Virus record (IMG/VR): IMGVR_UViG_3300010430_006923
Coordinates: 1-36,926 of that record
DNA: 36,926 nt
From: a virus
Strand: one strand, 5' to 3'
Part shown: in pieces, positions 1 through 36,926 of the stretch
How positions within the stretch are numbered: position 1 is the stretch's first letter
How the letters are laid out: every line of letters begins with the position of its first letter
Program-made: the position numbers and the translations under genes
The notes under the pieces: generated by a model
The model's input: the letters and a program-made list of their open reading frames with translations, nothing else
Databases searched by the model: none
What the model was told of the DNA's origin: nothing

Positions 1-3000
1 CTAGGTTAGGGTGTTCCAGCTGCCGCTGTTCTTTCGCCACTCGAGGCTTCCGCCGTTTTCGCGGAAGTCGATGTCGACAATCCCGGAATCGTCGTAGCGC
101 AGGCGCACGTAGCCAGAGGCGAGCGTCCCCTCGAAGAGGTCGCCTTTCACGATATTGTCCGAAACGATGTCGCCCGCCGCGCTGATGTTCCCGTTGGCGC
201 GGACTTCCGAGGCCGCGTTGCGGAAAAAGTAGGTGTCGGTGCTTCCGACGTAGAGATTCGACGACACGAGCAACGAGTCTCCCGAAAGCGTCCGCAGTCG
301 CGAAGCCGCGTCCCGCGAGAAGCCAGCGTCCCGCGAGCTCCCCACGTAGAGAGTCGCAGCGACTTGCAGCGAGTCGTCGGTTTTCAAGATGCTTGCCGCG
401 TCCCGGTAGAGGTTGGCGTCTGTCCCCCACCATAGCTTGTGGTCCGTGTCCAGAGTCAGATCTCCGTTTTTCAGATCGAGCCCGCTATCGTCGAGGAACG
501 CGTAGGTGCCGAGAGACTCGCTCCCACCAGCGTAGAGCTCTATGCGCCCGGTAAAGTTTGTCGCGTCCGCGACCATGGCCTTGTCGGTTCGCATGGCGAT
601 TACCGGGCCGTTGGACCAGGGGGTGGTAGACCCGCCGTTGTGGCCGTGGGACCGGATGCGCATGATGTAGTCCGAGCTCCCGATCGCCGTCTTGCTGGCA
701 AAGGTTCCGTTGGCTTTGTCGAAATCCACCAGGTTCTGGTTGGCGATGGCGAGCGAACCGAACCCAGTCGGAGAGCCGTCACCATGCTGGGTGAAAACGC
801 CTCTAGCGATCGAGCTCGCAGCGCCCTCCCAAGTCTTTTTCGAAGCGTCGGTCGTAACGACAATATTGTTCCGGACGCTCAAAAGATTGTCGGTGCCGAT
901 CTCGACGTCTCCGAAGAACTTCGCGTTGCCTGTATCCCGCTCGATTGCCCATCCCACGCCGGTCGAAGCGTTGAAATTGTCGCTCTGGATGTCGGTCCCG
1001 AAGTTGATCGTCCCTACGGGAGCCTCGAAGTCGAGGGTCTGGGAGCCGCCGAAGGTGGCCTCGCTGATATGGTAGCGGCTGGACCAGTATTTCTTGGTGG
1101 TGTCGGTGATGACGACTTCGACGGGCACGATCTGCCAGTTGGCGGGCAGCCCGGTGAAGTCCCCGGTGGTGAAATTGTAGCTGGTGGCAGACGGCGTTGC
1201 GGGGGCGCTTGCCTGGCTGACCGTGTAGTAGACGATGCCGGTCGCGTTTCGCGGGCCGTCGGCTCCGTCCGAACCGTCGGCTCCGTCAGCCCCATCCGAG
1301 CCGGGATCCCCTTGAGCCCCCGTGGCGCCGGTCGCGCCCTGCGGACCCTGTGGCCCTGTGGCCCCGGTGGGGCCCGTGGGGCCTGTCGCGCCGGCGACTC
1401 CCTCGCCTGCCAGCACCCAGTCCACCTGGAAGTCGATTTCGGAATCCACGCCCGCGCTGGACCGGTAGATGACGGTACCAGAGACGGACAGCTTCTTGAC
1501 CCCGTCCGTGTGGGTGGCGAACCCGAGCTCGCCCGAAGCCCCGACCGAGGCGGCGCTGCCGCCCGTGTAGACAAGGCCGGACTTGTAGCGCCAGCGGTCG
1601 TTCGTGGGAGTGGCGTCGTAAGTCTTGAGGTCCGACCCGAGCAGGACGGAGGGGGTAATCGTCTTCCCCGCCGGATCGTAGTCGGAGTAGTCCGCGTTGA
1701 CGGTCTCGAAGTAGGCGGGGGAGAGCACGTTGAGCGCGGCGGAGACCGACAGCGGATCCACCGCGATCGACCCCACGTCGGCGGAGACGTTTTTGGCGTA
1801 GTCGACCGCCTCCACCCAGACATACCAGGTCGACCCGGCAGCTGCGGGCAGCGTTATCTCGCTCCCCCGGGTCCACTGGCTGGCGCTGGGCTTGGAGTCG
1901 GCGCTGTTCAGGTAGACTTTGTAGTGCCAGATGTCGTCTTCGGTAGGCGGGTCCCATTTCACGTGGACCGTGTCGTAGCCAGCGGTGACCACGACGCTGG
2001 TGGGCGCCTTGACGTATATGTCGTCAAAGGTGAACTCGTGGCCGGAGACCGTACCGATGTCGAGCCCGACTCCGAAATGGGTGAAGGACTGGATCTTGAA
2101 GTACCGGCTGGCAGCGGTGTAGGGGAAGTCCTCGTGGCGGAGGAACTCCAAGTCGGAGCGGAAGACGAGCCACGCTTCCGAGTCCAGGGCGTGAGCGGCT
2201 GCTTCGGAGCCTTTGCGCCCACGAAGCACGTGGAGGTTGAACGCGTCCCCAACCGCAGCCGTGATCGAGCCGACGGACATCACTTCGTCTCCCGCGATGA
2301 GCAGAAGGGTGTCGTCGGCGCGGGCCTCGTCGGTCTGGGAGATCAGCAGCCCGGTGTCGATCCCCTGCGGGGAGACCGGGAGGATGGACCCTCCGGCGGT
2401 AATGGCGGTGTCGAATGTGACGGACAGGGCGAAGCGCTTCAGCTTCCCAATCTCGGAGTAGGAGCCATCGTCGCTGGAGTAGTGCACCGCAGCGCGGGTC
2501 GTATGCTTGTCGGGACGGTCCGCCAGGAGGAAAACGGCGGGAAGGTTTCCGCCCCACGGCTTGGACGGCTGGAAGAAGCGGAAACTGGAAAACGCGGCTG
2601 GCTCGGGCGGCTTGAGGCTCGGGCGGGCCACCGGCTCGTAGGGGAGCGCCTTAGCCTGGATGCCGTGCTCCTGGACGAGGTGGATCACGTGCTCGAGCAG
2701 CCCGGGATCGTAGTCGATGCGCATGATGCGCGCCACCAGATCGAGCGACAGCGGGGAGTACTGAAGCCGGAACCGGGATCCCGGCCCGAGCGCGTTGGCG
2801 TCCAGCCACGAGGCGAGCACCGGGGCCTTGCCGCTGAATCTCGGCTTCGAGCGCTCCGCAAGGTAGCGCACCTTGTATTCGTCCGCCTGGTACTTGGTGA
2901 TGAAATTGGTCTTGTCGAGCGTCTCCTTGCGGATTTTCTGCGCCCGCTTCTTCGAGGCGAGGCTTCGGTGCTTGGCGGCGGTCTCCTTGAAGCCCTGGGC

Positions 3001-4101
3001 GCGGTCGACGTGCTTGACCGTCACCTGGTTGAGGACGTCCGACCACGGGTCCGGAGTCGGGTTGACGGGCCCCGTCAGGCTCTCAGCGTCCAGCACAGGC
3101 AGCCCTCCCGGCTCGGTGTCTGGGTGGTCGAAGTAGTCCAGCACCAGCTTGCCGCTCTCCACTTTCACGAACCCGTCGAAGTAGGAGAGCACGTTGGCCA
3201 CGTGGGCGGAAAGCGGCACCGCCCGGTTAAGCTTCGGCGCCTGGTGGCCCCAGGAAGCGGAGTGGCCCGAAGCGCCGGGCACGTCGATCGAGGACGCGCG
3301 GCGGATCAGCGGCGCGGTCGCCTTCCACGATGTTTCGTCCAGAAGCGAAAGCGCGTCCAGACCGGCGAGCGGATGGTCGAAGCAGTCGGCAAGGTGGAAG
3401 ACCGGGTTGCACCCCTCGTAAGTCAGCACGTTGGAGGGCTCGCCGCTCCAGGTCTGCGGCAGCGAGTCGAGCACTACCTCGATGCTCGGTACGGCGGTGC
3501 GCTCGAATCCGCAGAAGAGGTTGAGGATGACCAGCCGCACCTGCCCTCGGTAGGCCGGGTGGGTCGAGGACCCGCTCGCTGGCGGGTCGTAGTCGAGATC
3601 GTCTTCGGGCAGGTCGTCCGGATCGGCGTAGGGGATGCCGTCGCCCGGGATGTTGTGCTGGCTGGAGAGGCCGTCGATGTAGGGCACCAGCCTCGTGTCG
3701 GCTGCCTGGTCCATGGCGCCGGGTGCGAAGTAGAAGTCCCCCTGCCCGGCCACCAGTATCTCCAGCTCGCTGGAGCCCGAGAACTTGGCGGAACCCTCCC
3801 AGATGACCTGCTTGTCCTTTTTGATCTGCCGCACGTAGGTGGACTGCCCGCACTTGAGCAGGCCGATGACGTCCGCGAAAATGTTGTAGCCGATGACGGT
3901 GTCGTTCTTCTTAACGCTCTGGGTCACCGGCTCGCCCCGCTGCCGGTAGGCGTCGTCTATCCAGTGGACCGGGTAGAGCCGCGGACCGTGGCCGAACGGG
4001 AGGGAGATCCCCTCCTCGTTGGTGGCGATGTCGTCCCCGTCGATGTTGCCGATCTTCGGCTCGTCGACCGGATTGTAGGATGTCTCTGGCGTTCCTCCCA
4101 T
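1..4101 (-). CDS. Tail tip / host-specificity protein (gpJ-like) with collagen-like fibre
   Basis: This 1366-residue protein is the likely central tail-tip and receptor-binding protein. The N-terminal 500 residues resemble the gpJ/GTA gp15 class, including the segment NPVFHLADCFDHPLAG that matches the gpJ-type NPxxxxxD region. A fibronectin type III domain covers roughly residues 700-780 (VHVKWDPPTEDDIWHYKVY). A collagen-like Gly-X-Y run follows at about 895-950. The C-terminal 150 residues contain three fibre-like repeats built on LYVGS and RDAAS. It is the last gene of the tail operon, five bases after the NlpC/P60 gene, in the order hub, peptidase, gpJ. The ATG at 4101 starts the open frame and the TAG lies at the window edge, so the gene is complete. 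Role is inferred from order and motifs; the receptor is unknown. Confidence 0.85.
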   Translation of the reverse strand: MGGTPETSYNPVDEPKIGNIDGDDIATNEEGISLPFGHGPRLYPVHWIDDAYRQRGEPVTQSVKKNDTVIGYNIFADVIGLLKCGQSTYVRQIKKDKQVIWEGSAKFSGSSELEILVAGQGDFYFAPGAMDQAADTRLVPYIDGLSSQHNIPGDGIPYADPDDLPEDDLDYDPPASGSSTHPAYRGQVRLVILNLFCGFERTAVPSIEVVLDSLPQTWSGEPSNVLTYEGCNPVFHLADCFDHPLAGLDALSLLDETSWKATAPLIRRASSIDVPGASGHSASWGHQAPKLNRAVPLSAHVANVLSYFDGFVKVESGKLVLDYFDHPDTEPGGLPVLDAESLTGPVNPTPDPWSDVLNQVTVKHVDRAQGFKETAAKHRSLASKKRAQKIRKETLDKTNFITKYQADEYKVRYLAERSKPRFSGKAPVLASWLDANALGPGSRFRLQYSPLSLDLVARIMRIDYDPGLLEHVIHLVQEHGIQAKALPYEPVARPSLKPPEPAAFSSFRFFQPSKPWGGNLPAVFLLADRPDKHTTRAAVHYSSDDGSYSEIGKLKRFALSVTFDTAITAGGSILPVSPQGIDTGLLISQTDEARADDTLLLIAGDEVMSVGSITAAVGDAFNLHVLRGRKGSEAAAHALDSEAWLVFRSDLEFLRHEDFPYTAASRYFKIQSFTHFGVGLDIGTVSGHEFTFDDIYVKAPTSVVVTAGYDTVHVKWDPPTEDDIWHYKVYLNSADSKPSASQWTRGSEITLPAAAGSTWYVWVEAVDYAKNVSADVGSIAVDPLSVSAALNVLSPAYFETVNADYSDYDPAGKTITPSVLLGSDLKTYDATPTNDRWRYKSGLVYTGGSAASVGASGELGFATHTDGVKKLSVSGTVIYRSSAGVDSEIDFQVDWVLAGEGVAGATGPTGPTGATGPQGPQGATGATGAQGDPGSDGADGADGSDGADGPRNATGIVYYTVSQASAPATPSATSYNFTTGDFTGLPANWQIVPVEVVITDTTKKYWSSRYHISEATFGGSQTLDFEAPVGTINFGTDIQSDNFNASTGVGWAIERDTGNAKFFGDVEIGTDNLLSVRNNIVVTTDASKKTWEGAASSIARGVFTQHGDGSPTGFGSLAIANQNLVDFDKANGTFASKTAIGSSDYIMRIRSHGHNGGSTTPWSNGPVIAMRTDKAMVADATNFTGRIELYAGGSESLGTYAFLDDSGLDLKNGDLTLDTDHKLWWGTDANLYRDAASILKTDDSLQVAATLYVGSSRDAGFSRDAASRLRTLSGDSLLVSSNLYVGSTDTYFFRNAASEVRANGNISAAGDIVSDNIVKGDLFEGTLASGYVRLRYDDSGIVDIDFRENGGSLEWRKNSGSWNTLT

Positions 4102-4106
4102 GGCGT

Positions 4107-4589
4107 CTATGTCTCGAACGCCCGGTAGATCCGCTCCACGAGCCGGGCTTCCTGTCTTGTGTTGAGGGTTTCGACGACCACCCCCTTGTCGGATCGGGCG
4201 TGCAGGTAGGTCCTCCCCGCCAGCACCACGGCGGAGTGCGGAGGGCCCGGCCAGCGAATGCGGAGGATGTCCCCGATGCGCATCGTCTTCTGGGGCTGGG
4301 CCCGGTCGAAGTCGACCGCGGTCCAGCGGGCGAGTTCCGGAGAGCTCTCCAGAGCGGAAATGACGTAGCGGTCGAACCGCGAGGGCGTCCAGTCGAGGTG
4401 GTACTCCGGAAGATGGATTTCCGGCATGGCGCCGGACCGTTCCTGCAGGTAGTTGACCGCCCCCCAGCAGTCGATGCCGCCGGACGGGCCCGGATGGCGG
4501 GAGTTCTCCCGAAACGGGGTTCCCCGCAGCAGGGCCGCCGCGTTGAGCAGCGCGTGCATCGCAGATACGCTCTCGTAGAACGGCGTCAT
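4107..4589 (-). CDS. NlpC/P60 (C40) cell-wall peptidase, tail-associated
   Basis: A 160-residue C40-type cysteine peptidase expected to open peptidoglycan during DNA injection (lambda gpK / GTA gp14 class). The motif GGIDCWGAVNYL places the nucleophile at Cys41. PHSAVVLAG gives the catalytic His118, and His130 in TYLHARSDKGV is the likely third residue. The ATG overlaps the stop of the upstream hub gene (ATGA), and the same frame upstream is only the hub's shadow, which fixes the start. The position between a BR0599-type hub and a gpJ-like protein is the standard tail-tip order. No signal peptide is present, as expected for a virion component. It could also work in lysis, but nothing in the sequence requires that. 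Confidence 0.85.
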   Translation of the reverse strand: MTPFYESVSAMHALLNAAALLRGTPFRENSRHPGPSGGIDCWGAVNYLQERSGAMPEIHLPEYHLDWTPSRFDRYVISALESSPELARWTAVDFDRAQPQKTMRIGDILRIRWPGPPHSAVVLAGRTYLHARSDKGVVVETLNTRQEARLVERIYRAFET

Positions 4590-6364
4590 TTCTTCCCCGT
4601 CACGTTCGGGTGGTCGAAGCTCTTGAGCGTCAGATTCTCCCGGGCCCCTCTCGGATGCCCCTTGAAGTTGATGGCGTTGCCCAGATCTCCGCATCTCGGG
4701 TAGGTGCCGTTGCAGCCGGGCTTGAACGTCACGGAGTCGGAAACGGCCGCCGGGCTGAGGAGGGCCTCGTCGAGAGTCAGCACTTGCGTCCCGCTGCCGG
4801 GGGTGGAGGCCACGATTTCGCGGACCTGGTAGTCGTCGCCGTCCCCGTACTCGAGAACGCCGTCGACGAAATGCCCCGCTGCGTCGGCTGCCGCAGTGGA
4901 GACGGTGACGACGTTGGCGGAGATCGAGTCGATGGTGCCGGACTCCTCGAAGTCCCCTTCCACAAGCCCGCAGCCGGGCGAGAAGAGGTCTACCTTGCAG
5001 TCGGGCCCCAGGTCGAAGTCCCCGACCATCTGCTTGAGCAGGCCCCCGAAAAGCCTGACGGTCGCCACGAGCCTCCGCCCGGAGGGCTTCACCCGGTCCA
5101 CTTCTCCGGGAAGGATCAGCTGGAGCGTTCCGTCGGGGTCCGACGGGTCGCAGGTGTAGACCTCGCAGGTGAGCGGAGCTTGCAGCGGGCCGGGGAAGAA
5201 CCGCATGAGCGGGTTTCCGGCCTCCGCATGGGAGGCGATGTCCACCGACCCGTCGGCGAAGCGCTTCAGGTCGATCGACAGCTTTCCCGGCTCGATGAAT
5301 CCCGGAGTGTAGGGGACGCCCCCCGCCGTTATCGACTCGCTGGCGCTGGATAGGCCCACGACGACCGGCGTCGGGGAGAGGTAGGAAAACTTGTACAGCC
5401 ACACCTTTCGCGGGCGCTCGTAGGTCCGCTCCGGGGTGATCTCCCAGGGCAGCTGGATGAACTCCACGCTGGCCCGAGCCACGTCCCGGTTGGTGAAGGC
5501 CAGCCGCAGCCGCTCTTCGCTAAACCGGACCTTGGTCCCGTGCGGAGCGGTAGAGGTGGCAGTGCCGGGATTGTAGAAAGACGGCGAGGTGAACGCCTTC
5601 CAGGGGCCCTTCATCGAGGCCCAGAAGTTGACCAGTTCCCGTATCTGGCCATCCAGAACGTTGAGCCGGAACCCCTGGCCGTAGCGGAACGCCGCTTCCT
5701 GGTTTTCCACCGCCTTCTCGACCCGGGACCCGTAGGATACCGTCTTCTCGCCGATGTCGTAGGACTCCTCGACAGACTCCACCTTGTTGAGCGAGACCGG
5801 CCACGAGGCCGCCAGCGAGTCGTCGACCGCGAGGACGCGCATCGAGTCCGGCGCGTCGTCGTCGATGACCAGCCGGTAGACGGCCTCCTTGCGGTTGGAG
5901 TCGATGACTTCCGCCTCCTCCACTTTCGCCAGGCGCCCGAAGTGCAGCGGGCAGCTGGTCGGGTGAGTGGTCGGAGTGGCTCCCGTGGCCACTTCGTGCA
6001 CCGTATGCGAGGACGGGTCGGACTTGTCGTAGTTGAGAGCGTAGGACGGGGCGAAACGCCGATTCGCGTCAAAGTCCGCCGCCGCCCACGCATCGCAGTA
6101 CATCGGCACCGCAATCCGCTCGGAAGCGTAGCCCGCCAGGAACTCCCGCATTTCCTGGGCAGCGTCCCCCTTGACTAGAATGGCTATATGAACGAAGAGC
6201 CGGAGCCCGGAATCGTTCGGAGAACGATCCTCGGCCCGGGTCTCCGACTCTGTAAAGTTGGTATACGAGAAAAGGTCCACATTCTGCGGACGCTCCCAGT
6301 GGTGCGGGAACCGCAGCACCTTCACCGCCTCGCCCTCGACTGAGACTGTGTGTATCCACGCCAT
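4586..6364 (-). CDS. Tail hub protein, BR0599/GTA gp13-like, four-cysteine C-terminus
   Basis: This 592-residue protein matches the hub position of gene-transfer-agent-type tails, next to the NlpC/P60 peptidase. Its C-terminal third has the BR0599/phiJL001 Gp84 pattern: two cysteine pairs (Cys456/Cys465 in DCKVDLFSPGCG and Cys551/Cys558 in PGCNGTYPRCGD) followed by NAINFKGHP. The homologous GTA hub is known to bind an iron-sulfur cluster, so these four cysteines are plausible ligands. The N-terminal 300 residues appear to be an extra domain, so it may combine two proteins that are separate in GTAs (DUF2460- and DUF2163-like). The ATG at 6364 follows a six-base gap after the coiled-coil membrane gene. 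Family assignment is good; the N-terminal domain is uncertain. Confidence 0.75.
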   Translation of the reverse strand: MAWIHTVSVEGEAVKVLRFPHHWERPQNVDLFSYTNFTESETRAEDRSPNDSGLRLFVHIAILVKGDAAQEMREFLAGYASERIAVPMYCDAWAAADFDANRRFAPSYALNYDKSDPSSHTVHEVATGATPTTHPTSCPLHFGRLAKVEEAEVIDSNRKEAVYRLVIDDDAPDSMRVLAVDDSLAASWPVSLNKVESVEESYDIGEKTVSYGSRVEKAVENQEAAFRYGQGFRLNVLDGQIRELVNFWASMKGPWKAFTSPSFYNPGTATSTAPHGTKVRFSEERLRLAFTNRDVARASVEFIQLPWEITPERTYERPRKVWLYKFSYLSPTPVVVGLSSASESITAGGVPYTPGFIEPGKLSIDLKRFADGSVDIASHAEAGNPLMRFFPGPLQAPLTCEVYTCDPSDPDGTLQLILPGEVDRVKPSGRRLVATVRLFGGLLKQMVGDFDLGPDCKVDLFSPGCGLVEGDFEESGTIDSISANVVTVSTAAADAAGHFVDGVLEYGDGDDYQVREIVASTPGSGTQVLTLDEALLSPAAVSDSVTFKPGCNGTYPRCGDLGNAINFKGHPRGARENLTLKSFDHPNVTGKK

Positions 6365-6370
6365 GGGTAT

Positions 6371-6844
6371 CTAGCCGTCCCCCTCGTAGCTGCCTTTGTA
6401 GAACTCGCGCACGAAGGCGCGGAACTCCTGCTTGAAGTCGCGTATGTCCACCTTGAGCTCCGTCATGTTGTTGCTCAGGTTGTTGAGCGCCCCTTGCGTC
6501 ACGGCGATCTGGGCCTCGAAACGCTCGTCTGTCACCACCTCGCTTTTCGGGTAGTGCTGCGAGTGGTCGGCCTGGTGGGTCGTCACGAGCGTATTCACTT
6601 TCTGGAACTGGGTAGCCGTAGCGACATTCTCCTTGCGCTTGTCGTAGAAGTACCCGCCCTCGTACTTGCTCAGGAACTCCTCATGGGCCTTCTCGTAGAT
6701 CTCGCTCGAAATCTCGGTCGCGATCTTGCGGGCGATCTCCTCGATGTCTCCGCTCTGGTAGTCGCGCCACTCGCGCCAGCCGGTGAAGAGCGTTATCAGC
6801 CCGACCCCCACGGCGAGCCACTTGGTTAGCGTGTTGTCCGTCAT
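6371..6844 (-). CDS. Membrane-anchored coiled-coil protein, possible lysis factor
   Basis: A 157-residue protein of unknown family. It has one N-terminal membrane segment (about residues 6-22, KWLAVGVGLITLFTGW) followed by a long charged, heptad-like region and a short GSYEGDG tail. I chose ATG 6844 (MTDNTL), one base after the stop of the upstream gene, rather than a TTG five codons earlier. It is the last of three overlapping small membrane-protein genes between the fibre genes and the tail hub. An inner-membrane anchor with a coiled coil is the layout of an i-spanin, but holin or assembly roles are equally open. No sequence motif decides this. Confidence 0.65.
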   Translation of the reverse strand: MTDNTLTKWLAVGVGLITLFTGWREWRDYQSGDIEEIARKIATEISSEIYEKAHEEFLSKYEGGYFYDKRKENVATATQFQKVNTLVTTHQADHSQHYPKSEVVTDERFEAQIAVTQGALNNLSNNMTELKVDIRDFKQEFRAFVREFYKGSYEGDG

Positions 6845-6845
6845 C

Positions 6846-7301
6846 TCATTTCTGCCCAAAAGGCGTAAAGTAGAAGCCCACTGCGAGGGCTCCGATGTTG
6901 AGCGCGGTCAACGCGAGGTATCCAGTCGTGAGGATGACCGTCGTCTCCTTGGTTGCGGGTAGCTTGACGAGACCCCAAAAGAACGTGAATCCCTGTTTCA
7001 TTTCCGGAAGCAAAAAAGTCGTGAACTGCTTTTCCGGATACACGATGCCATAGGCGCCCATGAAGCAGATCATGGATACGAGCATGATCGCCAGAATCCT
7101 CCGCGTGAACGCGCTGCTCTTGGCCGTTCTCGACCCCTGGAAGACCGCCCGCTGGAAGGCGACCGCGTCCTGGCGGTTGGCCCCCACTTCGGCCAGCTTG
7201 CGGCGGCTCCGCTCCTGGGCAATGCCCGCGACGATCTTGAGCATCGAGCCGAAACCCGCACTCCCTGCTACCGAGAATAGGGATACGAGCAGCTCAGCCA
7301 C
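6846..7301 (-). CDS. Multi-pass membrane protein, holin candidate
   Basis: A 151-residue protein with two clear membrane segments, at about 69-88 (ILAIMLVSMICFMGAYGIVY) and 122-146 (VILTTGYLALTALNIGALAVGF). A third, weaker hydrophobic helix lies at the N-terminus (LLVSLFSVAGSAGFGS). A basic, soluble stretch (residues 29-66) lies between. The size and three-segment layout recall the 3-TM holins next to tail genes in gene transfer agents, but I see no diagnostic motif. The start is GTG at 7301, preceded by the purine-rich AAGGGGGGCCAAGG, and overlaps the upstream small gene by eight bases. Middle gene of a three-gene membrane cluster. Confidence 0.65.
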   Translation of the reverse strand: MAELLVSLFSVAGSAGFGSMLKIVAGIAQERSRRKLAEVGANRQDAVAFQRAVFQGSRTAKSSAFTRRILAIMLVSMICFMGAYGIVYPEKQFTTFLLPEMKQGFTFFWGLVKLPATKETTVILTTGYLALTALNIGALAVGFYFTPFGQK

Positions 7302-7512
7302 TGCCTTGGCCCCCCTTTACCTGCACGCTCTGCACCGTCTTGGCGGTCAGCGTGCCGAGGATTAGAAGCACGTCCTCGATCGAGATCGGCTCCATGGCGT
7401 CGTTGACCCAAGAAGTGCGGACCCAGACTGTGAGCCAGCAAACGAGCACCAGCACCACGCAGGAGCGCAGCAGCCCGGTCTTTCCATCCTTGTCTTTGAG
7501 CGGATTCGTCAT
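7294..7512 (-). CDS. Small single-pass membrane protein
   Basis: A 72-residue protein with one strong membrane segment at about residues 15-32 (LLRSCVVLVLVCWLTVWV) and a short polar C-terminus rich in Gly and Ser. I chose ATG 7512 (MTNPLK), two bases after the stop of the beta-helix gene; a TTG two codons upstream would overlap that stop. It overlaps the next membrane gene by eight bases, so the two are probably translationally coupled. Small size and membrane topology fit a holin, antiholin or export helper. The neighbouring signal-peptide-bearing genes make an export-related role worth considering. Unknown family. Confidence 0.6.
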   Translation of the reverse strand: MTNPLKDKDGKTGLLRSCVVLVLVCWLTVWVRTSWVNDAMEPISIEDVLLILGTLTAKTVQSVQVKGGQGSG

Positions 7513-7514
7513 GC

Positions 7515-9371
7515 TCAATTCAAAGTCGCCTTGACCCTCCCCGAGTCGTCGGTCTTCAGAGTGGCTTTGGCCCGCCCGGTGGCGTCACTCTTGAGCGGGC
7601 TGGACGGAGGGGAGGAGGTCAGCGTTGCTGTGACGACGGGCGTCTTGCTTGCCCGCAGCGCAAATGCTTTGGCCGTCACGTCTCCGCTGCTGATCGTCGC
7701 TTCGTAGGGGGCTTCGTTGTCAACGGTGTGTGGGATTTTGTCTACAAAAAACACCACCCAGCGAGTATCGCCGTCTGGATTGACTTCATAGTCGTTGCCG
7801 TCCTGCGAAATGGTCGCTTCGGTGAGCGGGACGTGATCCGCTGGATACGCCCCGATGTCGGGGGTTGCGTCATCCCCATAGTAAACTAGATCGTCGTCTT
7901 CCCAAGAGAGCTCCGAATCTACCGTGATTCTGTCGCCACTGATCGACACGATTCTACGCACGTCCGTGCCGATGGTGATCGTGTCACCCAATATAAGGTT
8001 TCCGCCGTATTGATCAATCGCGGTATTGTCCCCCCTGAAGAATCCGGCGTCGTCAACATCAAAGCTAGTACCAGTGCCAGACGTTTCGTTTACCGCCGTC
8101 AAAGCGACCGCGTTGTCCGTAGCATTCGAAGACGCGCCGAGAGTGAAATCGTCGCCAGCCACGTCGTTGAAATCAGGGTCGGCATTGTCCTGCGAGGTTA
8201 CTTGGTCTATCCACCGGCTTATTACCGTATCAAAAGTAATCGGGCCGTCTGGATCATAGGCTAGGTTCCCGTTGATGAAAACGCTCCCCTCGCTGTAATA
8301 GACTTCGACATTGGTCGACTGCGATGTCCCCCACGACTCGTACTCGATATTGTTGAAAATGTGGGTGTTGTTTACGCCCGTGGTGATTAGGACCAGCCCT
8401 CTATCCTGCGTAGGGGCTCCGCGCAGCAACTCTATCGAGTCATTGTGATACCACCGAGTATAGCTGATGTCGCCCTCGAAAGCCTGATTGATGCTCGCAG
8501 AAGAGCCCGTGTTGTGCCAGATGTTCCCCCGGAAGATGTTTTCCGTCATTGGCCCGCCGCCCGCGACCGAATTGCTTATGTTTGTCGGGTGCTCGTCCGG
8601 CTCACTTGCGCCGGTGCCCTCCTGAAACGTCGCCTCGAATAGATTGTACTCCAAGCCAAGACTGGAAGAGCCCGACTGGAACACGTCCGAGTGCCCGCCC
8701 TCATCCTCGCTCAACCTGACCGTGTAGTTGTTCAGGAAGCGATTTCGGTCGCCCTTTATTGTCATGGCGTCGGGCAGAATATAGTCGAATGTATTGTGAG
8801 CGACGATGTTATCGACACCGCTAATGTTGACCCCGACCGCGCTGCCGCTGCCCCCTAGTCCGATGTCTATAAATGTATTGCCAATGATGAGACAATTATT
8901 GAGCACGTCGCTCGACCCCTGCCGGATGCCGTTCACCCTACCGTGCGTAGCAATGTTGTTCCAGATCTCCAGATAGGAGCAGGTGCCCGTAGTCAGTATA
9001 TTCGCCTGCTCCTGCGTGCCCGATGTGTCCCCGTCCGCATAGGCGTCTATCGTAAACCCGATTATGCGGATGTAGTGCATATTGGTGAGCGTCCAAGTGT
9101 CCGTCACCGCCACGCCATCGGCTACAAAGGTTATGGGGTTGCCAGCAGTTCCGGTCACCGCTGGCGTGACGTTCTCGACAAAGGTGCCCGCCTGAACGCG
9201 GATGGTGTCACCCGCTGCAACATTGTCCGCAGCGTAGTCGACATTTCGCCACGCTCCGCCGCTTGAGTTGGTCGTCCCCGCATTCCCGTTGTCGCCATCC
9301 GTCCGGACATAGTAAGTAGTTTGCGCGTACAACGAGCTGGCAAGTATTAGGTATAAAATTACAGATCTCAT
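7515..9371 (-). CDS. Right-handed parallel beta-helix protein with Sec signal peptide
   Basis: A 618-residue beta-helix protein in the tail-fibre position. It begins with a textbook type I signal peptide, MRSVILYLILASSLYA, probably cut before QTTYYV. The next part (TYYVRTDGDNGNAGT, GDTIRVQAGTFVENV) is the entry motif of pectate-lyase-like beta-helices (chondroitinase B / PL6 and DUF1565-like proteins). Many short strands rich in Asn and Ile follow (NNIATHG, NTFIDIG, NNYTVRL). The C-terminus has two copies of an 11-residue unit, LKSDATGRAKA and LKTDDSGRVKA. It may be a receptor-binding or polysaccharide-degrading spike, or a protein truly secreted during infection. The start overlaps the previous stop by one base. 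GC is lower than in the head genes. Catalytic residues cannot be assigned. Confidence 0.75.
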   Translation of the reverse strand: MRSVILYLILASSLYAQTTYYVRTDGDNGNAGTTNSSGGAWRNVDYAADNVAAGDTIRVQAGTFVENVTPAVTGTAGNPITFVADGVAVTDTWTLTNMHYIRIIGFTIDAYADGDTSGTQEQANILTTGTCSYLEIWNNIATHGRVNGIRQGSSDVLNNCLIIGNTFIDIGLGGSGSAVGVNISGVDNIVAHNTFDYILPDAMTIKGDRNRFLNNYTVRLSEDEGGHSDVFQSGSSSLGLEYNLFEATFQEGTGASEPDEHPTNISNSVAGGGPMTENIFRGNIWHNTGSSASINQAFEGDISYTRWYHNDSIELLRGAPTQDRGLVLITTGVNNTHIFNNIEYESWGTSQSTNVEVYYSEGSVFINGNLAYDPDGPITFDTVISRWIDQVTSQDNADPDFNDVAGDDFTLGASSNATDNAVALTAVNETSGTGTSFDVDDAGFFRGDNTAIDQYGGNLILGDTITIGTDVRRIVSISGDRITVDSELSWEDDDLVYYGDDATPDIGAYPADHVPLTEATISQDGNDYEVNPDGDTRWVVFFVDKIPHTVDNEAPYEATISSGDVTAKAFALRASKTPVVTATLTSSPPSSPLKSDATGRAKATLKTDDSGRVKATLN

Positions 9372-10003
9372 CAGTTCGAGTAGAGTCGCAGTCTAAATGG
9401 CAGATTAGAACCGTCCGAAGACCAAGGCCCGACGCCGTTCGCATCGTAGGCCAGCCGGTCTGAGGCATCGCCCCCGTTTGTGTATTCCCAATGCACGTAG
9501 TTGCCCGAATCCGCAGCGTCCGCATGGATGACGACCCAGTAGGTCGTAGCGTCGGAAAGCACGGCAGATATGCCCGTAAATTCGACCCACTCAAACGTGC
9601 TGCCGATCGTGCTCGCGTCCACCGCATCGCTCGCCGTCCCCACCAGCGATCCGGGTTCACCCGAACTGTCGTCGTAAATCGAGACCGTTAGGTCTTGAGT
9701 AGGTGAGCCGACCGATTTTAAGGAGAGTTCGACTTTACAGACAGTGTAAGCGCTGGTCGTATCAATGTTCCCAGCCCGGTATTGATAAAATGAATGCGAG
9801 CCGACGTTGCCTTGCGAGGTGCCCGTATTCTCCTCGGAGTCCTGCGCGGTAGAGCAGCCTCCGCCCGCGCTAGCGATCGTTTGACCTCCGATTTCCGAGT
9901 ATCCTGTCAGATCGAGAGTCGAGGTCGCTATTCCCCCAATCTCGTCAATGTCCGCGAAGAGCGGCAAGGCGAGAGCCGCCCAAATCAGTATCAGCTTTCT
10001 CAT
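9371..10003 (-). CDS. Secreted jelly-roll-like protein (choice-of-anchor R type)
   Basis: A 210-residue protein with a clear signal peptide, MRKLILIWAALALPLFA, cut before DIDEIGG. The mature part has alternating beta strands ending in LTVSIYDDSSGEPGSLVG and DATTYWVVIHADAADSGN. This is the pattern of the choice-of-anchor R family and related carbohydrate-binding-like beta sandwiches of secreted bacterial proteins. Two cysteines (CSTAQ, TVCKV) could form a disulfide in an oxidising compartment. It sits between two other signal-peptide-bearing genes and overlaps each by a single base (TAATG, TGATG), so the three are co-translated. It might be a fibre tip or chaperone of the beta-helix protein; the biochemical role is unknown. 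Confidence 0.7.
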   Translation of the reverse strand: MRKLILIWAALALPLFADIDEIGGIATSTLDLTGYSEIGGQTIASAGGGCSTAQDSEENTGTSQGNVGSHSFYQYRAGNIDTTSAYTVCKVELSLKSVGSPTQDLTVSIYDDSSGEPGSLVGTASDAVDASTIGSTFEWVEFTGISAVLSDATTYWVVIHADAADSGNYVHWEYTNGGDASDRLAYDANGVGPWSSDGSNLPFRLRLYSN

Positions 10004-10986
10004 TACTCTACGGTTAATTCAAGCTTTCCGAAGTCGACGAAGATCACGTCGTCCGTAATGGCGAGGCCAATTTCCTTCACCGTGTCGGTACTGGTACTGG
10101 GAGCGGTTGCGGTTATCGCCCCCGGCGTGTCGCCCATGTAGAGCCTTTGGCCCGCCGTCCATGCCCATGCGTCGTTGCGCACGAAGCCTTCCCGGATGAT
10201 CGATATCGGGTTGCCGTCCGTTGTGGCCGCCGTCGCTAGGCCGAAGGCGAGCCGCGTGCCGGACCCGTCGGCATCCGCAAGCAGAAACTCGCCTGCCGTG
10301 CCGTCGAAGTAGACCACCTCCCATTGGGCGATGGTAGCCCCCCCGTTGAGCCCATCTAAGGTCGCGCCCGAGTAGCTGTCGTCAGCGTCCAGCGGTTCGC
10401 CCGCCGTCTCGCTTGCGGAATAGGAGAGGTTGAGCGAGTCGGCCTTGCCCAGCACGTAGTCAGCCAGCTCGGATGCGTCGATTTTTTTAAGCACCCCTGA
10501 GTCGTCATACACAAACTCGTCGTCGTCGTCGGGCACGCCGTCCGCGGTCTGGCCGGTGATGTCGGAGCTTGAAAAGGCCGATCCTGTAACCGCAGACCAC
10601 CTCGGATTCGCCCCGGAGCCCTGCGTCTCCAGATAGTGGCCGCTAGTGCCCGGAATCAAAGGTATCCAGTCGGTGCCGTCAAAATACATGATGTCCCCTT
10701 GGGTGGCAGTCATGCTCTTGATGTCCTCAAGGTAGGCATGGAAGCCCTGAACCGTCGTCCCAATGGCGGAAAGGTCGATCTTCAGATCCAGGGCCGCCTG
10801 CTGGGCCGTCGACACCGGCTTGCTGGCGTCGGAGGTGTTGTCGAGGTTGCTGTCTGCGACAATTCCGCTACCGCCAAGAAGCTCGTCGAAGGTGTCGATC
10901 CGGGATCGCGTTATGAGATCCTGTTCCGCAGTCTGCCCGAAGGCGAGCGTCGCCAGGAACGGCAAAAGGAGTATTAGCTTTTTCAT
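10003..10986 (-). CDS. Tail-fibre-like protein with Sec signal peptide
   Basis: A 327-residue protein that combines a Sec signal peptide (MKKLILLLPFLATLAFG, cut before QTAEQD) with typical phage fibre sequence. SDASKPVSTAQQAALDLK is the linker repeat of many tail fibres. GDIMYFDGTDWIPLIPG and later GQRLYMGDTPGAIT occur in fibre and decoration proteins. No catalytic motif is visible. The first three codons (MKK) and hydrophobic core leave little doubt about the signal. The ATG overlaps the stop of the upstream gene (ATGA). It is first of the secreted trio. Either the signal is used, sending a fibre-like protein to the periplasm or cell surface, or it is a hydrophobic anchor removed during assembly. 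Confidence 0.75.
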   Translation of the reverse strand: MKKLILLLPFLATLAFGQTAEQDLITRSRIDTFDELLGGSGIVADSNLDNTSDASKPVSTAQQAALDLKIDLSAIGTTVQGFHAYLEDIKSMTATQGDIMYFDGTDWIPLIPGTSGHYLETQGSGANPRWSAVTGSAFSSSDITGQTADGVPDDDDEFVYDDSGVLKKIDASELADYVLGKADSLNLSYSASETAGEPLDADDSYSGATLDGLNGGATIAQWEVVYFDGTAGEFLLADADGSGTRLAFGLATAATTDGNPISIIREGFVRNDAWAWTAGQRLYMGDTPGAITATAPSTSTDTVKEIGLAITDDVIFVDFGKLELTVE

Positions 10987-11294
10987 GTTATGGTGTAATT
11001 GGAGGCGTGCGTCTCCAGGTCTGCTATGGTTAGAGTTTCGTTGGTCAGGGCCGTGTTGAGCGCGGCTCCGTCCGCCAGGTTGAAAGTGGTCGCGTCGAAG
11101 AAGACGAAGTTGGACATGGCGTTGAACTGGGCGTCCGGGATCGCGTTCAGGTTCTGGACGCGGATCAGCTCTGACTGGTAGTTGTCCCAGGTGAGTTGCG
11201 TTTCCGCTACCGCCGGCGCCGCGAAGCGCACCGGCTCGTCTACCTCCGAAACCGGGCTTTCGAAAACCTGCAGTATGGCCGGGACGAGGATCAT
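10983..11294 (-). CDS. Hypothetical tail-region protein
   Basis: A 103-residue protein that I do not recognise. It is mostly polar and alpha-helical in look, with the stretch ELIRVQNLNAIPDAQFNAMSNFVFFDATTF and a C-terminus rich in Thr, Asn and Ala. It has no signal peptide or membrane segment. It overlaps its upstream neighbour by four bases and is itself overlapped by four bases by the signal-peptide-bearing fibre gene, so it belongs to the tail operon. The position between tape measure and fibres suggests a small tail or fibre-attachment protein. Confidence 0.65.
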   Translation of the reverse strand: MILVPAILQVFESPVSEVDEPVRFAAPAVAETQLTWDNYQSELIRVQNLNAIPDAQFNAMSNFVFFDATTFNLADGAALNTALTNETLTIADLETHASNYTIT

Positions 11295-11602
11295 TTGCGC
11301 AGGGCGGTGGAGAGGGTCACGTCCAGCGTGGTGCCTCCGGCGAGCGTCTTGGTCTCGATCTGGATGTCGAACCCGCGCTCGACTAGGAGGTTCTCGAAGT
11401 CGTCACCGGTGTAGGTCTTGATGAGGTGCCAATTCCCGTTGAGGATGGCCCCGTTTCCGTCCACCGCGCCGACAGAGACTTCCACGGATCCGCCGGACCC
11501 GGTGAGGCCGGTTATCAGGATCGACGACGTCCCGCCGGGATTGCGGTAGCGCTTGGCGGTGTTCTCCGCCGACTGGTTGAAAATTACGTTTGCTGCTGAC
11601 AT
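11291..11602 (-). CDS. Hypothetical tail protein following the tape measure
   Basis: A 103-residue protein of unknown family. The sequence has strand-forming segments (SSILITGLTGSGGSVEVSVGAV, FDIQIETKTLAGGTTLDVTL), so a small beta-sandwich is likely. It is the first gene after the tape measure, 19 bases downstream of its stop. This is the place of lambda gpM-like or distal tail proteins in other phages, but I see no motif linking it to them. The leader before ATG 11602 (AATACCAAT) has no Shine-Dalgarno sequence, as for several other late genes here. Confidence 0.65.
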   Translation of the reverse strand: MSAANVIFNQSAENTAKRYRNPGGTSSILITGLTGSGGSVEVSVGAVDGNGAILNGNWHLIKTYTGDDFENLLVERGFDIQIETKTLAGGTTLDVTLSTALRK

Positions 11603-11621
11603 ATTGGTATTGGATGAATGG

Positions 11622-13835
11622 TTACACGCCGAAGAGCTCGGCCCGGTTGTTGCGGACGATGTCCATGATTCTCGCCTCGTCGTCGCTCAGGGCGGCGGCC
11701 CGCTGGGCCGTTCGCCGGTCGTCGACGATGATGGGCAGCCGGGATGCCCCGGAGCCGGTTCCGGCCCGCTGGGGGGCCTCGGCCACGAGCCCTCCGGAGA
11801 AGTAGCCGGGCAGCTGCTTGCGGCGGCGGATCTCGTCCAGAGACGCCACCCCCACCGTGCGCACGGTGGCCGCGTCGAGCACGTACTCCCCACGGTGGAC
11901 GATCCCCGCCGGCTCGTACTTGCCCCCGGGGCCCGTGTATCCGCCTTTGGCGAACGAGGACGCCGCGAAAGCGAAGAGGGCGGAAAGCGCCGCCAGTCCG
12001 GCGATCGCCGCAATGCCGAAACTGGCCCCGGACGCGGCGGCAGCAGCCGGAGCGTAGGCGGCAGCGTCCGCAGCGCCCTTGGCCTTGTTCTCGATCGTGT
12101 CGGCAGCTTTGGCCGCTTTCGATGCGGCGCGCTGCTTGGCCAGATTCTGGACGAAGGCGATGGTCTGGTCTCCCAGAGCGGTGGTCACCCGGTTGCGGAT
12201 CACGTCCGATATGCCGGTGAAGATTCCCGAAAGCCCCCGCGCCTTTCCTGCCACCACGTCCACCGCGCCGCCCACTCCCGTGCGGAGGGAATCCTCCAGC
12301 ACGCTGGTCTGGGCAGTGGCCCCGGCAAGGGCCCCTCCCACGTCGGGAGAATCGCCGTCGCCGGGGGCGGAGCCGACAGTGGACGGGTCGAAACCCTGCC
12401 CTTGCGGGCCGAGCTCCCCGGCTGCGTCACGCGCGGCCACGTATTCATCGATTAGCGACACGAGCTTCTCGGTAGCGGACTGGCCGTCCTCGGTGGACAA
12501 GGTCAGGTCCTTCTGCACTCCGAGCATTTCCCGGAGCTTGTCGGAGCCGGTGTCGATGAGTGTAAGCATTTGACTGCGGACAGCCGTCATCTTCTCGGTG
12601 ACTTGCGCGTGGGCTTCCTCGAGAGTGATCGCCTTGGCTACTTCCGCATTCCCTAACTCAACTCGCTTCAACGCGAGCTCAGGTAGCGGATCAAGGCCAA
12701 TCGTGGATCTTACTTTATTGGATACCGCAACTAGCCTATTGTATCCATCTTCTAAATGCCCAAAGAGCAAATTGATCGGTGTCGTAGCTACTCGAAGCAA
12801 TGAGTTTAGAAGTTTCTGCTCAAATACGTCGATCTCAGAGTATGATTTAAGCATCACAGCTCCCAGAAAATCCACAAACACTCCAACACGGTTTAGAATA
12901 GCCTTCAGGAAGACGCTCCCAAGAGTAATGAAACCCTCCGTGTAGCGGCCCGGGTTGGTCAGCTCGCTGGCGAAGTCCTTCATCACGCTTTGCGTCGCCC
13001 GGGTCCCCTGCTCGAAGCCCGCCTGCAAGACGAGGGAGATGAGGTTGAGGATCGTGCCGTCCTTGAACGACTGGAAAGAGAGGTTGATGAAGGCGCCGAT
13101 GCGCTGGCCCACCTGGGTGAAGTCGAAATTGTTGAGCCGCTCCAGCGGCGCCGAGAGAGAGCTGCCTATCTGGTCGATCACCCCGGCGAAGAGCTGCCGG
13201 GACTTGGTCTCGAACCGGCCCACCAGCGTGTTGATGCGCTCGAAGAGCACCGCGTTTCTCTCCAGCACGGTCGGGTACTCGCCCAGCGCCTTGGCCGCGT
13301 CGGAAAACGCTTCCTTGTTCTCGAACAGGGCGAAGAGCTCGCCCGCGCTCGTGTCCAGAAGATCCATCGCGGCCCGGGTTTTGATGGTCTGGTCCTCGGT
13401 ATTGGCCAGGGCTTCGGCCACCACCTGGAAGCGGTCGAACTTGCTCAGCCCGACCAGGTCGGACGGGTTCAGGTTGATCGACTCCAGGGACTTGCGGTAG
13501 GAGTTGTTGCCCTCGGTGGCGATCTGCGTCCGGCGGGTCAGCCGGTCCAGGGTGATGCCCACCGAGTTGGCGGAGGCACCGTTGTCCTTGAAGGCCCGGC
13601 GCATGAGCAGCAGGTCCGAGACGGTCTCCCCCGTGCGCCGGTTGAGATGCAGCATTTGCGACCCCAGGGAGATGATGTCCTTGCTGCCGCCGATGGCCTG
13701 CCGAACGCTAGCGTACGCGCCCACGAGGCCGATGAGCCCGGTGGCCAGCCTGCCGACGCCGCGAATCGCCCCCTGGATGCCGCGCATCTTGGAGTTGAGG
13801 GCTATGAGGACGTCTACTTTGGATTGGGTGGCCAT
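11622..13835 (-). CDS. Tail tape measure protein
   Basis: A 737-residue tape measure protein that sets tail length and is ejected during infection. Evidence is its length and place directly after the two-frame chaperone genes. It has long helical, Ala-rich stretches and hydrophobic segments near residues 25-45 and 590-625. The C-terminal signature [23 protein letters not shown] lies at about 625-650, as in many siphovirus tape measures. By the usual relation of about 0.15 nm per residue the tail would be roughly 110 nm. Residues about 300-395 come from a markedly lower-GC segment (about 12640-12940), a sign of an exchanged module. The leader has no Shine-Dalgarno site. Confidence 0.88.
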
Positions 13836-13845
13836 GGTGGGTTTG

Positions 13846-14534
13846 CTACTTGCCTACGCGCTCGTCGATCAGGTCCTCCAGAGGGACGGCATCGGCCGGG
13901 ACCGCGGACTCGAAAGGAGGCAGTGGCGCGTCCGCGACCCGGCGCAGGGCTGCTAGAAAGTCTTGCTTGTCCCCGAGCGCAGCGGCTCGGCTTAGTAGGG
14001 ATGTCTCGATCATATCAATACGCTTCCGGCTGGAGTGCCGCTCGATTTGCTGGGCTATTTCCGCGAATGTCAGGTCCTCCTTTACTCGGGTGACGGTCTG
14101 CCCGAGGATGTCCGCGAGCTCGAGGGCGAGGTCGTGGACCCATTCGAGGAGAGTCGTTCGGCCAGGTTCGGGAACCGCTTCTCGGTCTCCGCGCCCGCCT
14201 CCGCCAGCATCAGCTGGGTTTCGGCCCATCTCTGGGCCCCGGTAAAATTTAGCTCCACCGCCTTCGCCTTGATCTCCTGGACGGACTCGGGGTGCAGCGT
14301 GGCGCCCCACCCTTCCGGCTGGCCGCAAACCAGGTCGGCCAGCTTCTCGTCTTCGAAGGTCTCGAGCAGCAGGATGAACTGGGGGTAGCCGATCGCCCGC
14401 AGCAGGCGCGCCTTCACGCGCTCGGGCTTCCGCTTCGCGGAGAGGTAGCGCACTTCGACCGGTTCCCCCCCAGCCGCGATGACGTGGCCGGGGAGGTCCT
14501 TGGGCGTGGAGCGGAGCTTGGGCTTGGTGGGCAT
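13846..14534 (-). CDS. Tail assembly chaperone, frameshifted long form (gpGT-like)
   Basis: This is the predicted fusion made when ribosomes leave the shorter chaperone frame (14082-14534) and continue in the -1 frame to the stop at 13846. The second frame encodes a sensible helical domain ([48 protein letters not shown]) but has no good start of its own. A canonical A AAT TTT heptamer lies at 14244-14250; slipping there gives 97 residues plus 132 residues. The coding character, however, seems to switch only near 14150-14165. So the exact site is uncertain, and a sequencing indel or a +2 slip on CTCTC are alternatives. The position just before the tape measure is that of lambda G/T. Confidence 0.65.
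14082..14534 (-). CDS. Tail assembly chaperone, short form (gpG-like)
   Basis: A 150-residue protein between tail tube and tape measure, the position of lambda gpG. The N-terminal 125 residues are well-formed ([53 protein letters not shown]). The last 25 residues ([19 protein letters not shown]) look like an unselected reading frame, which supports the idea that the main product beyond this point is made in the other frame. Chaperones of this type coat the tape measure before tail tube polymerisation and are not in the virion. ATG 14534 follows a 31-base gap after the tail tube gene. Confidence 0.75.
   Translation of the reverse strand: MPTKPKLRSTPKDLPGHVIAAGGEPVEVRYLSAKRKPERVKARLLRAIGYPQFILLLETFEDEKLADLVCGQPEGWGATLHPESVQEIKAKAVELNFTGAQRWAETQLMLAEAGAETEKRFPNLAERLSSNGSTTSPSSSRTSSGRPSPE
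14244..14250 (-). other. Candidate -1 ribosomal slippery heptamer A AAT TTT
   Basis: On the coding strand the chaperone frame reads CTA AAT TTT ACC, which contains the classical X XXY YYZ heptamer A AAT TTT in the correct phase. Both tRNAs can re-pair after a one-base backward slip. From there the -1 frame is open to 13846. It is the best canonical site in the 247-base overlap of the two frames. I could not confirm a downstream pseudoknot by eye. Confidence 0.5.
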
Positions 14535-14565
14535 GAGTATACCTAACGAAAATCAGCTATAGAGA

Positions 14566-15141
14566 TCAGGCGGGAGCGGCGCCGGTGACGACGTCGAGAA
14601 CCGGGCCGTGCCAGTTGGACTTGGAAGGGTCCATCACGAACTCGACCGTGGCGTTGGAGGCGTTCTGCCCGTCGTGGGGCATGTCACCGAGGAGGGTCAC
14701 CGACACGTAGCACTTGACGATGCGCTTGGCGGACACCTCCACATTCGAGGTGGGAGTGGCGAAGGTGAGCTTGTTCTCCGGGTTGACGATGCCCATGAAC
14801 GCCCAGAAGTAGTACGTCTTGCCGGGGCTGAGGGTGTTGTTCTCCCCGAGCATCAGCTCCAGGAGGGCGTCCTTGATGTCCTTGACGTCTGCGGAGACCA
14901 GCGACACCGGCTTGACCTTGCGCTTTTCGGCCACGTAGACGGTGCCGTCGTTGGCCTGGTCGAGTATCTCCAGCTCGTCGGCGGAGATGTTGAGCGAGCT
15001 CTCCGGGGTGCGGCAGAAGGCGTCCGGGTAGGCGGCTTCGAGGGACGTGTAGTCGGTCACTCCCGTGATGTCAGGCTCCGCTACGGAGCCGGTGTCCCGC
15101 TTGAGCAGGATGAGAATCGAGCCTATGTGTGTGTCTGGCAT
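14566..15141 (-). CDS. Major tail (tube) protein
   Basis: A 191-residue protein with the length, beta-rich texture and position of a siphovirus tail tube subunit: two genes after the head-completion proteins and directly before the chaperone pair. Strand-like segments include KTYYFWAFMGIV, KLTFATPTSNVEVSA and RIVKCYVSVTLLGDM. The C-terminus ends in Ala-Pro-rich residues. ATG 15141 is preceded by two copies of ACACCA and no Shine-Dalgarno site. The tube protein polymerises around the tape measure from the tail tip. Assignment rests on context and size rather than a sharp motif. Confidence 0.75.
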   Translation of the reverse strand: MPDTHIGSILILLKRDTGSVAEPDITGVTDYTSLEAAYPDAFCRTPESSLNISADELEILDQANDGTVYVAEKRKVKPVSLVSADVKDIKDALLELMLGENNTLSPGKTYYFWAFMGIVNPENKLTFATPTSNVEVSAKRIVKCYVSVTLLGDMPHDGQNASNATVEFVMDPSKSNWHGPVLDVVTGAAPA

Positions 15142-15148
15142 GGTGTAT

Positions 15149-15571
15149 TCAATTTTTGGTGTTGGCGATTATATTTACAAAGTATACGTAGAGCCGGGAA
15201 TCCTCGCGCGACTCGGCTTCGATGGGCGGGTCGTCCTTGAGATACGGAGACGGGGATCCGGGAAAGTCTTCGGCGATGAGCCCCTTGAGGCACTGGGCGG
15301 CGATCTGGTAGACCGTCTTAGCGGTCTGGTTTCGGGGCCGGTCCTCGGCCACCACGATGGATACGTAGTTCTTGAGGCTCAGGTCCGACGGGTCCCCCAC
15401 GCTCTCGCCGTGGATGTAGGCCACGGAGAAGGACACCCCGTTGTCGTGGAGCGCCTTTCGGTGCAGCTCCTCGTAGTCGGGATCGTCATACGCGAGAGCC
15501 GTCAGCCCGTCGGGCTGGAAGATCTCGTCTATGCGGGCCACTACGGCCGGGATAAGCTCCTCGAGTGTCAT
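15149..15571 (-). CDS. Tail terminator / completion protein
   Basis: A 140-residue protein directly before the tail tube gene, the usual place of lambda gpU-like or DUF3168-like tail terminators. It is mixed alpha/beta and acidic: EELIPAVVARIDEIF at the start, VSFSVAYIHGESVG and LKNYVSIVVAEDRP in the middle, SRLYVYFVNIIA at the end. The N-terminal helix plus three strands fits the terminator fold. It overlaps the upstream gene by four bases (ATGA). Terminators cap the finished tail tube and bind the head connector. The role is inferred from order and size. Confidence 0.55.
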   Translation of the reverse strand: MTLEELIPAVVARIDEIFQPDGLTALAYDDPDYEELHRKALHDNGVSFSVAYIHGESVGDPSDLSLKNYVSIVVAEDRPRNQTAKTVYQIAAQCLKGLIAEDFPGSPSPYLKDDPPIEAESREDSRLYVYFVNIIANTKN

Positions 15572-16173
15572 GGTTTTACGGGTAGGAGCGCCTTGGATAG
15601 GCGGCTGTAGATCTGTCGGTGCCTCTGGTCCATCTTCCGGGCAACGTAAACAGCGATGTCCGCCACCTGCTCGTTCTCGACCTTGCGGAGAGTTCCGCGT
15701 CTGCGGGACTGGATACGGGCGCCTTCGAGAAAGCCCTGAATTCGGACGGATGGGTTTCGCACGCCGAGCGCCGTATTTATGACGGCCTGACCGATCCTAG
15801 ATCTCTTTGCTGCCCGACTGTGAGCTCCGAGCGTTAATCGCTGGCCCTTTTTCAACCTTCTCCACTTTGGAAGGTAGAACTCGAAAGCAAGAAACTTGGC
15901 CGATTTCGCCCTGGCATCCACTTCCTCCTCAAACGTCAAGCGACGCCCTTTTTTGTCGCGACGGCGGCGGATGGCGTAGCCGAGGCTGATGCCCTCTTGC
16001 TTAATGTCTTCACGCGCCGGGGCCATTTCCGCGAACCGGCGGAAAAGGGCGTAGCGGAAGCGGTACGCCCGGCTCTCGATGAGCGGGCCCAATTCCTTCG
16101 AGGTGTAGCGCAGCTGCGTCTTGAGGGCCTCCTCAAGGTGCGGCAGTCCTGAGTGTACTCCGTCCTTGGCCAT
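15568..16173 (-). CDS. HK97 gp10-like / gpZ-like minor tail or neck protein
   Basis: A 201-residue, very basic protein (RRRRDKKGRR, KWRRLKKGQR, AKRSRIG, QSRRRGTLR). Its place between the head-tail connector and tail terminator is that of HK97 gp10 or lambda gpZ proteins, which help join tail to head. The C-terminus (NEQVADIAVYVARKMDQRHRQIYSRLSKALL) is helical. The middle of the gene (about 15770-15930) is less GC-rich than its surroundings. ATG 16173 lies one base after the upstream stop. No motif is decisive. Confidence 0.5.
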   Translation of the reverse strand: MAKDGVHSGLPHLEEALKTQLRYTSKELGPLIESRAYRFRYALFRRFAEMAPAREDIKQEGISLGYAIRRRRDKKGRRLTFEEEVDARAKSAKFLAFEFYLPKWRRLKKGQRLTLGAHSRAAKRSRIGQAVINTALGVRNPSVRIQGFLEGARIQSRRRGTLRKVENEQVADIAVYVARKMDQRHRQIYSRLSKALLPVKP

Positions 16174-16174
16174 G

Positions 16175-16507
16175 CTAGGAAATGTCGTGGGTCTCGCAGT
16201 CGTGGATGGCCACCGGGTTGGAGGGGGAGGAACGCCTAGTCCCGACCCGCACCCGCACGGTGCCCGCAGCGTTCTCGAAGTAGTCCCCCGCCTTGAGAGG
16301 CGAAGCGAGGTCCCCCGGCACGTAGCGAAACGTGTAGCGGGAGGCCGGTGGCGCCGCCCGGGAGGCTTTCCCGGGCGGCGGTGGCTCCTCGTAGGAGGAG
16401 ACTACCCCAATGAACGACTGTTCGCTAAAAACATAGTCCTCCCCTCCCGAGCTTTTGGCTTGGGCCTTGAAGGCGGCGGCGTGCGCTTGGAGAGGGGCGG
16501 ACATCAT
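16175..16507 (-). CDS. Small head-tail connector protein
   Basis: A 110-residue protein between the capsid-side genes and the neck genes. The C-terminal half, RYTFRYVPGDLASPLKAGDYFENAAGTVRVRVG, forms a compact beta-rich unit with a central Gly-Asp-Tyr-Phe turn, similar in style to lambda gpFII / head-completion proteins. Two consecutive ATG codons (16507 and 16504) are possible starts; the second makes a TGATG junction with the upstream stop. Assigned from context. Confidence 0.5.
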   Translation of the reverse strand: MMSAPLQAHAAAFKAQAKSSGGEDYVFSEQSFIGVVSSYEEPPPPGKASRAAPPASRYTFRYVPGDLASPLKAGDYFENAAGTVRVRVGTRRSSPSNPVAIHDCETHDIS

Positions 16508-17007
16508 TCTGGAAGAGCGTCCCCGTCTTCCGGAGGCGTATCCTTTTTCTGGTTATCCTCTACGGGATCGGCGTCGCCAGGGCTGGAGTCTGCGCCCTCG
16601 GGCGAGTCTCCAACTCCGCTGGGCTGTTGCGGATCCGCGTCCGGGCCGGGGGGCTCCTCCGTCGAGTCGGCGCGCTGCAGGCCGTAGGCCTCTAGCTCCT
16701 CGTCGGAAACTTCCTTGAGAGTCTCTGCGGCAGCGAGCCGCTGGGCGGCCTTCTGCTCGATCTCCCGCCGCTCAGCAAGCTGCTGGGGCGTGAGCACCTC
16801 GGGTCTGGGCTTGTCCGGAAGGGCGCTCCGCTTGTGGAAAATCCCTTTTCCAACATGGCGGAAGGCGATTCCCTTCACGTACTTGCTTTTCCCCGAGAGC
16901 TCCTTGTCCACGGCGGCGATCGCCTTTTCGGCATCGTCTCCGACGTAGAGGGACTTGACGGCAGTCTCCTGCTCATCCAAGCCCAAAGCTATCACGAATC
17001 GCTTCAT
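16504..17007 (-). CDS. Hypothetical head-region protein with acidic tail
   Basis: A 167-residue protein of unknown family following the major capsid gene. The first 60 residues look folded (FVIALGLDEQETAVKSLYVGDDAEKAIAAVDKEL). A helical QQLAERREIEQKAAQRLAAAETLKEV segment follows. From about residue 110 the rest is a disordered acidic tail rich in Pro, Asp, Glu and Ser. This layout, a folded head with an acidic disordered tail, is common in capsid-associated and scaffolding-like proteins. The start ATG 17007 has ACACCA in its leader and no Shine-Dalgarno site. Confidence 0.6.
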   Translation of the reverse strand: MKRFVIALGLDEQETAVKSLYVGDDAEKAIAAVDKELSGKSKYVKGIAFRHVGKGIFHKRSALPDKPRPEVLTPQQLAERREIEQKAAQRLAAAETLKEVSDEELEAYGLQRADSTEEPPGPDADPQQPSGVGDSPEGADSSPGDADPVEDNQKKDTPPEDGDALPE

Positions 17008-17031
17008 CTTCTATGGTGTCGCGATTGCGGT

Positions 17032-17946
17032 CTAGGCGCTGACCTGGCGGACGCCGGAGCTGCCGTCGAGCTTCTTGCCGCCGTAGAGCCAGGTGAGGTC
17101 CATCTGGAGATCGCCGTTGGCCCAGTTGTACCAGTAGCGGTACATCATCTGCAGCTTGGACCGGGGGTCCGTCACCACGTCGAGGATGCCGCCGGCGTTT
17201 CCGAGCTTGTCGAAGTACTCCTCCGGCTTGGTCGGGATGGTGCTGGCGAAGGCGAGGGCCCGGCGGGTGCCGTAGAAGCCGATCAGGTTCTCCGCCGTGG
17301 GCAGGTCCTCGTAGGCGAATACGCGGTCGTAGCCCTTGATGTCGGTGATGACGTCGTGGCGGTGGTCGGGGCCGCTGGAGCGGTAGTCGCGGCTGACCGT
17401 GCGCTCGTCGTCGGAGAACTCGTCCCAGACCGGGCCGGACATGATGCCGAAGCGCCCCATCGGGTGGGCCTTGAGGGTGCGCAGGGCCGAATTGGCGTCG
17501 GTCAGCACGGTGAAGTTCGAGTTCGTCGCCGTCTTGATGAACTCGGTCGGGAAGTTCGCGACCGTGATGAGCCCGAGCAGGTAGTCGCAGGCCGCCTTGC
17601 CCAGGGCGTGGGCCGCGTTGTCGACGTTTTCCTGATACACGTTGCCCTCGTTGGTCACGCGCTCGGCTTCGGTGGTCGCTATCGAGACGTGCTCGTGGCG
17701 GTCGATCACCACGTCCACGAGGTCGTAGTCGAGCCCCTGGTTCTCGTAGGTCCCGTTGAAGGTCTGGGCGCTGAGCTCCTTGGTGATTTTTATCTGGGCG
17801 GTCTGGCCCTTCTTCAGCGGTTTCTCGCTGAAGCCGGTGGCGATACTGGCTAGTACCGGATATTCCCGGACGAGCGCCTGCAAGACGTCCCGGGCTACGA
17901 TTTTAGGAGTCGAGGCCCCTATTGAAGTGTTTGGATTGGCTGGCAT
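17032..17946 (-). CDS. Major capsid protein
   Basis: A 304-residue protein placed directly after the scaffold gene, which is where the HK97-fold major capsid protein is expected. It starts with a short flexible arm and ARDVLQALVREYPVLASIATGF, then KKGQTAQIKITKELSAQTFNG, a region resembling P22 gp5-like coat proteins. A long helical spine follows (YQENVDNAAHALGKAACDYLLGLITV). The closing part, SKLQMMYRYWYNWANGDLQMDLTWLYGGKKL, is strand-rich. There is no separate delta domain, in keeping with a free scaffold protein upstream. The leader has no Shine-Dalgarno site but contains ACACCA. Confidence 0.82.
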   Translation of the reverse strand: MPANPNTSIGASTPKIVARDVLQALVREYPVLASIATGFSEKPLKKGQTAQIKITKELSAQTFNGTYENQGLDYDLVDVVIDRHEHVSIATTEAERVTNEGNVYQENVDNAAHALGKAACDYLLGLITVANFPTEFIKTATNSNFTVLTDANSALRTLKAHPMGRFGIMSGPVWDEFSDDERTVSRDYRSSGPDHRHDVITDIKGYDRVFAYEDLPTAENLIGFYGTRRALAFASTIPTKPEEYFDKLGNAGGILDVVTDPRSKLQMMYRYWYNWANGDLQMDLTWLYGGKKLDGSSGVRQVSA

Positions 17947-17987
17947 TTTATATGGATTTCAGGTTGGTGTTGAAGTGGTGGAGGCGG

Positions 17988-18560
17988 CTAGTTCTTGGAA
18001 AGGTCCGTACGCAGTTTGCTGATACGGGCGTAGAGCGCTTCGGCCTTGTGGATGTCCGTCTCCTCCTGGTACTGCTTGGCGAGCTGCTGCAGCTCCTCCT
18101 GCGGAGTGAGGGCGTCGTCGTCGCCGCCGTTCGGGGCGAGGCTGGCCGGCTCGATCCCCGAGGCGTTGCGCCGCAGCTCGTCGGCAGCGGCCTTGGCCTT
18201 GAGCGCCGCTGCCTGGGCTTCCAGGTCGGGCTTTTCCGAGTCGGCATCCGCATCCGCGCCGCCCTCGGGCTTGGTGGAGAGGGCGCCGAACGCCTTCTCG
18301 TAGGCCCCCACTTTCGCGTTGGCTATGGCCAGGTCCGCTTCCGCCTGGGAGGCTTTCTCCTGGGAGGCCGTTAGCTTGTCCTGCGTATCGGACAGCTCGG
18401 TGGCGGTGGCGTCGTGGTCGGCTTTGGGCACGTAGCTCTTGCCGAGCTCGGCTTTCAGGTCCTCCTCGGAGGAAATGGCGCCCAGGTCGATCCCGAGCGG
18501 CTGGAATGCGGCCTTGAGGCCGTTAAGGTGTTGTTTCAGTGATCCGTTGAAGATGGACAT
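17988..18560 (-). CDS. Capsid scaffolding protein
   Basis: A 190-residue acidic, almost wholly helical protein between the S49 protease and the major capsid gene. It has the usual scaffold build: coiled coil at about residues 55-95 (ATELSDTQDKLTASQEKASQAEADLAIANAKVG), a disordered Ala/Asp/Glu-rich middle, and a helical C-terminus (ALTPQEELQQLAKQYQEETDIHKAEALYARISKLRTDL) that probably binds coat protein. I start it at ATG 18560 (MSIFNG); the frame upstream is only an open shadow. The S49 protease next door is the likely enzyme that removes it. Confidence 0.8.
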   Translation of the reverse strand: MSIFNGSLKQHLNGLKAAFQPLGIDLGAISSEEDLKAELGKSYVPKADHDATATELSDTQDKLTASQEKASQAEADLAIANAKVGAYEKAFGALSTKPEGGADADADSEKPDLEAQAAALKAKAAADELRRNASGIEPASLAPNGGDDDALTPQEELQQLAKQYQEETDIHKAEALYARISKLRTDLSKN

Positions 18561-18588
18561 GGCTGTTGGTGTTTTCGGTGTGTTGAGG

Positions 18589-19416
18589 TTAAGCCGCTGC
18601 CGTCTCTGCAAGTCGGGCGTAGGCCGTATTGAAATTCTCGATATGGTCGATAAGCCCCGCTTCCAGGGCCTCCGGAGCGTCCAGCCCCTGGCCAAGCATG
18701 GCCCCGGGGTCGACGTCGCGACGGTTAAGCACGTGCGAGACGAAGTCCTCTTTCGCCACATTGACGATGCGCTGCACTTCCTCCCGATGCTCGCCTTCCA
18801 GCGTGGGGCCCGCCCCGATGCCCTTAAGTGGGGAACCGTCCGAGATGACGGGATCCCACTTGGCCCCGAACGCTTCCCAAAGACCGGAAAGGTCCACCCA
18901 CGGGACGATCGTCCCGATGGACCCCTCGACCGACGACTCGGTACCGGAGATGAACGCGGCTCCCGCGCTCAGGTAGAATGCGGCGGAAGCGACGAGCCCA
19001 GAAGAGTGGACCGCCCATGGAATCTCCAGGGCGTCCAGAAAATGGGCCGCTTCGGGCAATCCGTGCACGGACCCGCCCGGGCTGTCGACAGCGAGCAGAA
19101 TCGCCTTGGCTCCACGGTCCACCAGCTCTTCGACTTCCGCGACGATGTCGTCGTAGTCGGTCATCCCCAGCATCTTGTCGAGAGGGCTAAGCCCCTTCGC
19201 GAGGCCGCCCATCACATGGGCTATGCCTATGCCCGACTTGTCGAGGGTCGGCTCCGGGCGCTGGTTTATGAAAAGCGAAATATGCCGCTTGAGCCAGTCG
19301 TGGTCTCCGGCCTGCGTATCCACCTTGGCGATATAGGACTGTCGCAGATTGACAAGATCCAGATAGAATCTCGGCTGGATGTGCCAAACGGAGGCGGCTT
19401 GTACTAGGGCATTCAT
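18589..19416 (-). CDS. S49-family prohead protease
   Basis: A 275-residue serine peptidase of the SppA/S49 group, equivalent to lambda gpC. DSPGGSV (111-117) provides the oxyanion region. SGLVASAAFYLSAG carries the nucleophile Ser144. SVEGSIGTI matches the family's GSIGV strand. SDGSPLKG places the general base at Lys198. It would cleave scaffold and capsid proteins during head maturation. There is no long C-terminal scaffold extension; scaffold is a separate gene. The start at 19416 (MNALVQ) overlaps the portal stop by one base (TAATG). Confidence 0.87.
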   Translation of the reverse strand: MNALVQAASVWHIQPRFYLDLVNLRQSYIAKVDTQAGDHDWLKRHISLFINQRPEPTLDKSGIGIAHVMGGLAKGLSPLDKMLGMTDYDDIVAEVEELVDRGAKAILLAVDSPGGSVHGLPEAAHFLDALEIPWAVHSSGLVASAAFYLSAGAAFISGTESSVEGSIGTIVPWVDLSGLWEAFGAKWDPVISDGSPLKGIGAGPTLEGEHREEVQRIVNVAKEDFVSHVLNRRDVDPGAMLGQGLDAPEALEAGLIDHIENFNTAYARLAETAAA

Positions 19417-20936
19417 TACGCGGCTTCTTTTTTCTCCTTTTCGTCTTCCTTCTCCTGGTCGCTCTCGCGGCCGGAGAGCTCGGGGGCGGTGCCCACGGCT
19501 TCGGATGCCTGGTCCTTGGAGGGGTGGGTCAGATCGAGCTCGGAGTAGAACTCCAGCTCGGACTTGGTCTGCTTCGCCTCGGCCTTCCAGAATTTGCCGC
19601 GACGGGCGTGGTAGGCCTGCAGGGTCAGGAGGCCCTGCTTGACGAGTTTGATGTCGATGTTGGCGTCGCGGCCCTTGTCGATGGTGACGACGGGAGCGCC
19701 GGGGACGATGTCCACCTTCCACCAGTCCTTGACCGGCTTGATCTCGCCCATGGCTATTCCTGCGAGAATCGTGAACTGGTAGAAGCGGAGGGTGTCGCGC
19801 TCCTCGCTGCGCTGCCAGTCCTCGCAAGCCGCGTTGATGCGGTTCTGGATCGCCCGCTGCGAAGCGGAGCTGATCCCGGACGGGTTCCAGCTAAACTCGT
19901 AGGGCATGCCGCAGCCCGCAGTGACGTTGCGCCCAAGCCAGTCGAGAAACCCCATGAAAGCGGGGGACGGCCGGTTGGAGGCGAAGGCCTCCAGGCGCTC
20001 GTTCTGGGCCAGGCGGATCACCTCGGAGCCGGTCACTTTCTCCAGCGGGATGGCCGGGTCCAGCTCGTCGGGCTCGGGTTCGTCGGGATGCCCCAGAAAC
20101 TCCTCGTCGGTGACTCCGAGATCGTCGTCGTCATTCTCGACCAAAGCGCGGTTGGTAATGACGCGGCTGATACGCCCGTGGTCCTTCACGGTGGCCTTCT
20201 CCAGGGCCAGTATGTCCAGCTGGTCATGCAGGTCCGGTATCCCGTGGGCCAGGCAGGTGACGCCCCGGGACTGGTCGCCGTCCTCCAGCAGGAACGACTG
20301 CAGGACGAAATTCGCCGGGTAGGTCTTGCCGCCGTTGCGGGTCTTGACCCGGTAGGCCACGTGGCGGTCGAATCGGTTGCGGCGGACGCCGTCCTTCCAG
20401 CGATCGTCTGCTGAGTCGAGGTCGAAGTTGCCCACGTTGTGCGAGCGAACCATCTGGAACTGCGGCCAGCCGGACTCGCTCAAGGTCAGAATCGTGTGGG
20501 CGTCCCCGTCGAAGAACTTCATGCCCACCTTGAGAAACTGGTACTGGTGCCAGCTCACCTTGCCGGACAGGTCGGCGATCTTCTGGGCCCGGTTGAAAAA
20601 GTCGAAGTACTCCTCGTTCCGGCGGTCGTTGCTGGTGGCCGGTATCGGGAAGAGGCCGGGGCCGATCGAGTGGCGGGCCAAATCCTTGGCCATGGCGCGG
20701 GGCAGGCCGATGTTCTTTCGCATCCAGCGGGCCTTGCGCATGAGCTCCGACCGCGTGTACCCGCTGACCTCGCTCGGGGCGTCCATGACGAAGTCCATGA
20801 TCGCGCTGCGCCCCTTCGTGAAACGGGCCCCGATGTATCCGCCATCGTAGGACGAACGGCGGACCCGGGAGGCGGTTCCGATGCGGGCGACCGGCTTGCT
20901 GCGCCCGTCGTATAGGTATCGGGGCGTGGCCGTCAT
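19416..20936 (-). CDS. Portal protein (lambda gpB family)
   Basis: A 506-residue portal protein, the dodecameric DNA channel at the capsid vertex. The N-terminal region YDGGYIGARFTKGRSAIMDF, then ELMRKARWMRKNIGLPRAMAKDLARHSIGPGL, follows the phage_portal_2 pattern. SGISSASQRAIQNRINAACEDWQ corresponds to the conserved C-terminal helical region. The last 25 residues are a highly charged Glu/Lys tail. The start is ATG 20936, which overlaps the upstream stop (ATGA); upstream residues in the frame are out-of-frame shadow. The order gpW-like, portal, S49 protease is as in lambda. Confidence 0.88.
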   Translation of the reverse strand: MTATPRYLYDGRSKPVARIGTASRVRRSSYDGGYIGARFTKGRSAIMDFVMDAPSEVSGYTRSELMRKARWMRKNIGLPRAMAKDLARHSIGPGLFPIPATSNDRRNEEYFDFFNRAQKIADLSGKVSWHQYQFLKVGMKFFDGDAHTILTLSESGWPQFQMVRSHNVGNFDLDSADDRWKDGVRRNRFDRHVAYRVKTRNGGKTYPANFVLQSFLLEDGDQSRGVTCLAHGIPDLHDQLDILALEKATVKDHGRISRVITNRALVENDDDDLGVTDEEFLGHPDEPEPDELDPAIPLEKVTGSEVIRLAQNERLEAFASNRPSPAFMGFLDWLGRNVTAGCGMPYEFSWNPSGISSASQRAIQNRINAACEDWQRSEERDTLRFYQFTILAGIAMGEIKPVKDWWKVDIVPGAPVVTIDKGRDANIDIKLVKQGLLTLQAYHARRGKFWKAEAKQTKSELEFYSELDLTHPSKDQASEAVGTAPELSGRESDQEKEDEKEKKEAA

Positions 20937-21343
20937 AGCGGGATGCCCAGGTAGCTGGGTGCGGTCTTCTTGCGGCGGCGGAGGATCAGCCTCAGCCGCT
21001 TGATGGCGCGGAGGTTCAGGGTGTCCTTCTGCTGGGTGGTCAGGGCGTCCCAGCCCTCGTAGACGTCCTTCGGGTTGATCGCCTCGATCGCGGCCAAAAA
21101 CCGCGTGGCGTGCCGGATCAGGCCGTCCTGGTCGAACTGCCCGTCGATGCGGTAGGAGAAGGCGACACCCTCGATGTTGGAGGAGAGGACGACTCCCGAA
21201 CCGTCCTTGCGGGTATCGAAGCTGGAGTTGGCGAACGCGTTGACCTTCAGCCGGACAACCTCGCAGTCCGTTTCCCACTCGTTGGAGTCATCCTGGAGGA
21301 AACGGCGCACGAATGCCTGGTAGGAATCGAAAGCGCTGGCCAT
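20933..21343 (-). CDS. Head gene in gpW position, unknown family
   Basis: A 136-residue protein immediately before the portal. Lambda gpW, the head-tail joining protein, sits here, but gpW is only about 70 residues, so this may be a different or longer protein. The N-terminal half is polar (FDSYQAFVRRFLQDDSNEWETDCEVVRLKV). The C-terminus is very basic (LNLRAIKRLRLILRRRKKTAPS), suggesting contact with DNA. It is the first gene of the head operon after the 0.8-kb gap. A duplicated promoter-like unit lies 45-140 bases upstream. Confidence 0.6.
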   Translation of the reverse strand: MASAFDSYQAFVRRFLQDDSNEWETDCEVVRLKVNAFANSSFDTRKDGSGVVLSSNIEGVAFSYRIDGQFDQDGLIRHATRFLAAIEAINPKDVYEGWDALTTQQKDTLNLRAIKRLRLILRRRKKTAPSYLGIPL

Positions 21344-21387
21344 ATATAAATGGCCGGTTTTTCTACTTTTCGGGGTCTAAATCCCGA

Positions 21388-21483
21388 TCTCTACACGTCT
21401 ACACTCCTGACTATCAACGAGATAAAAATCTCAAAAAATCCTCTCTACACGTTTACACCGTCTACACTCCTGACAGTCAACGA
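21388..21483 (-). promoter_or_regulatory. Duplicated promoter-like unit upstream of head operon
   Basis: Two diverged copies of a roughly 33-42-base unit lie at 21388-21420 and 21442-21483. On the minus strand each contains TTGA, then GTCAGGAGTGTAGACG, then TGTAGAGA. In the upstream copy TTGACT (21475-21480) and TGTAAA (21452-21457) are 17 bases apart; in the other TTGATA (21412-21417) and TGTAGA (21390-21395) are 16 apart. The copies therefore look like sigma70-type promoters for the head genes. A GAGAT-AAAA-ATCTC inverted repeat (21419-21432) lies between them. Alternatively the repeats are packaging or regulator-binding sites. Confidence 0.4.
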
Positions 21484-21577
21484 CTTAAGTTTTTCCGCAA
21501 TGTTTAACAAAACCGTAAAACCAGCTCAAACCTCTTTCGGTCAGGGGGTTGGGAAGAATCGGCTGTCGAAGCGGAAA

Positions 21578-21644
21578 CCCCTCGCCCGCCCAGTTACCAT
21601 CTGCCTTGCGGAGCCCTAGCGGCCCCCCAATCACGGGCGAGGGG
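21578..21644. repeat. 11-bp perfect inverted repeat in the terminase-head gap
   Basis: The arms CCCCTCGCCCG (21578-21588) and CGGGCGAGGGG (21634-21644) are exact reverse complements separated by 45 bases, which include a C-run (21623-21628). The stretch lies in the non-coding gap between terminase and head genes. It could be a structured RNA leader or part of a cos/packaging site; neither is proven. Confidence 0.4.
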
Positions 21645-21692
21645 GAATGCGCGGTTTCTAAGTATTTCCGCGTAGCTGTCAAGAGGGAAGAG

Positions 21693-21803
21693 TCAGCCGG
21701 AGAGCCAGCGCCAGAGGCGGCGAAGCCGGTCCCGCCAGCGCCGGAAGAGCCGGGCAACCGGACCCGGTCGCTTCGCATTGTAGGGCGCGGGGTCTTCAGT
21801 CAT
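21693..21803 (-). CDS. Possible 36-residue Arg/Trp-rich cationic peptide
   Basis: A short frame starting at ATG 21803 encodes 36 residues: an acidic start (MTEDPAPYNAKRPGPV) followed by a strongly amphipathic basic helix ARLFRRWRDRLRRLWRWLSG. It lies in the gap between terminase and the head operon, in the direction of transcription. No Shine-Dalgarno site precedes it, and it overlaps another open frame (21485-21778) that I consider random. The helix could act on membranes or nucleic acid. Reality of the gene is uncertain. Confidence 0.3.
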   Translation of the reverse strand: MTEDPAPYNAKRPGPVARLFRRWRDRLRRLWRWLSG

Positions 21804-21828
21804 GTTTTTCAATTCAGGCCCAAGGCCC

Positions 21829-21863
21829 GCGCCGGGTCAATCGCGCCGCGATTTACCGGGCGC
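21829..21863. repeat. 35-bp near-perfect palindrome
   Basis: The arms at 21829-21845 and 21847-21863 pair at 15 of 17 positions around a single central base, with the core AATCGCG-C-CGCGATT. It lies in the GC-rich middle of the gap between terminase and head genes. No U-run follows on either strand, so it is not an ordinary terminator. A dimeric-protein binding site or packaging site is more likely. Confidence 0.45.
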
Positions 21864-21937
21864 GCCTCCCACGGTTGCGCCTTTCGACCGGAGCGCAGCG
21901 CAGGGAGAATGGCGCGGCTGTGACAAAACCAATCGAT

Positions 21938-22111
21938 TCAAAGAACAGGGTCTTTGATCTCATCGTTCGGGGATTGATGAGTTTTAATTTCCAGTCTTCG
22001 CGTCTCTTCGCGTTCCTCTTGCACCCAAAACCAGGCCATTGCCCAGACCGCCAAAGCGATGGCGAGCCACTTGAAATCGATTTTGTAGTTGTTCCCGTGT
22101 ACTGTTTTCAT
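21938..22111 (-). CDS. 57-residue single-pass membrane protein
   Basis: A small gene directly after the large terminase, 21 bases downstream of its stop. It encodes MKTVHGNNYKIDFKW, then a hydrophobic segment WLAIALAVWAMAWFWV (about residues 15-30), then a charged helix (QEEREETRRLEIK) and a polar tail ending NDEIKDPVL. The clean pattern of hydrophobic segment plus charged flank argues for a real gene. Topology would be N-in, short cytoplasmic head and charged tail outside, or the reverse. The function is unknown; a holin or spanin-like role is possible. Confidence 0.6.
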   Translation of the reverse strand: MKTVHGNNYKIDFKWLAIALAVWAMAWFWVQEEREETRRLEIKTHQSPNDEIKDPVL

Positions 22112-22132
22112 TCGTATTCGAATTTCGGTTAC

Positions 22133-24061
22133 CTATTTAAACATCTCCAATTGGTTCCCCTGCCGGTGCGGAGGGGTCGCCGGCTTCTTGCGAGGCTTCG
22201 GCTTCGGCGGGCGCGATTCTGGCGAGGCGGATTCCTTTTCACTCTCGTCTTCCGACGGGTCGAACATCGGCAGAATCTTGCTCATCAGAGCCACGACGAT
22301 CTGCATGGCCTCGCAGTCCCAGCGATGGTTGGGCCGCTTCCCCTTCTGCACCCAGCGCTTTCGCCGGCGCTTGGATATCTTCTCGACCACGGTCACAAGC
22401 CGTTCGGAGTCCATCTCAGCGAGATACTCTGGAGAGATGTCCGACGCCACCAGCCAACGCGGGCCCATGCCCCGGCGGAACCGGTGTAGGATCGACTTGA
22501 CTACGTAGTTCGACCAGTGCCGGAACTCGACCGCCGTCCGCTTCTGGCCGCGCTTCCCCTTCAGCGGGTCCGCACGCTTCTTCGGCGAGTACGGGAGCAT
22601 GATCGCCTCCCGCTTCGCCCCCACCCGCTTGAAATGCGGGTAGCTGTCCTTGTTTCCGTCCCCAATCAGGACCCGCCAGCCGTACTGGTTGGCGATCGGG
22701 AGGATGCGGGTGTACAGATTGTCGCCGCCGTCGATGAAGACGTTTCGCGAGTGGATCCTCTGGTCGATCTGCCATTTCCGCGCCTCCTGGTGGGAGTCGA
22801 AGCGGCCCTCGTAGTAGAGGCGCGAGTCACCGGTGCCGTCCTTGGCCCAGCAGCGGCAGACGGCAATCAGGTGCTCGGTGTCGTCGCCGGAGCCCTCCTG
22901 GTAGTCGAAGACGAGAATCTTGTAGTGGGGCTCCTCCCACTCATCGAGCATTCTGAAATTCGACTTGTGGAGGACCACCTCCTCTTCCGCGTAGTCGTCT
23001 TTCCAGTACTTGCAGGCCTGCTGCATGTAGAAGTTCTGCAGCGGCTCGATGTTTCCCTTGTCGCGCTTGTTGAGGGCGAGCACGTACTTCCGGGCGATCT
23101 TCCCGAAAGCCCCTCCCACGATCGAGGTCCAGCGGAACGTCTTCTCGATGGGGGACGCCTCCGGATTCTCCACCACGTAGCGGCCGGTCTCGTTGAAGTA
23201 GCGCTTGGTGGTAGGATCGTCCTTGTGGAGATGCCCGCAGTGGGGGCACTTGAACGCCGCTGTCCGCTCCGCGTGGTCGTAGTCGCGGTCGCCGTTCGGC
23301 AGGGACTTCTTCTCGTAGAAGAGACCTGCGTACTCCCTTTCGTCGTCCTCCATTCTCAGGAAGACCTCGAGCGGCATCACCTTCCCGCAATCCTCGCACG
23401 GGGCGCTCCAGACGTGCCGACGGGCCGCCATGGCGATGTCATGCCAGGCGTCGTCCTCGTGGCTCGCCTGGGAGGTGAAGACGATCTTGCAAATCTCTTT
23501 GTAGAACTCGGTGCGGTTGCGGGCCTGGTCGATCACCTTCGGGGCCCATCGCCAGATCTCGTCGCCGACGATGTTGACGATCGACTTCGACTGCACAGAC
23601 CCCTCGTTCGCCCCGGCCACCCACAGCTCCATGTGGGGGAAGCGGTAGTGCTGCCGCACCTTTCGCTTCTGAGCGTAGAGCTTCGCGTGCGGGCCGTTCT
23701 CGAAGCACTTCTCGATGCGGCTGTTCCAGTGCTCCTTAGCGTCGTCGTCCGAGTGGAAGATCATCATCGTCGGGTTCGGAGCCTCCGCAAACAGCCACTG
23801 GATGAAGATGTCAGCGCCCAGCGAGCCCCCAGTCTGCACCGACTTCTCCACGTTGATCTGCCGCGTGTCGTAGTCGCGGTAGGCCTTGAAAACGTCGATC
23901 AAATGCCGCGAGTAGCCCACGTCGAACCACCCCGGGATTCCGTAGGCCCCGTCCTTCGGCAGGTTCACATTGTCGCTCGCCCAGTCGTAGATCTCCCGCC
24001 TGTCAGCAGGCTGCCATCCCGCCCGGTAGGCGCCGCACATGTCTGGATCCGGGCCTAGCAT
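22133..24061 (-). CDS. Terminase large subunit, GpA family
   Basis: A 642-residue DNA-packaging ATPase and nuclease of the lambda GpA type. VEKSVQTGGS (71-80) is the lambda-style Walker A in which the lysine comes early (Lys73), as in lambda KSARVGYSK. IVNIVGDEIW (161-170) is Walker B with Asp167-Glu168. The zinc-binding pairs CEDC (222-225) and CPHC (272-275) are typical of the family. VFIDGGDN and NHRWDCEAM supply nuclease acidic residues. I chose ATG 24061 (MLGPDP), seven bases into the small-subunit gene, over a TTG at 24094. The C-terminus is a basic, Pro-rich tail. The GpA type suggests cos packaging. Confidence 0.9.
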   Translation of the reverse strand: MLGPDPDMCGAYRAGWQPADRREIYDWASDNVNLPKDGAYGIPGWFDVGYSRHLIDVFKAYRDYDTRQINVEKSVQTGGSLGADIFIQWLFAEAPNPTMMIFHSDDDAKEHWNSRIEKCFENGPHAKLYAQKRKVRQHYRFPHMELWVAGANEGSVQSKSIVNIVGDEIWRWAPKVIDQARNRTEFYKEICKIVFTSQASHEDDAWHDIAMAARRHVWSAPCEDCGKVMPLEVFLRMEDDEREYAGLFYEKKSLPNGDRDYDHAERTAAFKCPHCGHLHKDDPTTKRYFNETGRYVVENPEASPIEKTFRWTSIVGGAFGKIARKYVLALNKRDKGNIEPLQNFYMQQACKYWKDDYAEEEVVLHKSNFRMLDEWEEPHYKILVFDYQEGSGDDTEHLIAVCRCWAKDGTGDSRLYYEGRFDSHQEARKWQIDQRIHSRNVFIDGGDNLYTRILPIANQYGWRVLIGDGNKDSYPHFKRVGAKREAIMLPYSPKKRADPLKGKRGQKRTAVEFRHWSNYVVKSILHRFRRGMGPRWLVASDISPEYLAEMDSERLVTVVEKISKRRRKRWVQKGKRPNHRWDCEAMQIVVALMSKILPMFDPSEDESEKESASPESRPPKPKPRKKPATPPHRQGNQLEMFK

Positions 24062-24621
24062 AGCTTTTTCACCGCCGACTGGAACTCCCCGCAAATCTCG
24101 TCATAGAGGTTCGCCCCCAGCTCTCTCAATTCCCGCTTCGTCTTCCGCTCCGCAATCTCAGGAAACCGCTTCTCCAATGCGGTCCTCAGTATCCGGCTCT
24201 GCACTTCGCTCAACGCCCGAAGCGTCATCCGCAGCTCGTCGCGCTTCAAATACTGCCCTTCCGACACCTCATTATCAAACCGCCGCTTCCGCAGCTGCTC
24301 GCGCTTGATGTCCAGGTCAAGCTTCTCCGACTCGCTGACCCCCTCCAGATCCAGATCCGTCACGTCGATGAACTTCTCAAGATCTTCCAAGTAGACCCGG
24401 GATCCGCGAAACGCCGTACACCCCTTCTTCTTCGCCAGCTTCAGAATCGACAACGGAAGCCCCACCATCGAAGCCGCCGCCTCCATCGAGTCCGCGTACT
24501 CCGGCCGCTTCGACTCAGCCTCGTATTCCGCCAGACGCTTGGACTCCCCTTCCGAAAGCTCCGCCCCTCCATTGCTTTTCGCAATGATCGCAGCGACATC
24601 CGGTGGAATCTCCTCACTCAT
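24055..24621 (-). CDS. Terminase small subunit, Nu1-like
   Basis: A 188-residue DNA-recognition subunit. A winged-helix-like N-terminal domain spans about residues 43-85 (YADSMEAAASMVGLPLSILKLAKKKG, FRGSRVYLEDLEKFI). The linker LDIKREQLRKRRFDNEVSEGQYLKRDEL is the typical Nu1/DUF1441 dimerisation region, followed by a helical domain that binds the large subunit. Its stop lies inside the start region of the large-subunit gene. ATG 24621 is preceded by TTGAGGAATAG, a plausible Shine-Dalgarno site with long spacing. Confidence 0.82.
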   Translation of the reverse strand: MSEEIPPDVAAIIAKSNGGAELSEGESKRLAEYEAESKRPEYADSMEAAASMVGLPLSILKLAKKKGCTAFRGSRVYLEDLEKFIDVTDLDLEGVSESEKLDLDIKREQLRKRRFDNEVSEGQYLKRDELRMTLRALSEVQSRILRTALEKRFPEIAERKTKRELRELGANLYDEICGEFQSAVKKLC

Positions 24622-24638
24622 ACGTATCTATTCCTCAA

Positions 24639-25064
24639 CTACTTGCGCGCGTTTCTCCCTTTCCGCCCCTTCCCGTGCGAAAACGACGGCATGAAATCGG
24701 AACCAGCAGAGCTTTCTTCTAGCGTAAGAGATGCCTTGTTTTTCTGGAGGGCCAGATAGTCGTCGAAGTATTCCCTCGCCTGCGACTTAAGCTTGTAGAG
24801 AGCTCCCGTCGACACGCCATGGACCTTGGCAGCATCGGCCACCGTGCGCTGGTTGGTTGGCACACGACTGGGGCACACTACAGACAGGCATGCCCAGACC
24901 TTGCGACGGAATACCCGCGAGTCGTTGCTCAGCATCGCGTAATCGACACATGCTTGGAATAGGTCTACCGATCCTTCCACGTCGACATAGCATCGACCCT
25001 CTCCTGATTCGAGCTGGGCCGCTGGGTCAAGCAACGGGGTTGGCAGTTGTTCAGGGTTTATCAT
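24639..25064 (-). CDS. Helix-turn-helix protein upstream of terminase
   Basis: A 141-residue protein with a helix-turn-helix at about residues 72-92 (QRTVADAAKVHGVSTGALYKL) and a basic, Ser/Gly-rich C-terminus (SFSHGKGRKGRNARK). The N-terminal half is acidic and carries three cysteines. Its position directly before the terminase genes suggests a late-gene activator or a DNA-packaging accessory protein. It overlaps the upstream gene by 14 bases. I do not recognise the family. Confidence 0.65.
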   Translation of the reverse strand: MINPEQLPTPLLDPAAQLESGEGRCYVDVEGSVDLFQACVDYAMLSNDSRVFRRKVWACLSVVCPSRVPTNQRTVADAAKVHGVSTGALYKLKSQAREYFDDYLALQKNKASLTLEESSAGSDFMPSFSHGKGRKGRNARK

Positions 25065-25938
25065 CTATTTCGGCTACCTGCATTCCAGTGTAGGACGGAA
25101 CGACGCGAAGCCCTAGCACAGTCTCCCGCCCGTCAACTAGGGCAGGATCTATGCAGATGGCATTTGGTGGAGAGCCCGTATCCTCTTCATAGGTTTCGGA
25201 CAGAGTGTTGATCTCTCGGATCAGATCGAGAGGCAGCGGCTGGTCATCGGCAGGCTCGGATTCTACAGACGCGGAGGACGGTTCTATATTACTAGCCCTT
25301 TTATCATTTAAATGTTTTGTAGAGCTATACGGGATAAAACACGTCCTTGGCGTCCTGTCATGGGCATGCTTACGCTTTGGCCCTTCCCCTGTAGAATTTT
25401 TCACCAGTGTCCCCGGCGTCCTCCGTGTGACATTTCCGCCCGGATCGTGCCATCCAAGGCTCTTGCCAATCGTCAGATGGCGGTGGTATTCCCGCCTTTT
25501 GAAGCTGTGCCACTGCGAGAATTCAACGAATTGCCGCACCACGAACCGGGCCCGCCTTTCGCTCCATCCTGTCAGTTTCAGGACGCATAGGACGATTTTC
25601 TGAGCAATTGAATGAGAGGGAGAGGATTCGGTAAAATCGGAAGTGACAGAATCTAGCTTCGCCCGGACTTTGGCTCGCGTAGTGCCGACACAGCAGCAGA
25701 GCAGCTCCTCGAGCTCGGTTTCCCATGAATGCGGTGTTCTCTCCAGATCGAAAAGCGTCTTCCGCCCGTGGGCCTTGAAATGGTTTGCAAGCCTCGCCTC
25801 GATCATCTCACGCGGCCAATCAGTGGCAGCCTCGATGAAGCGAATCGCAGTCTCACCATCCGCTCCGCTCTCCTGAATGAATTGAGCGAGCACTTCAGCG
25901 GCCATTCTACGGCAGGTCTCTTTTTCTGCAGACGTCAT
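25051..25938 (-). CDS. Hypothetical protein after primase-helicase
   Basis: A 295-residue protein of unknown family. The N-terminal half looks helical (SAEKETCRRMAAEVLAQFIQESGADGETAIRFIEAATDW). A cysteine triplet follows (LEELLCCCVGTT), then a basic region WSERRARFVVRQFVEFSQWHSFKRREYHRHL that could bind nucleic acid. The C-terminal 120 residues are polar and probably disordered, and include an AT-rich patch at about 25285-25345. I chose ATG 25938 because it overlaps the primase stop (ATGA). Its place in the replication module suggests a replication accessory role. Confidence 0.6.
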   Translation of the reverse strand: MTSAEKETCRRMAAEVLAQFIQESGADGETAIRFIEAATDWPREMIEARLANHFKAHGRKTLFDLERTPHSWETELEELLCCCVGTTRAKVRAKLDSVTSDFTESSPSHSIAQKIVLCVLKLTGWSERRARFVVRQFVEFSQWHSFKRREYHRHLTIGKSLGWHDPGGNVTRRTPGTLVKNSTGEGPKRKHAHDRTPRTCFIPYSSTKHLNDKRASNIEPSSASVESEPADDQPLPLDLIREINTLSETYEEDTGSPPNAICIDPALVDGRETVLGLRVVPSYTGMQVAEIDDKP

Positions 25939-27929
25939 TCCCATTCCAGAATTCTCAGCCCGTAGTATCCCCGACGCGCCTTTTCGTCGTTCTTCCTGAT
26001 TCCGTTGGACTCGGTCTTGCGGTGGATTTCGAGTATCCGGTCCGTGAGGCCCGACTTCATGGTGTTGCCGCCCACGGCGGTCCATCCCTTCGCCTCGCAG
26101 AACCGCACGTAGGCGGTCTGTATTTCCTCCTTAAGCACAGGCTCCACGCGCTCCTCCACCACAAGGCAGGTCTTCACGAAGTGGCGGATCGAGTCCGACT
26201 CCGCCAGCAGATCGTCGATCCGCGCACGCTGCACCTTGTGCATGCGGAATTTCCCCGTCTCCTCGAAGTCCTGGTAGAGGGCGATCGCCCCCTGCACCAT
26301 CCAGTTGAGGATGCCCGAGGCCTCTTCCGCCAGCAGCTTCTGCAGGAACTGGGGGTCCGGCTTCTTTGGGGGGGGAAGGGTGTAGGGCACCAGCATGAGA
26401 CGCCGCTCCCAGGCGCCCGCGTCTCCGCTCAGCGACACCTTGAGCCGGGAGTTCGAGTTGATCCCGACGTTGAAATCCCCATACACGGTCTTGGTCCGAC
26501 CCACGTTCTTGGTTTCCGCCGTGAGGGCGTCTCCGCCGACGAGGCTCTTGAGCATGAAGGCCCCGTCGGTCATGAGGAAGTTCCCCGGCACGTCGGCGCC
26601 CACCAGCAGCGTCTTGCCCACGAAGTTGGCGATCTCGAACCGCTCCGCCAGCAGATGCGTCCGCAGCGCCACCACGTTCTCCTGCCCGATCATGGCCGCG
26701 ATGGCCTTGATGAAAGTCGACTTCCCCGCCCCGCCCGTTCCGGTGAGCATGAGGATTTTCTGCCCCAGGTTGATTCCCAGCAGGCACATCCCGCCCCACC
26801 GATGCAGCAGATCGATGTCCAGCGCTTCGTCCAGGGCGCTCTCCAGCAGCTCTTTCTTGAATCGCGGGCAGTCCGCCTCCGGGTCGAAGGCGTAGGGGAT
26901 CTGGTTTCGCGAAAAGTGCCCGGGCGAGAACCCCGTCTTGGCCATCGGGTTGGAGCGGATGTTGAGCATGCCGTTCTTCACGTGGATCCGGCCGGGCTCT
27001 TTGATAAACGGCTCGCGCTTCTCGACGCGCCCCTTGAGCAGCCCCGTGATGGCGTCCAGCAGAGACTTCGTCCGCTTCACGATCAGCCGCGAGTCGCCTT
27101 GCGCCTTTGACATCATGAACGCCGAGAGCCGGTCCGCCACCGACCCGTCCGTCTGCTCTTTCCAAAGCCCCCGCTCGGGGAGGTACTGGTAGAACCGCCC
27201 CTCGTCTGGCTCGTAGAGCACCCGGTTTACCGCAGCGTAGGCCGCTGGCCAGTACGGCTGGTTGATCTGCAGGGCCCCGTTGGCGGAGAAGTACCACGGC
27301 TCGCCGAAGGTCTCCACGAGGTACTCCTCCGAGTCCTCGCGCACGGCCCACGGCAGCACGTGCTCCTCCGGCCACCGCAGCTCCTCAAACTCGCATTTGA
27401 ACGCCGTCCGGGAAAAGTCCGTCTCGTAGTCCTCCCCGTTCGGGTGCGACCCGTATATCATGGCGTGGGTCCCCATGGCCAGCAGCGACCCCCACCGGGG
27501 CGTCTCCGGGTCGATCGCCACGCCCCCCGGGGCCTCCGGGTAGATGTCGCCCGAGCTCGGCAGCCCCTCGGCCATTATCCAGAACCAGTAGATACGCCCC
27601 CGTGGCGTATCCGTGTACAGGGTACGGCCCGCAGTCTTCGGGTTGAGCGTCTCCCACTCCACGGCAGCCTCCAGGCTGTCCACGTTGACCGCTGCCAGCA
27701 GGTAGTCCTCGCCGTGGCTTTTGGCCTTCGACGGCGGCCCTAGAAGCACCCCGACCGAGCAGTCATCCCTCAGCTCGCGCTGGTAGTCGGGCGACTGCGT
27801 GTCGTCGAACGCCACCGACAGCCACTTCGACCCGTAGGGCTCCTTCGTGCCCGGCTCCACCGGCAGCAGGACAGGACGCCCCCCGATCGACTCGTAAATG
27901 CTGGATACATGGCTTTTGGACTCGGTCAC
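25935..27929 (-). CDS. Primase-helicase, D5/SF3 type
   Basis: A 664-residue replication protein. The C-terminal part is a superfamily 3 helicase with Walker A GTGGAGKST (397-405), Walker B-like TLLVGADVPG (440-449) and motif C VGINSNSRL (488-496), preceded by a D5-like region (HVKNGMLNIRSNP). The N-terminal 190 residues have the outline of a prim-pol domain, but the expected D-x-D reads VNVD (81-84) and the expected His after the Gly-rich turn is absent (RGRIYWFW). The primase may therefore be weakened or inactive. Start is GTG 27929, overlapping the HNH stop by one base. It probably starts or drives phage DNA replication. Confidence 0.87.
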   Translation of the reverse strand: MTESKSHVSSIYESIGGRPVLLPVEPGTKEPYGSKWLSVAFDDTQSPDYQRELRDDCSVGVLLGPPSKAKSHGEDYLLAAVNVDSLEAAVEWETLNPKTAGRTLYTDTPRGRIYWFWIMAEGLPSSGDIYPEAPGGVAIDPETPRWGSLLAMGTHAMIYGSHPNGEDYETDFSRTAFKCEFEELRWPEEHVLPWAVREDSEEYLVETFGEPWYFSANGALQINQPYWPAAYAAVNRVLYEPDEGRFYQYLPERGLWKEQTDGSVADRLSAFMMSKAQGDSRLIVKRTKSLLDAITGLLKGRVEKREPFIKEPGRIHVKNGMLNIRSNPMAKTGFSPGHFSRNQIPYAFDPEADCPRFKKELLESALDEALDIDLLHRWGGMCLLGINLGQKILMLTGTGGAGKSTFIKAIAAMIGQENVVALRTHLLAERFEIANFVGKTLLVGADVPGNFLMTDGAFMLKSLVGGDALTAETKNVGRTKTVYGDFNVGINSNSRLKVSLSGDAGAWERRLMLVPYTLPPPKKPDPQFLQKLLAEEASGILNWMVQGAIALYQDFEETGKFRMHKVQRARIDDLLAESDSIRHFVKTCLVVEERVEPVLKEEIQTAYVRFCEAKGWTAVGGNTMKSGLTDRILEIHRKTESNGIRKNDEKARRGYYGLRILEWE

Positions 27930-28288
27930 TAAGGGCGGATGGCGATAGCGGTTGGAAAAAGGGAAAGCTGGTTGGGGTCCATTCTGCGGGCCTCACGGGT
28001 TCTCGACGCGCTGAGACGGTGCTCCTCGATGTCGTGGGCCAGGTGGCACCTCTGGCAAAGCGCCGCCAGATTTTCAGCCCGGATGTCGGTCTTGTCATGC
28101 TTGTTCGCGCCACGGGAAAACGGGTGCCCCAAATGGGCAGTCGTGAGAACGACCATCGATCCCGTGCGGGGATGGGGCATGCCATGGGCAGCGCCGCACC
28201 ATTCGCAACGCCCTTGAGCCCGGCGAAAGCGGATCAGCTGCGAAACGCGACGCCAGTTCCGGGGATACCTTTTCTGGTCTACAGGCAT
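27929..28288 (-). CDS. HNH endonuclease
   Basis: A 119-residue HNH nuclease. Cys28-Cys31 (CEWC) and Cys78-Cys81 (CQRC) form the zinc site. AHLGH (51-55) carries the catalytic histidine, Asn73 (AENLAALC) fills the N position and CHLAHDIEEH completes the motif. I start it at ATG 28288 (MPVDQK), which overlaps the previous stop (TGATG). Small phage HNH proteins can help terminase cutting at cos, take part in replication, or act as free-standing homing enzymes. Here it is embedded in an operon by one-base overlaps at both ends, which favours a phage function over an invasion. Confidence 0.83.
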   Translation of the reverse strand: MPVDQKRYPRNWRRVSQLIRFRRAQGRCEWCGAAHGMPHPRTGSMVVLTTAHLGHPFSRGANKHDKTDIRAENLAALCQRCHLAHDIEEHRLSASRTREARRMDPNQLSLFPTAIAIRP

Positions 28289-28524
28289 CAGCGAAACCTC
28301 CCACCCGACGGGAAACGCCCGAACAAGGCCATTGCCGAAAGCACGCACCCCACTGCCAGCCCCACAGCGAAAGCCGTCCACACCACGCTCAAGGCGTATC
28401 CGAGAGCGTCTTCATCACCACTCCCGTACTTGTCCCAGATCAGCTTGGAGTTCACCGCCGCGTAGCTGGCTACCCAGTAGAACGCCCCCAGCATTCCAAT
28501 ACACATCGCTATCCTCCTCTTCAT
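28288..28524 (-). CDS. Two-pass membrane protein
   Basis: A 78-residue protein with two membrane segments, about residues 6-24 (AMCIGMLGAFYWVASYAAV) and 47-69 (ALSVVWTAFAVGLAVGCVLSAM), joined by a polar loop with DKYGSGDEDA. The ATG at 28524 (MKRRIA) follows GTGAGGGACGGG, which can serve as a ribosome site. The long frame upstream of it is a shadow of the ASCH-protein region. It lies among early genes, so superinfection exclusion or membrane modification is as likely as lysis. Unknown family. Confidence 0.6.
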   Translation of the reverse strand: MKRRIAMCIGMLGAFYWVASYAAVNSKLIWDKYGSGDEDALGYALSVVWTAFAVGLAVGCVLSAMALFGRFPSGGRFR

Positions 28525-28535
28525 AATCCCGTCCC

Positions 28536-28763
28536 TCACTTCACGAGCCCACGCTCTTTCCGGGCCGCGCGGTACCGGACCACTACCAGCTTCTTCACCC
28601 GCCCAATGTCCCGGTCCAGGTTCGGCACTCCACCGGCAGACTGGACGTCCTCCCGTTTCACCGCTGCATCGATCAGCTCCGCCGCAGTGTTCTCGCCCGC
28701 ATGGAGCAAAACCTCGAACAGCACCCGATTCAGTATTTCGTCGTTCTTCATAATTCTGTCCAT
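28536..28763 (-). CDS. Small hypothetical helical protein
   Basis: A 75-residue protein rich in charged residues (NDEILNRVLFEVLLHAGENTAAELIDAAVKREDV, then DIGRVKKLVVVRYRAARKERGLVK). The basic C-terminus may bind nucleic acid. I start it at ATG 28763, which overlaps the stop of the ASCH gene (TGATG); a second ATG four codons on is possible. The family is not recognised. Transcribed with the ASCH gene. Confidence 0.6.
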   Translation of the reverse strand: MDRIMKNDEILNRVLFEVLLHAGENTAAELIDAAVKREDVQSAGGVPNLDRDIGRVKKLVVVRYRAARKERGLVK

Positions 28764-29263
28764 CACTCGGTGAGACGGAAAGCCGCCTCCATCTCAATCG
28801 GCAGCTCCGCCTTGAAAATCCCTTGAGCGCCCCGCGCCGGGATCGGCTCATCTAGCTTGCGCACGTCCTTCAGAACCCACGCCCATCTTCCAAGGCTGTA
28901 GTTTCCGTAGATGTCGGGTTCGCAGCTCTCCACCGGACGGCTTGCCGCTACAGTGGCGAAGGCGACGATTGCCCCCAAAGGCAGGTTCCCCCCGGCGTCC
29001 CACTCGAGTTTCTCCAGGCATTCCTCCCAGAGTTCCGGGACTCTGGCCGCATCTCGAAGCCCTTGCGTCGTCTTTGCCGCATGGATACCGATCCGGCGAC
29101 CGACGATCGAGGCGGGAGCCGCCCAGCTCCGGGTTTCCTTGTCTTTTACCCCCTCCGCTATCAGCGAGGCCCAAGGCTGCCATAGAGAGACGCAACTAAC
29201 GACGAGCCCAGCAGGGCTCATTTGCTTCTCCTTCTTCCGAAAAAGGTCCATTTGCTCAGTCAT
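28763..29263 (-). CDS. ASCH-domain protein
   Basis: A 166-residue protein with the ASCH signature near its N-terminus: SCVSLWQPWASLIAEGVKD followed by KETRSW and RRIGIHAAK. The later segments LPLGAIVAFATVAASRPV and RWAWVLKDVRKLDEPIPARGAQGIF complete the PUA-like beta barrel. ASCH proteins bind RNA or modified nucleosides, and some hydrolyse acylated cytidine; in phages they are common in early regions. The ATG at 29263 follows AGAAGGGATGAGGCTGG. It overlaps the alternative end of the upstream RHH gene by eight bases. Confidence 0.8.
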   Translation of the reverse strand: MTEQMDLFRKKEKQMSPAGLVVSCVSLWQPWASLIAEGVKDKETRSWAAPASIVGRRIGIHAAKTTQGLRDAARVPELWEECLEKLEWDAGGNLPLGAIVAFATVAASRPVESCEPDIYGNYSLGRWAWVLKDVRKLDEPIPARGAQGIFKAELPIEMEAAFRLTE

Positions 29264-29278
29264 CCAGCCTCATCCCTT

Positions 29279-29524
29279 CTAGGAAGCCAGCCGGTAGGGG
29301 TCTGCCTTGTCCAAGTCCCTCGACGAGGGCCTCGATTCCGTCGAGCGCTTCGGAGAGGCTCCGAGGCTCCCCCGCGCCATGGCCACAAACAGCCGCTGGG
29401 CCGCCTCCTCCAGAGACAACCCCAGGTAGTTCGCCTCCACCCGTATCCGCTTTTCGATGTCGGGAGGCAGGGCGATCTTCACGCGCGGCAGCTCGCCCCA
29501 CGAGTCTAAAAGGTCTTTCTTCAT
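29279..29524 (-). CDS. Ribbon-helix-helix protein with likely frame switch near the C-terminus
   Basis: The frame encodes 81 residues. The first 55 form an RHH domain: strand LPRVKIALPPDIEKRIRVEA, turn NYLGLSLEEAAQRLFVAMAR. After the G-run at 29369-29373 this frame turns into low-complexity sequence (SPKRSTESRPSSRD). The -1 frame continues with a natural-looking SLSEALDGIEALVEGLGQG and stops at 29256, overlapping the ASCH start. A one-base slip on CGG GGG AGC would join them into a protein of about 90 residues. This could be programmed slippage, a natural frameshift mutation or an assembly error. DNA-binding regulator by fold. Confidence 0.6.
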   Translation of the reverse strand: MKKDLLDSWGELPRVKIALPPDIEKRIRVEANYLGLSLEEAAQRLFVAMARGSLGASPKRSTESRPSSRDLDKADPYRLAS

Positions 29525-29541
29525 ACGCTTTCATCGGTCCG

Positions 29542-29871
29542 CTACCAGGTTTCGAAGGCCCCACGGCCCTTCCGCTTGTGCAGCTGCGTTCCAGGCTGGC
29601 ACTTCAGCTGCATGGCGTGGCGGCCTATCGAGGCCACCTTGAAGGCCGCTCCGGGGAAATGCAGCCGCTTACCGTTGCGGAACCCCCGCTCGCGCGGGTC
29701 GACCCCCAGGTCCTTCACGGCGACCACCAGCCCTTTCCGGTGGGCCAGCTTCACCACCAGGTCCACCCCCAGGGCGGAGAACTCCAGCCCGGGACGGAAC
29801 ACGGGGCAGCGCCGCCGCATTCCGGAGGGCTTTTCCGGAGAGCCCGACTCCTTCACTGTTTCTGCATTCAT
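29542..29871 (-). CDS. Hypothetical basic protein
   Basis: A 109-residue basic protein of unknown family. The central part looks folded (FSALGVDLVVKLAHRKGLVVAVKDLGVDPRE), then LHFPGAAFKVASIGRHAMQLKC. The N-terminus is polar and probably flexible. I chose ATG 29871 (MNAETV) over a TTG seven codons upstream. It sits between a small frame ending at 29876 and the RHH gene. No motif shows its role. Confidence 0.55.
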   Translation of the reverse strand: MNAETVKESGSPEKPSGMRRRCPVFRPGLEFSALGVDLVVKLAHRKGLVVAVKDLGVDPRERGFRNGKRLHFPGAAFKVASIGRHAMQLKCQPGTQLHKRKGRGAFETW

Positions 29872-29875
29872 TTCA

Positions 29876-30007
29876 CTATGGGTTCGTGTCAACTGGTTGG
29901 TTTGGCATCCTGGGCATCCGCACGCGCGGGTCCCAGTAGCGCTTCACTTCCGCGTGGAAGGTTTGCGCAGGCATCATGTCCGCCGCGTTATTCAAGATTT
30001 GCAGCAA
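29876..30007 (-). CDS. Small 33-43-residue ORF after the DUF2303 gene
   Basis: The 125-base space between the DUF2303 gene and the next gene is open on the coding strand. From TTG 30007, with GGCGGGG five bases before it, it would encode 43 residues (LQILNNAADMMPAQTFHAEV, KRYWDPRVRMPRMPNQP). From ATG 29977 it would encode 33. The sequence is protein-like and the stop lies four bases before the next gene's start, as expected in this compact operon. Function unknown. Confidence 0.45.
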   Translation of the reverse strand: MLQILNNAADMMPAQTFHAEVKRYWDPRVRMPRMPNQPVDTNP

Positions 30008-30018
30008 AGGAGCCCCGC

Positions 30019-30882
30019 CTACAGCGGAACCGCGAGACTCCTTTCGGCGTTTCCCTCCAGCAGCCCGCTAAAAATGTCCCCCGCATGCACGAACAGCCCC
30101 GTCTTCTCCGCGATCGAGTCGCGGATTCTGGATACGGCCTCGCGAAGCGCCTCTTCCAGCCGCAGAGGCCGGATCATGAAGCCCACCGAACCCCCGTGCA
30201 GCTTCCACCGCAGCAGGCACTCGATTTCCACCAGCTCGCCGCCGGCGAAGAGAGACACCTGCACCGCTATCCGGCTCGGCACGTCCAGATCCCCCGCCTT
30301 TCCGGTGGTCGTCTCCTTGTAGGACACGTTCCACCCGCCGTCGCTCTCGCGCTGCACCGAGCTGAAGTCCACGTTCCGGGTCGCCTCCAGCTCCCGGGCG
30401 ATCGTAAGGATCTCCGAGGCCGAGTGGCTCGACACCTCGTGGGCGTGGTCCTCCAGCCATTCGGCCAGCGCCATCTGGTCCACCCACCGGTGAAAAGCCT
30501 GCTGCCACGACTTCAGCTCAGGGCTCTTCACCAGCTCCAGCTCCGCGAAGTGCGCGCACGTCTCCGCCTCCTCGCTCGAGCTGTGGTAGTCGATGCACGC
30601 GCGGAACCGCATCCTGCGCGGCTCCACCCCGAGCATCGTGCGGTGGTTCCTGAAACGGTTCACGTATTCGGAAAACGAGTCCGGCTCCTCGAACAAGGCC
30701 CGCGCCGCCGGAGCCGGGTCCAGATAGTCCTTCAGCGAGACCAGGCTGATCCCGGCGGGCACCGCCGCGAAGGGGGCCGCGAAAGCCTCGCCCTCCCCGT
30801 CCTCGGTGAAGATTCTCACGTTTTGGGCCCCTTGGGCCAGGTCCTCTATTTTGCCGATCGCCTCGGCTGTCAGTTCGCTCAT
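30019..30882 (-). CDS. DUF2303 family protein
   Basis: A 287-residue protein of the DUF2303 (YfdQ-like) family found in many temperate phages' early regions. The pattern AEWLEDHAHEV plus SRIAVQVSLFAGGELVEIECLLRWKLHGGSVGFMI is characteristic. The N-terminal part contains FMSEYVNRF-like sequence (FSEYVNRFRNHRTM) and ACIDYHSS. It is paired with a small acidic protein just upstream by an ATGA overlap, a pairing often seen for this family. The molecular function is unknown; a recombination or replication accessory role has been suggested only by context. Confidence 0.75.
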   Translation of the reverse strand: MSELTAEAIGKIEDLAQGAQNVRIFTEDGEGEAFAAPFAAVPAGISLVSLKDYLDPAPAARALFEEPDSFSEYVNRFRNHRTMLGVEPRRMRFRACIDYHSSSEEAETCAHFAELELVKSPELKSWQQAFHRWVDQMALAEWLEDHAHEVSSHSASEILTIARELEATRNVDFSSVQRESDGGWNVSYKETTTGKAGDLDVPSRIAVQVSLFAGGELVEIECLLRWKLHGGSVGFMIRPLRLEEALREAVSRIRDSIAEKTGLFVHAGDIFSGLLEGNAERSLAVPL

Positions 30883-31292
30883 GATGCGGTTGCCTTTCTA
30901 GGTTTCACGTTGTCGTTTTCGTTGGTGTCAGACTCGGGCTTGGCGCCGCCTTCCACGACAGCCGCCCCCTCGTTAAATCTCAGCTCCTCCTGTTCCGGGT
31001 CCTCTACCGAGAGGTAGCCCTCCGTAGTGGCGTAGAGGATGCGCTTCTTCCGGTCCGGCTTCGGCAGTTTCTTATTGACGTCGTCAGACAGGTCCACGGC
31101 GGTATCCTGCCCCTTCAGCGGCCTTATGTGCAGCGTGTACGTCACCGACCCCGGCTTGCCCGTGGCCCGCACCGCCTGCACCACCTTCATCAGCGCTTCC
31201 GAAAGGTCGCCCGGAGTGCGCCCCTTGTTCATCCTGGCCATCGTGTCCGTAAACAGGTTCGACGGGGTTTCCTTAACAGTATCGTTGCTCAT
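30879..31292 (-). CDS. Hypothetical partner of DUF2303 protein
   Basis: A 137-residue protein with a probable folded core at residues 25-75 (RTPGDLSEALMKVVQAVRATGKPGSVTYTLHIRPL) and a charged, disordered tail. VTYTLHIRP, followed by DRKKRILYATTEGYLSV, indicates beta strands. Proteins of this type commonly precede DUF2303 genes in phages. The gene overlaps DUF2303 by four bases. No enzymatic motif is seen. Confidence 0.6.
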   Translation of the reverse strand: MSNDTVKETPSNLFTDTMARMNKGRTPGDLSEALMKVVQAVRATGKPGSVTYTLHIRPLKGQDTAVDLSDDVNKKLPKPDRKKRILYATTEGYLSVEDPEQEELRFNEGAAVVEGGAKPESDTNENDNVKPRKATAS

Positions 31293-31297
31293 AAATT

Positions 31298-32008
31298 CTA
31301 CAGAAACGCCAGTTGCTTGGTCTCCAGCGTGATTCGCTCGAGAGCCTTTCTAAAATAGTTGCCGTCCAGCTCAGCCGCCACCAGATCGCACCCCGCATAG
31401 TGGGCGGCGATCGCTATCGACCCGCTCCCAAGATGCGTATCCAGAATTTTCATCCCCCGGCGGGCGAATTTCCCGATAAGCCACTTGTAGAGCGCCACCG
31501 GCTTTTGCGTGGGATGGATTCTCTTCTCCCTGAGACTCATGTCCCCACAAGCCCGAGTCCCGGCAGACTCGCTCCCCTGGAACATCCCGTTCCACATGTA
31601 GCGGAAAATCCTCACCGACTTCAAAGAGGAGCAATACGCCAGCTCGCAGTCAGAGAAATTCGACGCGCCATTGACCTTGTCCCAGACTATTCGCCCCGGG
31701 CCGATGCCCGGCATGTCGAAGTAGTTGACGCCCCAGACAATCTGCTCTTTCGACACTCTGAAAAGCTCCTCGAAGTATTCTTTTCCAGGCACGTCCCAAC
31801 TCTTTATCGAAGGGTATCCGTTTTTCGGCACTCTGAGCTGCCCGGGTTTGTAGGCAGTCGTCCGTCCATACCAGGCAGCCCGGTCAGGACCCTTGAAGTA
31901 CGGCGGATCCACGATCGCCAGATCGAAGTATTTGTCCGGAAACTCGGCCATCAGGTCCATGCAATCGCAGTTCCTTATATTCAAACTATCTGTGCCCATC
32001 CGTGTCAT
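31298..32008 (-). CDS. DNA N6-adenine/N4-cytosine methyltransferase (beta class)
   Basis: A 236-residue methyltransferase. The catalytic motif IV DPPY is at 34-37; HPTQKP (165-170, motif X) and ILDTHLGSGSIAIAA (188-202, SAM-binding motif I) follow, the order of the beta class. Orphan phage enzymes of this kind protect DNA from restriction or mark it for regulation; no restriction partner is nearby. The start codon at 32008 is supplied by a chromosome-type repeat (31989-32030); a second ATG at 31999 is also within it. Target sequence cannot be read from the protein. Confidence 0.87.
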   Translation of the reverse strand: MTRMGTDSLNIRNCDCMDLMAEFPDKYFDLAIVDPPYFKGPDRAAWYGRTTAYKPGQLRVPKNGYPSIKSWDVPGKEYFEELFRVSKEQIVWGVNYFDMPGIGPGRIVWDKVNGASNFSDCELAYCSSLKSVRIFRYMWNGMFQGSESAGTRACGDMSLREKRIHPTQKPVALYKWLIGKFARRGMKILDTHLGSGSIAIAAHYAGCDLVAAELDGNYFRKALERITLETKQLAFL

Positions 32009-32030
32009 CCGTGGTTGAAAAAAAACTCAG
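31989..32030 (-). repeat. Chromosome-type intergenic repeat, copy 1
   Basis: The first of three copies of an element that on the coding strand begins at the stop codon of the upstream gene (TGA), continues with a run of eight T, then AACCACGGATGACACGG and GCACAGA. Here it contains the ATG codons used to start the methyltransferase. Its tandem 9-mer (CATCCGTGT, CATCCGTGG on the plus strand) resembles dispersed repeats known from bacterial chromosomes. Confidence 0.8.
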
Positions 32031-32221
32031 TCGTCATCGTCTTCATCCCCACCGCAATTGTCGCACCGGTGCTTGGCTCCCGCCCATCCGCCGCAAGCAG
32101 TCCAGTGGAACACGCTCCCGCATTCCCCGCAGACTCCAGAACCGGTTTCGTCAACCGGCTCATCGCACACGCAGCAATCGCCACAGTATTCAAAATCCTC
32201 ATTCACATCCTCGAAACTCAT
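32027..32221 (-). CDS. RING/PHD-like zinc protein
   Basis: A 64-residue acidic protein with nine cysteines and a histidine in zinc-finger spacing: Cys16-x2-Cys19, Cys31-x2-Cys34-x4-His39-x3-Cys43, Cys53-x2-Cys56, plus Cys13 and Cys17. The VCGECGSVFHWTAC segment is like prokaryotic RING or eukaryotic PHD fingers, which cross-brace two zinc ions. It ends in a run of Asp. The start ATG 32221 lies at the end of repeat copy 2 and the stop lies in copy 1. A protein-protein adaptor role is likely; a ubiquitin-like pathway link is speculative. Confidence 0.65.
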   Translation of the reverse strand: MSFEDVNEDFEYCGDCCVCDEPVDETGSGVCGECGSVFHWTACGGWAGAKHRCDNCGGDEDDDD

Positions 32222-32261
32222 CTGCGCCCATCCGTGTCATCCGTGGTTGAAAAAAACTCAG
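32221..32261 (-). repeat. Chromosome-type intergenic repeat, copy 2
   Basis: The second copy, nearly identical to copy 1 over about 40 bases (GCGCAG in place of GCACAG, and one T fewer in the T-run). It fills the space between the stop codon at 32258 and the start codon at 32221, with the same orientation and the same phase relative to the upstream stop codon. Confidence 0.8.
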
Positions 32262-32512
32262 TTCCTCTCCGGCTCCATCGCGGACACCGTGAACCTCACG
32301 CCCGCGCGCACCCCCATCAGGGCCCCCGGGGCGCAGTCCCCCTTCTCCAGGACGATCTGCAGCTCCATCTTCGTGGCAGTCGCCCCGCCCGAATTCACAA
32401 ACCCAGTGGCGGCCCGCTCCACGGCGTCCACCAGCCGGGCCGAAAAACCGCCCTGCCCCAGCACGCTGCCGCAGATTTGCTCCACCACGTTACTCACTTC
32501 CTCTTCAGTCAT
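32258..32512 (-). CDS. Hypothetical protein
   Basis: An 84-residue protein with a helical start (TEEEVSNVVEQICGSVLGQGGFSARLVDAVERAATGF) and a strand-like second half (ATATKMELQIVLEKGD, AGVRFTVSAM). I chose ATG 32512 over the TTG five codons upstream. It lies between the exonuclease and the zinc-finger gene, and its stop codon is part of repeat copy 2. The family is not recognised. Confidence 0.6.
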   Translation of the reverse strand: MTEEEVSNVVEQICGSVLGQGGFSARLVDAVERAATGFVNSGGATATKMELQIVLEKGDCAPGALMGVRAGVRFTVSAMEPERN

Positions 32513-32534
32513 ATCCACAGTATCCAAAATTTCC

Positions 32535-33164
32535 CTAGTCCTCCCGCCCCGAGCAGGTCGCAGGCTTCGAGAGCATCCCCTCCAGCTGCCCGGCCTTCAG
32601 CTGCAGCGCAGCCAGACGGTCCGCCAGCAGACAGTGTATCCGCATCGCGTGCCTCGCGCCTTCGAGCGCGTTGTGCACCTCCGGCTCGTCGGGGATCCCC
32701 AGCTTTTTGTAGTACTCGTAGATCGAGTACTCCGGGTTCTCCACGCACTCGCCATCCGCACAGGCCATCAGGTAGGCCTCCGAGTGCACGTCCACCACCC
32801 GCCCGTGGAAAGGCAGCTCCACGCAGTCGCGGCGGCGCAGAAACCCCACGTCGAAGCCCGGGTTCTTCCCCACCACCCGGTATTTCCCGTAGGTGTTCCC
32901 GTAGGCGTCCGGCTCCGTCAGCCAGGTCTTCAGGGCGACGAGCGCCCCCCGCTCCAGCGGCTTTCGCGGGTCGCGGAAGTCCGCCATCGTGAACCCGTTC
33001 ACCTCCAGCGCCCTCGGGTGCGGGTCGCGCACGTACTGCGGGCGGCACTCCATGTAGAACTCGCCCTTGGCGGCGTGCGCCGCCCCGACCGAGCAGATGC
33101 CGTCCTGCTCCGGGTCCAGCCCCGTCGTCTCCAGGTCCAAGAAAAGCTCGCTATCGTCTGGCAT
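32535..33164 (-). CDS. DnaQ-like 3'-5' exonuclease (DEDDh), last Asp missing
   Basis: A 209-residue nuclease of the DEDDh fold. Motif I LFLDLETTGLD gives Asp10 and Glu12, motif II GKNPGFDVGFL gives Asp105, and motif III HNALEGARH gives His164. In active members the fifth residue after that His is Asp (HxAxxDA); here it is Gly169. The protein may therefore have lowered activity or use Glu168 instead. It resembles the phage and Rv2179c-like single-domain exonucleases. It overlaps the upstream RHH gene by 14 bases. Possible roles are degradation of host nucleic acid or RNA processing. Confidence 0.82.
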   Translation of the reverse strand: MPDDSELFLDLETTGLDPEQDGICSVGAAHAAKGEFYMECRPQYVRDPHPRALEVNGFTMADFRDPRKPLERGALVALKTWLTEPDAYGNTYGKYRVVGKNPGFDVGFLRRRDCVELPFHGRVVDVHSEAYLMACADGECVENPEYSIYEYYKKLGIPDEPEVHNALEGARHAMRIHCLLADRLAALQLKAGQLEGMLSKPATCSGRED

Positions 33165-33426
33165 AGGAAAGCTGTTTCAGGAGCCCCTCTCTCCGCTTCG
33201 GGTCCTTCACGATTTTCAGCACCTCCGCGCTTTCGCGCGCCTCCCGGTCCTCTTCGCACACCGGAGGGCAGCCCTGCTCCATCCACCACTGGTAGACCAG
33301 CGCCCCGTAGGCGCTTTTCGAGAGCCCGAGGCCACGGGCGTACTGCTCTATCTCGACCGCCAGGGCGGGCGACACCCGCGCGTTGATCTGCGCAGGCATG
33401 GGAGGAGGTTTCATCTTAGAGGGCAT
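33151..33426 (-). CDS. Ribbon-helix-helix protein with WxxGxPxV-type tail
   Basis: A 91-residue RHH-type regulator. INARVSPALAVEIEQYARGLGLSKSAYGALVYQ forms strand, helix, turn, helix, and it ends in the family motif WWMEQGCPPV shared with other small proteins in this region. A charged helical tail follows (EEDREARESAEVLKIVKDPKRREGLLKQL). Starts at 33426, 33414 and 33399 are possible; the first is used here. RHH proteins bind DNA as dimers through the N-terminal strand. Target and role unknown. Confidence 0.7.
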   Translation of the reverse strand: MPSKMKPPPMPAQINARVSPALAVEIEQYARGLGLSKSAYGALVYQWWMEQGCPPVCEEDREARESAEVLKIVKDPKRREGLLKQLSYARR

Positions 33427-33442
33427 AGGTTGTAAAAGTATT

Positions 33443-33634
33443 TCAGTTGCGGAACGCGGACACCAGGCGAGCCACGGCGAAAACCACGAGAACGAACGCC
33501 ACCGGCATCCACAGAGGCGAGAGGACCCACCACCACGGCCAGCCGATCGCCCCCACCAGCTTCAGGACGACAAACGCCACCGCCAGCAGCCCCGTAAACC
33601 CAACACCCCCAGTCGCTGTGCTTTCTTTTCTCAT
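33443..33634 (-). CDS. Small two-pass membrane protein
   Basis: A 63-residue protein with two membrane segments, about residues 9-28 (TGLLAVAFVVLKLVGAIGWP) and 31-55 (WVLSPLWMPVAFVLVVFAVARLV), forming a tight hairpin. I chose ATG 33634, preceded by CGGAGAAAGCG; an alternative start 20 codons upstream would begin inside repeat copy 3. The early-region location makes membrane-based exclusion or host modification possible. Unknown family. Confidence 0.6.
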   Translation of the reverse strand: MRKESTATGGVGFTGLLAVAFVVLKLVGAIGWPWWWVLSPLWMPVAFVLVVFAVARLVSAFRN

Positions 33635-33674
33635 ACGCTTTCTCCGCTGTTGATAATCGATGTATCCAAAAACA

Positions 33675-33725
33675 TCTGTGCAAATCCGTGTCATCCGTGG
33701 TTTAAAAAAACAAAAAAAAATTCAG
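33675..33725 (-). repeat. Chromosome-type intergenic repeat, copy 3
   Basis: The third, more diverged copy: the stop codon of the HTH gene, then an extended T/G run, then AAACCACGGATGACACGG followed by GCACAGATG. It lies in the same orientation as the other two, again starting exactly at a stop codon. The ORF of the next gene could start within it (ATG 33694), but a better ribosome site lies downstream. Confidence 0.75.
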
Positions 33726-34027
33726 AACCGCCTCACTCCCTTGTATTCGTCCAGAGACTTCCGCAGCACCTTGATGGGCGATCCCCGCTTGCCGCGCCCC
33801 ACTCCCGGCAGCTTGCGCCGGGGCAGTATTTTCAGCACCTTGCGCTGCACCAGGTCCAGCACCGTGTCGCGGCTGCACTGCAGCTCCTCGGCCACCTGGG
33901 CCACCGTCAGCACCTCCGGCCTCGGCCGCCGCAGCGAGGCAAGGCTCTCGATGCGAGCCGAAAGCGCCTCGATCCTCTCGTTCTGGGCGTCGATCCGCTC
34001 CAGCAAAGCCTCCTGAAACTCGGTCAT
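33722..34027 (-). CDS. MerR/excisionase-like helix-turn-helix protein
   Basis: A 101-residue protein with an N-terminal coiled coil (EALLERIDAQNERIEALSARIESLASL) and a DNA-binding domain at about 40-100. LTVAQVAEELQCSRDTVLDLVQ is the helix-turn-helix, followed by KVLKILPRRKLPG and a wing with PIKVLRKSLDEY, the helix_turn_helix_17/excisionase pattern. The ATG overlaps the upstream stop (ATGA). It may be a transcriptional regulator or an excisionase; no integrase is in the window to support the latter. Confidence 0.75.
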   Translation of the reverse strand: MTEFQEALLERIDAQNERIEALSARIESLASLRRPRPEVLTVAQVAEELQCSRDTVLDLVQRKVLKILPRRKLPGVGRGKRGSPIKVLRKSLDEYKGVRRF

Positions 34028-34350
34028 CCCTCCGGGCCCTCCAGCCTGAACGGCTCCCGCTCGAGGAGAAACTCCAGATGCCGCACCCGCTGCCGCAGCT
34101 CGACATTCTCCACCTTCAGCGAGTCCCCCGCCCGGCGCTCCTCCACCAGCGCCTGCTCCAGCTCGAAGTTCGAGCACTCCAGATTGAGGACCATGTCCCT
34201 CAAGCGCCCCGCCGTATCCGGTTTGCGGGGACCGTCCTTCACGGAGAAAGGCCCCGCCACGCCGTCCCCGCTGGAGATGCGCGTGCCCACGTTCCACTGG
34301 AAGAGCGCCTTGAAAAACCGGCACGCCGAGTCGATGGGACGCGTTAGCAT
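34024..34350 (-). CDS. Coiled-coil hypothetical protein
   Basis: A 108-residue protein. The first 50 residues are mixed; the rest is a probable coiled coil (LRDMVLNLECSNFELEQALVEERRAGDSLKVENVELRQRVRHLEFLL). The HTH protein downstream also starts with a coiled coil and the two genes overlap (ATGA), so the products may bind each other. Unknown family. Confidence 0.6.
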   Translation of the reverse strand: MLTRPIDSACRFFKALFQWNVGTRISSGDGVAGPFSVKDGPRKPDTAGRLRDMVLNLECSNFELEQALVEERRAGDSLKVENVELRQRVRHLEFLLEREPFRLEGPEG

Positions 34351-34682
34351 GTACAGCCCTCCCCGTTGGCCTTTTTCACTCGCGCTTCCAGCGTGTCCAA
34401 TGGTAGCAGATACACATGCCCATACCCCACGCTGAAATCGCCGACAAGATCGTCGAACTTGGATTCGCTTCCAGTTACGTCTACAACCAGAACATTCGCG
34501 CCTTCGACTTCGCCTTTACGGACCGAGGCCAGCGCCTCCGTGAAGACCTTAAATCCGTTCTTTCTGCCGTCAAACAGCAGGACGGCCCGGACGGTCGCAA
34601 TCTGGCAGCCTTCATCGGTCTGCTTGCGCTCCCCGAAGACGAAGGCCTCTACCTCGGCTAGCTTCACCCGGCTCAAGGCCAC
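34344..34682 (-). CDS. Hypothetical protein
   Basis: A 112-residue protein with alternating strands (EVEAFVFGERK, CQIATVRAVLLFDGRKNGFKVFTEAL, GANVLVVDVTGSE, YGHVYLLPLDTL). It is probably a small alpha/beta fold. It ends in CTC. The start is GTG 34682, supported by GGAGGAGGG seven bases upstream, one of the few strong Shine-Dalgarno sites in the window. It overlaps both neighbours. I do not recognise it. Confidence 0.6.
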   Translation of the reverse strand: MALSRVKLAEVEAFVFGERKQTDEGCQIATVRAVLLFDGRKNGFKVFTEALASVRKGEVEGANVLVVDVTGSESKFDDLVGDFSVGYGHVYLLPLDTLEARVKKANGEGCTC

Positions 34683-34960
34683 TGGTCCCTCCTCCGTCCG
34701 CGAACCCGGCGGGCAGCCCGTATCAAATCCTCATTGTGGTATCCAGTGGCCGAGTACGATATTACGGCCCCCAGGCCGCACGCCGCCAGCAGGCAGCACA
34801 GGGCCACCTTGCCCGCCAGGTACGCCCTCAGAAGCTTCCGCATCAGCGCCGCCTTCGAGATGTCCAGCTCAAACGCCCGGCGCCCCAGATCCCGCGACAG
34901 CTCCAAGTCCATAGGGACCCCCACGATCACCTTGCCCTCGCCTATCGGGTGAGTCGCCAT
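34673..34960 (-). CDS. Ribbon-helix-helix protein with C-terminal membrane segment
   Basis: A 95-residue protein whose first 54 residues are a close paralogue of the next gene upstream (31 of 54 identical, both starting MATHPIG). The RHH region is KVIVGVPMDLELSRDLGRRAFELDISKAALMRKLLRAYLAG. Unlike its sister, it continues with a hydrophobic segment VALCCLLAACGLGAVISY (about 52-69) and a basic tail, so it may tether DNA to the membrane. The start region (34941-34962) is nearly identical to that of the sister gene, showing a tandem duplication. Start and stop overlap as TAATG. Confidence 0.68.
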   Translation of the reverse strand: MATHPIGEGKVIVGVPMDLELSRDLGRRAFELDISKAALMRKLLRAYLAGKVALCCLLAACGLGAVISYSATGYHNEDLIRAARRVRGRRRDQWP

Positions 34961-35148
34961 TATCGCTTTCCCTCCCTTTTCTCAGGCAGAGCTATCTCGC
35001 CAGCAAGGTAGCCCTCCAGAAATCGCCGGGCGATTTCCGCCTTCGAGACGTCCAGCGCGAACGCGCGGCGTCCCAGCTGTCTAGCAACCTCCTTATGCAC
35101 GGGAATTGACAAAAGTGTCTTGTTTTTTCCTATCGGGTGAGTCGCCAT
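34960..35148 (-). CDS. Ribbon-helix-helix protein, tandem duplicate
   Basis: A 62-residue RHH protein, MATHPIGKNKTLLSIPVHKE followed by VARQLGRRAFALDVSKAEIA and RRFLEGYLAG. It ends in a short charged tail EIALPEKREGKR and lacks the membrane segment of its duplicate. I chose ATG 35148, which overlaps the upstream stop by one base (TAATG) and matches the sister gene's start. Likely a dimeric DNA-binding regulator; it could form heterodimers with the membrane-bound copy. Confidence 0.7.
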   Translation of the reverse strand: MATHPIGKNKTLLSIPVHKEVARQLGRRAFALDVSKAEIARRFLEGYLAGEIALPEKREGKR

Positions 35149-35486
35149 TATTCGGATACCCCTATTTCTACCTTGCGCTTCCGGGCTTCCAGCAGCGCGT
35201 CGTCCACCTCGTCTACAGGCGGGCATCCGTCGGCAAACCACTTGTCGACGATGGCGATAACCATGGCGTCGCCAGTCCTCTGCAGATCGTAGGCTCGAAG
35301 CGCGATCTCGGCTACCGCCTGCGCGGTTTCCCGCCTCTTCGCCAGCGCGAGCAAGTCAGTTAGAATGTCCCCCGAACCTTTCTCGAAAATCGGCAGGTAA
35401 CGCTCAGCTATGAACTTCAGGAGATCGGAGTGCTTCCTGAGCAGGTCCCCATACTTTTGAAGCTCCTGAATCTCACCGGGCTTCAC
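35148..35486 (-). CDS. Helical protein with WxxGxPxV motif, divergent RHH relative
   Basis: A 112-residue helical protein. Its second half, LRAYDLQRTGDAMVIAIVDKWFADGCPPVDEVDD, aligns with the helix-turn-helix part and WxxGxPxV tail of the RHH proteins at 33151 and 35855, but a clear N-terminal strand is missing. The first half (IQELQKYGDLLRKHSDLLKFIAERYLPIFEKGSGDILTDLLAL) is an added helical part. The start is GTG 35486, overlapping the upstream stop (GTGA). Probable regulator or antagonist of the RHH proteins; function unproven. Confidence 0.6.
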   Translation of the reverse strand: MKPGEIQELQKYGDLLRKHSDLLKFIAERYLPIFEKGSGDILTDLLALAKRRETAQAVAEIALRAYDLQRTGDAMVIAIVDKWFADGCPPVDEVDDALLEARKRKVEIGVSE

Positions 35487-35689
35487 GCGACCTCCTCCTT
35501 TGCAAAGTCGGCGCCGTCTACATCGATCGGATGAACCTTCTTCATCCCCCGCTTAAACCACTCCTCTACAATTAGTGAGGTGAACCGAGTCGGCGACATC
35601 GACATCCGCTCAGCGCGTTTCCGGATGGCCGAGGTGATCTCGCTCGATACGTACCCATTCACAGGCTCCTTTTTGACGGCTTCTCCCAT
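35483..35689 (-). CDS. Ribbon-helix-helix regulator, leftward member of a divergent pair
   Basis: A 68-residue RHH protein and the first gene of the large leftward operon. KKEPVNGYVSSEITSAIRKRAERMSMSPTRFTSLIVEEWFKRGMKKVHPID aligns along its length with the rightward gene at 35855 (shared PVNGYVS, RA, KVHP/AVHP). PVNGYVS would be the DNA-contacting strand. The ATG at 35689 has no Shine-Dalgarno site; a -10-like element ends 15 bases upstream. It probably autoregulates the intergenic region it shares with its paralogue. Confidence 0.72.
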   Translation of the reverse strand: MGEAVKKEPVNGYVSSEITSAIRKRAERMSMSPTRFTSLIVEEWFKRGMKKVHPIDVDGADFAKEEVA

Positions 35690-35854
35690 AGTTTTATTAA
35701 AACAATAGAAGGAGTGAAACGAGCCCCGTCAAGCGGAAATTATACTTTTATTAAATTAATGGACCGGCTTTGCCCGCTTTACAAAACTTTTAAAGGAACG
35801 TGTTCCCTGAATTTATTACTTTATTATTTCAGAATCGCAGGCGATCATCGGGCC
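35690..35854. promoter_or_regulatory. Divergent AT-rich control region
   Basis: The 165-base space between the divergent RHH genes is much more AT-rich than the rest. For leftward transcription, TTGACG (35727-35732) and TCTATT (35704-35709) are 17 bases apart; a TATAAT hexamer is at 35739-35744. Candidate operators are the direct repeat TTTTATTAAA (35692-35701 and 35746-35755), the palindrome ATTAAATTAAT (35750-35760) and GGAACGTGTTCC (35795-35806). A rightward promoter is not obvious. Confidence 0.6.
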
Positions 35855-36361
35855 ATGTCTTACACTGACCCGCCGCGCAAAAAGCCCGTCAACGGCTACG
35901 TGTCCGTTGAACTCGCAGACTTCATCGCTCACCGCGCGAAGCTTCTCGACTTCAAGGTCACCAAGTACGCGAGCCTCATCCTCGAGCACTGGTACGACTC
36001 CGGCGCGCCCGCAGTTCACCCGAACGAGTACGGGTACAACAAGCCAGCAGGCGAGAGCAACGCGCCCCGACATGAAGACGAAATGCGAGACGCCGATTTC
36101 ACCTTCGAGGAATTGCTTCCAGAAATAGACACCGTTGCAGAAGAGCAGGCCGCATACACACCCCCGATCTCTACCCAGCTCGACTACTTCGCCAAACAGG
36201 ATGAGGACCGCAGAAAGAAGGCCCTGGTCATCCTCCAAGCTCTGGAGGACAACGAAGAGGCTTTCCAAGGGTTTTCAAAGTTGCTCGACGCAATGGCCCA
36301 CCTCGTTAAAAAAAATCCAGACTGGGGCAAACCTGACTCCGGAGAAGAACCAAAAAAGTAA
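35855..36361 (+). CDS. Ribbon-helix-helix regulator, rightward member of divergent pair
   Basis: A 168-residue protein on the plus strand. Residues 8-60 (KKPVNGYVSVELADFIAHRAKLLDFKVTKYASLILEHWYDSGAPAVHPNE) are an RHH domain paralogous to the leftward protein at 35483. The remaining 110 residues are acidic and helical (TFEELLPEIDTVAEEQ, ALVILQALEDNEEAFQGFSKLLDAMAHLV) and may mediate oligomerisation. I start it at ATG 35855 since this aligns with its paralogue; the frame is open back to a GTG at 35714 but that part is not protein-like. Likely regulator of the same control region. Confidence 0.72.
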   Translation: MSYTDPPRKKPVNGYVSVELADFIAHRAKLLDFKVTKYASLILEHWYDSGAPAVHPNEYGYNKPAGESNAPRHEDEMRDADFTFEELLPEIDTVAEEQAAYTPPISTQLDYFAKQDEDRRKKALVILQALEDNEEAFQGFSKLLDAMAHLVKKNPDWGKPDSGEEPKK

Positions 36362-36380
36362 TCCTAGCCCTAGATGCTCC

Positions 36381-36812
36381 ATGCCCAAAAAGTGGAGAAA
36401 CGACCCCGCCACCAAGTCCCAAATCCGCTACCTCAAGAGGCTTGGGGTCACTTTCCCTAAAGACATCTCGAAGGGGATGGCCAGCGACCTCATCGAGAAG
36501 GCAATAGCAGGACAGCCCGCCGACTTCGAAACCCGCGTGCAGCTGCTCTTCCTCGGCATCAAGCACCCAAAGAACATCACCGACGGAGCCGCCAGGAAAC
36601 TCATCTCAGAATTCGACGACATCGATCGCATCGAGGCTTACGATGAGTGGATCCACCTGCGCGAAGAGGAGGAGATCCGCAAAATGGACAAAGAGATGGA
36701 GGATGAATTCCGCTCGGAAGAAAAACCCGAGTCCCGCAACTACGGCTGCCTCATCGCACTGGCCATACTGGCCGCCCTGTTCTTTCTCACAGCCCTCTTC
36801 GAGCGACAGTAG
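36381..36812 (+). CDS. Small protein with N-terminal SAP-like helix region and C-terminal membrane anchor
   Basis: A 143-residue protein transcribed with the rightward RHH gene, 19 bases downstream. The N-terminus, ATKSQIRYLKRLGVTFPKDISKGMASDLIEKAI, follows a pattern common in phage and plasmid proteins (T-x-x-Q-x-x-Y/L-x-x-L-G with helix-extension-helix), often linked to nucleic-acid binding. A charged helix (EEEEIRKMDKEMEDEFRSEEK) leads to a C-terminal membrane segment CLIALAILAALFFLTALF. It may be a membrane-tethered DNA-binding protein. Unknown family. Confidence 0.6.
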   Translation: MPKKWRNDPATKSQIRYLKRLGVTFPKDISKGMASDLIEKAIAGQPADFETRVQLLFLGIKHPKNITDGAARKLISEFDDIDRIEAYDEWIHLREEEEIRKMDKEMEDEFRSEEKPESRNYGCLIALAILAALFFLTALFERQ

Positions 36813-36818
36813 GCATAC

Positions 36819-36914
36819 CTAGAGCCCGCTCGCGTCCACCTTTTCCGCTTCCAGCTGGAGCCGCTCTTTTTCCGCGAGCTCGGTCAAAGGGCTGTCGATG
36901 TAGCGAATATCCAT
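36819..36914 (-). CDS. 31-residue ORF or 3' end of a gene running past the window
   Basis: On the minus strand, ATG 36914 opens a 31-residue frame (MDIRYIDSPLTELAEKERLQ, LEAEKVDASGL) that stops at 36819, convergent with the plus-strand gene ending at 36812. The sequence is charged, helical and protein-like. The frame stays open to the window edge, so it may be the tail of a longer gene. No terminator is visible in the six-base space between the convergent genes. Confidence 0.45.
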   Translation of the reverse strand: MDIRYIDSPLTELAEKERLQLEAEKVDASGL

Positions 36915-36926
36915 AGTTATATCCAC

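Follow-up and report, generated by a model that had tools for sequence, protein, structure and literature searches.

The particles of tailed phages are taught as wholly cytoplasmic products. For P22 it is established that tailspikes can be added late to finished particles. The coat proteins of filamentous phages, an unrelated virus type that assembles at the inner membrane and is extruded without lysis, are virion proteins made with Sec signals. Fibres that act outside the cytoplasm are known from Bdellovibrio, whose mosaic adhesive trimer (MAT) fibres are phage-type trimeric fibres made with signal peptides (PMC10769870). Secreted proteins that follow the Q-rule, which has been described as specific to Bacteroidetes (PMC5837995), are encoded by phages of Porphyromonas gingivalis; the part considered here of the report on them (PMC10367356) gives their function as unknown and puts forward a role in modifying the host surface. 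The portion of the literature that we covered contained no account of fibre arrays with signal peptides in tailed phages. Here we describe such an array in a siphophage genome of 36,926 nucleotides (the window, that is, the whole stretch analysed). The relatives of its terminase lie almost exclusively in Verrucomicrobiota (23 of the 24 found in bacterial genomes).

Layout, signal peptides and domains of the cassette

Three coupled late genes, SP1, SP2 and SP3, occupy positions 10986-7515 of the minus strand (Table 1). They are joined in succession by one-base overlaps (TAATG, TGATG), and SP1 overlaps the preceding gene by four bases (ATGA). The positions and one-base overlaps given in the first-pass annotation were thus correct. 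Each frame is opened by its first start codon. Between codons 15 and 70 of the three genes there is no ATG, and no GTG or TTG start with a Shine-Dalgarno match of at least 4 bases, so leaderless forms are unlikely. Wrong or dual start codons were excluded on the same grounds.

Table 1. Features of the cassette and its neighbourhood (positions in the window)
Feature	Position	Strand	Remarks
Tape measure protein	11622..13835	-	indicates the tail module, which lies upstream of the cassette
103-aa gene, coupled to the next	11291..11602	-	no signal, no family
103-aa gene directly upstream of SP1, coupled by ATGA	10983..11294	-	no signal, no family
SP1, 327 aa	10003..10986	-	Sec signal, tail-fibre motif, Phage_cement_2/neck-fibre domain
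SP1 signal peptide MKKLILLLPFLATLAFG	10936..10986	-	predicted cut before Gln18
SP1 residues 45-77, tail-fibre motif NTSDASKPVSTAQQAALDLK	10756..10854	-	PHROG tail fiber phrog_35419, E 7.6e-8
SP1 residues 217-311, Phage_cement_2	10054..10338	-	26.4 bits, cut-off 24
SP2, 210 aa	9371..10003	-	Sec signal, choice-of-anchor R domain
SP2 signal peptide MRKLILIWAALALPLFA	9953..10003	-	predicted cut before Asp18
SP2 residues 70-206, choice_anch_R domain	9386..9796	-	NCBIfam NF041539, E 1.7e-12
SP3, 618 aa	7515..9371	-	Sec signal; residues about 40-385 resemble a beta-helix; no match for the C-terminal part
SP3 signal peptide MRSVILYLILASSLYA	9324..9371	-	predicted cut before Gln17
74-aa one-membrane-span protein directly after SP3	7294..7518	-	candidate lysis-module protein
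151-aa multi-span protein	6846..7301	-	probably holin-like, by eye (compare P8625 gp28)
162-aa protein, one predicted N-terminal membrane span	6371..6859	-	
Baseplate hub protein (TIGR02218/Phage_BR0599-like)	4586..6364	-	tail module resumes here
J-like tail tip protein, collagen repeats	1..4101	-	no signal; candidate non-exported fibre of the phage

The N-termini were scored with a rule-based Sec predictor that was checked against nine known E. coli signals. We observed good scores for all three proteins, which have a basic n-region, an uncharged hydrophobic core and small residues at -3/-1, and are of the textbook Sec/signal-peptidase-I type. The residue at +1 is Gln in SP1 and SP3, but not in SP2. 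No other structural gene of the window gave a comparable score at any gene start; the sole other start-site match was a weak one (3.76) in the 74-aa transmembrane protein, and the tape measure protein scored at one of its internal Met residues. When the 46 N-terminal residues were shuffled, 0.6%, 1.2% and 0.08% of the trials passed the test for SP1, SP2 and SP3, respectively. The base rate of the predictor was 2.1% over 1242 phage ORFs, so that three signals in a row would arise by chance at about 1e-5 per position. Chance hydrophobic N-termini were rejected on the shuffles and this base rate, and the signal peptides noted at first pass on all three proteins were upheld.

The domains named in the first-pass annotation required some revision. 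The fibre character of SP1 was borne out, but not the fibre repeats, as the protein holds one copy of the NTSDxxKPVSTAQQ motif followed by a Phage_cement_2 domain. The latter region also matches the neck fibre gp82N (PDB 8keg, E 4e-5). The motif and the domain both belong to virion families, and judged from its sequence SP1 is a true fibre protein. None of its relatives L002-L007, all of them cement-type proteins, carries a signal. The jelly roll named for SP2 corresponds to the choice_anch_R domain; the protein additionally matches one PHROG of unknown function, and a homologue search returned a single weak match (E 0.04). For the proposed beta-helix of SP3, the domain searches gave no family match, and the one sign of such a fold was that Asn-ladder signatures were more numerous than in shuffled sequences (23 against 11.9, P 0.004). 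SP3 is therefore a putative beta-helix protein. Neither SP2 nor SP3 matched known virion families, and SP2, SP3 and the hub had no close homologues in the viral contigs or phages searched.

Signal-bearing fibre runs in other phages

We observed that Bacteroidota-type and Verrucomicrobiota phages repeatedly contain 2-5 fibre, spike or lyase genes in a row that all carry signals, for the most part located between the tail genes and holin-like genes. Such runs comprise two genes each in L097/L176, L177, L204 and L255, and four in L211 (beta-helix, polysaccharide lyase 14, beta-helix, fibre). Among Verrucomicrobiota genomes, one signal-bearing gene was found in L271 and two each in L273, L280 and L276. 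Adjacent signal-bearing pairs made up 7 of 1084 gene pairs, against about 0.5 expected. At the predicted cut, 30 of the 34 class members carry a small residue followed by Gln (background 11%, P about 1e-24), as expected for real substrates of signal peptidase I. Sec export of the cassette proteins, as proposed at first pass, is well supported by these sequence features.

A host habit as the cause of Gln at the cut was also considered and set aside, on a small sample that is suggestive only: the small-residue/Gln pair lies in range in about a quarter of the crude signal calls of two Verrucomicrobiota genomes, against 7 of 10 fibres in the phages of those genomes.

The hydrophobic N-terminus might instead be a docking peg or trimer anchor, merely signal-like and retained in a virion assembled in the cytoplasm. 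This would account for presence in the virion without export. Virion proteins not known to be exported can indeed score as signal-like, as the crude predictor showed for three portal-like proteins from prophages of Verrucomicrobiota. However, a peg needs neither a basic start nor the small-residue/Gln cut so common in the class, and the related fibres L183, L214 and mumin9-3 gp063 start without such an N-terminus. We regard this explanation as improbable.

The trait is sporadic, since the nearest relatives of the window phage have the order tape measure-hub-NlpC-J without the cassette (L163). Signals were present on fibres in just 6 of 72 and 2 of 80 sampled loci, the majority of fibres having none, and the fibres of P8625 also lack them. 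The first-pass annotation had suggested asking whether homologues lack the signal. Here the outcome was mixed: the one homologous pair compared, from L097 and L177 and 50% identical, keeps it in both members, while the nearest relatives have no cassette to compare and close homologues of SP2 and SP3 were not found. A search of Bacteroidota genomes with the fibre alignment gave one weak match.

Such a sporadic distribution would also be seen if the genes were captured from bacterial secreted adhesins, akin to the MAT fibres of Bdellovibrio or to secreted proteins of the host, with a relic signal on ordinary cargo. The signal-bearing phage-type fibres of the Bdellovibrio chromosome and the generic, anchor-type nature of choice_anch_R are in keeping with such an origin. 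It is nevertheless hard to reconcile with the tight translational coupling within a late tail operon, the recurrence of similar positions across unrelated phages, the retention of the signal at 50% identity, and the annotation of class members as virion proteins by MS/MS (see below); we think it improbable.

A close parallel came from cultured phages of Cellulophaga. Consecutive signal-bearing fibre/pectate-lyase genes are present, as in the window, in phi10:1 (gp091-gp095), phi19:1 (gp101-gp104) and phi39:1 (gp25-gp26), again preceded by the tape measure gene and followed by membrane genes. All but one of these 11 products (phi10:1 gp091-gp094, phi19:1 gp101-gp104 and phi39:1 gp25-gp26) are annotated as virion proteins from experimental MS/MS, and none of the approximately 30 other MS/MS-supported virion proteins of the three phages has a signal. 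The records leave the Sec signals unmentioned. The premise of the first-pass annotation that virion proteins lack signal peptides therefore fails for this class. These phages differ from the window phage in having a Bacteroidota host, and SP3 showed no sequence similarity to a Cellulophaga protein in the one pair compared. As the window proteins have no close homologues, the transfer from Cellulophaga phages rests on the class. MS/MS of purified phage could also include secreted proteins stuck to debris or vesicles.

Alternatively, the three proteins might be exported without becoming virion parts, as a secreted set of adhesins and depolymerases acting in the periplasm, on the surface of the infected cell or free after lysis, for example in capsule degradation, in blocking receptors against other phages or in keeping progeny off debris. 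The functional look of the signals, the lyase and beta-helix domains in the class, the adjoining holin-like genes and the lack of virion-family matches for SP2 and SP3 agree with a secreted set, as does the host-surface role proposed, in the part of the report considered, for the Q-rule proteins of Porphyromonas phages (PMC10367356). Against it stand the virion-type domains of SP1, the ten MS/MS virion annotations in three phages, and L177, in which no second fibre was seen in the 5.5 kb upstream of the fibre with the signal. We consider a purely secreted role rather unlikely, though less so than a docking peg or captured genes.

A proposed periplasmic route to the virion

The alternative raised at first pass that agrees best with the data is that virions are decorated outside the cytoplasm, given the virion-type domains of SP1 and the ten Cellulophaga annotations. 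Degradation of coats by the lyase and beta-helix members is plausible. We lean towards the view that the cassette products are virion proteins of the tail fibre/spike type, which travel through Sec, undergo cleavage and are added to the particles outside the cytoplasm; it counts against this that a J-like fibre lacking a signal is already encoded in the window. The proteins would be produced late, in co-translation with the tail genes, and carried by the host Sec system into the periplasm, where signal peptidase I would cut them, usually leaving an N-terminal Gln. They would fold outside the cytoplasm and, at or after lysis, attach to particles that had formed in the cytoplasm. This final step would complete the virion, on which they would then serve as receptor-binding or glycan-degrading appendages. 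We infer actual cleavage, periplasmic folding, attachment outside the cytoplasm, and the presence of the window proteins in their own particle.

Together, these observations suggest that in some phages the fibres are sent out of the cytoplasm first and attached to the particle afterwards. It seems to us an even question whether tailed phages of diderm bacteria have, across several phyla, a common periplasmic branch of virion assembly, with Sec export, a cut often leaving N-terminal Gln, folding outside the cytoplasm and addition at lysis. In hosts that possess the enzyme for it, the Gln may be cyclised. If this is true, virion fibres with working export signals are a part of the particle made in the periplasm, which bears on how receptor-binding proteins fold and when they are activated, on the handling of lysed debris, and on the way in which fibres should be expressed for use. 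The proposal can be tested now in the cultured Cellulophaga phages, since MS/MS identifications exist. The combination of signal peptide, Gln at the cut and fibre operon also offers a simple sequence mark by which to find the host-range proteins of Bacteroidota and Verrucomicrobiota phages.

Comparison with known systems

The Q-rule proteins of Porphyromonas gingivalis phages are, like SP1 and SP3, phage-encoded with a signal peptide and Gln at the cut, but the part of the report considered describes them neither as virion proteins nor as arrays of fibres (PMC10367356). The Q-rule has been described for Bacteroidetes, whereas the terminase relatives of the window point to Verrucomicrobiota and not Bacteroidota. 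The MAT fibres of Bdellovibrio resemble the window proteins in being tail-fibre-like with a signal peptide (PMC10769870). Unlike the cassette, they are chromosomal and lie outside any phage tail operon, and they are defined by a domain of about 130 aa after the signal, often with S74; a search for S74 gave no match in SP1, SP2 or SP3. Ordinary tail fibres and tailspikes (PHROG tail fiber, P22 tailspike type) have in common with the class the fibre motif, the beta-helix/lyase domains and the late tail operon, but are produced and assembled without a Sec signal. The coat proteins of filamentous phages, although from an unrelated type of virus, share with the class the presence of Sec signals on virion proteins.

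Signal peptides on three consecutive tail-region genes

The window (36,926 bases, a single IMG/VR virus record) is a siphophage whose structural genes lie on the minus strand. We observed that SP1, SP2 and SP3, three consecutive genes of its late operon, encode N-termini with Sec signals (basic residues at the start, then a hydrophobic core free of charge, and a small residue preceding the cut), confirming the observation of the first-pass annotation. The genes are translationally coupled, and none of the internal starts checked would give a leaderless form. The predictor let through no more than 1.2% of shuffled N-termini, and 2.1% among 1242 phage ORFs; it is rule-based, and doubtful matches occur, e.g. 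in portal-like proteins of some Verrucomicrobiota prophages. In three such prophages (L138, L144 and L161), portal-like proteins encoded just downstream of the terminase have a signal-like start, with ...P[KQ]AWA before the cut and SPYDAA after it. SP1 and SP2 agree at 17 of their first 21 nucleotides (window 10986-10966 and 10003-9983), perhaps through duplication or exchange of the signal segment.

Late operon of the window phage, in gene order
Feature	Position	Strand
Terminase (first)	22133-24094	minus
Tape measure protein	11622-13835	minus
Two 103-aa genes		minus
SP1-SP3, signal-bearing	10986-7515	minus
Three small membrane-type genes	7518-6371	minus
Baseplate hub	4586-6364	minus
NlpC-like gene		minus
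J-like tip protein, collagen repeats (last)	1-4101	minus

The J-like gene ends exactly on base 1, where the record may have been cut or opened. The host is most likely a Verrucomicrobiota bacterium, since the terminase has distant relatives in the Verrucomicrobia phage P8625, and 23 of its 24 matches in bacterial genomes were to Verrucomicrobiota.

SP1 carries a tail-fibre motif and a C-terminal Phage_cement_2 domain; the latter region also has a match to a structurally known neck fibre. Fibritins, tail fibres and decoration proteins are among the phage proteins that SP1 matches. The family search placed a choice-of-anchor R domain in SP2 and gave no family match for SP3, where Asn-ladder signatures are in excess, consistent with a beta-helix but short of proof.

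Recurrence of signal-bearing fibre genes

The three-gene cassette reads as an insertion relative to the layout of L163, as the nearest relatives lack it: P8625 fibres are without signals, and L163 (a Puniceicoccales genome locus, tape measure protein 35% identical) has tape measure, hub, NlpC and J genes with nothing in between. A distant relative of the window phage encodes a 105-aa signal-bearing protein of fn3-like look directly after its fibre (L046:9997-10314).

Though the nearest relatives lack the cassette, the trait is recurrent, and the pattern points beyond the window. A fibre-motif scan gave 80 loci, with clear signals starting the L097 and L100 fibres. The L097 fibre as query brought in 80 further loci; among the 72 with complete ORFs, six have signals, most of those in runs. 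L211 has four consecutive signal-bearing genes (beta-helix, polysaccharide lyase 14, beta-helix, long fibre), the L177 fibre keeps its signal at 50% identity to that of L097, and further pairs occur in L203, L204, L216, L217 and L219. Within one class of Verrucomicrobiota (286 genomes), seven had an SP1 match, three of them with fibre signals (L271; L273 and L280 in one genome; L276, where the fibre and a spike-like protein each bear a signal and have a C-terminal domain in common). In the cultured Bdellovibrio phage phi1422, gp68 (L302:3848-5692) is signal-bearing and lies between a tail fibre and a membrane protein; signal-bearing fibre-like adhesins are known in its host genus. No description of this pattern was found in the literature searched.

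Immediately past the cut, inside the first ten residues, three consecutive signal-bearing L211 proteins (712-5492) have a motif in common that reads approximately V[KR][DH]LPxA and may be a docking peptide. The long L204 fibre (531-5048) opens with some 50 residues, most of them basic, ahead of a signal-like segment (...KLPKKRETLSLFLLLVCSIAFA before the cut, QFPS after it). This is possibly a delayed signal, of a kind missed by simple predictors; the L189 and L218 fibres begin in a similar way.

Predicted cleavage, evidence for presence in particles and proposed route

A small residue followed by Gln was found within residues 13-28 in 30 of 34 proteins, against 11% for windows in their mature parts (P about 1e-24, a guide only, because the set was hand-gathered and is not phylogenetically independent). 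The Verrucomicrobiota-type set had this cut in 7/10, and about a quarter of crude signal calls did in two Verrucomicrobiota genomes. Excerpts of PMC5837995 and PMC10653852 describe it as the Q-rule of Bacteroidota, and Verrucomicrobiota do not feature in the Q-rule excerpt. The bias may come from signal modules in common or from some function of the N-terminal Gln; an N-terminus serving as an uncleaved peg fits it poorly.

In the records of the Cellulophaga phages phi10:1, phi19:1 and phi39:1, MS/MS-identified proteins are marked as such. Ten marked proteins are signal-bearing (phi10:1 gp091-gp094, phi19:1 gp101-gp104, phi39:1 gp25-gp26), not all independent since phi19:1 gp102 and phi10:1 gp093 are 97% identical; the other MS/MS-supported virion proteins checked there lack signals. 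phi10:1 gp095 has a signal and no MS/MS note, and no signal-bearing fibres were found in another two Cellulophaga phages, phi18:1 and phi46:1.

The chief alternative is that the proteins are a set of secreted adhesins or depolymerases and no part of the particle, a role suggested for Porphyromonas phages in an excerpt of PMC10367356. The best-supported reading is that the cassette proteins are virion appendages, which would be taken out by Sec, lose their signal, fold outside the cytoplasm and attach to particles at lysis. In our judgement Sec export is likely, while attachment outside the cytoplasm is the step we favour by a modest degree. Bdellovibrio MAT fibres show that a trimeric fibre of phage type can be synthesised with a signal peptide and work beyond the cytoplasm (PMC10769870).

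Follow-up and report, generated by a model that had tools for sequence, protein, structure and literature searches.

A set of small RHH-like genes at the early end of a tailed-phage contig, with a divergent pair that may form a repressor switch

We analyzed a 36,926-nt stretch of viral DNA (the window), in which an earlier note had reported six ribbon-helix-helix (RHH)-like genes and one helical relative. All seven, here named P1–P7, were found at their places as open frames with GC3 values of 0.60–0.84, as high as in real genes of the window. Four encode a tail of the approximate form WxxxGxPxV. On the minus strand, these are P2 (33151–33426; 91 aa, RHH, strand Q-I-N-A-R, tail WMEQGCPPV), P5 (35148–35486; 112 aa, helical, tail WFADGCPPV) and P6 (35483–35689; 68 aa, RHH, strand PVNGYVS, tail WFKRGMKKV). 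P7 (35855–36361; 168 aa) lies on the plus strand, divergent from P6, and joins an N-terminal RHH domain (strand PVNGYVS, tail WYDSGAPAV) to a C-terminal extension of ~110 aa without a family match. The remaining three genes, all on the minus strand, have no tail: P1 (29279–29524; 81 aa), RHH-like and distant from the other six; P3 (34673–34960), a P4 paralogue with a hydrophobic segment; and P4 (34960–35148; 62 aa), RHH-like. P6, P5, P4 and P3 form a chain of overlapping stop and start codons, in which the P5 start overlaps the P6 stop (GTGA) and the P4 start overlaps the P5 stop. P6 is taken as the first gene of a leftward transcript because, in the gene list used here, all remaining genes except P8 also run leftward. 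Our preferred reading is a set of RHH DNA-binding regulators in the early part of a contig from a tailed phage. As the terminase matches that of phage P8625 at 24.5%, Verrucomicrobiota would be our guess for the host group.

Evidence for the fold came from profiles and from a structural model. A profile of six 49-residue domains matched CopG in the PDB (E 0.001). The AlphaFold model of P6 (pTM 0.47) has block-mean pLDDT values of 84–92 over residues 21–50 and places helices at residues 16–28 and 33–46, with G48 after the second. CopG and Arc chains were among its best Foldseek matches, none of which reached E 0.001; upon VIA re-alignment, the top rows were RHH chains (best Z 5.2), and residues 5–50, including W44 and G48, aligned to solved RHH chains. 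By this model, P6 can be classed as an RHH protein (MetJ/Arc/CopG; strand–helix–helix, ~45 residues), with a strand region that is of low confidence and to which DSSP assigns no strand. P7 would belong to the same class through its 45% identity to P6, and P2 is probably placed there by profile similarity, on lines of evidence that are weak singly. A core profile built from CopG, a Cupriavidus RHH-like protein, P2, P6 and P7 was then used to score the others against 5,000 shuffles each; the score was reached by no shuffle for P4, by 12 for P1, by 14 for P3 and by 482 for P5, so that P5 is not supported as an RHH protein by its core. No window protein yielded a Pfam RHH_1 match, P1, P3 and P4 had no curated family match, and PADLOC and NCBIfam checks of the window proteins left nothing to be retained.

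P6 and P7 share 45% identity over 49 residues, unevenly distributed. In the strand PVNGYVS, all seven residues are identical and six of the seven codons differ synonymously, and in the remainder of the domain only 14/39 residues agree. Leave-one-out profiles recovered both (40.6 and 44.9 bits; 0/2000 shuffles each). These sequences show a pair of diverged paralogues with the same putative DNA-reading strand in protein, not in codons. The two genes face away from one common spacer, the divergent layout of the Arc/Mnt type. RHH strand residues contact DNA, and for Arc these are given as Gln9, Asn11 and Arg13 in PMC12645479. The P2 strand Q-I-N-A-R aligns ungapped with this triplet; at the places aligned to the Arc contacts, P2 carries Q-N-R and P6 and P7 carry N.

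The spacer (35690–35854; 165 bp, 37.6% GC) is a candidate operator and promoter region. A 22-nt direct repeat has one copy at the P6 start (35688–35709) and another, 18/22 identical, at a spacing of 54 (35742–35763), a score reached by 2/1000 shuffles of 35685–35860; the best 22-nt score within the strict spacer is 16/22, reached by 41/1000. An imperfect 35-bp dyad (35680–35714; arms 13/17) spans the P6 start codon; it was reached by 10/300 shuffles and is one of eight placements in the window scoring at least 13/17. The sequence TTTTATTAAA occurs exactly twice in the whole window, both times inside the spacer. Once base composition is allowed for, the repeats and dyad are weak candidates for operators. 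A sigma-70-like promoter was looked for in the spacer without success, and a limited literature search did not find the repeat core ACGGATGACACGGAT.

We infer that P6 and P7 act as dimers on operator DNA and would read the same sites in the 165-bp spacer. P6 would then autoregulate the leftward early operon, with P7 as the opposing repressor, as in Mnt/Arc or CI/Cro pairs. A search for the Phage_integrase domain found none in the contig, which is possibly incomplete, so that a lysogeny switch would be a hypothetical role.

The second feature of the set is the tail, which the earlier note had written as W-[WFY]-x-x-G. The tail itself proved real and far above chance; the formula misfits the P2 sequence WWMEQGCPPV, where the W that aligns is the second of the two and the aromatic slot is filled by M. 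The pattern W[FYWM]..G.P.V occurs in 3/48 hand-listed window genes (P2, P5 and P7; shuffled mean 0.002, with three reached in 0/1000 shuffles), and W[FYWM]..G...V in 4/48, with P6 added (shuffled mean 0.102, with four reached in 0/1000). W, G and V are thus kept in all four proteins, P6 included, and P in only three. The distance from the strand V to the tail W is 29 residues, ungapped, in P2, P6 and P7 alike. Unrelated families combined with a tail at chance level, the outcome that would have spoken against a common set, was checked for and is not what we found.

One reading of this motif, proposed earlier, is a docking site common to P2, P5, P6 and P7 that binds one partner, for example the RNA polymerase of the host or a factor of the phage itself. 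Such a role would account for a tail conserved beyond the demands of the fold, through which P5 is exclusively and P2 mostly detected, and for its rarity elsewhere: each form of the pattern occurred three times in 2,236 ORFs (357,971 aa) of 66 other loci, none of them RHH by eye. However, W44–K46 lie within the second helix of the P6 model with G48 directly after, both in the part that aligns to solved RHH chains; the residues kept in all four proteins are the ones a helix cap would call for, and the P5 helix pair likewise falls in RHH register. We consider docking unlikely. The accompanying claim that places the tail beyond the DNA-binding fold is incorrect as regards the motif's first half, given the alignment of P6 residues 5–50. 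Because of the position of W44–K46 and G48 in the model, a helix-end cap appears to be the simpler reading. The tail would comprise the final stretch of the second RHH helix and a fixed exit turn, with Trp in the closing turn, Gly at C', Pro at C''' and Val folding back, and it may have been retained for its part in capping the helix and in dimer packing. Among C-terminal helix motifs, PMC4515027 names Gly at C' as the most important and Pro at C''' as a mapped one. With the tail kept in P5, where the core is not recognized alone, a separate functional motif could equally apply.

The profile score of P5 was reached by 0/2000 shuffles with the tail versus 565/2000 without it. Its helix pair sits in RHH register, which only 92/20000 shuffles reach, and no strand was recognized. 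The structural model is all-helical and of low confidence throughout (mean pLDDT 60), and Foldseek returned no significant match with it. We infer, with less weight than for P6 and P7, that P5, coupled to P6 by the overlapping stop and start, keeps the helix pair and cap and has lost the ribbon. It looks like an RHH relative without a ribbon and a possible decoy partner. A bolder version has P5 forming heterodimers with P6, P7 and P2 that disable DNA binding, as only half of the two-stranded DNA-reading sheet would be present, and the tail serving as a pairing code for RHH mixing; P5 would then be the phage counterpart of the eukaryotic Id proteins. We regard this as a speculative proposal, somewhat less probable even than docking. 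An alternative role for the gene pair is a type II toxin–antitoxin system in which P6 would be the RHH antitoxin and P5 the toxin; the genes overlap, and P6 is matched in structure by RHH antitoxins, AtaR and TacA included. Yet, within the limits applied, Pfam, NCBIfam and PADLOC give no family match for P5, and its tail and helix register are those of the RHH proteins themselves, making this role highly improbable.

How far the set descends from a single, repeatedly duplicated regulator, as had been suggested, differs among its members. P6/P7 (45%) and P3/P4 are clear paralogue pairs, the latter with 52% identity, a 188-bp tandem period and a perfect 23-nt repeat. P2 joins P6/P7 clearly only with its tail (0/2000 shuffles; 44/2000 once the tail is left out), and P5 only via the tail. 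Descent of all seven from one regulator is not supported, as P1 is tied to the rest by a weak fold signal. P3 additionally has a hydrophobic segment (residues 49–67, mean hydropathy 2.08) and is possibly membrane anchored; its matches to Csx18 were confined to this stretch and set aside. A contrary case is that RHH genes of different origin gathered in the early region, with duplication limited to the two pairs and no common circuit. Consistent with this are the weak general RHH signal linking the tailless P1 and P3/P4 to the others and the best outside match of P2, a plasmid RHH-like protein beside transfer genes (E 7e-3). The tail common to four proteins and the overlapping stop/start chain P6–P5–P4–P3 argue against it, and we rate such unlinked acquisition as improbable, about on a par with docking.

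Limited searches found no homologue with the tail. In the viral_contigs collection, the seeds P7, P6 and P2 matched 8, 18 and 9 stretches, with no relative among any of them; the tail pattern matched eight stretches and a combined strand, Ala and tail pattern, fitting P2 and P7 exactly, also eight, none RHH. In tblastn searches of the phages collection, P7 had no match, and P2, P6 and P5, run with an E limit of 10, gave six, one and five records, in which the matches were short, looked like chance and never fell below E 2. Among plasmids, P2 retrieved two records, one being the RHH-like protein mentioned above, and P7 three (best E 9). A three-member profile gave hits at E ≤ 1 in 3/38 records collected via terminase, primase or accession, at four places; three were a 99-aa frame beside the terminase gene, not RHH, and the fourth fell in a 39-aa frame. 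Of three MAG genomes behind chance matches, one had hits at E ≤ 1, which were partial matches of 19 columns; the profile gave 0/100 in genomes related to an Arenicellales MAG and 1/398 in genomes of that MAG's phylum, a 237-aa protein with a signal-peptide-like start that we judged fortuitous. The six-member profile found only the window's six domains and none in 27 other records. Since it also misses arc and mnt in P22, these negatives are weak.

Taken together, we give about an even chance to the combined reading of an RHH set with P6/P7 as a divergent switch on the spacer, the tail as helix cap and P5 as a ribbonless relative. The arrangement resembles a known type of repressor switch whose component sequences are unfamiliar. 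If true, one small contig would show a multi-member phage repressor circuit made from one tiny fold, in which two paralogues retain one DNA code as the rest of each protein drifts apart, and a co-translated relative that lacks the part for reading DNA could adjust the two of them through mixed dimers. The predictions are open to direct test with a few proteins of 70–170 residues and one 165-bp DNA fragment.

Known systems offer partial parallels, and the earlier view that it is unusual for one phage to have several RHH genes was too strong. Salmonella phage P22 has arc and mnt (immI), two divergent RHH genes with operators annotated in the spacer between them, and the Gln-Asn-Arg strand of Arc aligns with P2. 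Unlike here, the P22 region has only two RHH genes, and Arc and Mnt lack the WxxxGxPxV tail and are 21% and 16% identical to the P2 domain. Archaeal viruses have neighboring RHH genes as well: in the account of AvtR (AFV6 gp29) in PMC5569661, the regulator controls its own promoter and that of the adjacent predicted RHH gene gp30, with ~100 nt protected between them, a placement like that proposed for the spacer. AvtR differs in coming from an archaeal virus and in having two fused RHH motifs that act as a monomer. CopG/RHH_1 repressors are represented by CopG, the best sequence match of the six-member profile, which nevertheless aligned only to column 42, before the GxPxV part. P2 resembles NikA-like mobilization proteins (PF21983; E 8.4e-4) at 19.9 bits, below the curated Pfam cut-off of 27, and over 43 residues it matches, at 40%, a hypothetical protein encoded on Cupriavidus plasmid pRK1-3; in contrast to P2, the latter ends in FWWIQYIYPPK, without the Gly.

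The window covers the entire virus record (36,926 bases, class linear) and carries a tailed-phage gene set of terminase, portal-like protein (E 6e-6 in NCBIfam, below cut-off) and D5-type primase/helicase. The terminase is related to annotated large terminases; its counterpart in Verrucomicrobia phage P8625 is a distant relative (24.5% over 67%). The window's strongest dyad (21829-21863, 15/17 arms) lies in the gap that separates the terminase gene from the 20933-21343 gene. On a hand-made list of 48 genes, with approximate ends for a few, 46 point leftward and only two rightward: P8 and P7 (35855-36361). P7 is one of seven small proteins considered here, the others being P1 (29279-29524), P2 (33151-33426), P3 (34673-34960), P4 (34960-35148), P5 (35148-35486) and P6 (35483-35689), all on the minus strand. 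All seven frames exist and appear coding. Stop and start codons overlap from P6 through P5, P4 and P3 to the gene that follows (GTGA, TAATG, TAATG, then a longer overlap), so these genes probably form a single leftward operon; P7 starts on the opposite strand, across a 165-bp spacer (35690-35854) from P6. Also among the leftward genes is one for an HTH_17/excisionase-like DNA-binding protein at 33722-34027 (E 3.5e-8 in Pfam; E 4.6e-5 for NCBIfam excise, short of the cut-off). Positions 32027-32221 encode a cysteine-rich 64-aa protein whose RING-finger-like match is weak (E 7.6e-4, below cut-off). Three copies of the 18-nt sequence CCACGGATGACACGGATG lie on the minus strand (31997-32014, 32229-32246 and 33683-33700; two exact, one with 1 mismatch; chance 0.03); each sits between early genes, is oriented with them and adjoins an A/T run. 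It looks like a small dispersed element, and 1 of 16 other records contains a match at two mismatches.

The earlier note had counted six ribbon-helix-helix (RHH)-like proteins and, besides these, one helical relative, P5. A profile of the six domains reached CopG at E 0.001. For P6, a model built from a three-sequence alignment placed helices at residues 16-28 and 33-46 (block-mean pLDDT 84-92); its Foldseek list contained CopG, Arc and ParG, none below E 0.001, and re-alignment put RHH domains on top (best Z 5.2 over 44 residues). P2 matched Pfam NikA-like at E 8.4e-4, below cut-off, while P1, P3 and P4 are candidate RHH proteins from shuffle tests (12/5000, 14/5000 and 0/5000, respectively).

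The shared tail proposed earlier proved real: W[FYWM]..G.P.V is present in 3/48 window genes (P2, P5 and P7) versus 0.002 expected, or 4/48 versus 0.1 with the P6 variant included. Recognition of P2 by a P6/P7 profile reached 12.9 bits with the tail (0/2000 shuffles) and 1.0 bit without it (44/2000); P5, searched with a P2, P6 and P7 profile, scored 13.2 bits (0/2000) and -1.1 bits (565/2000), respectively. The note had read this tail as a docking motif. In the P6 model, the second helix ends at W44-K46, directly followed by G48, and aligned Arc and CopG chains cover the same positions. PMC4515027 ranks a C' Gly, just past the helix, above all other C-terminal helix motifs and lists Pro at C''' among those mapped. 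W, G and V, not P, are common to all four tails, and the P6 Val falls in a region of declining model confidence (mean 52, residues 51-60). A structural helix cap would account for the tail more simply than a docking site.

The RHH core profile gave no recognition of P5. The three-member profile (P2, P6 and P7) aligned to it by hhalign with probability 88.9 over columns 16-49, which exclude the strand. The 28 pre-tail residues of P5 fit the helix pair of RHH proteins exactly in register, with 92/20,000 shuffles doing better or equal (0 or 1 of 20,000 for the real members); in a profile test with the tail fixed and these residues shuffled, 75/3000 scored as well. On these results, P5 is probably an RHH relative lacking the ribbon, the pre-tail part alone being modest evidence.

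P3 and P4 are a tandem duplication with a period of 188 bp. A perfect 23-nt repeat (34941-34963 and 35129-35151) spans their start codons, the rest of the genes being less identical. Past its second helix, P3 has a hydrophobic stretch (mean hydropathy 2.08) that P4 lacks and that could tie it to a membrane; P3 may be a membrane-anchored DNA-binding protein. Weak Csx18 matches of P3 fall on this segment.

Phages with RHH genes are already known, as are RHH pairs arranged divergently. No tail-bearing relative was found in viral_contigs (short seeds and patterns), in phages and plasmids (tblastn) or in ~500 genomes centred on an Arenicellales MAG and the phylum it belongs to; the six-member profile fails to detect even Arc and Mnt, so this absence is weakly shown. 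Our literature search found no paper on such an RHH set, though one may exist.

The strand is the DNA-reading part of RHH proteins, with Gln9, Asn11 and Arg13 as the Arc contacts (PMC12645479). At the aligned places, P2 has Gln, Asn and Arg, whereas Pro, Asn and Tyr occupy them in both P6 and P7. The strand of these two, PVNGYVS, is identical although 6/7 codons differ, and only 14/39 positions agree in the domain outside it; P6 and P7 would thus read the same DNA sites. The spacer between them has a GC content of 37.6%, versus near 60% in most of the region. Within it are a direct repeat of 22 nt and, over the P6 start, a dyad of 35 bp. Because shuffles matched the repeat in 2/1000 cases with edges and 41/1000 in the strict spacer, whose best score is 16/22, and the dyad in 10/300, both are suggestive only. 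No Phage_integrase domain was found in the window; the arrangement may act either as a lysogeny switch or as an early-late timer. The divergent layout is that of P22 mnt/arc, in which the intergenic region carries annotated operators of both, and resembles that of AvtR and its RHH neighbour (PMC5569661).

Follow-up and report, generated by a model that had tools for sequence, protein, structure and literature searches.

Toward the right end of virus record IMGVR_UViG_3300010430_006923, two genes, A and B, are transcribed divergently from the two sides of an AT-rich spacer (Table 1). The window analyzed here is the entire record of 36,926 bases. Its PHROGs matches comprise terminase, portal, head protease, major head protein, tape measure, and tail proteins, together with a primase, an HNH endonuclease, a methyltransferase, and an exonuclease-like protein; all of the PHROGs-matched ORFs and nearly all scanned ORFs are on the minus strand. 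The recognised replication and virion genes lie leftward, behind A, and the only rightward ORFs with any gene support are B and the ORF downstream of it. The virus likely has a verrucomicrobial host, since the terminase relatives in genomes come from 14 loci of which 13 are labelled Verrucomicrobiota (the remaining one Bacteroidales), and a Puniceicoccales MAG locus, L048, has the most window proteins in common among 18 compared loci (8; 6 each for L050 and L054), with gene sharing limited to virion genes. The terminase is positioned mid-record and the record is one contig, possibly a fragment, so genes beyond its right end may be missing. Across the window, Shine-Dalgarno cores were found upstream of just 2 of the 23 minus-strand gene starts examined, and the base A is favoured at -3 to -5 (at -3 in 13/23), which suggests that translation initiation in this record is Shine-Dalgarno-independent. 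Additionally, a 60-nt sequence form, ATCTGTGCCCATCCGTGTCATCCGTGGTTGAAAAAAA, occurs between early genes in three dispersed copies (31988-32047, 32220-32279, and 33674-33733; 100, 80, and 60% over 60 nt), which may be a dispersed repeat of host type or a cassette carrying a promoter or leader.

Table 1 Coordinates of the A/B pair, its spacer, and the neighbouring ORFs in the window
Feature	Position	Strand	Description
C	33151-33426	-	91-aa third RHH paralogue, strand QINARVS
D	34673-34960	-	95-aa paralogue of E with hydrophobic C-terminal stretch
E	34960-35148	-	62-aa RHH-like protein, MATHPIG subgroup
F	35148-35486	-	112 aa; C-terminal half matches the family's two helices and WFADGCPPV tail
A	35483-35689	-	68-aa RHH protein, heads leftward genes
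Spacer	35690-35854	.	Common to A and B, AT-rich, candidate control region
Direct-repeat copy 1	35688-35709	+	Candidate operator, touches A start codon; 18/22 to copy 2
Palindrome GTTTTATTAAAAC	35691-35703		
Direct-repeat copy 2	35742-35763	+	Candidate operator; start-to-start spacing 54 bp from copy 1
Palindrome GGAACGTGTTCC	35795-35806		
Third related sequence, weaker	35809-35826	+	18 nt, 78% to 35736-35753
Palindrome ATCGCAGGCGAT	35834-35845		
B	35855-36361	+	168 aa; N-terminal RHH (about residues 7-60) and acidic, mostly helical C-terminal region
ORF downstream of B	36381-36812	+	143 aa, one C-terminal predicted membrane segment

Both ORFs were confirmed with the coordinates and strands of the initial annotation, their starts separated by 165 bp, and the paralogy that it proposed was borne out as well. 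A and B align ungapped over 49 aa with 22 identities (45%; blastp E about 1e-14) and have in common the PVNGYVS motif and a W...G...VHP tail; judged by sequence, they are true paralogues. The C-terminal region of B has a pI of 4.5. Two upstream in-frame starts, GTG 35714 and ATG 35759, would lengthen B and were rejected: the family profile does not start until residue 7 of the form beginning at 35855, and the extension is AT-rich (40% GC) and carries no recognised similarity. The ORF downstream of B follows after a gap of 19 bp; its hydropathy reaches 2.66 at residues 122-140, and its residues 5-48 are similar to part of the helicases of Streptomyces phages (best E 2e-3).

The spacer stands out in composition and in repeats, much as first described. 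Its 165 nt have 37.6% GC, as against 61.7% for the whole window, and in a scan of the record in 5-nt steps, each of the nine 165-nt windows with the lowest GC overlaps it. The 10-base repeat TTTTATTAAA has its only two occurrences in the window at 35692 and 35746; ten exact bases were reached in 6 of 200 dinucleotide shuffles, making this repeat alone mildly unusual. It extends, however, to a 22-nt repeat with 18/22 matching positions, which was matched in 0/200 shuffles, in 3/1500 dinucleotide shuffles of a larger run, and in 2/500 second-order Markov sequences, and of which the spacer holds only two good copies. Palindromes were likewise found, at the positions listed in Table 1. The leftward promoter candidate proved weak: a sigma-70 consensus scan of 35400-36926 returned no promoter (the host's own promoter consensus may differ), and a relaxed scan gave a leftward TTGACG-17-TCTATT at 35732-35704, along with a TATAAT at 35744-35739 that lacks a good -35. 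Rfam gave no match on 35400-36926. Taken as sequence, the spacer is a credible shared control region of A and B.

An RHH fold had been proposed for both proteins. For A this is supported by a predicted model and by the family profile; for B, the model is of low confidence (mean pLDDT 60.6; helices 18-30 and 35-48), and a Foldseek search with the whole chain found no RHH match, so that the putative fold of B derives mainly from its similarity to A. The model of A, predicted from a three-row alignment, is of moderate confidence (mean pLDDT 66.6, with the first 20 residues at about 43-65) and shows helices at residues 16-28 and 33-46 after an extended N-terminal stretch, in which DSSP assigns no strand to the single chain since a lone chain is unable to pair its ribbon. 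Foldseek hits 1-4 with this model were CopG chains and Arc came fifth and seventh, none with a significant E-value; VIA-align gave modest Z values of 4 to 5 (4.4 to CopG 2cpg and 4.3 to Arc 1bdv, over 43 residues), and RHH antitoxins occur among the structural matches. At the profile level, the 12-row family profile A6 matched five PDB sequences, with CopG at E 0.0017, MazE6 at 0.01, and Arc at 0.18, and with just three rows the profile gave CopG at E 0.2; PDB searches with B, F, and E, each alone, yielded no RHH protein. As modelled, A resembles the CopG and Arc RHH proteins. None of the Pfam or NCBIfam RHH models reaches its cut-off for A or B, and short divergent RHH proteins often miss these curated models.

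The predicted DNA-reading strand, PVNGYVS, is identical in A and B at 7/7 residues. Its codons differ at 6 of 21 nucleotides, all synonymous, and because the seven residues are identical despite these six differences, the duplication looks old and the strand looks to have been held by selection. When the 22 identities were shuffled over the 49 columns, a run of at least 7 arose in 5.7% of cases, so by this test the strand conservation is modestly unusual, which is suggestive and not conclusive. In the family profile, PVNGYVS of A and B lines up with QINARVS of C and QFNLRWP of Arc, whose Gln9, Asn11, and Arg13 contact operator DNA according to the available text of PMC12645479. At these contact positions A and B have Pro, Asn, and Tyr, and C has Gln, Asn, and Arg like Arc. 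We infer that A and B recognise a common set of sites, different from those of C, and the identical strand predicts common operators for A and B; it fits either competition between the two or the formation of heterodimers.

A and B are not an isolated pair, as three or four more RHH-like ORFs adjoin on the minus strand: C, E, F, and probably D, for a total of five or six within 3.2 kb. An A2 profile search of the record matches A, B, C, and F, and a wider profile adds E clearly and D weakly, which places C, F, E, and probably D in the same group as A and B or in a sister group. C is linked to B at a phmmer E of 2e-6 and to A at 7e-5, and reaches 19.9 bits with a NikA-like Pfam model, below the cut-off of 27. 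F is linked to C (phmmer E 3e-5) and to the A2 profile (E 4.3e-4), with its likeness confined to the helical half and its strand not recognisable. E is 55.6% identical to D over 54 aa and scores E 2.1e-11 with the wide family profile, among whose rows are E itself and other family members; the wide profile finds D at a weak E of 0.019. D has a 19-residue hydropathy of 2.08 at residues 49-67, a stretch that its paralogue E lacks, and is possibly a membrane-tethered DNA-binding protein.

The arrangement of these genes suggests that A, F, E, and D form one operon, because they overlap by only a few bases (GTGA between A and F, with the F start on the A stop, and TAATG both between F and E and between E and D). 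An identical 23-nt stretch lies over the starts of D and E (34941-34963 and 35129-35151), accompanied by an 88% 40-nt repeat, and the D/E region looks like an apparently recent tandem duplication. The further RHH-like genes nearby could instead be the actual regulators, a point against the main reading of A and B given below. A seventh RHH-like ORF spotted by eye, at 29279-29524, was dropped after profile and PDB searches gave it no support. Also among the leftward genes, at 33722-34024, is an HTH_17/excisionase-like protein (Pfam HTH_17 E 3.5e-8; TIGR01764 23.7 bits, below the cut-off of 28.8). PADLOC produced weak matches only, to Csx18 (D) and mad1 (the HTH_17 protein).

From this combined evidence, we consider it about an even call that A and B work as a divergent regulatory pair in the manner of Arc/Mnt, with the leftward early promoter under their control. 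In this reading, two RHH regulators that arose by duplication are transcribed divergently from a common AT-rich control region, and since their DNA-reading strands are identical, the 22-nt repeats would serve as common operators for homodimers of either protein and perhaps for A-B heterodimers. One candidate operator overlaps the start of A, and binding at the operators would silence the leftward promoter, from which the early genes and probably most of the others would be expressed. A, being small and made early, would chiefly restrain the operon it belongs to; in B, the additional acidic helical region would make for a stronger or longer-lasting repressor or provide a contact with a cofactor. 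Such regulation might serve lysogeny or only the timing of the lytic programme. The genetic switch envisaged in the initial annotation is plausible and not unprecedented: its paralogues, divergent layout, and repeat-bearing AT-rich spacer all stand, but an integrase or recombinase for lysogeny was not recognised by PHROGs or Pfam among the scanned ORFs of this possibly fragmentary record.

That gap weighs on the proposal that the pair is the primary lysis-lysogeny switch of the virus, with B in the CI position as prophage repressor, A in the Cro position as lytic repressor, and the ORF downstream of B as a lysogeny gene of superinfection-exclusion type. Several observations would suit such a switch, namely the restriction of supported rightward ORFs to B and its neighbour, the placement of recognised replication and virion genes leftward behind A, the single C-terminal membrane segment of the 36381 ORF, and the excisionase-like HTH_17 protein. 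We nevertheless regard it as unlikely, given that a prophage with A/B-type genes was not found either, and that P8625, a distant terminase relative with a verrucomicrobial host, is described as lytic in the available text of PMC4642752. Even further out, and in our estimate a long shot, is a primary lysis-lysogeny switch made wholly of two same-operator RHH paralogues, in which the decision would depend on how A homodimers, B homodimers, and A-B heterodimers are balanced on the shared sites, unlike switches of two proteins with different operator preferences; F, having no recognisable strand, would then be a possible dimer-poisoning partner.

Searches for relatives of A and B led to bacterial chromosomes rather than to other viruses. 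Whether the query was B, A, the DUF2303 protein (30019-30882), the major head protein, the A+B alignment, or a C-like alignment, scans of the viral collection confirmed no close relative; in the same collection, TerL found 35 loci (23-49% identity over the best segment) and the primase 4. When A alone was searched against 20 of these records, none matched. With the A2 profile, one record of 23 others, G007, gave two weak matches (E 1.9e-4 and 1e-3), which on inspection by eye were taken not to be RHH genes: one is an ORF that directly follows its terminase and the other an open frame of 39 codons. In the phage and plasmid collections B was unmatched in both and A was unmatched in phages, no counterpart of the pair was seen by eye in the early regions of L044, L050, and L051, and none of the related viruses examined has the A/B divergent arrangement. 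Within the phylum, 23 of 387 genomes have family matches with E no greater than 0.001, although the match in one of them (G177) is by eye a LacI-like protein and not RHH. At 1e-6 family matches occur in 13/372 genomes of one order and, with the A2 profile and without a positive control, in 0/213 and 0/386 genomes of two other orders. The twelve loci that we read (L091-L093 and L104-L112) carry a single RHH gene, mostly among ordinary-looking chromosomal genes, and Verrucomicrobiota proteins of the MATNPIGK type resemble D and E. By sequence similarity, the relatives of A, B, and C are orphan genes on Verrucomicrobiota chromosomes. In L104, the relative at 1399-1671 (minus) sits directly upstream of a gene that by eye looks like a Y-family (DinB/UmuC-like) polymerase, and an SOS link of the RHH family is possible from this neighbour.

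This distribution, together with the five or six RHH-like ORFs within 3.2 kb, would also suit a host-derived cluster of small accessory DNA-binding proteins that interfere early with host transcription or defence, for which mutual regulation of A and B is unnecessary. We find this improbable, as a divergent placement of two strand-identical members around the lowest-GC, repeat-bearing spacer is how local regulators are typically arranged. Centromere repeats of plasmids are known targets of RHH proteins, and a NikA-like model finds 4 of the 12 family members (best E 5.5e-5) and, weakly, C; it is nonetheless very improbable that ParG-, Omega-, or NikA-like segregation or relaxosome proteins bind the spacer repeats as a centromere or origin, since there are just two good repeat copies and the scanned ORFs include no recognised ParA, ParM, or relaxase. 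Equally hard to credit is a toxin-antitoxin pair of B and the 36381 ORF, which the antitoxin-first order at 19 bp and the RHH antitoxins among the structural matches of A might evoke, as Pfam, NCBIfam, and PADLOC returned no toxin family and the sole antitoxin hint, a RelB model at E 0.04 and below cut-off, falls on the 36381 ORF itself.

Should A and B turn out to share operators, the pair would offer a compact natural test of a switch whose two competitors have the same DNA-reading strand and differ only elsewhere. It would also give the arc/mnt design a second instance, with no recognisable relationship to the first, from a bacterial phylum whose phages have been little studied. Otherwise, the locus documents a phage cluster of small RHH-like genes and its link to a Verrucomicrobiota chromosomal family.

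The initial annotation knew of no described switch of this design, a claim that fails on Salmonella phage P22: immI combines divergent paralogous RHH repressors, overlapping promoters, and mutual repression, and a divergent RHH-paralogue phage control region is thus already established. In the P22 annotation, mnt (minus) and arc (plus) lie 90 bp apart, the Arc and Mnt operators are annotated, and the promoters overlap (14793-14821 on the plus and 14798-14826 on the minus strand). According to the available text of PMC11016777, Mnt acts as the repressor of both arc and ant, Arc as that of mnt, and immI has a modulating role in the choice between lysis and lysogeny; the corresponding text of PMC8022706 places immI between genes 16 and 9 in the late operon. 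The accessible portions of the literature on RHH-based phage switches and on Verrucomicrobia phages contained P22 material and nothing on this phage. The A/B locus resembles immI in having two divergent paralogous RHH genes (45% over 49 aa for A and B; 47.5% identity over 40 aa for Arc and Mnt), a short control region between them (165 bp here), and one longer partner (B with 168 aa; Mnt with 83 aa). Unlike Arc and Mnt, however, A and B show no significant pairwise similarity to either protein (blastp best E 0.19), and they are not recognisably descended from them. No antirepressor (ant) family was found after A, where F, E, D, and others follow; A heads the leftward genes, whereas immI lies inside a late operon; the reading strands of A and B are identical; and more RHH-like genes adjoin. 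The A/B region may work like immI, to which we liken it without classing it as a member, owing to the missing Arc/Mnt homology and antirepressor.

Other known systems share single traits with the locus. CopG plasmid repressors are the best PDB profile match of the family and among the top structural matches of A; where CopG works alone as an autoregulated repressor, A and B form a divergent pair. As in lambdoid CI/Cro, a gene in the repressor position faces the first gene of a lytic operon, here with RHH in place of HTH proteins and with no integrase recognised. The orphan small RHH proteins of Verrucomicrobiota belong to the same family as A, B, and C, yet they occur singly at the loci read. 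Against this background, what is new here is the identical predicted reading strand in A and B, the position of A at the head of the leftward genes, and the cluster of sister genes.
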